Source: Chiridota heheva
Taxonomy: Eukaryota; Echinodermata; Holothuroidea; Apodida; Chiridotidae
Direction: 5' to 3'
Length of the DNA stretch: 64,000 bases
NCBI GenBank assembly: GCA_020152595.1
Contig: JAIGNY010002230.1
Coordinates: 1,020,001 to 1,084,000 of the forward strand
A model generated the notes under the pieces. That model ran no database searches and was not told where the DNA came from. It saw nothing but the letters and a program-made list of their open reading frames with translations. Made by a program: the position numbers and the translations under genes. Positions 1 through 64,000 of the stretch are shown in pieces; the stretch's first letter is position 1, and the number at the start of each line of letters is the position of its first letter.

Positions 1-14
1 CTTTTTTCTCTAAG

Positions 15-222
15 AACCATTTGTTGGGAAGAGCTTGCTTCTGTTTGTTGGAGGGAGACAAGATGGACCAAGCAGATGCTCAGTTCAACTTTGTTCTCAA
101 CCAATCCCCAAACAATATTCCAGCATTGCTAGGAAAGGCCTGCATATCGTTCAACAAGAAAGAGTACAAGGCGGCACTTGCCTATTACAAGAATGCTTTA
201 AGAACCAATCCAAATTGTCCAG
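15..222 (+). CDS. CTR9: CTR9 exon 1 of window (TPR)
   Basis: The exon opens after a pyrimidine-rich ...ctaag acceptor at the window edge with [10 protein letters not shown] and ends ...TNPNCP plus one base (phase 1) before gttagt. It covers one TPR and the start of the next. The upstream coding part, about 130 codons by comparison with human CTR9, is outside the window. A 21-bp minisatellite begins 35 bp after the donor. Confidence 0.95.
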
Positions 223-1337
223 GTTAGTTGGGTTGAGGCATGCCAGGAGGCTGGAGCCATAGGTTGTTGATCACAAGCCATAGGTTGTTGATCACAAGCC
301 GTAGCTTGTTGATCACAAGCCGTAGGTTGATGATCACAAGCCGTAGGTTGTCGATCACTAGCTGTAGGTTGTTGATCACAATCCGTGTGTTGTTGATCAC
401 ATGCCGTAGGTTGCTGATCATAAGCCGTAGGTTGTTGATCACTAGCCCTGGGTTGTTGATCATTAGCCTTAGGTTGTTGATCACAATCCGTATGTTGTTG
501 ATCACATGCCGTAGGTTGTTGATCACAAGCCATATGTTGATCACAAGCCGTAGGTTGTTGATCACAAGTTGATCACTAGCCGTAGGTTGTTGATCACAAG
601 CCGTAGGTTGCTGATTACAAGCCGTAAGTTGTTGATCACAAGCTGATGGTTGTTGATCACAACCGCAGGTTGTTGATCACTAGCCGTAGGTAGTTAGCCA
701 TAATCCATAGATATTTTGTCATAAGCCATAGGGTTTTAGCCATAAGTCATAAGATGTGGGCCATAAACCATCAGGTTATATGCTTTAAGCCCCATACAGT
801 GAAATAATACAAATTTCCTCATTCACACTCAAGCAGATACCACAGTTAGCATATAAAGAAGAACAAAAATTAAAATTTTAACTTAAAAATATTTATTCAC
901 ATTATTATTATATTTATTTGTTAGTTAAAACTGTTTTTATTTTATTATCTTTATCAAATTTATTATTATTGATGTTAATTATAATTGTTGTTGTTGTTTC
1001 ATTACATCTCTATTTGACTATGGTAACTGTTCTTCTTCCTTCTTGCACAAACTTCAACTTGTCCAAAATTCAGCTGCCTGTAGAAAAGCATATATTTTTA
1101 AACATGTTCTTTTTATAGTACATCAGTTTATTTAGTTGTCATCATTTAATCATCACTCCCAAGTTGCATCATTCTTTCCAGTTTCTCAATCATCAAGATT
1201 TCACTTAGGTGATATCATCACTAAAACATCATCATCATAAAATCATTCATTATTTGATTAATCTTTTTAATTTACATCTTAACTTTAACTTATATTTTGT
1301 CCAACAGTTATTTTTTCATGCTATATAAATTATTATT

Positions 1338-1372
<35 letters not shown>

Positions 1373-4300
1373 TATCATCATCATCATTGTTGTTATATCA
1401 TCATCATCTTCACCATCAACATCATTAATCATTATCATTAATCATCATCATCATTATCATCTCATCATCATCATAATCATCTTCATCATCATTAATAATC
1501 ATCATTAATCATCATCATCATCATTAACATCGAAAATGATCGAAAATCTTAAATTTTAAGTTGACAGTTCTATTTAAGTTGCGTAGAAATGACTTGTAGG
1601 GACTGTATATGGACAGGTAGATATTTTATATTCACCAGAAAGAGCGTGAACATTACGAATAAATCTCGCACTAAATATTCGGTCTTCATACTCGCAGAAT
1701 CGTGGATTTCTGCGGGTGCTATTTCAAGACTTCAGCCCTATGCAAGTAACTGATACCACCACGTCCATCATAGAATCTAAGCAATCAGGAATTAATTTGA
1801 CTTTGAGGGATGATTCAATCATGGGGTTGGTAGTATTTGCCTAGGTGTATCGTTTGCACACCAATAATAAAAGAAATGGACTGGAAATTTATGGCCTGAG
1901 TTATTAGTCATAATTTCTGAACAAATTAATTTAAATTATTTTAAAAGTATCTATTGAGGGTATGATAGAATTCAAAACCTCTCCGTCATATTCAACCTCT
2001 CCCATTCAAATAACGTTGGTGAAAGATTAAAAACAATAGGATGAGATAAGGAAGGTCATTGATTTTCCAGTGTCGATGTCACAGAATTTCAATAAAATGT
2101 GCATATTTCATTATAATAAGGTGTTAAAATTTAAAATGCTGAAAAAGGGTAAATGTTTAAACGATTTTTTTGTTTAACTTTTTTGCTATTTTCATGGCCT
2201 ATTTTCATCCCATTATGCTTAGGTTGTTGCTACCTGTCTGTAGATATTTAAAGTAAACTACTTGTGGCATCACATTGTTAAGGCTAAGGCTGAGACAAGT
2301 ACCTGGGTACCTTGTACGAAAATATCCCCCCTCCCCCCAAAAAAATAGATCTGAGAAAAAGAGATGTTTTTTTTTAGTTTTACAATTTTTGCAGAACTGG
2401 TATGTTATTAGGCTTACACTAAACTTATGGTAATTTTACTAACTCCAACCAAAAATAAGCTCAAGAATGTCACTAAAATTGTTTTGGTACGAATTAGTGT
2501 AGTTATTGTGATTTTAGTGTTAGCCTAATAATATACCAGTTCTGCAAAAATTGTAGAGCTAAAAAGAAAAATTTCATCATAATTTTTTTCTTTCTTGGGT
2601 GCCTGGAGTGGAACCTACACATTCTTTCTGTATTCCTCCATCAGCTGCTGTGAGGCTCGGCATGGGACACTGCTTTCTGAAGCTGAACAAGACAGAGAAG
2701 GCATACCTCGCTTTCCAGAGGGCCCTGGAACTGGACCCCAACTGCGTGGGTGCCATCGTTGGTTTAGCCATCATGGAAATAAACATAAATGGATCGGATG
2801 GTATCAGGAAAGGGGTGCAGCTACTATCAAAGGCGTATACCATCGACCAAAGTAATCCCATGACTCTCAATCATTTGGCCAACCATTTTTTCTTCAAGAA
2901 AGTGAGTTTTCTTTCCATTAAATTTGAACATGTGCAAGAAATGTTTTCTTATTGGACTGTAATTGGGTGAAACACAGATTTCCGTCCTACAAGGGTTAAC
3001 AATCTACTTATTTCTGTTCATTTACAGTATATTCAGTACAGTATTTATTAGAAGCTTTTTTTTTCAGAGTGTTCTTGGGGCTCAAAATTACAATCTTGAC
3101 CAGTGCCATGCATCAAAGATATGAATCCCCATCAAAAATTGACCATTTTTATAACTTGTTTGAATTTGTGGGTGTTTATCTCAAAATTTGTATGCAAATT
3201 TATGATGTATGAGCAGGTATGCCTCTCTCTTTATTTTATATAAATTCTTGACTTATGATTTTTTTTTTATTGTGTACCACAATTGCTTAACCATGCAGTT
3301 GAAAACGCAACTGAGTGTTTTCAGAACTTTGTTTTTTGTTTTTTCATTATTAAATTTCACAACTTTCCTTTCGTTTTCTATCACTTCAGGTTTGGTTTAT
3401 ATGGATGCTAAGACAAAGTTTTCAATAAAAGATTCAAAATGAAGAAAATATTGACACAAATATGAAAATTTGCCAAATGTAAGCAAAATTTGCTTGAAAT
3501 TGCTCAATTTTTTGAAGCTTGTATTATTTCTTGTAAATAATGAAAATGAAGGATATTTGTACATATTGAGATTGTTTGTGAAATTTCCTTTCCATTGATA
3601 CCAGTCTTTGTTTTTTCCTTAAAGCAAAACGTACACAAACAATAAAAATAAACAAGAAAATAATCACCGCTTTAATTACTCGTGAAAAACAAAGGCGCGC
3701 ATCCAGCCGGTTTTTGAAGCCACGTTGCAATCTCGCACAGTTACCACTACACTACACTGTGTATGGTCTAGTGTGGGGATTTATTTTAAATTATATTTTA
3801 GTGTGAACAAAGAGGGAATAGTTGCTGTTTTTGTTTTTATTTAAAAATATGTGAAATAAGGATTCTGACAATATTTTTTGTGTACGGCAGTTGTATTGCG
3901 ATCAGGGGCTTTTGTTAAGAAATGGTCTCAAAAAGGCTAAAAATCATGAAATTTTGCCCAAATTTTGCCAAAAAAGATATTGATGAAAGGGGCAGTCAAA
4001 ATTTTACCAGAATTGGATGCGTTGTTGTCTTTAACAGTTTCTGAAGGGTTTTTAAGGCAAAAGCAAGGTCTGGAAGTATGCTAAGTGAGTTTTTAAAAAC
4101 ATTTTTTTTTCTCTCAAAAATCTTGAACATAACCCCCATCAAAAAGTTACACTTTCTGAAAGAATTATTTGAGTTCTTTCAAATGAAACCAGGATCACTG
4201 CTGTGGGCCTATTTGACAAAGCAAAATAATTTTTTGAAAAGTGCATGTCCAATCGGTCGTGTCACGACCGCTCGGGATTCAAATGTTTAAAGGAGTGTAG

Positions 4301-7300
4301 GGTTATTTTGACAAAATGTTTTTGGATCATAACTTTGATCAACCCTAATATGCTACTTTTAAAAAATGTAACTGTTCTGCTATGAATTTTATCGTCTGGT
4401 TCATAAGAAGTAAACAAAAAACTTTTCATAGCTGTTCAAATGTGGATGTCTATTTCTCCCATAGGATTACACCAAAGTACAACACCTTGCCTTACATGCC
4501 TTCCATGGCACCGAGAATGAAGCCATCCAGGCGGAGAGCTGCTACCAACTCGCTAGAGCATTCCATGTACAGGTACATGTTCATTTTACTGCTTGTGTGT
4601 TACACAATAATATAATAATTAAATTCATGGCTTTCAACAAAGTTTGATAGCGTTTACAACAATCGATTGTCCACACACTCTAAAACCGAACTCCCTGGGA
4701 ACTAGGGCTCGGGCTTAGTAATGCCCCGGTGCAACCACAGCAATGGCACAACAAGTCCAACCACATGAAGTTATTTCCCTGCTCTGTCCTCTAATTGTCA
4801 GACAAGGAAGCAATAGGTGTCATATTGAAAGTCTTTGGTATGACCTGACCCAGAATTGAACCTGGGACTCCTGGCTGAAAGGCGGATTGATGCTTAACCA
4901 CAGAGCCAATCAGTTCTGATAAAAAAAAAAAATAATCTTGTAATGAGTTGTTCTTGGGGTGTAAGAAGAGCATAGTGGATTTAAATACGTGGGATGAGCA
5001 GTAAGCAGGTCCTAAATTTTAAAGTCTGGTATGATTCGATTAGGGATTGAACCCACGACTTTAATGGGCTGGAAAGTGGATGTTCTACCAATTGAACTAA
5101 CCAGCCGGTTGAATTCGAGAAAGAAAAAAAAGTATTTGAAAATGCGAGGTTTTCTTCAAGATAATTGGTTTTTGCTTAGCAAGGAAACATATTTTTCCTC
5201 CTAAATGGTAGGTTTCTTTGTTGGGAATGACATACTTCAAATGATTCTTCTTGAAAACGAAATGGTTTTTTAATTGGAATTGAGATTCTTTTCTTGAAAT
5301 AAGATGTTGTTCTTGAAATTGATTTTTTTTTTTACTCCCTAATTGAATCGACTTAAAAACAGTTCGGTAAATGTAGTTAGCATTACAAAAAACATAAACT
5401 TGTCAGTATGCCAAATTAGTTTAGGATTTCAGTTGATGTGTTTTGAAAATGTGTGAAATACATTGAGTATAAAGCTCCTTTAACCCTGAAAGATGTTTTG
5501 CTTTTGGCTTGTCAGTTTGTGAAACATTGTACTTGATGTGGAGTTTCTCATAGAAAAGAATTTGTAATTTTAAATAAAGGGTTATGGCAAATAAATATAT
5601 CTTGATGCAATAATTTGTGTATTGAAGGCTATCCGTTGTGATTTAAATGTGTTCATGTCATTGCAACATGGTTGTTGATTGGTCTGTCAGTATTTTTGTA
5701 AATATTTTGACCAATGGGAAACTTGGAATTGTATTTTGTATCTATTTCTACACTTACATGATAAGTCTTTGAAGGACAAGCGAAATCAAGTATTTTGTTT
5801 ATTCCTTTATCAGCGCAAACAAGTAAGTTCAAACCTTCAATTTCTATCTATGAAGCACGTAAACTGATTCACCAATTTATTGTACATAACTTGAAATGTT
5901 TCTGCTTTTTTTTTCTTTCGGCAGGGAGATTACGATCAAGCATTTCAATATTACTATCAGAGCACCCAGTTTGCCTCATCTAACTTTGTACTTCCACAGT
6001 TTGGTCTTGGCCAGATGTACATCCATAGAGGAGATGCTGAAAATGTAAGTAATTCACCTACATAGTCAAATATATCTTTCATGACTCCACTTCTCTCACT
6101 CTCCAGTTTATCTCTCACTCACTCTAAATGTATCATGGAACTCACATGCTGACATATCCTTTATTGATATTTCCCATGTCCGTCGCAATCAAATTATAAG
6201 ACTTACACTAAAAACAGACTCTACAACATTCATCCTTCATTCCCACCAACCCCACTTCCCACAACCTCTCTTGGGAGGTGGGGGTATTGGGAAAAATATT
6301 CTTATTGTATTCAAATGTTACAAAAACGTGCGTAAATCTAAACAACCAGTTTGTCAGTGAAAACAAAAGCATTTTACCATTACAGCCAGTGTGAATCAGT
6401 CTCATTTAGAGTCCTAAATCTTTACGTTCCATTGGTAATTTTGCAGGAAATTGTTGGAAATGTGGAGGAAATATCGTAGAAAAGATCATTTTGAAGTTTG
6501 GAATATATATATCGTGCGTACGTAGAATTTGTTCTCTTGTGCACAAATCGTAGCATGTTTTTACTGACAAAGAGTCCCGGATGTTTAAAATGAGTAAATA
6601 CTCGAATTAAGACTAAGTCTACATCACCTGCCTCAGAATAGGTCACACATTCTCACCTAACCGACTCCCCTCCCCCCACCTCTCTGCAATAACTGTCACT
6701 ACGGTCCCCTTACAGTCAAACACATCCTCATTGATTGTCCTCTCTTCACCAACCCTACAGCTTCCCTTAATCCCTTCAACCCCATTGTAGAGCTCTTCCT
6801 CAAAAATTCCCCCTTAAATATTTCCTTCCTACGTCATACCTGCTATAGCTATCTGTCTTGTCCTAACCTTCCTTCGACTTTTACATACCTACTGCATTCT
6901 ACCAAACTTCTTCATTCTCTTTTCATCTCTCACATAATCTGATCTCTCAGGCACAATTTGACCACTCTTGTCATGGTGCTGTTAAACCTCACAAACAAAC
7001 AAACACAGAACTCTTTCATGATAATTCTCATCAAATCTTGTCTCATTTATTCATCTTATTAATAACTATAAAAAGTATTGTTTGAAACTGTCTTTTAATT
7101 TGAAAACTGTGCCCCTCAAAAACCTGGAAATCAATTCACATTAAAAATGCAAACCAAGAAAACATGCACCACAACTGGTTATCAAAGGCTGTGGACAAAA
7201 TGTCCTGGAAATGAATTCGTGATAGCATTTGTACTATCATAAGAATGCACCCCGTCATTGTAATTGTGTGTTCAACTCTCTCTCTCTCAGCTTTCAAGTT

Positions 7301-10300
7301 CCAGCCAGAAATGGTACTGGCCGGAATTTGTAAAAGGTTCTGGAGGAACTAACCATCCAAAACCGTGTTGGGGTGCATTCCTTATTAAGATTATTCATTA
7401 GTTGTTCTGCTCCTTAAAGTTTTAAACAGTCAGACCCGCCCAACCTGATAAATAACCAGGTCGGGTCATATTTGTCCTCTTTATTTTCTTTATTCTGAAA
7501 ACCTTAGTTGTGGAAGTTGGGGCTGAGTATCATGTTAGCAATGGATGAAGTCCTTATTGTGTGGTTATTTTAATTAAGATAAAGTGGTCTCACTATTTGC
7601 TACAGTAAGTTTGTGGTTATGATTTGCTGGAACAAATTTTTAAGGAGAAGGACAAGTCATGTGAACTCTCTGGCACAATTTGATCAATGCTGTTGACAGG
7701 CGGTTAAACCTCCCCAACTACCAGCCAACCAATTTACTTAATTGATATCACATAAAAAGTGATAAGATTGTAATAAGATCAAATCAATTAGGGATAATAG
7801 TTGCTTTTGCTACTCCTTGAACCAATCTAGGTCTTAGCTGTCACTCACTCTTTGAAGGAGTAGATCAGCAGTCAGACATGTCGATATGTAAAAAAAGCTG
7901 AAAAAATTCAAACGCTGTTGTTTTCTAAATTTAAAGCTTATCGCTTCCCTTGTTTGTGACTGCTGGCAAACCTCATGGAACTCCCTAATTGATAACAAAC
8001 TCCATGTCATCCAGCCCACAATTCCGATCAAATCCACCATCAATAACCTCTCTCGTATCGACAACGTTCATATTACCCGTCTTAGAATTGGTCACACCCA
8101 CCTCACTCACTCCCACCTCCTTATTGGCTCCCCCCCAACTCCTCTGCAACAATTGCCACTGCACCCTCACAATCCATCACATTCTCCTTGCTTGCCTCCT
8201 GTACAACCTTCCCAGAGCTTCCCTCGCTCCCCACAACTCAATTGCTGAGTTCTTCCAGAAAAATCCTCCGGATAAAATTATCTCTTTCCTTCATCATGCT
8301 TTCCTCTACAACCATATTTAATTCTCCTCTTCCACCCCCTCTCTACTTTGTTTTTGTTTCACCCATGCACCTCCTCTCTCGATCACAGCTTTCTGACTTT
8401 TTGTTCTTGAATTTCTCTCATTCTCCCCTGTTTCCTTTACCTCTAGAATGATCTGACCTCTCAGGCACAATTTGACCTTCGTTGTCGTGGTGCCGTTAAG
8501 ACCTCATCAAACAAACAAACTCATTCTCCCCCAGTTTTCTTTCCTTCCTACCTCTAGAATGATCTGACCTCTCAGGCACAATTTGACCCTCGTTGCCGTG
8601 GTGCTGTAAAGCCCTCATTAAACAAACAAACAAACTCTCTGAACATGACAAATGAAAGAGGAACTAATTTTAAAATCTTGGAACTTTAAACTGCATATAT
8701 ACTCCATCATTTTGATGTCTTTCTTTTGTTCCTTTCATCTTCCCAGGCTGCACAATGTTTTGAAAAAGTACTTCAAAGTCCAACCAGGAAACTACGAAAC
8801 CATGAAAATCCTCAGCTCCATCTACGCCGAGTCGAAAGAAGAAGCTAAACAAAGTGTTGCTAAAGAACATCTGCAGAAAGTGGTGGAGCAGTTTCCAGAC
8901 GATGTGGAGGCCTGGATTGAACTGGCCCAGATCATGGAGGGAACAAACGTCCAGGTGGGGATGCTTGCTTTTTCTAATAAATTTAAATCCATCAGGCCGC
9001 TGCTTATCTGTATGTGTAAGCATATGAGAGCACATGGCTCCTGCTGGATAGGACGCCAGTCCATTGCAGATCAACTCCTTAGCAGCACTGGTACTCGTTT
9101 ACAGCTGAGTGGACTGGAACAAGTAGAGTAAACTATCTTGCTTAAGGACACAATGCAGCACTCACGACGGGAACCGAACCTGGTACCTTATGCATATGAG
9201 CAAAACTCATTGACTACTGATCCACAGTACCTCCATTTTCTTCTGATATTATCTTGTATTTTGATGGGTTTTGTTATAGTGTTTGTGCAAGGATGTCACC
9301 TACATACAGATAATCTCATCACCAGGCAAGGAATAACACTTAATCAATTTAAAGGGGCAGCTCAGTCTCACATTTTAGTGAAATATAACACTAAATGTGT
9401 GGTTATTTTGAGAGGTATGTGAAGTTATTGGCAAAGTCTATCCACAGCTTTGTAGACCAAATGCTGCCTGTTTGCCCACAAGTGTAGTGATTGTCTCTAC
9501 CAGAAAACAGTTAAAATATTATTTGAGAAAAATGGGTTTACATTAAGAATTGGTGAGATAATTTCTTTATAGAGTTGTCAGAAATGAGAATATTTTCTTA
9601 AATATTAGCAATTTAATCATTCGAACCAAACTTTTCATTCTCCTCTTTTAATGATCACTTTTTGGCAAGCTCAAAAATCTTCTTCCTACAGTAGTTCCCC
9701 ATATACCTCTCTCTGCCTCACTTGTAACACCGATCTCTCCATCAAGCATATCTTTGTAACCTGTCCCCTATACTAGAACTCCAGATCTCTTCTCTCCTCA
9801 CTATCCTCAATCTCTGACCTTTTCAAAAACAATTCTTCCTCAAACATCATCAACTTTCTCCGCAACAACTTCCTTTTCCACCACATTAAACTTCCCCCTT
9901 CCCTCCCTTTCTACACCTAACCTTACTTACCGCCTTTTTTTTTCTTTCTGCTTTTCTCCCTTTTCTCCCTTACAAACCTTCCATCTCCTCACTATCCTAA
10001 CTCTTACACCATAAATTATTAACACCCTCTTGGCACATTTGACTCTGACTGTCGCGGTGCCATTAAACATCAACAAACCAAACCAAATCCCCATGTATTT
10101 TTGAAACCTTACTATGTCAAGATGGATGTACATTAGAGCATTAGTATCAAGTCACATGATTTGATCACCTGACCATTTAATTCTCTCTCTCTCTCCAATG
10201 CAGGGTACCCTTGCAGCTTACGGCACTGCAACCAGAATCCTGAGAGAAAAAGTAGAGGCTGATGTCCCACCTGAAATTCTGAATAATGTAGCTGCTCTGC

Positions 10301-13300
10301 ACTTCAGGCTTGGAAACTTGAAGGAAGCCAAGGTAGGCATGATTTACGGATCCATGGACAGTTGGGCCTCTATGGACATGATGCTACCATATTTGCATAT
10401 TAAGCACACCTACTGTAATAATATGGTATAATACATGGAATTTTTATGGCGCATTTTCTAGTTTAAAGAACTATTTATATGCACTCTACAACTAACAGAC
10501 TAGTTTTTCGGCTGTCTATGGGAGCACATAAACTTAGTACTTAAAATGGAAAGTAAATGAACACTGCGTTTTCACGCTTCTCTTCTCAAATAATGTTTAA
10601 AGAACCAGGTAGGGGTGACTTTTCTGCCGTTGGGATCGACAGCTTAACGTCCCCTCCAAAGGACGTTGTGCGCCATTCAACCATTGTCACTTTTCTTAAC
10701 AGCTGAATGAGGAGTAGGAGCTGCAGACGAAATGCTTCCACTTTGATGTTTGGCGTATCTGTCTGCATAGCTTTGGAAAAATCAAGTTAGACCTGACCGA
10801 GGCTTGAACTCGGGACATCCAGCATCTCAGCTGTGCGCTCTGCCAACTGAGTTATCTGTTCTCCTAATAAGCGCCCACCCAACATTTTTTGACTATTCAC
10901 ATAATTTGTATGATTAATTTGAAGGCCTGAAATAAGTTTTGTTACTTTATTCACTTATTTTGCATCAGACACTCACAAGGTTTTTTGTGGTGCTTATTGT
11001 GGGGCTAGAATAGATCGAAATCACACAATGCAGTTTGAATGCAACACTGTATGCCGCCCGGATCATGGACACTTATTAAAAAGAAACTTCGGGTCTAAAA
11101 AGTTTGTTTCTACAACTCATTTGCTGAGTTCTTCTAGAAAAACCCTCCGGATAAAATTATTTCCTTCCTTCATCATACTTCCCTCTACAACCATATTTAG
11201 TCCTCCTCTCCCACCCCTCTCTCTACTTTTTTATTAGACCCATGCAGCTCCTTTCTCGATACCAGCTTTCTGACTTTTAGTTCTTGTATTTTTCTCATTA
11301 TCCCCCTGTTTTCTTTCCTTCCTTTAGAATGATCTAACCTCTCAGGCACAATTTGACCCTCGTTGTCGTGGTGCCGTTAAGCCCTCATCAAACAAACAAA
11401 CTTTATTTCAACCATTTCTATTACTTACAGAATACAAATATATACAGATAAGGCTTAATATGTTCGAGGGGATCAGTGAAAAGCTTAAAGAACTTGTAAG
11501 AGAGGTAACCCCATTACAAATCACACAGAAACATAATACAAGTGTGAAAAAAAACTTTTTTCAAAGGAACAAAAGAAAACAAAATATTACATAGATACTG
11601 CCCAATAATACATAAAAAAAGTGGTGCAATTATATTTTCGTATGCACCCCGGGCACTTAATGCGTCGAATACGATATTTCTTTATTGGTTTGAAAAATAT
11701 TAAAATCTGAGCAGATCAGGTTTTGATTTTTGAAGAAAGAAAAGCTTTTCTAGGTTTCGGGTTATGGCTGATCAAAGTTTGATCAGTTTTTTAATTTATG
11801 CGAAATTTGTGATGTATGACAGGGCAGACAGCTCAATATTTGTATGTAATTGTTTGCTTTTCTTCCCTTAACCCTTAACTCTACCACGTGGCGATAATAT
11901 CGCCGTTTTTATTTTTCTAAAAATAAAAACACGATTTTAACAAAGTCCTATAGGAGTAATCTTGATATCATTTTAAAGTACTTGATACTTCTTTCACAAA
12001 ATGTAACTTTTTTACAGAATTTTGAGAAAAAGTAGCTTGAAAATGGGTGAAACTTAAAACTGCTCAAAACTTGACAGAAAAAAGATTTTTTTCTTCTTTT
12101 AAATCTTAACAATAACCTCAAGATCACATTTTTGCTTCAAAATCAAACACGCAAATCCTAAGACATGAAATTATTGATTTCTGGTCTAATTTTTATAATC
12201 TCTATCTGCAATCTTTTATTCTGGAAAATTTGTTTAAAATTACATGAATTTCTGCCATTTTGGACCTTATTTTTTTAAACAATTGTGTACCAAAACCATA
12301 CATCGCACATGCTTCATGGAACCTCCATTTGAAAGTGCCTGCAATTTCCTTTTATTTGATATATAAATAAATGCATACCCCCTCTATTTGGGTCCTCTTC
12401 TATAATAATTAAATTTCACCACAGCATTTTCAATGACTATGTAGTGTAGTGGATATGAATGCTGCCAGCAACAAGCAAGTGCACCAGGTTCAAGTCTCAT
12501 TGAGACTACTGCATTATAATTTTTCTGCTGCGGTTTCCAAGGGTCATTTGACTCAAATCATTTTTGGTGTTTTTTCATCTTTCTCTTTCTTTCTCAAAAT
12601 TGTAGATTAGCATCATTGGAAAAGAAATTTGTATAAAGAATCTAAATATGTAACACAAATCTTTGTTTTCAGTATTGACAAGAACTTATACTCTGTGCAA
12701 AGATTGACCTATTTGTTGACCAAATTCAGCCAAGAATAGCTAAATTTGCATATTTTGGTCTAATTTTTTCTAATTTGGCTTTCATTACTTAAAAGATAAA
12801 TATCTTAGCTTCCATTCAAAAATGTATATGAAGAAAAAGTTCAAAAATTGGGCTCTCATTTTTCAAAGCCCTGGTAAAGTAAGGGTTAATTTTAGTCACT
12901 CAAAATGATGGGAAATTACATATATTCTGCAGACAGGATTAAAGGCATGAAGTTAAATTTGTGAGACAGATGTTTCTTGTTATATTCCTTAAAAAGGACA
13001 TAAAGTCTGACATAATCCTTAGTTTATATCAAAGAATTAAGAATAACACATTTTTCTGAGCAAGTTTCATACCTCCTGAAGCAATCTAACACAATTTTTG
13101 TAATTATTAAAAACTTTAATGCTACTCCTGTGGGAGCTGCCATTTTGATTTTAAAACATTCAGGAAATGATGTTATCAGCCTAACAGGATAGGATGTTGG
13201 AATGCTTTGTATTTTTTTGTAATCTATCAAGTTTTCTAGCTTATGAAAATTGTTTTCCTCTTGTAAGGGTCAAGGACATTATTGTGCACACATAAAATTA

Positions 13301-16300
13301 TCAAAACATGCTGTTGAATTTTTGTGCCACATCATTTTGCTATAAAAAGTTGAATACAATCTATGAAAAAATTACATTATAATTCTTGTCTCGTTCGGGA
13401 GATTTCTTTATGCACAAAATTTTGATACAGAATTGAACACAGAAATGTGTCAACTTTAAACATGAATAACTTGAGATGAGAATAAGATTTTGACTTGCTG
13501 ATTTTGGTAGTTGGTTAATATTTTTATCATATGAAATAAGGAATGTATCAGACTTTATGTTTCCTTTAATGCAGGCATCTTATTAGGTATTTTATCTGAG
13601 CTAAAGCTCAACGAAGTTGTGGTTATAAAATGGAAATTTTTTGTAAACATTTGTCTCCCGTTTATGAAATGTATCTAGTCAGAGGTTTTTGACCAAATAC
13701 TTTTGAAATTTGGCACTCTTGAAGAGCATGAAAATCTCCACACGGGGTGTATTTACTTTTTCATTTACTGTTTTGCATACCTGAAATAGAGTAAATTTCG
13801 TTTTTATGAAAATCTGCAGTCAAATCTGGAAAATATGTGCTGATGTGTAAATAATTGCCTACAGCTTACTATTTACACCAGGGAAATGATAAGAGAACAA
13901 GGAGGTACCACTTTGTTCTTACTACAGTGCACAATCTCCTCTGTTGTGTGGACAGCATGGAATGCTATTACTGTTAATTAACCTTGCTCGTTATCTTTGC
14001 CTGAGTGACTTGTCTTTATCGTTGCAATGTAAAGTACATTGCAAACTTAAAACGTTTTTTGCAGCTCTGAAGTTCCTTCAATCTAAGGTATAACAAATGA
14101 CAAAAAAAACGTATTGATTTATGAAACTTTTTTTCAAGTTGATATTTTATATTAAGTATTGTAATCTTCTGAAAAAGTAGGGGGCTGAAGCTTTCTCCTG
14201 GTAATTTGGAGGACGGTGACACCCCCTCCCCTCACCCCTCAATAAAAATATAACAAATTATGCAATTATCCTTCATTTGAGGAAATTTGACCCCCCAAAA
14301 AATGAAGATGCAACCTTACTAAGTGATATCTTTCAATTATCGTATGAATGATGAAAATATTTGTATTTATACAAATTATTGCTGGTGGGGCCTGAAGTGT
14401 ACTTCGTTGGATTCCATTGGGAAAGTCCCTAGAGTTCTATGAATTTTTATTTCAATTTCCACAGGTTTCTCCTTTTCTGGGGGTAATTTATTATTTTTAG
14501 CTAACACAAGTGTAGACAAGAGTCAATTGAATCTCTAAACAGCTTTGGTTTTGACATCAGCTGCCTCCAGCTGAATTTACTTATATTAATGGAAAATATC
14601 TTTGTCTTTTGGATTGGGGGTATGGCCTCATAAAAGAGACATGTGTGAAAGCCTTGCTTAATGTTTAGTTTCACCAAGGATGTGTTCGTACATCCTTGGT
14701 TTCACATCATATGATTGGCCATTTTCAGACAAACTAATTGAAAGAAAGGATATACAATGCTAGAGTATAATCAATGGGCTATTGCAAAGTATAAATTGCT
14801 TCTTGTAAAATACTATTAAATGATGGTAGACCATAAATATATATTTTTTTTATGCAAACTTGACTTGAAAATGGCAACTCTCTATTTCATCTTCCTTTGA
14901 TATCATCTTTACCACTCTTTGGAAAATTTTGTGATTTTTGTTCATCTTCTCCCGCAGAAATATTATGAAGCCTCTTTAGACAGGTCCAAGAAAGAAAGAG
15001 AGAACGATGAGAATTACTACAACGCCATCTCCGTGACAACCACATACAACCTTGCAAGACTCTACGAGTCCATGTTTCAATTCGACCGGGCGGAGACTTT
15101 GTACAAAGACATCTTAAAGGATCATCCTAACTATGTAGACTGTGAGTCAAAAGATTTGAAAGAACTAGTGACATCTAGGTCAACAGTAGATAGAACTATG
15201 TAGATTGGATTCAGAAGATTTAAAAAACTAGTGACATCTAGGTCAACAGTAGATAGAACTATGTAGATTGGATTCAGAAGATTTGAAAGAACTAGTGACA
15301 TCTAGGTCAGCAGTAGATAGAACTATGTAGACTGTGAGTCAGATGATTTGAAAGAACTAGTGACATCTAGGTCAACAGTAGATAGAACTATGTAGACTGT
15401 GAGTCAGATGAGTTGAAAGAACTAGTGACATCTAGGTCAACAGTAGATAGAACTATGTAGACTGTGAGTCAGAAGATTTGAAAGATCTAGTGACATCTAG
15501 GTCAACAGTAGATAGAACTATGTAGACTGTGAGTCAGAAGATTTAAAAGAACTAGTGACATCTAGGTCAACAGTAGATAGAACTATGTAGACTGTGAGTC
15601 AGATGATTTGAAAGAACTAGTGACATCTAGGTCAACAGTAGATAGAACTATGTAGACTGTGAGTCAGATGATTTGAAAGAACTAGTGACATCTAGGTCAA
15701 CAGTAGATAGAACTATGTAGACTGAGTCAGAAGATTTGAAAGATCTAGTGACATCTAGGTCAACAGTAGATAGAACTATGTAGACTGTGAGTCAGAAGAT
15801 TTAAAAGAACTAGTGACATCTAGGTCAACAGTAGATAGAACTATGTAGACTGTGAGTCAGATAGACTGTGAGTCAGAAGATTTAAAAGAACTAGTGACAT
15901 CTAGGTCAACAGTAGATAGAACTATGTAGACTGTGAGTCAGAAGATTTAAAAGAACTAGTGACATCTAGGTCAACAGTAGATAGAACTATGTAGACTGTG
16001 AGTCAGAAGATTTGAAAGATCTAGTGACATCTAGGTCAACAGTAGATAGAACTATGTAGACTGTGAGTCAGAAGATTTAAAAGAACTAGTGACATCTAGG
16101 TCAACAGTAGATAGAACTATGTAGACTGTGAGTCAGATAGACTGTGAGTCAGAAGATTTAAAAGAACTAGTGACATCTAGGTCAACAGTAGATAGAACTA
16201 TGTAGACTGTGAGTCAGAAGATTTAAAAGAACTAGTGACATCTAGGTCAACAGTAGATAGAACTATGTAGACTGTGAGTCAGAAGATTTGAAAGAACTAG

Positions 16301-19300
16301 TGACATCTAGGTCAACAGTAGATAGTCATTGCTAAATGCATCCAGGCCATTTGGCTCATAGGGCTGGTGCTTATCCTGGTTTCCATGGTGGACTGGATGC
16401 CAATCCATCAGAGGTTGACGTCCCAACAATTCTGGAACTCCTTTTGAAACAGTACTCTGTTCGGCCGGGATTCAAACTTAGTACTTCTTAGTAATCTTAG
16501 TAACCACTGAGCCACTCTATTCCCAACATTAGATAGAGTGTCTGAAAATCAGTCAAATTTGCCACAAATCCCACAAAAATTGGTTGATTATTGATAATTT
16601 TTTGGCTTCACCAATCAAGAAACTATGTAAATTAATTTGTTGTATATTTCTTCTAATTTCCAATACATTTTTCTCAATATCTTATCTTGTAGGTTACCTT
16701 CGATTAGGCTGCATGGCAAGGGACAGAGGTCAGATCTATGAAGCCTCTGATTGGTTCAAAGATGCGCTACAGATTAATCAGGTATGCTGATGTGTATTTA
16801 ATTTTAAAGGACTTATTAGGGTGTTTCAGCTGACATCACGAGGTCACGTGGCTTTGTTTACATCGCCATTTTGTCTGTCAAAATCACTCTTGTCTGCTGT
16901 ACACTTAATTAGACTTACATACGTTTGCATGTTGTTATATAAGATTATTTTTGCAAGATAATTATGCTGGAATCTTGCTGTGCCGTTGGTTGCACTAATA
17001 GATGTGTGCGGGGGAATAAAAAGACATTTTCTCGATTTCCATCTGATCCTGATCAACATTCAAAGTGTTTTCTGCTGGACGTCACATCGGCTTTCAACCT
17101 ACAGTAGGCCTTACACACAAGGACTTGTAGGGAGCACTTTATATTAGGTATGTAGGCTTTGTCTGAGTATAACGAACAAATTAGATGGCTTTAATGTTAA
17201 AGTTACTCTTCGTATGCCTGGTGTAAATATAACTTAAGGAAAATAAGAATACAAATCGGAAGCAAGCAAAAAAAGACTGCAATCAGTAAAATTCGCTGAA
17301 CTGGTACTGGTAGGTTAGCATGTAGTATGTTTGTTGTATGTGTGATGTGACTGAGCTGTGTGACGATGTGTGAAATGCAACGATGCCACTGCTCTGCAAA
17401 ATGGAGTTCAGTTGAGTGAGAGTCACGTGATGAAATCCCTCTATAAGCAGTTGTACCATGGGCCAATTGCTAGTTTGCTTTCATTCCAGGGTAGTACTGG
17501 CAACCTTTGTAGTTTGATTTGAAGTAGTAATACTAAGTAAAAATAAACTGTTCCTTCATTTGAAAGTTTCACATGAACACAGGGGAGATTATAATAAATA
17601 TTCCTTTTTTCTTTTTATTTAAAAAAGTTTTCTTAGCAGCATTGTATTTTGTGAAGATATTTTATGGTTTCCTCAGCATTGTAGCATTTGTAAAGATCAT
17701 GAAGAAATTCCTCTCTATAGGAAAATTGGACAAAATTGCCTGAAGCATCCAGACTGTCAATTTTACACTACACTGCACAAGCCACCAACTTGCCTGACCA
17801 GAATGCAATCCAATCCCCTGCTCATCATCCTCCCACATTCAACTTGTGCATGGGTGCATGCAATCCAATCCTCTTTTCTCTTCTACTTCCATGATTCATC
17901 ATCCTCATTCATTCACTTCTGCTTGGGTGCACTTTCAATATGTGGCCAGTACACACAACACTGTGACTGTGTATGGTCTTCATTACTGGAAGTTACATAC
18001 AGGCAGGTCTTAATGATAACAGAGAGGTTCTGTTTGTTGTGAGTGTAAACAAGCTGGTGATACCGGAAGTCAGGTTGGGGTATCATTATACTGGACTTTT
18101 ATATGAAAAGTCTGGTGTCAGGTACGAAAAGCTGTATAGAGAAACTTTTTGGCCTTTTTTGTGTGCTAACTTTTAATATTTGATATTCTTTCTTCATTGT
18201 CACAGTCAGACTCTTCCACTTAAAACAACAAACATATTCTTAAAGAGGTTAGATTCTTCATGATTGAATAAAAGTGGGTAGTTTATTGTTTGTCATTTAC
18301 CACTGGTATAAGAATGCTGACAAACAATTGACTGTCATTTACCACTGGTATAAGAATGCTGACAAACAATTAACTGTCGTTTGTCATTTACCACTGGTAT
18401 AAGAATGCTGACAAACAATTAACTGTCGTTTGTCATTTACCACTGGTATAAGAATGCTGACAAACAATTGACTGTCGTTTGTCATTTACCACTGGTATAA
18501 GAATGCTGATAAACAATTGACTGCTGTTTGTCATTTACCACTGGTATAAGAATGCTGACAAACAATTGGCTGTTTCTATCTGGGTCGCAAAGTGAAAACA
18601 CAAGGTTTTCACTTTGCTCTTTTTTTTTTTACAACTGTTCAGAAAACCTGGCAGAATCTGTGCCATATGAACCGCCATTTTAACATCCTCTTATATCGCC
18701 ACCCATTCTTTGTCTACTTTTCCTGAAAGCTCATTGAGGAGAAGGCATTCGACAGAAGTCTTACCTGATTCACTACATGCCATTCCATGGTTAACATACC
18801 TCTTTAAATTTGGTTGAATCCATGGAACATTCAATTTTAATAATGTGCTCAAAGAGTCTCCTATCTCATTGTGTTTTTGCTCTTTATTATATTTTGTCCA
18901 TAAAGGACCATCCAGATGCTTGGACCCTCATCGGAAACCTCCATTTAGCCAAACAGGAGTGGGGTCCTGGACAGAAGAAATTTGAAAGAATCCTAAAACA
19001 ACCTTCAACGGCAAATGACACATACTCCTTGGTTGCCCTCGCAACGTGTGGCTTCAAACTCTCTATCAACCCACGAGAGATAAAGAAAAGGTTTGTTTGT
19101 TTTATTATTTAGGTAGGGCAGGGCTTAGATTTAGAAATACTAGTTTTGGGAGCAGCTCTTTTTGCAAAAGAATGGAATTACAGAAAATATTTGTGAGGCT
19201 GTCCGTCTGTGACATGGTAGATTTCTGTATTTCTTACATGATGTAGCCCAAAATTTAAATTGCTTTTAAACCAACCAACTTGATTTTTAAGCAATCTGGT

Positions 19301-22300
19301 CAATGCTGCGTGGATCTGGTAGCATATATGACATAGTTAAGCAGTTTACCACCCAAATTTTGTTTCAAAAATCTCTACCTTTGAGTTCTTTGAAATTATT
19401 CAATAAGAAAACTTGATATGATATTATCTGATATGATATAATTTATTTTGATTTGGTTTGATAATAATTTGATACAATAAATTTTGCTTTCAGTATCATC
19501 AGTCAATCAATCGATAAAAAGAAATCTACTTTATTTTTGTTGGTTTTATCGTATGTTAAAGGATTAGTTCAGGGGTCATGCAAGTCTTATCTGAAATAAA
19601 AGCGCAGTTAAAAAGAAACAAAACGGTGAAGAAATAATTCAAAAATCTTATTCCGTTAAGGAGATAATTAAGTTTAAAGTTTGATATCATTTGTTAGAAA
19701 CGACTAAAATCAGACTAGTTGTGATTTCATAGCCTCAGATTCCTCAAAGTTTTTATTTATTCTATCAAATTTTGTCCTGTGATTTTGTGGCCTAAAAACC
19801 ATGGGATATGTTAAAAAAGTAGTAAAACTGAATCTAGGAAGGGTTATTATAATATACCACTTGAAGAAAGTTTGAGGAAAAATAATTTAAATAGTGAAAA
19901 AATTAAATAAACTTTCTTTAGAATACATAAAGACTGAGGATTCAGAGGCTGTGACATCACAACTAGTCTGATTTCAGTCGTTTCTACAGAAATGATACCA
20001 AACTCTTAACATCTCCTTAACGGAACTTAGATTCTTTAATGCTTTCTATACCATTTTATTTCTTTTAAAGTCCTCTTTCATATGAGATGGACATGTTTGA
20101 CCACTAAACTAATCCTTTAATGCTATTAAAGTGAAATTTTTGTTACTTTTTAGAACAAAAATTCAAAAATGGAGATTTGATTCATTCCAGGCATGTGGAT
20201 AGTGAACCTGCTGCACCTTGCATTGTGAACTCGGTCTATGATGACATCACCAAATTCACAACATTTTATTTATATCATCCTGGAGAATTTTGTCAAAATA
20301 ATCCTTTTGATTCTTCTCTTCAGGAAAAGCGCCATCAAGACAGAGCCTTAGCGATGTACAAACAGGTGCTCAGGAACGACAAGCGAAATCTGTTTGCAGC
20401 GAACGGCATCGGTGCCATTTTGGCGATGAAGGGGTACATCAGAGAGGCTCGGGATGTCTTCTCACAAGTAAGTCATGTGGTCTTGTTTTGAAAGTTATTT
20501 TGTACTTGGTTTGGTCTGCAGAACCTTTCAAATGTGAATTGGAAATTTCCTGAAAACCTATTTAACCCTTACTCCTACCAAGGCTTTAAGAAATGCGAGC
20601 CCAATTTTTGTAACTTTTTTTTTTTTCATATGCATTTTGACAACCTTTCTTTTATTTTCTTTCATTACAAGTTTGGTTGGAATGGAAGCTAAGATATTTA
20701 TCTTTTAAATATTGGACAAAAATATGCAAATTAAGCAATTTTTGGCTAAATTTGGTCCACAAATGGCCAATCTTTGCACAAGTATATCTTCTTGTCAATA
20801 CTGAAATCAGAGATTTGTGTTACATATTAAAATTCTTTATAAAATTTCCTTTCCGATTATGCTAATCTGGAATTTTTAGAAATACCAAAAATGATTTTAT
20901 TCAAATGTCCCCTGAAAATTGCAGCTGAAAAACTATAACGCATTAGTCACGATGAGACTTGAACCTGGTGCGCTCACGTGCTGACTGCATTCATATCCAC
21001 AACACCAGATGATCATTGAAAATGCTGTGGTGAAATTTAATTATTTTAAGAAAGGGTCCAAATAGAGGGGGTATGCCTGTATTTATAAATCAAATGGAAG
21101 AAAATTTCCCCCAGCAGTTGATTGGTTGGTTAACGAAGGGAAAATTCCCTCAGCATTGGATTGGTTGGTTAACATATGGAAAATTCCCCCAGCAGTTAAT
21201 TGATAGGTAACGAAGGGAAAATTCCCCAAGCAGTTGATTGGTTGGGTAACAAAAGGAAAATTTCCCCAGCAGTTGATTGGTTGGGTAACAAAGGGAAAAT
21301 TTCCCCAGCTGTTGTTTGATTGGGTAACGAAGGGAAAATTTCCCTAGCACTTGATTGGTTGGGTAATGAAGGGAAAATTCCCTTAGCGGTTGATTGGTTG
21401 GGTAACAAAGGGAAAATTCCCCCAGCAGTTGATTGGTTGGGTAAAGAAGGGAAAATTCCCCCAGCAGTTGATTGGTGTTCGACCACTAAAGTGAACCATT
21501 TATTTGGTTTTAAATCTCCTTTTGATTCTCCTACCAGGTTCGTGAAGCAACTGCAGACATGAGGGATGTCTGGCTAAATCTTGCCCATATCTACGTAGAA
21601 CAGAAACAATACCTTAGTGCTATTCAGATGGTGAGTTTTCCTTGGATAGCATTCATAGGTAATGACAGAGGGGAGAAACAAACGTCTCTGTGACTGCAAA
21701 TTTAGTATTTCCTAAAAAGTTTTCTTTAAAAGTCTAGTGACGTTAGCAGTTTTAACATATGATCAAGAAAATTACTTTCTGAGTAAAATGCCCTCTAAAT
21801 CTATAAAAAAAACCTTGTGTAGTTTTTTAGTTATGGTCAATCAACGTTTCAAGACTTTAGAATTCAGGTGAACTTTGTGACAGCTCAATATCCTTAAGTA
21901 ATACTTCAACAAAATGTGTTTTTCAATATTAACCAGTTATAAGTTTGATATCTTCTTTGCTGAGTACCTCTTGCCCTAGGGCACAGGTTCTTGATTAATT
22001 TTTTCCACAGGCCATCATTTCAAAACAGCCACAGGCCGCAGGCCAATTGCATGGCGAAACCAGCGTCACGTGACAAACAAAACCCGTCAAAACAATCGCT
22101 GAATACAAACAAACTTAAGGCGCGCACGATAAAAAAGATGTATGCCAGATGTAGGCGGTTCTTTTACAAGCCTTCCATTGACAAGTTGCGAGTCTGCCCA
22201 TTTTAAAGCGGAACTAAAGATAACATTTTGCTTGATAAGCCACGATGTTATAGTGCGCTTATCTGCCTAGAAAAACCTAAAATAAACGAGTATTTTGGGA

Positions 22301-25300
22301 TTTTTACCGATCTCATTAAGTTTTTTTTCCTGCTACAACTATTGTTCGTGGGCCAGAGTGGATTGTAAGAATCGCTGACTTAGGGGTATGATCATGTATT
22401 AAGATATCTGCATGGAATAAGATATTGCCCTCAAAATATCTTAGAGAGGATTGAAAAACAAAGGATTTATTAAAACAATTGAAGATGCGTTTATCTGTTC
22501 ATATCACAAATATTGCGCAATAACGCCAAAAATTGCTGTCAATTGGTCAGTTTGTAACTGGTTTTGGTGGGAGTATTTGCTGTATTAATGGTCCATTCTA
22601 TATTTTAAATTATTTAAGCTCAAGTTGCCTCTAGATGTCATCAGACTTTAAAACTAGAATGGTATATCTTGAGCAGAAGATGGGTTAAAGTTCAATCCAT
22701 ACTCGAGCCATAAAAGCCCATCCCCTGTGCTTATCCCCGGGTTGCTAGGCATAAGCGGACAAGAGTACATAAGATAATATAACATAACAAGATGACGAGC
22801 TAAGAAAGGTGAATCACCCCATAAAAAGCCTAAACTAACCCCATCACCACCACACAAAAAAAAAAAAAAAAATTAGTAAAGGACTTATCAATGTTGAATT
22901 TGAAATTGTAAACAGAATTAGAGCTAACTACCCACTCATGCAAATCATTCCACTCATTAACAACTCTTGGTGAAAAGCTAAAATGCGGAATATTTATGCG
23001 TGAGAACTCTTTGGTCAACTTCAAACTGTTACTACGTGTCACATGAGGATTAGCTGAAACATGCAAGAATTAACAGGAAGTCAAAGCATCACTACCAGAT
23101 AGGAATTTAAAAACCTGAATCATATCGCCACGTACTCTTCTCAACTCAAGCGTGGTCAAACCAAGATAGGACGCCAGTCCATCGCAGGTCAACTCCCCAG
23201 TAGTGCTGGTACTCATTTTACAACTGAGTGAACTGGAGCAAGCAGAGTGAAGTGTCTTGCTCAAGGACACAATGCAGTGCTCGCGACGAGAATCGAACCT
23301 GTTACTTTTCGCATAGGAGCATGACTCCTTGAACCCGGTACCTTTCGCATAGGAGCATGACTCCTTGAACCCGGTACCTTCCGCATAGGAGCATGACTCG
23401 TCGAACCCGGTACCTTCCGCATAGGAGCATGACTCCTCGAACTTGGTACCTTCCGCATAGCAGCATGACTGCCTCGAACCCGGTACCTCCTGCATAGGAG
23501 CATGACTCCTGGAACCAGGTACCTTCTGCATAGGAGCATGACTCCTTGAACCCGGTACCTTCCGCATAGGAGCATGACTCCTCGAACCCGGTGCCTTCCG
23601 CAAAGGAGCATGACTTGTCGAACCCGGTACCTTCCGCATAGGAGCATGACTCCTCGAACTCGGTACCTTCCGCATAGCAGCATGACTGCCTCGAACCCGG
23701 TACCTCCTGCATAGGAGCATGACTCCTGGAACCAGGTACCTTCTGCATAGGAGCATGACTCCTCGAACCCGGTACCTTCCGTATAGGAGCATGACTCCTC
23801 GAACCCGGTACCTTTCGTATAGGAGCATGACTCCTCGAACTCGGTACCTTCCGCTAGAGCTGTGACCGTTTAGCGTGTACACGCTACACGCTCGCAAATC
23901 TTGTTAACGTTTACTAAAAACTTCATTGCGTGTAATCGTTTTTCATACATCATACTGATAGTGTCTTGTGTTTAAAATCAATATTCATGATTCAAATCAC
24001 ATACACATTCGGCTGACAAAATTCCAATCAAATACTCTTTACAAACTGTAAACCCGATTAGCATAATCCTTTTTAAATGTGCGAATCACAAATGCGCAGT
24101 AATCACCAATGAATGGGGATATTATGCACTTTGAATTCGCCGAAATCTGAGTAATCTAACTTGTAAAATGCACCGCGAATGTGCAGCAGTAAACAGTGAA
24201 ACTAACAATAGGCCTAACGTTAGGCCATAAGGCTTTAAATCCCACGCAATCAAGGCCCGTTTTATCGACCAAAAAACACTTGAATCGTGACAAACAGTGC
24301 ATTTACATGTAAATATTACCTGATGAGTCAAATAAATTTTGCAAGAAAGAAAAAATATTGCATAATAAACAAACAGAAAAAGGTTTTAACAGAGCTGAAA
24401 TTCTGCATGCTTCGCAAAGATGGCGGCCATTTTTTCAAGAGGACTGATATTTCAGAACTTCCTGGTGGTGGTGGCGTAGTTTTGAAATGTTTTACGGCGA
24501 GGTATATCATAGGCCTAGTTTGCAAGATTTTCACAGAACTTTAAAAGCCGTAGCGAATAAGACAAAAAAGTTATGCGATGTTGAGTTTAAATGCCATTGA
24601 AAGGAAGTTATCTGTTCTTTCTAAATTGAAATACCATGCATATTTTTCATAAAAATGATGATTTATACTGTAGAAGTAAACTTTTTACGATTTGGAAAGC
24701 AAAACTCAGCGTCTATTTAGGCAATGCAGTCAGTACTTTTGCCATACTGGTTGCGCGATTTTTTTACTTCGCCTTGTAGTTTTAGAGCAATTTTGGCCCG
24801 TGTATTTTCAAAAATTACGGTACTAAACTCGTGTACACGATACACGCTCGCTTTTTTTGGCATGTACACGTTTACTAAAATCTCTAAACGTTCACAGCTC
24901 TACCTTCCGCACAGGAGCATGACTGCTCGAACCCGGTACCCTCTGCATAGGAGCATGACTTCTCAAACCCGGTACCTTCTGCATAGGAGCATGACTCCTC
25001 GAACCCGGTACCTTCTGCATAGGAGCATGACTCCTCGAACTCGATACCTTCTGCATAGGAGCATGACTCCTCGAACCGGGTATCTTCTGCACAGGAGTAT
25101 GACTCCTCGAACCGGGTACCTATCGCATAGAAGCTTGACTCCTCGAACCTGGTACCTTACGCAAAGGAGCATGACTCCTCGAACCTGGTACCTTCCGCAT
25201 AGGAGCATAACTCCTTAACTACTAAGCCACTGCACCTCTCTAAGAAGATGGATAAGGCACAGCTATTGCTCTTCCATACTCAAGAGCACTGTCTTATGAG

Positions 25301-28300
25301 ATGCGTTTGAAAATCTGTGGGCATGTCCATTCAACGAATTGGTAATAAAGGATGGTATCTGGAAATATGCTTCTGAGCACATGGTATTTTTGTTACTGAA
25401 CTTTCATGCTATTTACCAGGTCAGTCATTGAATTAATCTTAAATTCACTAACTGTGTATTGTATTAAGGCGAGATGGGAAATGGAGTTAAAAGGATGGGG
25501 AGGGGGATTTAAGTAGTGCTGTTGATTTGGGATTAATTTACTAATCGTTTATTCGCCAAAATTTGCGAGCGTTAGCGATTAATCGCCAACAAGCTTCACC
25601 CAAAAATCAGTATAAAAAAAATTTTTTTTTTTTGTGAAACTGGTTTAGTTCCCACACAAACATACCATGCATTTTCGGACCACAAATAGGCCAAGAATCT
25701 CACCAAATCCAAATATCATGTCTTAGAATTACCTGTTAGGCTGATAAAACTACCTGAAAATAAAGATCCTTGGTTTAGATGACATTCAGAAAGGTGTAAA
25801 AGAAAGATATCCATATGAAATGTTGCCGATTTCCGGCAGTCTGAAGTTCCATTTGGTCTTTTACAAAATAATTTATGTACAGACTGTACCCCAGTACAGC
25901 ATTGGCTATGGCCTGTAAAATCAATTTTTTGATTCTCAAAGGTAAAAGTGCGCCAACAATTTAGTTCTGGCCATGAACGTGCAGTAGAAAGATATAAATG
26001 ATCGATGATAAAGGAAACGAAGGAATTTGTTTTTAAATGCCATTTTCATGCATTTTAAGCATAGAGAGGTTTGTTTGCAGTATATAGCTCAAATCTTTTA
26101 GGTGATTTTTTGAGTTTTTTTATGATGTTTTTCAGTGCTGCTAATTGTCACTGTACACTGGGCCACCCAAATAGTATTTTCCCGATTAAGTTTTACTAAG
26201 CGTTTTTGAAGAGTTGTCAGCGATTAACGATTAATTGCTATTTGTCAACAGCACTAGATTTCAGGGTCTATATCACGAACAACATTTTCTTGATATTTGG
26301 TGAAAATGTGTTTTTTGTTTCTTATTCAGAGTTTGTTTGCTTCTTTTCCTGTTTAGCCATTTAACACATTTGAGTCCCAGCATCGCGTATACGCGTCCAT
26401 ATTTGTTTCCTTTCACGTATACGCGACGGATATCATAGCATCAATTACATGGAATTTATTCAAATAGGTGGGGTACTTCCTTTTTTGTTCTGTAAAATTA
26501 TTGTAAAAAAAAAACATTTTGTCTATCTATTTTCACGTGTCATACTTCCTGTTTTTGTAAGAAAAGGGTCAGACACGACAAAATTTTGTGAAGGAAGCGA
26601 AGCGTAGATTCATATTGGCAATTTACACACAACTAGTTGGCCATCCTCGCCGTTAGATAGTGACGATGAGTCTGATTTGGAGCCAGATTTTGTAGATTTT
26701 GATACGAACAGTGATAGCGAGAGTGATTTGACAGTGATGAAGAGGAATTGACTATAAATAATGGTGATTTTGGGATCAACTTCGGCACAGACAACGCAGA
26801 TAAAAGAGCTAAGTGGAGCAATGATATTTGGAAAAGCCATCCGGGCCCCAAGGGAATTGCACACTAAAACTTAGTGAGACTCAATGTGTTAATATTGTAA
26901 GAATTGTTTCTCTGCTTTCAATTTGCAGTACGAGAATTGTATCATGAAATTTTACAAGCATCATGACGTGGAGGTCTTGACGTATCTAGCCCGGGCCTAC
27001 TCCAAGTCAGGAAGATATACAGATTGCAAGCGCGCCCTTTTGAAGGTAAGTCAAAGGAGTTATGGTTATGTTTTTGCCTTGAATGATTACCCATACAAAA
27101 ATGCAAATAGTCCAGAGGTTATTAATGTCAAATTTTCAGATGTTTTTTTTTTTTTTTCTTTCTAAAATCAGATTCAAATTAATCAAGCAAAGTTTACTTC
27201 CACAATCTCAACCAAGCCTAAAAAATTATTCTCAACATGAATTTTATCCAGTTTGTCGTCGCTCTGCCACTTTTGCTCATTTCAGTGTTGGAACTGTTTG
27301 CATAATTTGCACATGTATATCTCTCCAACCCTGCAGACAGTAGTGACTTTGTTTTCAATAGCCACGGAAGGGATTGTGAGTGTCCTTAACCCTTTATGAT
27401 TAAAAAGAATACTCTTTTTAAATTTGAATTGAATTCAAAACTTAAAAGAGGGAATATTATCTCAAGAAAATTGCTTGACCTGTCATCAACACACCAGATA
27501 AATAATAGTAACGTCACTTTTGCGGCGGTAATTGATTGGGTTGACTAGGATTGTGTACAAATTTTGACCAATCTAAAACCTTTAATTGTTTTGTATTATT
27601 ATCTCCATGATAACATGGCCTGTAATTGTTCCACAGGCAAGGAGAGTAGCCCCCAATGACACATTGGTCCTCTTCAACCTTGCTGTGGTGCTGCAACGCA
27701 TAGCCATGCAGGTGCTACGGGATGAGAAGAGCAACTTGAAGACGGTACTGAGTGCTGTGGCGGAGCTGGAAACGGCCCAGAAGTACTTTACGTGGCTTGG
27801 AAAGTTTGGGGACCGGATGAGGTTTGACCTGGCTCAGTCAGCAGTGGAAGCAAGGTTTGACTGAATTTTTATTAAACGAACATTTAACACAAATTATATA
27901 AACATTTGATGAGGTAAATGTTTTTGAAATTGGCTTTTCCAAAATAAGTGTTGCCAAAAAAGTCAAGATAAAATTGGTCAAACATTTTGTCCCACCTCCC
28001 TGCTCTCATTGTTATGTATTGCAAAAAAACAATATGATAAAATGCAACTTTTAACATTGATCGAGGGAGTGGGATTTATATTATACATTTGATAAAAACT
28101 TAATCCATATTGTGCATCAGAAACTAAAAACTTTTGGTTTCCTGGTGAGGAGTCAGGTAGCTCAGTTGGTAGAGCGCAGGGGACGTTAAGCTGTCGGTCC
28201 CGATAGTAGGACAGTCACACCCTACCTGGTTCTCTGAACAATATTCGAGAAGAGAAGCGTGAAAACGCGGTGTTCATTCACTTCCCTGAGCTAATGGATG

Positions 28301-31300
28301 GATGATGCGCCGTTTGGGCAGCTCTCCCCTATTCTAAAGCTCCGATGTTTGTAAAGCGCTCTTTAGTATACTTGTATAGAAAGGGCGCTATATAAAATAA
28401 TTACTATTACTACTATTTTAAATCTCAGGAATCAATCTGCCTTTTTTATGCTAATTTTGTCAGGTATTACAGGATAAATTTTGTATCTTCTTTTGTAAAT
28501 CCTTTTTTTTTCTTTCTTCAAGTCTATCATAATTCTTTGAAGTGGTGCAGCAAATTCTAACCAATAGTTTTTAAGTCTTTGCCATGCCCCCAATGAAATA
28601 ATAGCAGGAAAATATTTCCCCATGATTTTCAGGGACTAAGATTTCGCAAGGAAATTTAAAGAATTTAAGACTTTTAACAAGTTTTGCTTGAATTAGAAAT
28701 TGATTAAACTCTGATGAACTATAACTCAAAAACAAAAAGGGTTTGTTTCAAAATTCAATAAGTGATCTGCTCTGATTTCCTTTCAATTAATATAGAAATT
28801 GACCTCTCTGAGTTAGGTGATTGACAGCTTTTTCAACCAGTCACTGCATGAGTTTGCCTAGCAACAAAATCTGCATGGCAAAGTGGGGCAAAAATCCTAC
28901 ACGATGCTGGTACAGTACAGCTAACTAACGGCGCCACTCATGCAGTCAATGCAATATACTGTGCAAAACAAATTCACAAAGTGACGGACAATATGGTGAA
29001 CAAAAATTGCGCCTACGGGCTTTGTAAATCCGATTCCCGTTAGCCAGAATGGTTGGCAAACGTTTTTTTTTTAGTTCCTTCTGGTTAAAAACTCTAAAGA
29101 TTTGGGGAAGTGCCATGAATGGATCAAAGCTTACGACACGCCACATAAATGTCTACACGTCCATGCATCATTGCGGATTGGATGTTTGTTTGTCTTGCCT
29201 ACTTACCGCATTGCTATGGTGGGCGTGGCCTATTTGCGTACTCAGAGAGGTCAATTACTACATGTCCATGTAGATTATGAAATTATGCACTATGTGTAAT
29301 CTACATCGTCAAGAGGATGAATATCACTTTGTGCTAGAATGTCCCTTCTATGAGGACATACGTAAAGTTTTCATTCCTCAGCACTTGTATCACCACCACT
29401 CATATGCTTCTTTTGAAACACTTCTAAGAATTACAAGTGAATCTTTAAGTTTAATTTTAGCCAGGTACATATACAAAGCTCTTCAAAAGCGCAAAGAATC
29501 TTTAGCATAATTATTATGTTGCATAAATTAATAATTACTTTATTGTTCAACGATCCCATTTTCCATTTGGTTTGGCATTTTCAGTTGTTTTTGATTTCTT
29601 TTTTTTGATATGGGGATGTATTTTGTGACTTCGTTTTTTTTGTGTTTGAAACTTTATTAATTCTTTTGTTTGATCAAAAATTGTTAAATCAATGTACTTA
29701 TATTTGTATGTAATAGGCTGGAGGCCTGAACATTGAATGAAATAAACAATAATAATAATAATAACTGACCTTTTAAAGCAAATAGTAGCCTAACATATAT
29801 AATTATTATTTTGTTTTCTTCTTTTTCACAGGCAATGCTCTGATTTATTGAGTCAGGCTCAGTATGTGGTGGCTAGAGCTAGAGCACAAGATGAGGAGGA
29901 AAGGGCAATCAGGGAAAAATCAGCCCAGGAGAGGGAGAAACTCAGACAGAAAACAGTGGAAGATGGGGTAAGATGTCTTAAAGATTTCAAAGAAATATTC
30001 CTGTGAATTTGCATTTTCGTAGATATGATAGAGGACAAAGCCAGGACCAACACCCCTCTGCATAGTCGCAACCGCAGGGAAGACATCGTTGTCACCGGCA
30101 TTCGCCTCGGCCACTCCTCTCTTACTTACTTCCATCTCTTATCCGGCTCCTCTGCCCCTCTCTGCCTCACTTGCAACATTGATCTCTCCATCAATCATAT
30201 TTTCTTAACCTGTCCCCTCTCTACCAGAACTCCAGATCTCTTCTCTCCTCACTCTCCTCAAACTCGGACCTATTCGAAAGCTTCTTCCTCATACATCATC
30301 AAGTTCCTCCACAACAACAACCTCTTCCACCACATATAATCTCCTCCCCACCTCCCCTTCTACACCTAACCTTATGCAACCCGTTCTTTTCACCTAAATT
30401 TTTCTCCCACATTCAGCCTTTTTCCTTTATATCCCTTACAAACTTTCCATCTCCTCACTATCCTTACTCTTACACCATTATTTAGTAACACCCTCTTGGC
30501 ACATTTGACTCTGACTGTCGTGGTGCCGTTAAACATCAACAAAGCAAACCAAACCAGAGGACTATTAAAGAAACAGATTAGTGAAGAAGCCATGTTGATA
30601 TATCTTATTACATTTCAAAGATTCCATAAATGTGCTGGAAAGTGACCTTGCAGTATTTAAAGTGTGATATTATAATTGCGGATAAAATTAATTGCCTCTT
30701 TCTAAGAACATTGGGAACATGTTTTGTTTAATTATACACCAGTTCACAGTTCCAGTCTGATCATGTGCACAAGTTTGTTTTACCTTCAATTGCGTGTAAG
30801 CAAACCAGACGAGAGCACAGCATACAATGAGCGCACAGCAAAATACGCTCTTGGTACTCACATAGTATTATTGCACATTGTTTAGAAATACGCACATTGT
30901 ACATGGCCTAAGGTTATAAAATCAGCCCTAAATTTCACTTTCTGTGTTAGGACAACTTGGGTTTTTCCCGATGACTTAATGTTACCTAGAATACTCAAAA
31001 TTTACATAAAATATTAAGAAAAGAAAAAAATCGAAGTGATAGAATTTTGAAGTGACTTCAAAAATTTGTTGTTGGGAAAATTGTTTGTTTACTTGCAACT
31101 CAGTATGGTGGACGGAACTTTGAAGCGGTGTTTTGAGATGGGGTATAACATGCAAATTTACAAGAAGACCATTTGCCCATCTGTTCCTTACATTCTAAAC
31201 GAAAGAAACACAAGTTTTTATTTGATAGAATTTTAGCACTCTGTAGAGTGTATACCTCCTCCCACTTGACAATTCTAACATGCCTAATATTTGGTAAGAT

Positions 31301-34300
31301 TCTCTCCCCACCCCACATCCCCAACACAAACTACCTCAGAAATCTTAATCCCACTAAGTTTTATCCCCCAAATAATCTTTTCCTCACTCTAATCAGTATT
31401 GTCCATTTTATTCTAACAACTTCAGGGTTATCTTCTGATTGATTTCTTCCAAGGCCATATCATTGTTTTTAATTTTATTCAGGCCAAGCATTCATTGTTT
31501 AACTTTCATTCAGTTTCCTTTCATGCCAAAAATTATTTGTTTTGATTTTCCTTTGATACCCAACCACTTGATTTCCTTTTCTTTTGAGTCCCGAATTCAT
31601 AAAATGGATTGTTTGGATTTTGTTTCAGGGCATGAATTCATTTTTCAGTGCATTCCATTGAAGAATTTCAGCTCTAGTCTTGACAGATCTCACCCGAAAC
31701 CATCCCCACCCTCCTTTCTGCCCTGCCCCTGTTTCTATTTGTCCCCTAAATTTTAATCGCTTTTTTCTGACGCAGCAACAAAACCACACATCAAATTTAA
31801 TTAAAATCCAATCCTCAGATCTTGAGATATCATTATGGCAAAATAGTTTTTATACTATGGCGAAAGCATTTCTGGTTTCCGAGTTATGACAAGTAATCAA
31901 AGTTTCAGTTTTTAATGAATGCAAAACTTGCGATGTATAAAATAGAAGACCGCTTGCAACCATTTATGCAATTGTTTCAATTTCGGTCCTAAATTTCAGT
32001 TACTGAAAATGCTGTCTCATTAGTTGTTCTGCTCCTTAAAGTTTAAAACAGTCTGACCCGACCTGATAAATAACCAGGTCGGGTCAGATTTGTCCTCTTT
32101 ATTTTCTTTATTCTGAAAACCTTAGTCATTGTGGACGTTGGTGCTGAGCATCATATTAGCAATGGATGAAGTTTTTATTGTGTGGTTATTTTAATTAAGA
32201 TAAAGTGGTCTCACTATTTGCTACAGTAAGTTTGTGGTTATGATTTGCTGGAAAAAATTTTAAGGAGAAGGACAAGTCATTTCTTTTTTTTCTCACTAAA
32301 TCTTGATTTAGGATATGATGGAGAATCAAAACCTGTTGGTCACGTTTATCAGCTACCATTCAAATAACGTTTGCGAGGGATCGAAAAATATTAACTTAAG
32401 GAAATCCACAGGTTTCCTAATGTGATATTACAAAATCTAAATGAAATTTGCATAAATTATTATAATAAGGCCTTTATGTTGAAACTGCTGGAAAATGCTC
32501 ATTTTTGAACCAATTTTGATGAAGCTTTAAGATATTTTTGTGGCATATTTTCTCCCCTTTTCCGCTCAAGTTGTTGCTGCCTGTCATCAATCTTTATCAA
32601 TTTTGATGGATTTGTACAGGCCATAAAACTAGACTGCATTGAAATCTATCACAAAACTGAAGCCTGCAAAAACTTTCATCGAAAGTAGTAAAAAATATAA
32701 CATTGTAAAGCTTTTTCAAATTTTCAGGCCTTTATACACATATGAGCCACTGGGAGGCAAATTGGGCTATCCCACATCAAAAATGAGATAAATACACTGC
32801 ACTATAGCTTGAGGGTCAATGCATGTCCTGATCCCACTGGCAATATCAGGAAAGTACTCTACTGCCCTCTATTGATAGTTTTAAAAAATGCCCTCAACAT
32901 CTTCAGATATGCATAGAGAGGTAAAATGGGCTATCCCTCAAGCTAAGATAGCAGACCCCCCCTCCCCACCCCCCTCCTCTTCAGATGGATTTCAGGATAG
33001 GTTATCTTGAATCATATTTTGGAAGGTGATATTGTGTTTCTCCACATCAGAAGGAGTTCTACAATTTTGTAATTATTCTGTGATTTCATTAAACTGTTTG
33101 TTATAAGCAGGGATATGTGGGATAAACCATTTTACCCCCAAATATATTATGCAAATAATTTGCCACAGTATGCAGGTAAGTTGGGCTACCTCCAATGGGC
33201 TATTCCATTTTGGCGCCTTTTCCTTTTTTTTTGTGAATTTGGATAAAATATTTAATGTGAAATTTTTCTAAAATATAATTCATGTACAGACACTTAATTA
33301 AACAAGTATCCTTCTTCTGTAGGAACTATGCAGATTTGTTATAATGTTTCAACTTTAGATCTCAATTTCTTGTGATTTTGCCGGATTGTCCACTTTGCCT
33401 CTCAGGGGCTCATATTTGTATGTTTATTTGTGACATATGTCTTGTTAGTGTATGCATAAATCTTTTGTTATTCAATTGTCTATCATAATTAACCTCTCCT
33501 GAGTTAGTTGATTGACAGCTTTTTCAACCAATCACCACATGAATTTGCCTTGCAACAAAATCTGCATATCTAAGTGAGGCAAAAATCCTACACGTTACAG
33601 TGCAGCTAGCTATCGGCGAACTCATGCAGTCAATGCAATATACTGCACAAAACAGTTTCTGCACACACAGACTGAGTGATAGACAAGATGGTGAAAAAAA
33701 TTGGGCCTGCGTGTTTTGTAAATCCAATTCCTGTTACCCAGAATTTTTTAAATTCCGTTTGCTAAAAACTCTTAAAGGTCCGGAGGAGTGCCATAGATGG
33801 ATCAAAGCTTGCGGCAGGCTATATTAACTCTAAAGGTTAATGCAGTGAGAAGGATTTGAGGTGCGTTTGCCTCATCCATTTACCGTTTTGCTATAGTGGG
33901 CATGGCCTATTACCTTACTCAGAGAGGTCAATTTTTTGAAGGCCTTACTATTTTAATGTTTGACAATGCAGACTGCTGCAATCATATTAGAAGTGACAAC
34001 AGTGCTTCACAATCCTTATGTTTGAAAACTTTTCTTTCAGTTGGCGCGCAAAAAAGCTGAGGAGGATCGTGTGAAGGAAATCTCAGAAAAGAGGGCGCAA
34101 TTTAGAGAAAAGACGAAGAAACTCCTTGTGGTGCCTGAAGTGGTAGAGTCAAGGAGGTCTGGAGGTGGCAAAAAAGGAAGGGTTTGTAGATAATTAGTCT
34201 TCTTAGCTTGGTTTACATAAGAGTCCAAACTCCTACTCTGAAACAATCACTGAGTTCTTCCATAAAAACTTCTCCCCTTCATTTGTCAAATCAAGTACAT

Positions 34301-37300
34301 GCAAATCATATGACTCCCTACTACAGGTGATACCCCTTTACAGCTATTATTTTCCCCTACCTTCACATTAAAGGCCTGGGGTGATATTACTTCCCCCTAC
34401 CCCAGGGGAACCCTTTACTGATAAAACTGACCCTACACTAGGGGACCCTTTACTGCGATTACTGACCCCTATCCCAGGGACCCCTTTACTAATGTTACTG
34501 CCTCTATCCCAGGGGACCCCTTTACAGCTATTACTGACCCCCTACCCCGAGGAACCCCTTTACTACCCCTACATAGGGGACTTCTACTCTGCTATTATTG
34601 ACCCCAAGGAATCTATTTACTGCTATTAATGAATCTCCCCATGGTACCCCTTTACTGCTATTACTGATCCCCTACCCCCTTTACTGCTATTACCAAATCA
34701 TACGCCAAGGAACCCCTTTACTGCTATTACTGACCCATTAGCCAAGGAAGCCCTTTACTGCTATTACTGACCCATATGCCAAGGAAGCCCTTTACTGCTA
34801 TTACTGACCCATATGCCAAGGAAGCCCTTTACTGCTATTACTGACCCATATGCCAAGGAAGTCCTTTACTGCTATTACTGACCCATACGCCAAGGAAGCC
34901 CTTTACCGCTATTACTGACCCATACACCAAGAAAGCCCTTTACTGCTATTACTGACTCATACGCCAAGGAACCCCTTTACTGCTATTAGTGACTCTTCCT
35001 AGGGTACCCCTTTACTGCTACTACTGACCCTCTACCACAGAGGATCCTTTTATTCTTATTACTTACCCCTACCTGAGGGGACACTTTACTGTTGTTACTG
35101 ACAACCTACCCCAGAGAACCCTTCAACTGCTTTTACTAACCCCTACCACAGGGAACCCTTTTACTGCTATTACTTCCCCTACCCAAGGGGACCCTTTACT
35201 GCTGTTACTCACAACCTACTCCAGGGGACCCCTTTACTGCTATTACTGCCCCTACCCAAGACACTCCTTAACCTCTATTAGTGACCTCTACCACAGGGTA
35301 CCCTTTTACTGCTTTTATGTCCCCCTTCCTGACAAAACTCCTTCACAGTTATTACTGAGCCCTTTCCCAGGGACCCTTTACTGCTTTTACTCACCCCCTA
35401 CCACAGGAAACCTCTTTACTGCTATCATTGCTCCCACCTAAGGAGACCCCTCCACCTTTGTTGCTTCCTGAGGGGACCCCTTTACAGCTATTATTTTCCC
35501 CTTCCTGAGAGGACCTCTTCACTGCTATTAATTACTAACTCCTATCCTTTTGAAAAATTGCTAAGAAACAAGGGTATAACTTAAAAGCATACAATTTTTG
35601 AAATGGAGCAGTCATTAAGGCTAGTAGATTTAAAAGAATATTGCCGTTAATTTTCATTTCGTATATCATATATACAATAATAAAAATTCACAGGAAATAT
35701 TTGTTGAACATTACGTTCCATCTAACTTTGATTGGTTGTATTTTTTCACTCTACCAGAAAGCCAGAGATGGTGAAATTTTATCGGAAGGGAGTTCGTATA
35801 GTGGTGGAGAAAATGAAGGCGATGGGGAAGGAGGAGGAAAACCAAAGAGGAAGAGGGAGAGAAAGAGAAGGGAGAAAAGGGGAAGGAGGTACGTATGAAA
35901 GATCTAATGCAGAGTTGGAATTAATTATACAATTTCTTACGGATCTGAATGAAAGTGAATCTCAAGTTGAGTCCTCCATTAGAAATGGCTTTGCTTAAAA
36001 CCAGGAACATCTCAACCGGCCCTCAAATGGAGCAGGGCCGGTCTGAGTAAAAGTTATATATTTTTTTGTTTCCCAAACCACAAAACTGTATACAGTTTCA
36101 CCTGATCTATGCTCCTTCAAGATAACAACTCCCACTGGTGCTATGGTGGTATTTTAGTGACACACATCTGAATTTGTAATATAAGTTGTAACTGTAATCA
36201 ATGCTGGCATTGTTTGTCTTTGCTGTTGGGGAAAGGTGGAATTAACTATAAGCTCAGATCTAATTATACCCTAATGTAATGATGCAAAGTTAATCTTGTG
36301 AAATGATGTGGTTAATTTGTTGCTTTAAAATTGCAGGCCAAATTTTTAAGCAGTGTCTTTACTAATGTCTTTGAAAGCTCGCAATCTCTGGGTTATTTTT
36401 GACTCCTTCATGTCCACGGATAGTCACATTTCTCATATCACATGCAGAGCATCTTTATATCTTCGGAACATTGGAAAATTGCGCAAATATCTCAATTCAA
36501 CTGCAACAGAACAGATAGTACATTCGTTTGTTACATTTCGATTAGATATGGGAGATTCCTTGCTGCATGGACTGCGCCACAAACAGATTCATCGTCTTCA
36601 ACTACTTCAAAACGCGGCTGCACGGATTGTAACTCTCTCAAAGAAAACATGTCACATAACTCCCATCCTGAAAAATTTGCACTGGCTTCCAGTTTCTCAT
36701 CGCATCATGTACAAAATATTACTTATTGTTTTCAAATCGATGAATGGTTGTGTTCCAGTTTATAATATCTAACTTGCTGGAATTATATGTTCCTCTTCGT
36801 AATCTTCGTTCTGGTGATAAACTCCTTTTATGTGAACTAAAATCCTACCATACATGGGGTGACAGATCATTTGCTGTTGCATCTCCGCGTCTTTGGAATC
36901 GATTGCCACTCCATATCAGGTTGACTTGTTCTGTTAACTCATTAAAAAAAAATCTAAAAACCCATCTCATGTGTGATGCCTATGCAAATATGTAGTTAAT
37001 TTGAAATTGCTGTTCATTTATTGTTCATGTATACTTATCTGCAATTTTATTGTTATATGTACGGCGCCCTGAGCATCCATTAGAATGGATATGTGCGCGG
37101 TATAAATCTTATTTTATTATTATTATTATTAAGGTGTGGAAAATTTTCCCACGAAAAATTGCAACAGAAATAATATTTATGTAGTAAATTTCTCTTGATA
37201 TGTTTCCCTCTTTTGCGATTTAATGTACTTGTCATAGCACAGTTACAATTTAGAGCATTTATTTACCACACATAATGTTGTTTGCTCAAGAAATCTAAAA

Positions 37301-40300
37301 TATATATATATTTTTTCCCCCTTCTTCCCATGAATTCCCAATTTTTCTGCAGTTATAACCTCCGGAACCATAGATCTTTATAAGGTCTGAACTTATGGAT
37401 GCCAGGGTTCAACAAAAATCACCAGCCCAGGCTTCCAAAACTATTCAAATTTTTAACAGGCAATCAACTCTGTGTATATAGCATGCCTGCCCGGCAATTA
37501 AAACTCCCGTGTGTATGTGCCACTTGCAAGAACAAAAAAAAATCAAATTTGAGATGGGCAAGCAGAACTGAACTAATATTGCTTTCTGATGGGGCAAGGA
37601 CAAAATAATATAATTTTGTGGCTTGATGGGTGTGAATAGAGCCATGACTTGTACAGTCTATATAATTGAGAAGACTTTAATTGAGTTTTCAATATTTGGG
37701 CTGTTTTCATTTCACAGGTGTTAATCTTTTTACAACTATTTCTTCAATCTGAGAATAAGGTCACCATGTATTTAATTACTACTTATCTTGACAAAAACAA
37801 TTTTTCATTAAAAATAAAATATAAATGATAATAATTTTAATAAAATGATGATGATGAAAAATGAATGATTGATGATGATGATTAAGATGATGATTATTAT
37901 TATTTTATTATTATTATTATTATATTATTATTACCATGTAATTATTATTTTTAAAGTTTTTTCAAAAGTTTTCTTAAGTAAGCAACAGTATTGTAAATAA
38001 TACATTATACATTAAATTGCAAAAGAGGGAAGCCTATAAAGATGTATTTACTACTTTTTGGTATTTACTATTACACCTGTCTGTTTACTATTATACCTGT
38101 CTATTTACTATTATACCTGTCTATTTACTATTATACCTGTCTATTTAATATTATACCTGTCACAATTTGTTGGAGTAGGATTTTTGACACCTTTATTCAG
38201 AATTGTGGGAATTCTCATAACTCTGGTTCTTCTCCTCCTAAATTTTGATGACTAAGATCAATTGTGATACATGATTTAAACCAAACAGGATTTACATAAA
38301 AGACAAGACTTGTATGGTCGTTTATACATCACAAATTTGCATAGAGATAGGCGTAGCAGCGAAGCTTGAAAAATTAGAAAGTTGTAAAATCGTCAATATT
38401 ACACAGGACTTTGATGAAATACTTGGCTAATTTTATAGGTTTTGACATATTACAATATTATAGTACATCATATATTTGCTAAACATGAAATTGATGCCGG
38501 AAATTTTGAAAGACTAAAATTGTTGAAGTTTAGCCGGTTTTTTATTTTTTTGCCACTATAATGGTTTTTAGTCTACTTTTAAAGCAACTTAGCTAATGTT
38601 GCCTTATGTATGTATGTCTCCGTATACTTTAAACTAATGGCGTACTGTTTGGTGTTTATCCTCTTCCTTGTTTCAGAAGTCGCAAGGGCGATAACGACGA
38701 TGAAGATGGTGTTCCCAAAAGCGAAAGAAAGGAAGCCAGCGCAGACCTCGGGATTCAGAACCACATGGCAAGTTCAAATCCAAGGCGGTGTTGTCTTCTT
38801 CCAGCGAATCAGATTCGGATGACGACAGGCTAAAGATAGCTGTTCAAAGGTCAGTTGAAGCTTTGTCTGTTCAATATCTGTAAATATGATACAAATTTGA
38901 TTGATTTCTTATCTCTAAATCAGTTTACAACAATATATACAGAAATCATAGCAAAGTGTTTGTAAATTTTGATATGTAAACTGAGTACATGGAACCTCAA
39001 ACTTAGCTAAAAACATGTGGTGTAGTTTGCAGGGTTGGAAAAACTACTCCCCTGCGAGCAAAACAAAATTGTGGTGAGTAGAAATATTATAATATACTGT
39101 GGTACTTGCCGCACTTAGTGAAGCCTGCCAAGTTTTAAACATGTATGTGATTGGCCAGTGATTTTTTCTGTATTTTTCCAACCCTGGTAGAAACTAACTG
39201 AAAAAGTAAAGAACCAGAATTAAGTAGTCTTTTTTTAAATCTGGCTCAAAGGTAAGTCCAAGAGGAAGGTTTGAACCTGCCACTTATTGCCTGTCCATCT
39301 TGTGGTCAAGATCAAAGTGTATATGCAAGAAAATATGATTTAGGTCTAAATTATTGAAAGTGTTGGTCATTTTATGTGCATAAAATTTTGACCACTGAAT
39401 GATGATCAAGAAATATATATTTTTATTTGATCATCAGCGGAAGCGAAAGAGAAGAGGAAGAAGAAGCACCTGCTGCCACCAGTTCACCAGCAAAAAAGAA
39501 GTCCCGCATCTCCCGATTTGATTCTGACAGTGATGAAAACAGCGAGAAAGAGGAGCACGACTCGGGAACCGAGAAAAAGAGGGTCATAGATGAGTCATCG
39601 GATGATGAGAATAAACCACAAATGAAGAAACGACGGAAGCTTGTCATGAGCGACGACGATGACGATTCAGATGAAAAGTCTGGTCACGAATCTGCTGCCG
39701 CAGCTGAATCAGCGGAGGAAGGTGGGCGAGAACAGTCGGATCAAGAGGGGTCACCTAGGGGTCAGTCCGATAATGAAGGCTCTGGGAATGAAGGTGCAGC
39801 AGCCTCAGGAAGTGAAGGGGATGAGCATCAGGGGTCGGGGGATGAGGAGGTCCATCAGGGGTCGGGCGATGAGGAGGTCCATCAGGCGTCAGGGGATGAA
39901 GAGGTTCATCAGGCGTCAGGGGATGAAGAACAACAGGGGTCAGGGGACGAGGAACAACAGGGGTCTGGAGATGAAGGACAGCAGGTGTCTGGGGATGAGG
40001 AACAACAGGGGTCTGGGGATGAAGGACAACAGGGGTCTGGGGATGAAGAACAACAGGGGTCTGGTGGTGAAGAACAACAAGGGTCTGGTGGTGAAGAACA
40101 ACAGGGGTCTGGGGATGAAGAACAACGGGGGTCTGGTGGTGAAGAACAACGGGGGTCTGGGGATGAAGGTCAACAAGGGTCTGGGGATGAAGGACATCAG
40201 GGGTCTGGGGATGAGGAAGAACAGCAAGTTCACTCGGGTAGTGAAGGGGTTCGAGAGTCTGGCAGCGAGGGTCAAAGGTCAGGTGCTGAATCTGGAGCAG

Positions 40301-40389
40301 AACAATCTGATGCTGAGGGTGGTGAGCAAGATGAAGGGGGGTCAGACAAAGAAGTTGCTCAGCAGAATAGTGAAGAGGACAGTGACTGA
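15..40389 (+). CDS. CTR9: CTR9, Paf1 complex TPR scaffold, 18 exons, 5' end outside the window
   Basis: The gene encodes the RNA polymerase-associated protein CTR9. CTR9 is a nuclear TPR scaffold of the Paf1 complex (PAF1, LEO1, CDC73, RTF1, WDR61) that travels with Pol II and supports H2B ubiquitination and elongation. Exons: 15-222, 2645-2901, 4465-4572, 5925-6044, 8747-8954, 10204-10332, 14958-15141, 16693-16781, 18906-19090, 20324-20467, 21538-21630, 26929-27045, 27637-27854, 29832-29967, 34041-34181, 35758-35888, 38677-38849, 39438-40389. The first 14 exons align almost residue by residue with vertebrate CTR9 from about residue 130 (remembered alignment). The last four encode the charged coiled-coil and acidic, basic and serine-rich tail. 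Three single-base frame breaks (about 8774, 19041 and 38717) disrupt the frame. Correcting for them gives 1197 codons plus stop, longer than expected because of an expanded C-terminal repeat. Intact splice sites and strong conservation suggest a functional gene with assembly errors rather than an old pseudogene. Confidence 0.95.
257..692. repeat. 21-bp minisatellite in CTR9 intron 1
   Basis: About 20 tandem copies of a unit close to ccgtaggttgttgatcacaa, each holding a TGATCA core. The copies decay into looser agccata-type repeats up to about 780. Open reading frames crossing it on both strands are repeat artefacts (QQPTACD / INNLRLV periodicity). Confidence 0.9.
1335..1530. repeat. (CAT/ATC)n microsatellite
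   Basis: A long imperfect run of atc/cat trinucleotides with interruptions, in CTR9 intron 1. The 780-1335 flank is plain AT-rich intron in which I see nothing else. Confidence 0.9.
1955..2255. repeat. Dispersed repeat, copy 1
   Basis: This segment shares an ordered series of matches (catttcaaataacgtt-like block, ttattataataaggc/gtg, gcatatttt...gttgttgct-cctgtc) with 32305-32605. The two copies are diverged but collinear and in the same orientation, so they belong to an old interspersed repeat. No coding content is visible. Confidence 0.6.
2375..2561. mobile_element. 187-bp foldback MITE-like element
   Basis: Two roughly 49-bp arms, 2375-2423 and 2513-2561, are near-perfect inverted copies (core caatttttgcagaactgg) around an 89-bp spacer. 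No target duplication is evident because both flanks are A/T runs. It sits about 80 bp upstream of the acceptor of the next CTR9 exon. Confidence 0.7.
2645..2901 (+). CDS. CTR9: CTR9 exon 2 of window (TPRs)
   Basis: The acceptor is catcag and the donor is aaa|gtgagt. It enters at phase 1 (g+ct) and leaves at phase 0. It encodes [11 protein letters not shown]...[16 protein letters not shown] and ends [12 protein letters not shown], matching the vertebrate protein with only conservative changes. It adds two TPR units. Confidence 0.96.
3690..3775 (-). repeat. tRNA-like SINE head (minus strand)
   Basis: On the minus strand gtgtagtgtagtggtaact resembles a tRNA box A. The flanking AT-rich body (about 3080-3690) resembles the bodies of the repeats at 11868 and 20562, for example cctttcc-ttgataccagtc and a-tttgcc blocks. 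Probably a diverged member of the same composite repeat family. Confidence 0.45.
4465..4572 (+). CDS. CTR9: CTR9 exon 3 of window
   Basis: This 36-codon, phase 0-0 exon lies between cccatag and cag|gtacat. It encodes [17 protein letters not shown]...[12 protein letters not shown], the TPR helix pair that follows FFFKK in vertebrate CTR9. Confidence 0.95.
4836..4918 (-). repeat. tRNA-derived SINE head
   Basis: Read on the minus strand, gattggctctgtggttaagc (box A-like) is followed by cccaggttcaattctgggtc (box B-like), then the family sequence gtcaggtcatacc. A short poly-A lies beside it at 4921-4932. Confidence 0.6.
5027..5105 (-). repeat. tRNA-derived SINE head, second copy
   Basis: The minus strand reads ggttagttcaattggtagaa (box A-like), about 30 bp spacing, then gtgggttcaatccctaat (box B-like) and cgaatcatacc. 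The internal promoter layout and shared 3' flank with the copy at 4836 argue for a SINE rather than a working tRNA gene. No cloverleaf acceptor stem closes. Confidence 0.55.
5814..5822 (+). other. Candidate 9-nt microexon (speculative)
   Basis: Nine bases, cgcaaacaa, sit between cctttatcag and gtaagt. That is an acceptor and a perfect donor exactly 9 bp apart, in a phase 0 intron. Inclusion would add R-K-Q between FHVQ and GDYDQ without changing frame. It could be chance; transcripts would decide. Confidence 0.25.
5925..6044 (+). CDS. CTR9: CTR9 exon 4 of window (TPR)
   Basis: Forty codons, phase 0-0, acceptor ttcggcag and donor aat|gtaagt. It encodes [14 protein letters not shown]...[20 protein letters not shown], a canonical TPR. 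Confidence 0.96.
6640..7012 (+). mobile_element. LINE 3' end, Jockey/I-like, 5'-truncated
   Basis: A broken frame encodes [19 protein letters not shown], the C-terminal Cys-His motif after the RNase H or RT region of many non-LTR retrotransposons. The piece ends in ggcacaatttgacc...tgctgttaaacc and an (aaac)n tail. The same 3' end recurs at 7985, 8521, 9640, 11100 and 30020. Confidence 0.75.
7240..7384. mobile_element. Short MITE-like element
   Basis: The ends aagaatgcacccc and ggggtgcattcctt are inverted repeats about 145 bp apart. There are no coding features. Evidence is limited to the terminal inverted repeat. Confidence 0.4.
7395..7659 (+). repeat. Dispersed repeat, copy 1 of 2
   Basis: Nearly the same sequence occurs at 32017-32281 in the same orientation. 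It contains a hairpin made of cagacccgccc/aaccaggtcgggtc and ends ggagaaggacaagtcat in both copies. The high identity suggests fairly recent mobilisation or duplication. No ORF. Confidence 0.8.
7660..7735 (+). mobile_element. LINE 3' tail scrap
   Basis: gtgaactctctggcacaatttgatc...ggcggttaaacctcc followed by aaccagcc-type repeats matches the 3' terminus of the Jockey/I-like LINE family found several times in this gene. Confidence 0.5.
7985..8520 (+). mobile_element. LINE 3' end, Jockey/I-like
   Basis: Split frames encode the pre-C-terminal motif [17 protein letters not shown] and then [17 protein letters not shown], typical of the C-terminus of non-LTR retrotransposon polyproteins. The copy ends cgttgtcgtggtgccgttaa and (aaac)n. 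It is 5'-truncated and frameshifted, so it is dead. Confidence 0.85.
8521..8640 (+). mobile_element. Tandem duplicate of the LINE 3' terminus
   Basis: The last ~110 bp of the preceding LINE (ctctagaatgatctgacc...cgtggtgctgtaaag...aaacaaac) is repeated directly behind it. Confidence 0.7.
8747..8954 (+). CDS. CTR9: CTR9 exon 5 of window, with a +1 frame break
   Basis: The acceptor is cttcccag and the donor is cag|gtgggg. The exon starts AAQCFEKVL in the frame set by exon 4 but continues [15 protein letters not shown]...[19 protein letters not shown] one frame over. One extra base lies within 8771-8774 (cttc where ctc would keep V-L-K-V). The length, 208 nt, is one more than a multiple of three while both borders are phase 0. 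Confidence 0.93.
9038..9234 (-). repeat. tRNA-headed SINE, same family as the 23160-25245 unit
   Basis: The minus strand has tactgtggatcagtagtcaa (box A-like) and accaggttcggttcccgtc (box B-like), then ttgtgtccttaagcaagat and actggcgtcctatcc, all shared with 23160-23330. It starts within 100 bp of the CTR9 exon 5 donor. Confidence 0.7.
9640..10085 (+). mobile_element. LINE 3' end, Jockey/I-like
   Basis: A broken frame encodes [21 protein letters not shown], and the copy ends ctgtcgcggtgccattaaac. It is closely related to the copy at 30020. The 9250-9640 flank shows nothing I recognise. Confidence 0.75.
10204..10332 (+). CDS. CTR9: CTR9 exon 6 of window
   Basis: Forty-three codons, phase 0-0, between ctccaatgcag and aag|gtaggc. 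It encodes [20 protein letters not shown] then [14 protein letters not shown], with the strictly conserved VPPEILNNV stretch. Confidence 0.96.
10405..10864 (-). mobile_element. tRNA-headed SINE, long copy
   Basis: On the minus strand it starts agataactcagttggcagag (box A), then gagttcaagcctcggtcag (box B), followed by a body containing ggggacgttaagctgtcg and gagaagagaagcgtgaaaac. The 3' end gcgccataaaaatt...attattac resembles a LINE tail. The body is shared with 28146-28425. Confidence 0.75.
11100..11402 (+). mobile_element. LINE 3' end fragment
   Basis: It matches the last ~300 bp of the copy at 7985 (ctcatttgctgagttctt...gtcgtggtgccgttaag) and ends in (aaac)n. It includes no Cys-His motif. 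Confidence 0.7.
11868..12889. mobile_element. piggyBac-like nonautonomous element (1.0 kb), TTAA-flanked
   Basis: The left end is TTAA then cccttaactctacca and the right end is tggtaaagtaaggg then TTAA. TTAA target sites with CCC-starting inverted repeats are the piggyBac signature. No transposase frame survives. Near 12430-12515 it carries a tRNA-like module (tgtagtgtagtggat...caggttcaagtctc). A truncated inverted copy lies at 20562-21085. Confidence 0.7.
12989..13569. mobile_element. TTAA-flanked MITE
   Basis: Both ends have TTAA. The inner arms aaaggacataaagtctgaca and gtatcagactttatgtttcc are inverted copies. It starts 99 bp after the preceding TTAA element. No ORF of interest. Confidence 0.55.
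13570..14957. other. Intron, no recognised element
   Basis: AT-rich intronic sequence. The only structure I see is a perfect 11-bp-arm hairpin at about 14677-14704 (accaaggatgt / acatccttggt, 6-nt loop). Confidence 0.5.
14958..15141 (+). CDS. CTR9: CTR9 exon 7 of window
   Basis: The acceptor is cccgcag. The exon encodes [18 protein letters not shown] then [20 protein letters not shown] and ends HPNYVD plus one base (phase 1) at gtgagt. The last ~13 exonic bases and the donor form the first unit of a 65-bp tandem array that continues for 1.2 kb into the intron. Confidence 0.95.
15128..16325 (+). repeat. 65-bp minisatellite built from the exon 7 / intron junction
   Basis: About 18 copies of a unit running from aactatgtagactgtgagt through gatttgaaagaactagtg and acatctaggtcaacag. 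Copy 1 overlaps the coding end of exon 7. Most copies keep gtagact|gtgagt, so the authentic donor sequence is repeated. Some copies have short internal duplications (tgtgagtcagatagac). Units contain stop codons, so use of a downstream copy as donor would truncate CTR9. Confidence 0.95.
16340..16529 (-). repeat. tRNA-headed SINE
   Basis: The minus strand has agagtggctcagtggttac (box A) and tttgaatcccggccgaac (box B). It then has an equivalent of ggcatccagtccaccatgg that lines up with the ggcgtcctatc part of the copies at 9038 and 23160. Confidence 0.65.
16693..16781 (+). CDS. CTR9: CTR9 exon 8 of window (TPR)
   Basis: The acceptor is atcttgtag and the donor is cag|gtatgc, entering at phase 1 and leaving at phase 0. 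With the last base of exon 7 it encodes [18 protein letters not shown] then [12 protein letters not shown], a full TPR. Confidence 0.95.
16964..17145 (+). pseudogene. THAP zinc-finger domain remnant
   Basis: One frame reads [17 protein letters not shown], then [17 protein letters not shown], and finally CREHFIL, with a single in-frame TAG at 17105. Spacing of CCAVGC to C-x2-H fits the C2CH THAP domain (DNA-binding, common in P-element and Harbinger-type transposases and host proteins). A gtatgt donor follows directly, so it resembles a first exon of a DNA transposon or a decayed THAP gene. Confidence 0.7.
17150..18280. other. Intron, no recognised element
   Basis: No conserved frame, no terminal repeats and no tandem repeat of note were seen in this stretch. 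Confidence 0.4.
18287..18569 (+). repeat. 50-bp minisatellite in CTR9 intron 8
   Basis: Six copies of a unit tgtcatttaccactggtata + agaatgctgacaaacaattg + actgtcgttt. The first copy is shorter. Each unit starts tttgtc and contains gacaaac, so it can fold on itself. Confidence 0.9.
18906..19090 (+). CDS. CTR9: CTR9 exon 9 of window, with a -1 frame break
   Basis: It encodes [20 protein letters not shown] then [15 protein letters not shown]...TYSLVAL, and then the frame shifts to [16 protein letters not shown]. One G is missing at 19041 (ctcgcaacg where ctcggcaac would give L-G-N). The length, 185 nt, is one short of 186 with both ends phase 0. The donor is aag|gtttgt. Confidence 0.94.
19556..20120. 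mobile_element. 565-bp TTAA foldback MITE, copy A
   Basis: Both ends are TTAA with aggattagttcag / aaactaatcct inverted termini. The inner halves are also inverted (aaatcagactagttgtg versus cacaactagtctgattt), so nearly the whole element folds into a hairpin. Other copies are at 46272 and 55935. Confidence 0.8.
20324..20467 (+). CDS. CTR9: CTR9 exon 10 of window (TPR)
   Basis: Forty-eight codons, phase 0-0, ctcttcag acceptor and caa|gtaagt donor. It encodes [20 protein letters not shown] then [20 protein letters not shown], one of the best conserved TPR stretches. Confidence 0.96.
20562..21088 (-). mobile_element. piggyBac-like nonautonomous element, truncated
   Basis: It starts TTAA cccttactcctacca, like the 11868 element, and its reverse complement follows 12340-12889 closely, including the tRNA-like module (caggttcaagtctcatcg on the minus strand). 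The other end is lost at the 39-bp minisatellite. Confidence 0.7.
21095..21478. repeat. 39-bp minisatellite with GGGAAAATTCCC cores
   Basis: About ten copies of gggaaaattcccccagcagt + tgattggttgggtaacaaa lie just upstream of the exon 11 acceptor. Several units hold gggaaaattccc, a Rel/NF-kappaB-like sequence, and a tgattggtt CCAAT-type box. Regulatory use is only a possibility. Confidence 0.9.
21538..21630 (+). CDS. CTR9: CTR9 exon 11 of window (TPR)
   Basis: Thirty-one codons, phase 0-0, ctaccag acceptor and atg|gtgagt donor. It encodes [20 protein letters not shown] then [11 protein letters not shown]. Confidence 0.96.
21982..22377. mobile_element. hAT-like MITE, 396 bp
   Basis: Ends cacaggttcttgattaa and (reverse) cagcgattcttacaatc are related. 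Both lead into a ccacaggcca / tggcccacg block as in Charlie-type hAT ends. Flanking 8-mers ccctaggg and acttaggg match at 6 of 8, consistent with an aged 8-bp target duplication. Confidence 0.5.
22650..23165 (-). mobile_element. CR1-like LINE, 3' terminal fragment
   Basis: The minus strand encodes [20 protein letters not shown], then [12 protein letters not shown] and [15 protein letters not shown], the extreme C-terminus of CR1-type reverse transcriptase, followed by a 3' UTR. It is the same family as 46085-48850. It abuts the SINE-derived minisatellite. Confidence 0.8.
23160..25245 (-). repeat. SINE with an expanded 36-bp minisatellite, split by a hAT-like MITE
   Basis: Read on the minus strand, the right end has gtgcagtggcttagtagtta (tRNA box A). 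Then 24 copies of a 36-bp unit follow (aaggtaccgggttcgagga + gtcatgctcctatgcgg), then the SINE body ending actggcgtcctatctt near 23160. The copies lie at 23295-23854 (15) and 24903-25215 (9). The unit covers the region between box A and box B of the 9038 copy. A block of six units is duplicated (23419 and 23635, 216 bp apart). Confidence 0.85.
23855..24902. mobile_element. hAT-like nonautonomous transposon (1048 bp) inserted in the minisatellite
   Basis: The termini tagagctgtgaccgtttag and ctaaacgttcacagctcta are inverted repeats. An exact 8-bp direct repeat, ccttccgc, flanks both ends (23847-23854 and 24903-24910) and reconstitutes the interrupted 36-bp unit. TAGAG fits the hAT terminal consensus YARNG. 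Subterminal gtgtacacg / tttactaaa motifs repeat near both ends. No transposase frame is present. Confidence 0.85.
25514..26256. mobile_element. hAT-like nonautonomous transposon, 743 bp
   Basis: The termini tagtgctgttgatttggg and ttgtcaacagcacta are inverted and start TAGTG (YARNG). Flanking 8-mers gatttaag and gatttcag differ at one base. Subterminal gcgattaatcg-type motifs appear near both ends. No ORF. Confidence 0.75.
26361..26892 (+). mobile_element. Internally deleted piggyBac transposon
   Basis: The ends are TTAA cacatttgagtcccag and gtgagactcaatgtg TTAA. Inside (about 26655-26865) the plus strand encodes an acidic stretch, [20 protein letters not shown], and after a frame break [15 protein letters not shown], resembling the N-terminal part of piggyBac transposases. 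The catalytic domain is absent. Confidence 0.6.
26929..27045 (+). CDS. CTR9: CTR9 exon 12 of window
   Basis: Thirty-nine codons, phase 0-0, atttgcag acceptor and aag|gtaagt donor. It encodes [20 protein letters not shown] then [19 protein letters not shown]. It lies 37 bp after the piggyBac remnant. Confidence 0.95.
27046..27636. other. Intron, no recognised element
   Basis: Short AT-rich intron with no repeat or element that I recognise. Confidence 0.5.
27637..27854 (+). CDS. CTR9: CTR9 exon 13 of window (last TPRs)
   Basis: The acceptor is ttccacag; it leaves at phase 2 (ag|gtttga). It encodes [20 protein letters not shown] then [20 protein letters not shown] and [12 protein letters not shown], the end of the TPR array. 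Confidence 0.96.
28146..28425 (+). mobile_element. tRNA-headed SINE with a LINE-type tail
   Basis: It begins caggtagctcagttggtag (box A), shares ggggacgttaagctgtcgg and gagaagagaagcgtgaaaac with the copy at 10405, and ends gggcgctatataaaataatt plus att repeats. Relative to 10405 the part between box A and the ggggacg block is deleted, removing box B. Confidence 0.75.
28797..29256 (+). mobile_element. THAP-carrying MITE, copy 1 (460 bp)
   Basis: The terminal inverted repeats are aattgacctctctgagt and actcagagaggtcaatt. The interior encodes [16 protein letters not shown] and, after frame breaks, KCHEWIKAY...PHKCLHV, which resembles a THAP-type finger start and the KCxxWIxACGRP segment. A second copy with the same ends is at 33487. 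Confidence 0.7.
29257..29765 (+). mobile_element. Tx1/L1-type LINE 3' end
   Basis: The frame at 29277-29510 encodes [20 protein letters not shown] then FYEDIRKVF and [14 protein letters not shown], the C-terminal Cys-His segment of Tx1-like LINE ORF2. The 3' UTR ends tgaatgaaataaacaat with an (aat)n tail at 29745-29763. Confidence 0.7.
29832..29967 (+). CDS. CTR9: CTR9 exon 14 of window
   Basis: The acceptor is tttttcacag and the donor is ggg|gtaaga, entering at phase 2. It encodes [20 protein letters not shown] then [20 protein letters not shown], the start of the charged coiled-coil after the TPRs. Confidence 0.95.
30020..30560 (+). mobile_element. LINE 3' end, Jockey/I-like
   Basis: The continuous frame encodes [18 protein letters not shown] then [19 protein letters not shown]. 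It ends ctgtcgtggtgccgttaaac + atcaacaaa. It is the best preserved copy of this family in the window. Confidence 0.85.
30561..32016. other. Intron, no recognised element
   Basis: AT-rich, with only chance short frames. I see nothing supported here. Confidence 0.4.
32017..32281 (+). repeat. Dispersed repeat, copy 2 of 2
   Basis: Near-identical to 7395-7659, same orientation, with the caggtcgggtc hairpin and a ggagaaggacaagtcat end. Confidence 0.8.
32305..32605. repeat. Dispersed repeat, copy 2
   Basis: Collinear with 1955-2255 (ccattcaaataacgtt and ttattataataaggcc blocks), but diverged. The 32606-33486 flank has no feature I recognise. Confidence 0.55.
33487..33933 (+). mobile_element. THAP-carrying MITE, copy 2 (447 bp)
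   Basis: The ends are aattaacctctcctgag and actcagagaggtcaatt. The interior encodes [18 protein letters not shown] then [18 protein letters not shown], a clearer THAP-type fragment than in copy 1. No transposase follows. Confidence 0.7.
34041..34181 (+). CDS. CTR9: CTR9 exon 15 of window
   Basis: Forty-seven codons, phase 0-0, tttctttcag acceptor and agg|gtttgt donor. It encodes [20 protein letters not shown] then [20 protein letters not shown] and GGGKKGR, matching the coiled-coil and Gly/Lys-rich linker of CTR9. Confidence 0.9.
34330..35540. repeat. 37-bp minisatellite, about 1.2 kb
   Basis: About 30 imperfect units of the type ccctttactgctattactga + cccatatgccaaggaag. The central units (34740-34960) are nearly identical and the edges are degenerate and C-rich. 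It fills most of the intron between CTR9 exons 15 and 16. Confidence 0.9.
35758..35888 (+). CDS. CTR9: CTR9 exon 16 of window
   Basis: The acceptor is ctctaccag and the donor ag|gtacgt leaves phase 2. It encodes [20 protein letters not shown] then acidic/glycine residues and [17 protein letters not shown], a nuclear-localisation-like basic cluster of the CTR9 tail. Confidence 0.88.
36345..37133 (+). mobile_element. L2-type LINE, 3' end
   Basis: Two overlapping frames encode [48 protein letters not shown] and then [20 protein letters not shown], the hallmark C-terminus of L2/CR1-clade reverse transcriptases. The 3' UTR ends cggcgccctgagcatc...gcgcggtataaatc and (att)n. It is 5'-truncated with one frame break. 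Confidence 0.9.
37855..37940. repeat. (ATG)n/(ATT)n microsatellite
   Basis: gatgatgatg and attattatt tracts, impure. The rest of 37134-38040 is AT-rich intron without recognised elements. Confidence 0.8.
38049..38162. repeat. 20-bp tandem repeat
   Basis: Six copies of actattatacctgtctattt, with small differences in the first and last units. Confidence 0.9.
38677..38849 (+). CDS. CTR9: CTR9 exon 17 of window, with a -1 frame break
   Basis: The acceptor is cttgtttcag and it leaves at phase 2 (ag|gtcagt). It starts [15 protein letters not shown], then must change frame to continue [19 protein letters not shown] then [19 protein letters not shown], which resembles the KGKIKSKAI and SSDDSSDEDKLKIA part of human CTR9. 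One A appears missing from the run at 38714-38717. In the given frame the exon reaches a stop before its end. Confidence 0.8.
39438..40389 (+). CDS. CTR9: CTR9 terminal exon, acidic repeat tail and stop
   Basis: The acceptor is gatcatcag. It encodes an acidic Ser/Glu/Asp tail starting [20 protein letters not shown], includes [20 protein letters not shown], and ends [10 protein letters not shown] with TGA at 40387. The middle contains 16 near-identical 8-residue units. CK2-like S-D/E-x-E sites are abundant. The exon is longer than the corresponding human tail. Confidence 0.93.
39829..40218 (+). repeat. CTR9: Coding 24-bp minisatellite (GSGDEEQQ)n
   Basis: Sixteen in-frame units of 24 bp encode GSGDEEQQ variants ([32 protein letters not shown]). 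Units keep the reading frame, so length variation between alleles would be tolerated. Confidence 0.93.
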
Positions 40390-40509
40390 TGTGAGGACGA
40401 ACTCTCACATCGGACTCTTTTAGCGATGCATAAGTGTGGATACGATTTGACTGTTTATGGTTTTAGAATGTCTCCATCTATGTCCACTATAATAGAATTC
40501 TATTCCAGT

Positions 40510-40884
40510 TTAGGTTTTGCCTCGCTGGTGGAAGAACATTGCGGATTGGTTTATAGGAAATTTCTATTTGTCATACTACTGAAATTTTGTCAGCCATTAT
40601 AAAATACAAATAAGAAAACCTTGAAAAGCAGTCACCAGAATTTGACCATTTACAAAAATTGGCTTCATACATTCCCTTGCTCATGTTTCTTTTGTTTAGG
40701 TTTTACCTGGCTGGTGGAAGAACATTGTGGGTAGGTTTATAGGAAATTTCCATTAGTCATACTACTGAAATTTTGTCGGCCATTATATATAAAAAAAATA
40801 TATAAAAAAACCTTGAAAAGCAGTCTCTAGAATTTGACCATTTAAAAAAATGGCTTCATGCATTCCCTTGCTCATGTTTCTTTT
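40510..40884 (+). repeat. 185-bp tandem duplication
   Basis: The segment starting taggttttgcctcgctggtg is repeated 185 bp later (taggttttacctggctggtg). Both copies end ccttgctcatgtttctttt. Differences are scattered, with an A-rich expansion in copy 2. Confidence 0.9.
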
Positions 40885-41567
40885 GAACATGTAGGCCCAC
40901 TTAACTATTTTATTAAGTTGTTGATTAATACAATGTGTGACAAATAATCAAATTCAAGAATCTATTTGATATCTGAAGACATTTTAAGTGTTTGATTATT
41001 GCAGTCTGTGAGGACACAGTGAATTGTCAAACCCAGCGCAAAGTATGTGTAAAGGCAGAACATCGTGCATATCACTAGTGAATAATTTGTATAAAAGAAG
41101 AACAATTTTTAGTGGTTTACCAACTGGTGGTAAAAGAAGAGATATTTGATAATTTAATCAATTAGTATGTAGCCTCTTATTTGGTATGCTCTGTGAGGGG
41201 ACATTTCTATTTGTAGATCACTGAAAGTCGAGTCATGGACGCCTGCATACAAAAACGGAAGGGGGACTTTCTGTGATGTCACATGAGTATAACATAAGGG
41301 GGGGGGGGGGGGAATGGTTACAAAAGACAGATTATTCCTGTTGAATCTGTGTTGCCCAGTAATGTAGTTCATTAGATTGGTTTCCACCATTTTCACACAG
41401 CAAATAATTCCTTGTTTCCAGTTTCTGAGTGTAGGACATTTCTAAGGTTCTGTGTATGTGAAAACTGTTTGATAGCCAAAAATGTTGATATTATTTACAA
41501 AGCATTTCATTGATACATACTTTCAATAGATTTGAACAATACCTGATGTAATGAAAAACATATTTAT

Positions 41568-41583
41568 GTATGTATGTATGTAT

Positions 41584-41634
<51 letters not shown>

Positions 41635-41722
41635 AATATACATATATATATATATATATATATACATATATACATACATACATACATATATACATACATA
41701 CATACATATATATATATATATA
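41568..41722. repeat. (TATG)n-(TA)n-(CATA)n palindromic microsatellite
   Basis: Left tatg repeats, a central alternating TA tract and right cata repeats are mutually complementary, so the whole tract can form a long cruciform or hairpin. The YIYIYI and MYVCMYV frames here are artefacts. Confidence 0.95.
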
Positions 41723-42270
41723 GCACTGTAGGTACCACTCATTTCAGCTAGATATGTTGAGACTTCTTATAGATATGTTTTGTGTACACAAATCTTATGC
41801 CGGGTGGGGTGGGCAGGGATGGAAAGTTGTGCCACATATGGGGAGGGGGTTTATATGTTATGACATAACCAGAACAATGTAGGTTGTGCATAAGTGCAGC
41901 CATGGGGAGGGAAAGGAAAGCTGTGCCATATATGTGGGGAATGCTTGATATATTAATAGCATAACCATTAGGATGTAGTTTTTTATTGGCTCAGCTGTGG
42001 GGGTGAGGAGGGGGGGAAGGGTGGGATCTGGCAATAGTAGCCTAACATGTTTTGACAGCAATAGGTACATTTGTGTGAGAGATCAAAATTGATCTATGGA
42101 ATATAGTATTCATCATGTCAAGTGTTACAATCTTTCAATATACCACAAGTTGGAAACATGTCCATGACAATGTGAAGCTATTATTCAACTGATAAATGTT
42201 GCTGAAATGCAGAATGTTTAAGTGATTTTAGTAACGAATATTTGAGAAGGAATGGTTTTGTAGAATATGA

Positions 42271-42276
42271 AATAAA
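42271..42276 (+). terminator. Candidate polyadenylation signal AATAAA
   Basis: AATAAA 1.9 kb after the CTR9 stop, followed by a pyrimidine-rich ctctcctcaattttgttctg stretch. No cleavage site can be proven from sequence. Confidence 0.3.
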
Positions 42277-42351
42277 CAATTCTCTCCTCAATTTTGTTCT
42301 GTCTAGCTTTATGTTTATTCAGCAGCTTCAATAATATACGTGAGGTTCCAA

Positions 42352-43515
42352 TATTATATGATAGTTAGTGGAAAATTCCCTTCCCACACCCCACCTCCCC
42401 CCAATATTATAGACAATAGCATAGTTATGATATTTAGTGGAAAATACCCTTCCCCCAATATTATAGATAGTAGCATAGTTATGATAGTCAGTGAATGATT
42501 CCCTTCCTCCACCCTTACCTCCCCCAATAATATAGAGAGTAACAGTTATGATAGTCAGAGGAAAATTCCTTCCCACCCCGACCCCAATATTATAGACAAT
42601 AGCATAGTTATGATAGTAGAATATTCCCTTTCCCCACCTCCCCCCAATATTATAGACAATAGCATAGATATGATAGTCAGTGAATGATTCCCTTCCCCCA
42701 TCCTTACCTCTCCCAATATTATAGACGGTAACATACTTATGATAGTCAGTAGAACATTCCTTCCACCACCCCCACCCAATATCATAGACAGTAGCATAGT
42801 TATGATAGTCAGTGAATGATTCCCTTCCCCCACCCTTACCTCCCCAATATTATAGACGGTAGCATAGTTATGATAGTCAGTGGAAAATTCCCTTCCCCCA
42901 CCCCCACCCAATATTATAGACAGTAGCATAGTTATGATAGTGAATGATTCCCTTCCCCACCCTTACCTCCCCCAATATTATAGATGGTAGCATAGTTATG
43001 ATAGTCAGTGGAAAATTCCCTTCCCCACCCCCACCCAATAATATAGACAGTAGCATAGTTATGATAGTCAATTGAAAATTCCTTTCCCCCCCCCCACCCA
43101 ATATTATAAACAATAGCATAGTTAACATAGTGGAAAATCCCCTTCCTCCAATATGTAGCATTGTTAGGATAGTCAGTGGAAAAATTTCTTCCCCACCTCC
43201 CCAATAGGTAGCATAGTTATGATAGTCAGTGGAAAATTCCCTTCCCCACCCCGACCTCCCCAATATTATAGACAGTAGCATAGTTAACATAGTGGAAAAT
43301 TCCCTTCCCCCTCCTCCCTCCAATATGTAGCATTGTTAGGATAGTCAGTGAAAAAATTCTTCCCCACCCCCTTCTCCCCTAATATTATAGACAATAGCAT
43401 AGTTATGATAGTGGAACATTTCCTTCCCCCACCTCCCCTAATATGTAGCATAATTATGATAGTCAGTGGAAAATTCCTTCCCCACCCCACCTCCCCTCCC
43501 CTTCAATATTATAGC
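42352..43515. repeat. C-rich minisatellite, unit about 60-66 bp
   Basis: About 18 units of the form tagcatagttatgatagtca + gtggaaaattcccttcccc + acccccacccaatattatag. Unit length varies because of C-run slippage and partial deletions. The minus strand is G-rich and contains gggaattttcc, a kappaB-like sequence, in most units. Confidence 0.93.
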
Positions 43516-43520
43516 AATAC

Positions 43521-46080
43521 TAGCTACGCCACTGTTTAAGTCACCAGCAAAAACTCGAAGTTATACAAGGGTTTTTTTCTTGCAAAGGGGGACAAGTTGT
43601 TGTCTCGTCCGTTGAGGAGAGAAGAAAATGCCTAACATTGCGGTGTTGGAGGTTGGATGGGATAACCAAGGCATGAATTGTAATAATCATTTATAATCTA
43701 ACGTTAGTGTTAATCCTTTAGGCCCAGGTCCTAGTAGGAACTCCCAACAGTATGGTCATGGGAGAAATAGACTTAAAGCCTATGCCTACGTTACTAGGGC
43801 CTTAAGCATTTCCTAGGAAAGAAGGGCCGGGCCCAAATTTACTAGCGGACCATTTTACTATGAGGGGGGAACAAATTTACTAGATGGCTACGGCTTAATT
43901 GTCTGGGGGGCCCAAATTTCCAAGGAAATAAGGGCTTGGGGCTAAAATGTTACACCGGCATTGTCCATATTACTCAGCTGCTCAGTGGATATCGGTGAGT
44001 CAGTACTGCTTTTATAATATGTAAGTGATGCCAATTTCATTTTCAAATTGCGCCAACCATCATCAGGGACAATTCCAGTTCACAGGCAATCCTACCATGA
44101 ACAGCAAAACGAAGAGTATTTGAAAACAACATGTTGTTTACTATAGTGAGTCATGAACTTGTGAGCAAATCAATCGACCACTTAAAACCCATACGGGCTT
44201 TCATATTCTTCTCTATTAAGCATTTGAGATTCGGAAATATTCAACTAAGAGGTAAGTTAATGCACACTGATTCTTATTCACGAAAATATATTGCTTTTCA
44301 CAACTTTGAACTTGTATGTGCAAAAATTCATTGTTAGGAAGCTACAATCTTGGACAAAACTGTTGGGACACTTACCGGAAAGTTTGCATGTTATTTTAAA
44401 TGTTCATGTACAGCTTTTATTTTCGACGTCACCCCCCTCCCCCATTCCCCTCCCCCCGTCCCCCCTTCTCAATTATCAACATTTTCCACTCATTTCACCA
44501 ACATTGAATGGGGATGACCCAACGAGTTTTGTCTTAGATTGTAGATAAGTAAAATGCCATAGAAACACACTCGAAATGACAACCACATAAGTACTTCCCT
44601 CCTTATTGCAGAATTGATAAATAAGTAGGGTTTCTACGCTGGAGGGATCACTTAGTAGGTCAATGGGAAAATCAGCAATTGTTCACTTTTTTGTGAGTTT
44701 AAAAAGTTTTAGAAAATATAATAATTTCTACAAATGTGATTAAATCCAATGCCTAACACCTCAACCTAGACCAAAAACAGTCATTACCCATTTCCATCCC
44801 TTCAAAAAATATTTTGACCCCAAATCGGCCAAAATGGTGGCCATTTTGAAGGATTTCTACAATACTTATAGACCTCACTATATTGCGTTGTTTTTAATTA
44901 TTTCTGATGATATTATGGAGCCAACCTACGTAATAATTAATACCATCAAGAAGTCATGCAATCCCTCTCACAATAACTTTGAAATTGGAGGCAAATTATT
45001 GCAGAAAATGTTGGAATTTCTTATTGAATCCGATGATAAACGTCCTATAATTTTTGGTTCCGATATAACAACAGGAACCTCATATGCAGTAGGCTGCCAA
45101 ATTATATGTATATGTGTATGTATGTAAAGCTTTGCTTTTAAACATGGTATCTCGGGAATTGAACATTAGAGGCATGTCAAATTTAAAACATTGATTAATC
45201 ATGACTCAAAAATGGTCCCTATTGTTTTTGATGTCAACATTATACATATTAATGCATGAGTAGATGGGGCTTAGTGCAAACAATCTTGAACTTTTCAAAT
45301 CTTTACAAATGCGTGCCAGTTTTGCTTCTTATGCAGTTATGTGACATGATTATGTCGTCAAGTAGTGTGCACATGCTTTTGTTGTTAAAATATCATCTTA
45401 ATTAGTTTTGAAATTAAAAAATATGCATCATGACTCCACCCTCAACCTATAGATTTATATTAAAATATTCTCTTTGATACTGTCGATAATTATTACCCTT
45501 TCATAAAACCTTTGTTTATTGTCTGTACTAGCAATACTGTTCTCCCAGCACAAACACTAGATGAATTAATAGACGAAGAAAAGACTGCCACCTTTGAATT
45601 GCATTTGAAGTGCGTTCCTTTTCAATGCTAAACAATCGCAACAATTGCAAATGATGTTTTACGGGTTGTCATCATTAGTGACTTAAAAGCTTAAAACAGC
45701 CAAATACTCAGGTATAGTGGTCATATCTTGACATTAACAAGTTAGATGTCCCTGAATTCCCGGCGGGTCCTTATCCATCAGTTCTTCGCAAGTTGATTAT
45801 CTCTATATAATCTTAACTATTGAAGACTAGATGTAAAATACCCAATATATCTATCTACATTTTAAAACTTGATATAAAAACTTGTCAGTTTAAAACACAG
45901 ATATTTATAGTGTATTAGCACCTACCAATCAAAGATTCATTCCCACAACTATAGGGGAGGGAAAAATTGACATCAAAGAGTCATTCGCACAACTGGGGCT
46001 CAAAGTTGCTGTAAACTTACAGGATTTACCAAGACAGCCATATTCACTCATTTCTTGGCTTCTGCGGCCAAGGGTGAAAA
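43521..46080. other. Intergenic, no recognised gene
   Basis: Mixed AT-rich sequence. A C-rich run lies at 44427-44468. A 97-codon open frame at 44834-45127 has no recognisable motif and begins in an aaatggtggccatttt-type palindrome, so I do not call it. Confidence 0.4.
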
Positions 46081-46084
46081 AACC

Positions 46085-48850
46085 TTCCAGCCCATATTAT
46101 ACCCTTTAAGATCCTTATTGGTGCTGCAAGAGTCGTATCTTATTTTAAAATGCAAGAGAAATTTTGCGTCCACAACATAATCAGGCAGAGCATTCCAATT
46201 GTAAACAACTCACTGGCTGAAGAAATGCTTACGTATGGCCAAACGGATGTTTGACTTTAAAAAAAAAAAGTCTTTATGTATTCTATCATAATTTGTCCTG
46301 CAATTTTGTGGCTTAAAAACCATGGGATATGTTAAGAAAGTAGTTCAATTGAATCTAGGAAGGGTATTTATAATATACCACCTGAAGAAAGTTTGAGGGA
46401 AAATGATTTAAATAGTAAACAAATTAAATAAACTTTCTTTGAAATACATACAGATTTTAAGGAATCTGAGGCTGTGACATCACAACTATTCTGATTTCAG
46501 TCGTTTCTACAAAAATGATACCAAACTTTAAACTTGAATATCTCCTTAACGGAATAAGATTTTACAATGCTTTCTTCACCATTTTGTTTCTTTTGAAGTC
46601 CTCTTTCATATAAGAATAACATGCTTGACCACTGAACTAATCCTTTAAACGTATGTCCTTTGGTGATAGTGCCTGCTTAAAGCTTGAAACATTTGCAAAA
46701 ATTCACATGATCCAAAGCTTAAAAAACTTGAATACCTGTATTATATCGCCTCTCAACCTCCTCTCCTCTAAAGTTGACAGATTAAATAACCCGAGGCGCT
46801 CAGTGTAACTTAAAGAACATAATCCCCAAATCAGCTTTGTTGCTCTCTTTTGAACACCTTCCAATAAATTAGTATCCCTTTTCAAATATGGATTTGATAC
46901 CAGAAGTGAACACAATGTTCCAATTAAGGACGAACCAAGGATTTATACAATTCAAGGACAATGTCTTGAGAAAAATGCGAAAAAAGTTTCTTGATCATCC
47001 CCAAAACAGAATTTGCTCTTTGTCACCGCTAAAGCACAATGCACTGAGCTACTTAAAGAACAATGAACAGTAACACCCAAGTCCTTCTCCTTGTCAACCT
47101 CAAGCAGCTCGACACCACCCATGTAGTAATGTACATTCATGTTGGCATTTCCGAGATGTAAAACTTGACACTTATCTACATTAAATAGCATCTGCCAATC
47201 CACTGACCATTGAAACAATCTGGAAAGATCAGTTTGAAGCTGATCAGCTTGATCAAGAGACACAATTGGAGCACAAAGTTTAGTATCATCTGCAAACTTT
47301 ATAAGAGTTGAAATAACTTCATTGTCAATGTCAGTAATATACACCAAAGATAGAATAGGTCCCAACACTGAGCCTTGTGGCACTCCACTAAGTACTTCCT
47401 CCCAATCTGACTGACTGTTATTTACAACAACTCTCTGTCTCCTTCCATGCAACCATCTTTTAGTCCAACGATGAACATTTCCCGCTACGCCAATAGCTTC
47501 CAGTTTTAACAGCAGCCTCTTGTGTGGTACTTCGTCAAAAGCTTTGCCAAAGTCTAAATACACATTATCCACCGGAGAACCCTCTTCAACAAGACCTGCA
47601 ACTGTTTCGAAAAATTCCAATAAATTTGTATGATTAGGGCGACTTTTCGAAAACCCATGCTGTGTATCTTTTAACAAATTGATATTCGACTCCATCACCT
47701 TTCCCACCGCTAATGTCAAACTGACTGGTCTATAGCTCGCACACACAAACTTTGGCCCTTTCTTTAACAAGCGTGTCACATTAGATTCTCTCTAACTCTC
47801 AGGAACAATGCTGGTGTCAAACGATACTTTAAATATACAGGAAAGAGGTACACTCAACTCCTTACAACATTTATTAAAGATCCAAGGTTGCAGTTGATCT
47901 GGTTCTGGGGTTTTATTACTTCTCAATCGTTCCAGCTTATTACAAACCACCTCCTCACTAAAACTTGTCTCAAACAACCTTTGACCACAAGTGCCGTTGA
48001 AAATATATAATGGCTGCGGTATATCCCTCTCATCCTCAATTGTAAACACAGATGACAAAAATGTTTTTAAGATATACGCAATCTCCTTATCCTCAACAAT
48101 AAGCACATCACTATCATTCTTTAAAAGACCAATTTGTTCTTTGTACACTGCTTCCCCCTTACATACAAGCAGAATGATTTCACATCAGTTTTAATGTAAT
48201 CAGCCAACTTCTGTTCAAAGATCTTTTTGGCCTTGCAAACTTCCTTACACTCTTTTAAAGCATTCTTGTACGTCAAATAATCCTCACAATCAGCTGTACT
48301 CTATATTTCGTTTATGCTTGATCTGTTGATATTTATGTTTCATTGCTTTTCCTGTTACTTTGGTCATCCGTGGAGGCTTACGACATTGCCACTTCGTACG
48401 CTTGGGAATACACTCTTGCGCTGCAGTATCAATTTCTGACTTTAACTTACTGAGAAGCACATCAGGACTCCCTAGCTGAAGTATATCATACCAGTTAAGA
48501 GGTTAACATTTTATAAACTATTCCTCATCATGTCAAAGTTTCTTTAGAATATGCAAAAGTAAAGGTTTTGTCCTCATTTAAATATGTTTTTGCACATAAA
48601 ACCCATTCAATAATGTTATGATCATTGTTATCAAAGTGTTCTTTGATGCAAACGCTATGGACCATATTAATCATCGATGAAAACAAATCCAAAGCTGCCT
48701 CACCTCGAGTTGGTATGTATACATGTTGATACAAATACGAATCTAAAACAGTGTCCAGAAACTCCTTATCTTTTTATCTGATTATCCGCTGCGAAAGTAT
48801 CCCAGTTAATTGAACCTTATATGACTAGGCTATAATATCCAACATTTCTA
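46085..48850 (-). mobile_element. CR1-like LINE, 5'-truncated, split by a MITE
   Basis: Order on the minus strand: endonuclease end (FNWDTFAADNQ, then LYQHVYIPTRGEAALDL, then FDNNDHNIIEW), linker (KRTKWQCRKPPRMTKV), then the RT domain: YRPVSLT, DTQHGFSKSR, VYLDFGKAFDEVPHKRLL, GVPQGSVLGPI, catalytic FADD, KDLGVTV. The C-terminus follows: RRATKL near 46840, RRLRGDIIQVFKF, and after the MITE, YNWNALPDYVVDAKFLLHFK near 46190. Several frame breaks make it inactive. A CR1-clade origin is inferred from these motifs. Confidence 0.92.
46272..46648. mobile_element. TTAA foldback MITE, copy B, inside the CR1 LINE
   Basis: It matches the right two-thirds of the 19556 element and ends gaactaatcct TTAA. 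The left third is replaced by an A-run. LINE C-terminal coding resumes on both sides, so the MITE inserted after the LINE. Confidence 0.8.
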
Positions 48851-49161
48851 TGTTTGGAGAGGAAGGGGACATGAAACACACTGACTTGAAGTTCAAATCA
48901 GGTCTCACTGGAGGATCTAAGTGAATAACAAAATGAAATTAAGCAGATCTCAATATCGTCATATGTTAATTATATTGTAAGGAGTGACACTTCATAGAAG
49001 TCAATAAAATAACATTATCATCTCATCTGCACTACAACAGCTTCTAAAACATAAGGCATCGGAACCACATAACCTTTTGATTTCTAGTTCTAAAAATAAC
49101 ACTTACAAATAACCTTTAACCCTTCTGTATACTACTAAAAACAAAACATTTGAAACACTCT
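48851..49161. other. Intergenic, nothing recognised
   Basis: AT-rich sequence between the LINE and the foldback element. Nothing I can support. Confidence 0.4.
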
Positions 49162-49546
49162 TCTATTTTAAAATGGATTTCTATTGTCAAAAATTTCTAT
49201 TTTCAAAATGGATTTCTCAAAATTTTGTCAAAATGATTTTCTATTGTCAAAATGGATTTCTATTGTCAAAATGGATTTCTATTGTCAAAATGGACTGGAA
49301 TAAAGCCTTTACATTACCATTATACTACTTTTTTTTGGATTTAAAAAAACTCTGTACCAGAATAGCTAACAAACTTTTTGTTTGCTATTCTGTTACAGAA
49401 TGTATTAAGTACCAAAAAGGAGTATATAATGGTAATGTGAAGGTTTTATTCCAGTCCAGTCCACAATAGAAATCCATTTTGACAATAGAGATCCATTTTG
49501 ACAATAGAAATCCATTTTGACAATAGAATCCATTTTGACAATAGAA
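49162..49546. mobile_element. Foldback element with repeat-bearing arms
   Basis: The left arm has about five copies of tttctattgtcaaaatgga and the right arm has about four inverted copies (tccattttgacaatagaaa). The inner parts are also inverted (ctggaataaagcc...ttaccattata versus tataatggtaa...tttattccag), converging on a hairpin aatagctaacaaac / gtttgctatt at 49360-49392. Confidence 0.85.
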
Positions 49547-51600
49547 GCTGCTCACTTTTTAATACGTGTAATAAATGAAATTCCAGTCATTTTTTTATGA
49601 CCGAAATCAAGTTAAAATTCCAGTTATTAACATTTGAAAACGAGTAAATACGAGAATAAACCCTCGCAAGTTATACTGATTGTTGTTAAGCCGTTCACAT
49701 TCATTGACTAGTTATGTCAATAAATGTGATTGAGTTGTAAAGAGACGGCTGCTTAATTTCCCCATGGAGATACTATCCCAAATAGTATTTCCATGATTTG
49801 TCTAACATGGATGTCAGAATGGCTTCAAAGTTCTCCTTTCCGCTCATGCAGAGTACATTTCGACGAGTGGCCTATCAGCCTGTACAGGCTGGAACACCGT
49901 AAACTACTGAAGTGAATAGGAAGTTAGTTGGAGGGGTAGCGTACCCAGGCAGAAAGTTTTTTTTTTGTTGGGCAAATGTCTGATCCATTATGTAAAGCTC
50001 GATATGAAGTTTATAAACACTATATTGTGAGTTAATTGTTTTCTCAAAAATAATGTGGAACTGGGCCGGAATTTCATTCGACGGGAGTTTTTAGGAACAT
50101 GATTGGAAAAACGTCAGAGACAATATTTGACAATTCATGGAGTATATCTACAATTTCGTATCGGACGTTCGTTAGTAGGGCTAAGCGTTGGTGCAACAAG
50201 TATGGCTTCCGTCGGACATAGGCGGGAATTGAGAGGATCAAGGGGGGAAGGAAGGGGGTGCAATTGATCCCAGTTTTTTCTAAATGTATATCGTTTATGT
50301 GGTGTTTTTTGTATCTTAGCGTGATTTTGTGCCTGAATCCACGACCTATTCCCGTCTGATCCCGCAAACAAGATTTTTTTCCTATTTTGTTTTTGTACAA
50401 GGTCTCAAAATACTTTCTACTGTTCTACTAAGGACCACGATTTTCTCCGTTTTCCCCTCACTTCAATGCACCCAAACCAATTCAAATATTTGCCCCTGAT
50501 CTTCAACAGTAAGATAGATGAAAATACGTAAAGAAAACAATATGAAAGTTCATCTCCTCCTAGGCCTGGACCAAGCATATTCTACGACTGCACGGTGAAA
50601 AGAGTGATTATACTTACAGTAGTGTCCAAACCAATAGTAAAGACACATGGTCAATGCCAGCCCTATTATGAGACTATACGGGGACCCGAATAACCATTGG
50701 AAGTACATATTTCAATGACCTGCATATCTTTACGACTGGTGGCGCTAAAGGTTGGGGGAATGGGGTGCATCCCCTATATGGTATTTTGGGCTCTTAAGAA
50801 TGTTTTACCCCACCATAGCTTACATAAAAATAAATTCATATGAACTACTTTATTATTTACATATATAACACCCATCTTCTCCATGTAGCGCAAGAAATCT
50901 ACAAGTATTGCGATCTTGTATGGCCTTTGGGTAACTGCGTTCAAACTGTCAAAGCACTAACATAACACGGAACGTTTGGTACCAGGAATCTGTTATTTAT
51001 TCTGTTGACAACTTCATACAATCAAGCTAATATATAAAGATATAACGATTCAAAAGATATGCAAACGCCCCCTCCCCTCGCCCTTCCCCCACGTTATCCC
51101 GCCTATGGTCAGAACAATCAGTGTTTGACCTCCCGGCTTGATCAACTTGATATTGAATTATAGTTCTGTACTTTTTATAACAACTCGTTTGATTATTTTG
51201 TATTTTATTATATTTTTCCGTTTCTTTAGTAGGCCTACGAGAATCTGCCATCCATTGAATAAGCCATGCTTTCAGTCAGTCAGTATTCTAATCATAATGA
51301 GCTATTTCCGTATAAATCCGAGCCCTTTTTTATTTCAAACAAGTATTTTTAAAGCCTTTATAGTTTCAACACATGTATTACATATCCAGGATTATAAATT
51401 GAAAATATAACTAAACTGCTTATTTAATGCGGTTCTATGCCAGCTACAATGAATAGAAGTCTTTTCTAACTGAACAGCTGAATGAATCACAACAATATAT
51501 TTGATTTCAAACAAAACCCCAAGACTTAGTTATAAATATAACATAAAAACGCTAAGTACACAAACTAAGTCAATATATGATTTAGAAACACACCAGTCTT
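49547..51600. other. Intergenic, no recognised gene
   Basis: No domain, terminal repeat or tandem array recognised. Short frames are incidental. Confidence 0.4.
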
Positions 51601-51629
51601 TTACTAGTTTTTCTTTTAATGATAGCTAT

Positions 51630-52510
51630 GCATTTCATTTCGACCTTTAGACTGTTTGGAGCTTTTAAGATCACAACTAGTAAGATCAAATTTGATCAAT
51701 CCATGGAGATGACAACTCCCTCAGTACCTGGTCTATCTGATATTAAACCAGCAAATAGTACAAGAAATCTTGGGGTTTGGTTGATAATGAAATGTCTAAT
51801 GGATAGATAATCACATATCTAAAATTTGTCAAAATGTTTTTTTTAGTTACACAATTTGAAGCGCATTCGTAAATATTTGTCAGTTAATTTGATACTTGCA
51901 CTTATTCATGCTTTTATCACTGTTTAAATTGATTATTGCAACTCTCTTCTGCTTGGCTTGCCTAATTTTCAAATACAGAATTTACAAACAAATTCAAAAT
52001 TCTGTAGCTCGACTTATACATGAAATACCTCAATTTTGGCATGTTTCCCCTACCTTCTTCATTGACTACCAGTTGAGCACAGAATTGAGTTTAAACTTCC
52101 TTTATTTGTTTACAAATGTTTGCATAATTTAGCACCTAATTACCTGCAAAATATGACAACATTGAAAGCAACGACAAAGTAAAACCTTCGATTCAATGAA
52201 CAATGTTTTTTTTTTACAGTGCCAGGACCAATTATAAATTATACGGGATAAATATTTTGCTAAAGCAGGGCCGTCCTTATGGAATAGCTTGCCGATTGTC
52301 CAACTCCCTACCTATTTTTAGGAAACCTTTAAAACTTATCTTTTTAAGGCTGCTTTTAATTTGATTTCATGATTTTTTCGAGCTTTATACGTATATTTTA
52401 AGTTTGTTTTATTTACAGTTTGAATTATTTATTTCTTTTAGTGTAATAATTATTTTACTCTTTTACTTATTTTACTTTAATGTCATTCTAATTGTACAAC
52501 GCCAATGATT
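51630..52510 (+). mobile_element. L2/CR1-like LINE relic
   Basis: Decayed frames retain NSTRNLGVW, KQIQNSVARLIHEIP, a weak HWLP-equivalent region, then GDKYFAKAGPSLWNSLP. The order matches the L2 C-terminus seen at 36345, with more stops. Confidence 0.75.
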
Positions 52511-52517
52511 ATCCATA

Positions 52518-52744
52518 TTCACTTGGTTGGATATCCGAGTATTTTATGACCTGAGGTCATCAGACCGCATAGTAACCGCGCGCCGCTGGAGTGAAAACAA
52601 AGCGATCAGCTGTGTTGTTTACATGCCTACTTACCACACACAATGAACACATATGGACTTGCTCTCGTGTATTGCGCAAAGCTTTGCTTTCACTCCAGCA
52701 AATGACGTCATCTCCTGAATGTGACGTGGCACCAACCAAGTGAA
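52518..52744. mobile_element. Palindromic MITE, 227 bp, TA target
   Basis: Ends ttcacttggttgg and ccaaccaagtgaa are perfect 13-bp inverted repeats flanked by TA on both sides. Inner gagtgaaaacaaagc / gctttgctttcactc extend the hairpin. A TA duplication suggests a Tc1/mariner-type or related origin. Confidence 0.75.
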
Positions 52745-52889
52745 TAGATTTTGGCGCTTTTTAAACTGTTTTTTTCCCCATTCTCAATCCAGCGGGTTTT
52801 TGAAACGAATAGAAATACCCTGCAGTTTATGATCGTAAAGGAGGTCTAGCTCATTCTTACAATTCTTTAACATAGATGAGTTATGAAGA

Positions 52890-53377
52890 CAGTCTGGAAG
52901 CATGCCTATTAATAGGAACATTTATAACACACGAGAATATTGAAGTCATGCAGCCAAATTGTTCAGATGTTGTGATAAAATGTCATAGTTTCTAATTTAT
53001 GTACTTGAAATATTAAAAATCATTGTGTTGAACTCTATTTGAATTTTCAAAATGGCCGTTCCGCGCCTAAAAACCTAGCTCTATTGTCAATTTTTTCTAA
53101 AATTTCAAAAACGGCGTGGTTAACATATCAAATAGGAGTGGAAAAGTTGTAGTCATGACAGTAATGAAGGTATTTCCATGAGTTTTAAGTTTCCCCTAGC
53201 AAATAATTTTTCCCAGACCTATTTTACATTTAAAATATGTAACATATTGCATGAGGCTTTAATGTTAGGATAGCAAAGGACAATGGGAAATATCACAAAA
53301 TGGCGGCTTCCATGTAGCAAAATGTTCCCATTTTTAGGAACATTTATGTTCCCATTAATAGGCATGCTGCCGGACTA
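52890..53377. mobile_element. MITE, 488 bp
   Basis: Ends agtctggaagcatgcctatt and aataggcatgctgccggact are inverted copies about 30 bp long (including attaat-ggaacat). The interior has no ORF. No target duplication could be confirmed. Confidence 0.7.
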
Positions 53378-53739
53378 AAGGAGTGGAATGTAAAGAACAG
53401 AGCTGTTCAAGATGCGAAATACGAATAATTAAATACTTCTCATAGCAAAGTCTCTCACTAGCTTTAGGCTTCGAATAATCAATTGAAATAGACCTTATAT
53501 ACATCTTAATTGTTTCCCATAATTAGATAAAATAGAAGCATTAAAATCAGAATGTCGATTAATTAAGTCGGAAATAGTTTCACTGATGAGACTAACATAA
53601 AACATTATTGTTAAATAAAGATGCATTGATATTCCAAAAGCCCGGCCCCCGTTTATAAGAGTAACAATGTTATGATCAGAACCAACAAGAGATTAGTAGT
53701 AAACATTATCTACAAGGTGAATAAGATGTCTAGAAATCA

Positions 53740-54560
53740 AAAACCAGTCAAGCCTGCAGTAGTGCAGTCACGAAAGAATCAATGATTGAGTGCCAAGAGT
53801 ACTTGTAGGAATTCGGGTTTCTCTTTTCCAGATATCAATGAGGTTATTCAGCCTCAGAAGGCTAAGAATGCAATTTCTAAAATTGAATAATGACCATCTA
53901 TCGTGATTGAAATGTGGCGGCGTACATTTATTCCAAAACAAATCTGATTGGCCTATAGATGTAAGTACACGTTGTACCATTGTGTTTCGACCAATTAAAA
54001 CACTCGAATCAAAATCTATTTACCTCCACGTTATAGACGATAACTGGCCTAAAATTGGTAGAAAGATTGCCTCCTTTATTATCCCGCCTAGTGTTAAAGG
54101 TAAAATTAAAGTCAATTAACATTAGAATTATTGTAATTATGAAGCAAAATACCTATGTTGTTAAAAAAAGGTCAGAACTGTCAATAGTCAATATTCGGAG
54201 CATGAATCTTGATTAACAAAAAAGACTCATTAGTGATACCGCAGTTTATAAATACCATGCGATTATTATCACTACAGAATATGCTAATAATATTAAGGTC
54301 AGGGGAGGGTTTAAACAAAATCTCAATACCCCTGATGTCGTTAGTACGGTGTGAGAAAACAACCCACCTACCCCATTCATTAGTCCAATGCATCTCATCG
54401 TTAAATAAGGAATGAGTTTCTTGAAGTAATATGATATCAAAATTACTATAAAAAAATGAAAAATACGTTCTCCTTTTGCGTTGATCCCTCACACTCCTAG
54501 TGATAAAAAACCCAAGTGTAATCTTACCCATGTAAAAGAGTTATAAAACATGATATCAAA
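53740..54560 (-). mobile_element. Tx1/L1-type LINE endonuclease fragment, interrupted
   Basis: On the minus strand, 54181-54531 encodes VRDQRKRRTYFSFFYSNFD then ILLQETHSLFNDEMHW and HRTNDIRGIEILF, the N-terminal half of an AP-type endonuclease with the LQETHS motif. 53768-53890 encodes NNLIDIWKRETR and a weak TxxTLGTQS piece. They are separated by the repeat at 53893-54115. Confidence 0.75.
53893..54115 (+). repeat. Dispersed repeat, copy 1 (inverted partner at 54745)
   Basis: It reads tatcgtgattgaaatgtggc ... tgattggcctatagatgtaag ... accattgtgtttcgaccaat. The reverse complement of 54745-54950 gives the same order with modest divergence. It interrupts the LINE endonuclease. Confidence 0.75.
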
Positions 54561-54744
54561 ACACTGAATACTGATATGCAAATATTAGCTAAATAGAGAA
54601 ATTCTGTACATACTAAACAATGAGTTGGAAAGTACCAAAGTATTACAGATAAATGCGATGTATGTTGCAAAGCTATGAAAATGTAGACTTAGGAGAAGCT
54701 GGCATGCAAAAGACAAAAAAGATTCCAATCAACTGAACCAGTTT

Positions 54745-54950
54745 AATATTTCCCCTCAAAAACAATAGGGGATAAACTGCTAGTTGAAAAAGGTCGTTGA
54801 GATCTTACGTACGGGTAAATGAAATTCAAATCCTGTGTTTTGATTGGTTGAAACACAATGGTATAGTGTGCACTTACATTGATAGGCCAATCAGTATCGT
54901 TTTGGAATAAATTGTCACACCGCCACATTTTAATCACGATAGATGGCCTT
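54745..54950 (-). repeat. Dispersed repeat, copy 2, inverted
   Basis: Inverted relative of 53893-54115. It begins at ttgtttttgag-like sequence on the minus strand side and ends at gatagatggcc. The two copies bracket the endonuclease fragment. Confidence 0.75.
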
Positions 54951-55934
54951 TGAACTGTTAAAGGGCCAGCTTTAATTAAACTTTGACCAACCATAACATA
55001 GATAACTAAAACCGCTTATTTCCAATTCAAAACACTGATCTGCTCAGATTTTTAAACTCTTGTAACCAAATTAGAAATTGCTGTGTGCCCATAGACATCT
55101 AAGCAGTGCAGCAAACAACTTTATTTCAACGTCACTCATATCCTTGCATTTAAATATTTTTCCATTATGGATATATTACTGTACATCAAGAGAGTGCAAT
55201 ACAATTTACAGGATCTGTATTTTATAATCAAAGTTTTTCTAACGTGGACTTCATCAGTTCAAACACCTGGTCCAGTCATTTTTGACTGTATATAGATTTA
55301 ATCTTAAACTTATAAGATATTGCATAAGTTTTATTACAGTTCTGCTCATCTTTTTAAGTTTTCCTCTATCGCAGAAGATGGATATGTTGTACTACTAAAC
55401 TAATCTTTTAAGCTTATAGTGACATCATGTAAACTAACAATGAAATCACACATATATAACTACAGTACATATTTGCTTTCATATCACTATGCTAGGTGCG
55501 GTGCAATTTTGAAGCAGGGACTGCGATGGGTGTTACGAGTGTCTTCAACTACACTGGCGCTCGAAAAGCCTTTTATTGCTCTTGATAGGTGAGAATGTAT
55601 TTAAAACACAACGTTTAAGTCTTATAACCTTTCTCATATTGAAGACCATTCATAAAAATTTATAAATATTTTTCATTTGTTTTGTAGCAAAGCAGAATAT
55701 AGAAAAGTGTGTATGAACAATATGTAATTAATAGTATTTAGAAATTGCAAAAACCAAGAAGTACTCAGATTTTATGATAAATGTTCATTCAATAAAATAG
55801 CCTTTGGAGGTATTTTGCTCTATATTTCATTATGATTAGCAATGTATGCACCGTGACTTGACCTGAAACTGCCCACATCCTTGCATCCTATATCCCAAGG
55901 CAACCCATTCTTGCCCTGGAAGGATTCCCTTTCA
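54951..55934. other. Intergenic, no recognised gene
   Basis: Near 55395 the sequence actaaactaatcttttaagc resembles one end of the TTAA foldback family. Its partner end was not found. Confidence 0.35.
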
Positions 55935-56495
55935 TTAAAGGATTAGTTCAGTGGTCAAACAAGTTCATCTTATATGAAAGAGGACTTCAAAGGAAACAAA
56001 ATGGTAAAGAAATCATTCAAAAATCTTATTCAGTTAAGAAGATATTTAAGTTTAAAGTTTGGTATCATTTCTGTAGAAACGACTGAAATCAGACTAGTTG
56101 TGACGTCACAGCCTTAATATTTTAAAGAAAGTTTATTTAATTTTGTCACTATTTAACTTATTTTCCTTCAAACTTTCTTCAGGTGGTATATTAAAAATAC
56201 CTTTTCTAGATTCAGTTTTATTACTTTTTGACATAGCCCATGATGGCATGGCTGCATGGCGTATAAGCCACAAAATTGCAGGACAAAATAGGATAGAATG
56301 CACACAGACTTTGAGGAATCTGAGGCTGTGACATCACAACTAGTCTGATTTTATACAAATGATACCAAACTTTAAACTTGAATATCTCCTCACCTCAACG
56401 GAATAAGATTTTTGAATGCTTTCTTCACTATTTCGTTTCTTTTGCAGTCCTCTTTCATATAAGATGACTTGTATGACCCTGAACTAATCCTTCAA
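55935..56495. mobile_element. TTAA foldback MITE, copy C
   Basis: The left end is TTAA aggattagttcagtgg. The right end is gaactaatcct followed by TCAA, a mutated TTAA. The interior matches 19556-20120, including the aaatcagactagttgtg inverted pair. Confidence 0.8.
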
Positions 56496-57985
56496 AAGCG
56501 CTCTATCAAATTTTGAGAAACTGTCCCCTCCCAAAAGAAGATGAAATATAACACAACAACTGGTGTGCGAATATGATTTATTTTTAAATCTCATCCAAAA
56601 AGCGATTTCCGAGCCCTTCATTTAACTTTCATCACAGTGATTGTTAATTTACCCATTTCTTCCCGTTTAGAAGTTATACGTACACTTTGAAGTAGCAAGG
56701 GAATTTTCAAGAGTGGGTATAGAACCACCCCAAATTCCAAATAGTAGTGTTGAGGCAGCTTGGAATACGATTCCATGCATTATAGACGGAGGGAGAATTT
56801 GGATTGATTTAGCTCAGCTTTGACTAAATTTCAGAGTATGATGAAAGACTCCGTTTATGGTTGTCAGTCAATTTGAGGCCTCGTGATCTTGCTTGGGGCA
56901 CAAGTTGGGCCCTCCTTTGGGTAATTACAGCCATGAGATGTGTTACCAAAACAATCATTACTCCAATAATGTACCCGACATTGCTATTCGCAGCGCCCTC
57001 AATGATGTGAACGCTGTGTCCACTTAAACCATTCCCGAAATAAATTCCGTACGTACAGTGTATGTATAATCGTACACTATATGTATATGGCGTGTGGGGG
57101 CAATGATGCGTAAATTTTCGGTGGCCTTGAGATGTTCAATTTTCTTACATGTGGAAAAACCGAACATCGCGGATGTAAGGGCGCGAATCTTTCATGTGTG
57201 GATTGGGGGCACCTTAGATTTTCTATCTTCCTACATGACTTCGCGTTGTATTTAAGTTTAGTAACTTTCAATACCCGCGTGCTGACTCCGTCGGGCCGGC
57301 GGATAATAATAATTACTCCAAGGAAAGAAAGTGGAATAATGTGTAGATTTAAAATTTGATTAGGAATTGTGCTTTAATTTTGGTGTTCAGCAAGGACTGA
57401 AGGATATCATTTGCAGACCACACACATAATGTTTGTGTTGTGGTGTACGTACGATTGCCAGTAGGGAAAACTCCGGACTGATAAAATGTTATCTGTAAAA
57501 AGATACCAAATTATAGTGATCATTGATCTTCTTCTATAAGACGTATAAATAATAATGCCATCATTTTCTGCAAAACAGAATACGTTATATGGTACGAATT
57601 GCATTACAAATAAATATTCACTTAAACCAAAGTTATGTAAACACTATAATTAGAATATGTTTTTGAAAAGAGAATCTGTAACAAACATCTCTGCTTAATG
57701 AAATAAATTCCAATTAAGCTATATGCAAGGAATTGTTTAATTACCACACCACACCACTATGTAAATGTTAACTGGTAATATAATGATGATGATGATGAAA
57801 ATCTTGTTTCTTATTTGAAAATAAATCAAACAATTTAGCTTACTTTCACACACAACTTATCATTGCTATAATCAAACAATGCCACTTTTGCTGGAAATTC
57901 CTTCAACACCTGTTATCATTTATTCTGACAGCTCCTATCTCCTAATATGGAGAATGACGCCTCTAGTCTTCTAGTGTTTTTTTTT
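56496..57985. other. Intergenic, no gene called
   Basis: A frame at 57132-57359 contains CGKTEHRGCKGANLSCVD-W-GH, faintly like a retrotransposon ORF1 zinc knuckle. The evidence is too weak to call. A short gatgatgatg tract lies at 57785. Confidence 0.35.
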
Positions 57986-57989
57986 CATT

Positions 57990-58556
57990 TTGCAGGATCA
58001 CGCACTGCTTCTGCAGCTTCGTTCCAGCTTCTCAACCCAATCCGTTCTCTTTCTTTCTCCACTGGTTCTAGGTAGAGGAAAGTTTGATAGTGCTACTGAC
58101 TCTCTTCGCTTCCTTCATTGGTCACCAATAAAATCCAGAATAACATATAGAATTGCAACATACGTCTACAAATGTCTTCATGATCTGGCTCCTTCATATC
58201 TTAAAGAACTCATCATTATACGTATAGGTCGAACAGGTTTACGCTCTTCTTCTAACACCATGGGCATTCTCCTCGACATTCCTCTCACAAAACGCAGACA
58301 ATTTAAAGACAGGTCGTTTGCCGTAGCTGCCCCTGTCACATGGAATAGTTTGCCATCTTCTCTTCGTTGCATCAATAACTACGACAATTTCAAACGGGAA
58401 CTAAACACTTTTTTGTTCACCCAGGATTTTTTAAAATTGTTTGTGTTTATCTTTAACCTATGAATTTTATTAACTTTATGAACAGCTAGATTTATTTTCT
58501 GTACAGCGCCGCTGAATGTGTATTGTATAGATATTGAGCGCTATATAAATATATAA
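57990..58556 (+). mobile_element. L2-type LINE, 3' end
   Basis: It encodes LRFLHWSPIKSRITYRIA then YKCLHDLAPSYLKELI and DRSFAVAAPVTWNSLPSSLR, and ends with a tail agcgccgctgaatgtg...gagcgctatataaatata. It is 5'-truncated. Its tail resembles that of the SINE at 28146. Confidence 0.88.
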
Positions 58557-58560
58557 ACAT

Positions 58561-59196
58561 AAACAGTTCTTCCCCATGTAATCAATGGTCTCTTCCTCTT
58601 TTTTCCATCTGGTGTCTAAGTCAGAGCTATTCTTACTATCGTTGTCGGATTCTCTTCGGAGTACATGCCCAATCAGTTTCCAAGTTTGCTCTTTATCGGT
58701 CGCTTCATTTTGGTTCTTTAGAGCTTGCCCACTGGATACCTCAGTTCTCTGGTCATCTTATTTTGAGTATTCTCCTCAAGCACGTTCTGTGGAAGATGTC
58801 TATTCTTTCCGTGTCTGCTATTGTCATCCTCCATGTTTTTGACCCTTATAGTAATACTGCTGTTGCATTGTTGTTAAGATCCTCAGTTTGGTCCTACTAT
58901 AGTAGGATTCCGAGCTCTGTATCTTTCATAACTGAGCAAAAGCACCACTTGCTGTTCTTAGCGGTCTGGTTATGTCCTCCCGGGATCATCCATGATTATT
59001 TAGCGTCGCTCTAATTATGTGAATGACGTCACACCTTTAATGATTTGATTGTTAACTTCGACTGGCTCATTAGTTCTTCGTTTAAATCTCCACACTTTAG
59101 GGTTTTTTTAGTATCATTTATTGTGTATAACCTATTCCTTTATAAGCCAAATTAAATGATATAAGTTTTCAAACTGTCCTTTTCATTTTCGTTTAG
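58561..59196 (+). other. Upstream of the Ig exon, no exon recognised
   Basis: The Ig exon starts mid-codon, so at least one upstream exon (signal peptide or another Ig domain) is expected. I could not find a convincing one here. The pyrimidine-rich tract before 59197 serves as its acceptor. Confidence 0.4.
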
Positions 59197-59520
59197 ATCT
59201 GATATTAGTTGCCAAATCTCAACTCGTCTGTCAGAAATACTTGTTTATAGAACAAAACATCACAACTTCAACAAATTGCAGTTACACAGATGCCAGTAAG
59301 ATTCAAGAAGCTCATTGGTACAACAACGAAGAAATTGTAGCTAGCTTTCCGTCTGATGGTAGTAACAGGAAAGGATATTCTATGAATGAGAAAATCAACC
59401 TGGTGATACATAATCCCAGCAAATACGATGTAGGGAATTATTCTATTATAGTGGTTCCTTTCCAGAACTCATCTTTTAGACCCACTCAGGCAGTGGTTGA
59501 TGTTCAGTTTATCATATATG
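59197..59520 (+). CDS. Ig-like domain exon
   Basis: The phase 1-1 exon, typical of Ig domains, follows cattttcgtttag and ends g|gtaaga. It encodes LVCQKYLFIEQNITTSTNCS, then EAHWYNNEEIVASFPSDG and INLVIHNPSKYDVGNYSI. The B-strand Cys (TNCSY), core Trp (AHWY) and D-x-G-x-Y motif are present. The usual F-strand Cys after D-x-G-x-Y is replaced (NYSII), so the canonical disulfide is missing. Four N-glycosylation sequons (NIT, NCS, NYS, NSS) fit an extracellular location. Confidence 0.8.
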
Positions 59521-62500
59521 GTAAGAAATTTTAAAAACTGTAAAATAAACTAATCTGTAGAAGATTATTTTTGAATGAAATCATGTTGCAATAATTGTCA
59601 GCTTTGGTATTTCAGTGTTATAGTGAGAAATTTTAGCCATTTTTGACGTTAAAAAGTTTCTTTTATGGGTTCAACAGATTCAGTTTAAACATTGGGGTTG
59701 TGTTTGGTGGTATACATATAAATGTTTAAAGATGAACTTGGTTTAACGGAAAACTTGATAAGGAATTGGCTAGTTTTGTTGCGTGTCTGTATACATGAAC
59801 AAGTAGATCCAAAACAGCAATGGTAATGGTAATGAATAGTAATATATCCTGATTTGAAATTGAGCAGAACAAAGGGATAAAGATTGTTTAGATAACGCTA
59901 TGCTCATGATGCCCCCCCACGGGTGTAGGAACTTGGTGACACAAAGCTTCCCTACTTTTCCGGAAAATAAAAAAGGGCCCTTTTTTCGAAAGCGTCCTAC
60001 GCCCCTGTGCCGCACTGGTTAAATTTCAAATTACGATTGTTTTGTCCACGGCACATTCTACAGCAATATGATACATAGCTGCAAAACGTTAGACACATAA
60101 ATATTTAAATAGCATTAAGTATTTATCGATTTCTTCTCGTCGAATGTAAGATCAATTTCCTTTCGAAATTAGTGATACTATTACGACAACAGCTTATAAG
60201 AATAATCGTATAAGTCTAAACAGCTAAATTGGCAGAAATCTTTCAGTAATTTTGATGAACTTTATTTTTTATGAAGTATGAGGAACCACTTCTTGCGTAG
60301 TAAAGACTTTTTGCAATGGACCTCTAACAGTCCAAGCTTTAAAGTTTAACGCCCATTGCAAGAATTTTTGAAGTATGTTACTATTTTGGTATTCAAAGCT
60401 GTAAACAAAAGAAAACAGTCGCTTTTTACATTTACGTAAAGTTACAACTGTATGAAATACATAATTTGAGTTTTTAATTATTCAATAAGTTTATTACCAA
60501 TTCTCAATCATACATGCATCAATCATCAATCAATTATACATGATGCTCTTTGGAATATTTTCATACGTTTTTCTTTAAAGCTTCTACTCATGCAATTCCT
60601 ACCGATTCAACAGATAGTGAGGAAGCAACTCCTGCTGTATTAGCAAACGGCTTTGTATGTGACGCCCTTTATTCTAGCTCCACTATGTCTAATTCTCGGA
60701 GCGTTTGTGTTCTTCATGTGTAGAAGAATGAGAAGAAAGGATGGTAAGCAGTAATGTAATTCAGTCTTTACTTTTTAGAATATACAAAAACTCACTTTTT
60801 CATCTAAATTTTCAGCTAAACATGTCATCGTAAGAAATTGATACAAGATCGATATAGATATTTGTATTGTCATGCACGCACATCATGAGTTTACCATTTT
60901 TCATTATATAGATATACCCAAAGAGAGCCCTGTTGCAGAAAGGGAGGTTTGTTACAGTTAATTTTTACATTCGTTAGAATTCTAGGGAACGAGAGGGTAT
61001 ATAAAGACCTATGCAAATTTTGCCTTTTACTATACCTGGGGTAGCCTGACTATCATCATTTCTTATGAAAGTATAGTAGCACATAATCATTAACATTTAC
61101 GTTAGACTGGTAAGCTAAGATATCGAAAGTGTAGAACATAACCAAAACTGTATTTCTATTTCACATGATCCATATAGAGAATCCTGGTCACCCGTATGAG
61201 ACTGAGATTGAAAACCTTTTTCTGTGTAACGTGTAAACCAATCAGTTTTAAATACAACATATTTCTCTCGCATGTATCTCTCTTCTTGTGTGTAATGTTT
61301 ATATATGGTATTGTTTTTCTTACCCATATCCATAAAGTATCCAATTCGATTATTCATAAATATAAATAGGAAAATACAATATAAATTATGTTATTGCAGA
61401 AATGTCTAAACGGTCACCGTCAAGATGAAAACCGTGCCGTGTCAGATGATGTAAGTAATTTATTAACATCTATGTTTATACATCTATTTCTTCTTGCTTG
61501 AATGTCAGCTGTCTTTTAACTGTATGATTCTAAAAACATAACATTATTTGCATAATACGTTTATTACTTTCTACAGCTAGCTGAGAAAAACTGAAATTTG
61601 TTCAGATGTCAGATAATCAGATGTCTGTTTTGTTTCATAATTGGAATAGTTATGATGCTAGCTAGTGTGTATGTGTTCATTGTATACAACTTTGAATTTC
61701 ATTAATATGTGTAGTGGGCGAGGCCTAATATGATTTTGCAGAAAAGAGCTTGTAAACACGATATCTCAACAACTGGTCAACTTCAGTCACTGGTTATGAT
61801 GGTGTTCATCATCATCATTATTTTGTTGTTTTGTTTATAAGCACATAGGCGTATGAAGCCGAGAGTATTCAGCCTCAACGTTTTGTTTGCAACGAATTTT
61901 TGTTTGCAATCTTCAATGCTAATTTTTTTAGCAATGAAACGCTATAATTTTCTTAAGAAAATGTTATATTCATATAGCTGTATAGCGGCTATTTTCATGG
62001 ACCCCTAAGAGGTATACCTCAACCCTCTCTATTTCCATATAAAATTAATTTTGTCTGTCATCAAATAATCAACATGGCCGCATTTTATGTCTAAAACTTT
62101 AAACTCCCAAACATTATTGTACTCTAAGTAAACAGATGGCACCGTTACATTACCTACATCTTTAAGCTGATATTAATCTAAGTGAACAGATAGCACCGTT
62201 ACATTACCTACATATTTAAGCTGATATTAATCTATTAACACCGTTACATTACCTACATGTTTAAGCTGATATTAATCTAAGTAAACAGATAACACCGTTA
62301 CATTACCTACATGTTTAAGCTGATATTAATCTAAGTAAACAGATAACACCGTTACATTACCTACATGTTTAAGCTGATATCAATCGAAAAAGTAACCTGC
62401 AACTTGTTTTCCAAATTTTAGGTTCATATGCCTTGCCGGGACTTTTATGTGCCGTCTGTATATCAGGATCTGCTTTACGATAAGCTACCGTTAGAACTGC

Positions 62501-64000
62501 GGATCTGTTTCGTAGGCCTAAATGGTGCGGGTAAAAGTACAGTTATAACAACATTGTCAGACAGATATGATGAAACGGCTACAAAGAATCATTCAGTTTC
62601 TGTATATTCGAATGTTGCCGTTTGTTCCTCAACTATTATCAATGGTAAAAGATTTCATTTGTATGACACAGTCGGGTATACAGAAGGAGACGAGCAAAAA
62701 AAGATTTTTCGCAAACAAATCAGCGATCTTATTCGAGTTGGAATCCATGTATTCGTTTTTGTTCAGAAAAGCGTTCGAATGTGTTACCTCAAAGAGGACC
62801 TTAACAAGCTAAAGGTAAAATTCAAACTTTCACGTTAGAGATGAATAAGAGATAATTTGTGGAGGACAATTCTTATTTATTTTTGCATGCACACTGCAAC
62901 TATTCGTACTTTTCTGTATTTTATGAGTTACTGAGTCGGAGATCAGGAGAGGGGCTAATATCATTGTATTGGGTGGGGGAGTCGGAGATCAGGAGAGGGG
63001 CTAATATCATTGTATTGGATGGGGGAGTCGAAGATCAGGAGAGGGGCTAATATCATTGTGTTGGATGGGGAAGTCGGAGATCAGGAGAGGGGCTAATATT
63101 ATTGTATTGGATGGGGGAGTCGGAGATCAGGAGAGGGGCTAATATCATTGTATTGGATGGGGGAGTCGGAGATCAGGAGAGGGGCTAATATCATTGTATT
63201 GGATGGGGGAGTCGGAGATCAGGAGAGGGGCTAATATCATTGTATTGGATGGGGGAGTCGTTCACAAACTTGCAAACAAATATTTGACCAACTTTTGAAA
63301 TAAAATTCCGAAAAAAATTCAAAACTGCAAAAGCAAAAATAACTGGTTCTTAAAGTTTAATTCATATCAAATATCTTGAATCGTGTTCATTCATATGTGC
63401 ATTTAGCTTAAGTTTTCACTCATAATTTTCGATAATAAAAGAGGTTACATGATATTGCGCGTTTTACTAAGAATAAAACCCTTAGAGATCATTAATATTT
63501 CGTAGTATTATTCATTATGAAGAACACTTGTTTCTACGGAAAAAAAAAATATTCATTCACTTCTTATGTGTGTTGTTGTTTGTTGTAATTGAATTAGGCA
63601 TATTATGTTCCTCTCACTGTAAATGTGTATTGGGGACACAGTAAATATAAAAAATCCTCTTGGTCGAAATTGGCTGCCATACATCAAATTACTTTTCTTG
63701 AGGATTGATCAACTATAGATTTAAACACAGTACATGCCAGTCCATCCATTTTCACGTAGATCTTTAGAACATATACAACTATTTTCGTGTCTTTCTATTA
63801 CTTTACAGGCATTGCTTGGTGATAATTTTACTCAGTTTGCCATGTTAATTATTACCCATGCAGATTACGTCAGTAATGAGAGCACCTTGGATGAACTGAT
63901 GGCAAAAGACCCTGATTTTAAAAGCCGCTGCGCAGATTTTGGTCAGAGGGTAATGCGAATTGACAATAGCGAAAGTGTTAAATCTGACAGTTCCATGCGA
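59197..64000 (+). CDS. Ig domain - transmembrane - AIG1/GIMAP GTPase gene, partial
   Basis: Six exons: 59197-59520 (Ig-like, phase 1-1), 60581-60743 (stem and transmembrane helix, 1-1), 60912-60946 (1-0), 61400-61450 (0-0), 62422-62814 (GTPase G1-G3, 0-0), 63809-64000 (G4 region, open). All borders are GT/AG and every phase joins correctly. The predicted protein has an extracellular Ig-like domain, a single membrane pass with an RRMRRK stop-transfer, about 30 linker residues, then a TRAFAC-class GTPase resembling AIG1/GIMAP proteins. Family knowledge: GIMAPs are immune-associated GTPases on internal membranes and usually lack Ig domains. The likely role is a surface receptor coupling recognition to a GTPase switch; that is inference. 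A one-base frame break lies in the transmembrane exon. 5' and 3' exons are missing. Alternative: two genes chained by chance, which the phases make less likely. Confidence 0.75.
60581..60743 (+). CDS. Stem and transmembrane exon, with a frame break
   Basis: After ttctttaaag the frame set by the Ig exon reads ASTHAIPTDSTDSEEATPAV, a Ser/Thr-rich stem. The helix VTPFILAPLCLILGAFVFF followed by MCRRMRRKD is one frame over, implying one extra base between about 60644 and 60665. Length supports this: 163 nt, where a phase 1-1 exon should be a multiple of three. The donor is g|gtaagc. Confidence 0.7.
60912..60946 (+). CDS. Cytoplasmic linker exon 1
   Basis: A 35-nt exon between cattatatag and gag|gtttgt encodes DIPKESPVAERE and changes phase from 1 to 0, which is required to join the following phase 0 exons. 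Small cytoplasmic exons like this are often alternatively spliced. Confidence 0.6.
61400..61450 (+). CDS. Cytoplasmic linker exon 2
   Basis: A 17-codon, phase 0-0 exon, acceptor ttattgcag and donor gat|gtaagt, encoding KCLNGHRQDENRAVSDD. It has good splice consensus but no domain. Confidence 0.6.
62123..62384. repeat. 54-bp tandem repeat upstream of the GTPase exon
   Basis: About five copies of ctaagtaaacagataacacc + gttacattacctacatgttt + aagctgatattaat. One unit is shortened. The array ends about 40 bp before the acceptor at 62421. Confidence 0.92.
62422..62814 (+). CDS. AIG1/GIMAP-type GTPase exon, G1-G3
   Basis: 131 codons, phase 0-0, attttag acceptor and aag|gtaaaa donor. It encodes LRICFVGLNGAGKSTVITTL, with the P-loop GLNGAGKST at 62515-62541, and DTVGYTEGDEQKK as G3 at 62665. 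It then has DLIRVGIHVFVFVQKSVR, which resembles the hydrophobic beta strand and partner helix of AIG1 proteins. An ATG lies at codon 3, so a separate shorter transcript starting here cannot be excluded, although the upstream AG acceptor and open phase 0 frame favour an internal exon. Confidence 0.85.
62928..63262. repeat. 46-bp minisatellite within the GTPase intron
   Basis: Seven nearly identical units of gagtcggagatcaggagagg + ggctaatatcattgtattgg + atgggg. It lies between the exons for G3 and G4. The rest of the intron up to 63808 shows nothing else. Confidence 0.95.
63809..64000 (+). CDS. AIG1/GIMAP-type GTPase exon, G4 region, open at window end
   Basis: The acceptor is attactttacag, phase 0. 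It encodes ALLGDNFTQFAMLIITHADY, then LDELMAKDPDFKSRCADFG and RVMRIDNSES. THAD is in the place of the base-recognising G4 motif (T/N-K/x-x-D) and RVMRIDN sits where AIG1 proteins have their R-x-x-x-F/I-D/N-N strand. No donor is seen before the window ends. Confidence 0.85.

Follow-up and report, generated by a model that had tools for sequence, protein, structure and literature searches.

We describe six exons on the forward strand that span position 59197 to the edge of the window (the whole stretch of 64,000 nucleotides that was analysed) and whose reading frames run in compatible phases from an Ig-like exon, through a hydrophobic stretch with a basic tail, to a GTPase homologous to the AIG1/GIMAP family. 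Our favoured reading, to which we give a probability of about 0.6, is that they form one gene and that, spliced into one mRNA, they would encode a type I Ig receptor whose cytoplasmic part is a GIMAP-like GTPase.

Exon layout and the GTPase half

The initial annotation had placed the Ig, transmembrane and GTPase parts on one transcript unit of six exons with phases 1-1, 1-1, 1-0, 0-0, 0-0 and 0-. The phases are confirmed provided that the membrane exon starts at 60678, and the order of Ig, helix, basic stop-transfer, linker and AIG1 on one strand in compatible frames stands as well, but the joining of the two halves is something that we infer. Judged by matrices that follow a consensus and were not trained on the source species, the splice sites are good to mediocre, with acceptors at percentiles of 98.6 (Ig exon), 99.7 (last GTPase exon) and 82.7 (second linker exon) among all AG in the window and five donors at 92.7 to 99.3 percent of all GT. 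The gene is cut by the end of the window at 64000 and its 3' end lies outside.

By profile homology, the assignment of the GTPase to AIG1 is secure. Its first exon (62422..62814, +, phase 0-0) carries the P-loop GLNGAGKST and DTVG, and its second (63809..64000, +, phase 0, cut by the window end) carries THAD, so that GLNGAGKST, DTVGY and THAD are present as first reported. Joined, the two exons match Pfam AIG1 (PF04548) with an E-value of 1.4e-12 and 47.8 bits against a gathering cut-off of 27, the match covering positions 1-165 of the 212 in the profile, with the domain truncated by the window end, so that any coiled coil in its C-terminal part would lie past position 64000. AIG1 leads the 22 Pfam families found at E up to 1, followed by MMR_HSR1 (E 8.7e-9), and NACHT is absent from that list; the NCBIfam matches to the GTPase are all below cut-off. 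Three PDB entries matched at E up to 0.1, namely GIMAP7 (0.0031), GIMAP4 (0.045) and an ABC protein (0.06), and although these GIMAP matches are weak in score, both proteins (PDB 3lxx and 3zjc, as GIMAP4 and GIMAP7) align along nearly the entire GTPase piece. The G1, G3, G4 and G5 regions are in register with GIMAP7 and GIMAP4, and the box between G3 and G4 has diverged (GIHVFVFVQKSVRM vs GPHAIVLVLQLGRY). The likeness to the vertebrate proteins lies in the G domain motifs, and neither GIMAP4 nor GIMAP7 is known to have an Ig ectodomain. Tandem arrays lie in both introns that flank the first GTPase exon, one at 62123-62385 (54-nt unit, 5.0 copies) before the exon and one at 62933-63260 (46-nt unit, 7.1 copies) after it.

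The Ig-like and membrane exons

The Ig-like exon (59197..59520, +, 324 nt, phase 1-1, 107 whole codons) shows a C-W-DxGxY pattern in which the Cys, the Trp and DVGNY stand at the usual spacing and the second core Cys is absent, the Cys of strand F being replaced by Ile (YDVGNYSI). Some Ig domains do without the disulphide. The pattern of C, 10-16 residues, W, 30-60 residues and DxGxY (or DxAxY), which was defined after the exon had been seen, has one match in the six frames of the window and none in 60 randomised sequences of 20.5 kb. The exon also has the top score among the seven phase 1-1 rows listed for 46.0-60.56 kb, the second row being a shorter version of it, and it contains four N-glycosylation sequons (shuffle p 0.048). 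Its open length is no evidence, since stop-free frames this long arise about once per randomised 20.5 kb (on average 0.97 of at least 124 codons and 0.5 of at least 138 codons).

Profile searches place the exon below the thresholds in use. Pfam Ig_3 gave 15.5 bits against a cut-off of 30 (E 0.025), a score that is weak taken alone because in the same search an unrelated family matched one of nine other open reading frames at E 0.0012; none of the nine matched an Ig family. The best match in a PDB search was JAM-A at a non-significant E of 0.069, NCBIfam returned zero matches for the exon, and a single-sequence fold model reached a mean pLDDT of 34.5, too poor for a structure search. Motif, size and phase agree with the Ig-like ectodomain of the initial annotation, but the profile score falls short and the second core Cys is missing; the putative Ig assignment owes more to motif and exon structure than to profile score, by which it is weak.

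The membrane exon (60678..60743, +, phase 1-1; translation PLCLILGAFVFFMCRRMRRKD) reads PLCLILGAFVFFMC followed by RRMRRKD. Under three settings it is the sole phase 1-1 exon on either strand of the window with a hydrophobic stretch and then basic residues, and no such exon was found in 500 random segments of 1.39 kb, the criteria having been fixed after the exon had been seen. When the Ig and membrane exons are joined, the best 19-residue window is FIIYAPLCLILGAFVFFMC, with a mean hydropathy of 2.50. By hydropathy, then, the proposed transmembrane helix with a basic stop-transfer holds, with a helix that is short in one reading: in the frame-compatible version it comprises no more than 14 to 15 hydrophobic residues if the terminal Ig residues FIIY are left out. 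Upstream of the acceptor at 60678 the sequence VTPFIL lies in the same frame as the helix, as if coding.

The upstream border of this exon allows other readings. A rival acceptor at 60581 is equal in score (1.41 vs 1.36 for 60678), and the stretch that it would add, 60581..60677 on the forward strand, encodes a possible stalk sequence in the Ig frame (STHAIPTDSTDSEEATPAVLANGF). The resulting 163-nt version is one base out of the helix frame and ends at a stop codon, 60721-60723; a mini-exon of 36 nt at 60581-60616 (phase 1-1), followed by a 61-nt intron, is also in frame. Conceivably the two equal acceptors set the form of the product, with 60678 giving the membrane receptor and 60581 giving the stalk, the stop at 60721-60723 and a secreted Ig protein without the GTPase, an arrangement that we hold to be very unlikely. 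Alternatively, the 163-nt version, with its stalk and a helix of 21 residues, would be the true membrane exon and the one-base break would reflect a mutation, an allelic difference or an error of assembly, in which case the copy as given is decayed or mis-assembled and makes no receptor. In favour of this, the stretch that follows 60581, an acceptor no worse than 60678, contains both a stalk-like sequence read in the Ig frame and VTPFILAPLCLILGAFVFFMC read in the helix frame. Against it, a fully open path exists through 60678, and the Ig, linker and GTPase exons, all five, are open in the given phases. We consider decay or mis-assembly quite improbable.

The joint between the two halves and the 5' end

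Two small exons would link the membrane exon to the GTPase, the first at 60912..60946 (+, phase 1-0; (D)IPKESPVAERE), with the weak donor GTTTGT, and the second at 61400..61450 (+, phase 0-0; KCLNGHRQDENRAVSDD). These linkers are the weakest joint of the model. In the interval from the membrane donor to the GTPase acceptor, the thresholds were passed by a single one-exon chain (linker 1 alone, in phase) and a single two-exon chain (linker 1 plus linker 2), and random segments gave a one-exon chain scoring at least 3 in 18 of 100 cases and a two-exon chain as good as linkers 1 and 2 in 12 of 100. The two linker exons first proposed are the sole two-exon chain to pass, but one that chance equals in roughly an eighth of random segments.

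It is against this joint that a reading as two neighbouring genes has to be weighed, with an Ig or Ig-TM protein encoded wholly upstream of 62422 and a separate GIMAP-like GTPase starting from an ATG at 62428. That the linkers are not clearly above chance fits such a separation, as does the ATG itself, which is in frame in the first GTPase exon, six bases past the acceptor and 23 residues ahead of where the Pfam match begins, and could serve as the start of a stand-alone GTPase. Its start context is poor by reading, however (C at -3, C at +4), and both linkers are in phase with the acceptor at 62422, which stands at percentile 94.2 among the AG dinucleotides of the window. A poly-A site after the linkers, named beforehand as evidence against a joined gene, was sought by hexamer only: the interval 60744-62421, from the membrane exon to the GTPase exon, contains neither AATAAA nor ATTAAA, which counts against two genes, yet AATAAA occurs at 59544 and 59966, inside the intron after the Ig exon, which counts in their favour and would allow a short Ig-only transcript. 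On balance we find the separation into two genes doubtful and prefer the single receptor gene.

An exon for a signal peptide was not found with a strict donor in 46.0-59.15 kb or with a moderate donor in 44.0-59.15 kb, and the loosest scan gave nine rows, in none of which a strong core coincided with a strong donor. Two of the candidates were set aside, one at 58796-58901 that has the strongest core but a poor donor and one at 48646-48712 that has the best donor but a weak core. With seven exon queries, tblastn against the window returned each exon itself and chance-level matches only, with no second copy; any cluster of paralogues further downstream would fall beyond the window. Protein searches gave no match for the whole joined reading at E up to 0.01 (2791 word-sharing candidates), for its GTPase region at E up to 0.1 (636 candidates) or for the GTPase alone at E up to 1 (95 candidates), results of little weight given that the animal share of the one database used is uncertain. 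Neither the Rfam scan nor the tRNA scan returned a match.

Elsewhere in the window, exons of a homologue of CTR9, of the Paf1 complex, lie at 2563-40386 (+), with TPR matches at 2563-2967 and 8649-9128 and with a match of 20135-20488 to PDB CTR9 homolog chains at E 4.7e-22. An open frame at 39406-40386 (+), acidic and with repeats, has no Pfam match and may be the C terminus of this homologue. Together with the intron-rich layout, the CTR9 homologue points to an animal genome. Coding-looking open frames follow at 44744-46106 (+), those at 44744-45124 and 45894-46106 being free of Pfam matches, and a retroelement reverse transcriptase lies on the opposite strand at 46955-47791 (RVT_1, E 6.9e-25).

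Known systems of similar design and a proposed mechanism

In the parts of the literature available, the nearest published design is AjNLRC4 of Apostichopus japonicus, described as an Ig-TM-NACHT receptor that binds microbes through its Ig part, oligomerises, and interacts through its inner part with actin for phagocytosis (PMC8699970). With the candidate it shares an extracellular Ig, a membrane helix and an intracellular P-loop NTPase; it differs in having NACHT instead of AIG1, an Ig-like plus an Ig domain and two helices, and its location and function were tested (PMC8699970). AjNLR-new of A. japonicus likewise combines Ig, membrane helices and a P-loop NTPase within a single polypeptide, but the NTPase is again NACHT and the topology is reported as reversed, the NACHT part lying outside and the Ig part inside (PMC13133943), so that by analogy, too, a type I topology is not certain. 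One paper mentions NLRs that carry an Ig V-set domain from the holothuroid Chiridota heheva (PMC8913654).

On the AIG1 side, the AIG/GIMAP proteins of Biomphalaria glabrata have many partner domains, and some of them have membrane helices, type I dispositions among them, but a signal peptide is reported in none and the terms 'immunoglobulin' and 'Ig domain' are absent from the main text of that paper (PMC7053062). Lancelet GIMAPs also carry AIG1 in multidomain invertebrate proteins, but their named partners are CARD and HINT, and the main text contains no instance of 'immunoglobulin', 'Ig-like' or 'transmembrane' (PMC12373286). Among the open-access papers listed by the literature searches, in the parts available, no Ig-AIG1 protein was found, subscription papers and annotated animal proteomes being outside the scope of the search, and the combination may already be annotated somewhere. 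The initial annotation had called the architecture unusual, but a sea cucumber has the same design with another P-loop NTPase (PMC8699970). The domain combination is likely real and possibly undescribed, and the kind of design is already known.

In the proposed receptor, a diverged Ig-like domain would lie outside the cell, a single membrane helix would be closed by RRMRRK, and a hydrophilic linker of ~29 residues would separate the helix from a GIMAP-like (AIG1) GTPase on the inner side. A ligand or partner bound by the Ig domain would bring receptors together. The G domains of GIMAP2 and GIMAP7 dimerise or oligomerise in the GTP state, and because of this, clustering of the receptors would drive or read out a nucleotide-dependent assembly of the GTPase at the membrane. 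From clustering onward these steps are modelled on the vertebrate GIMAPs and on AjNLRC4. A receptor with a GTPase switch, possibly for immunity, had been suggested from the outset; the domain order present in the sequence agrees with such a receptor, but its immune function is an extrapolation from the families concerned, by which a role in invertebrate immunity is probable.

If the reading given here is true, the input to a GIMAP that carries an ectodomain of its own would be defined, and the question of what invertebrate GIMAPs sense would become testable. Alongside the Ig-TM-NACHT receptors known from sea cucumbers, such a protein would suggest that the grafting of Ig domains onto P-loop NTPases by way of a membrane helix is a recurrent route to immune receptors in invertebrates.
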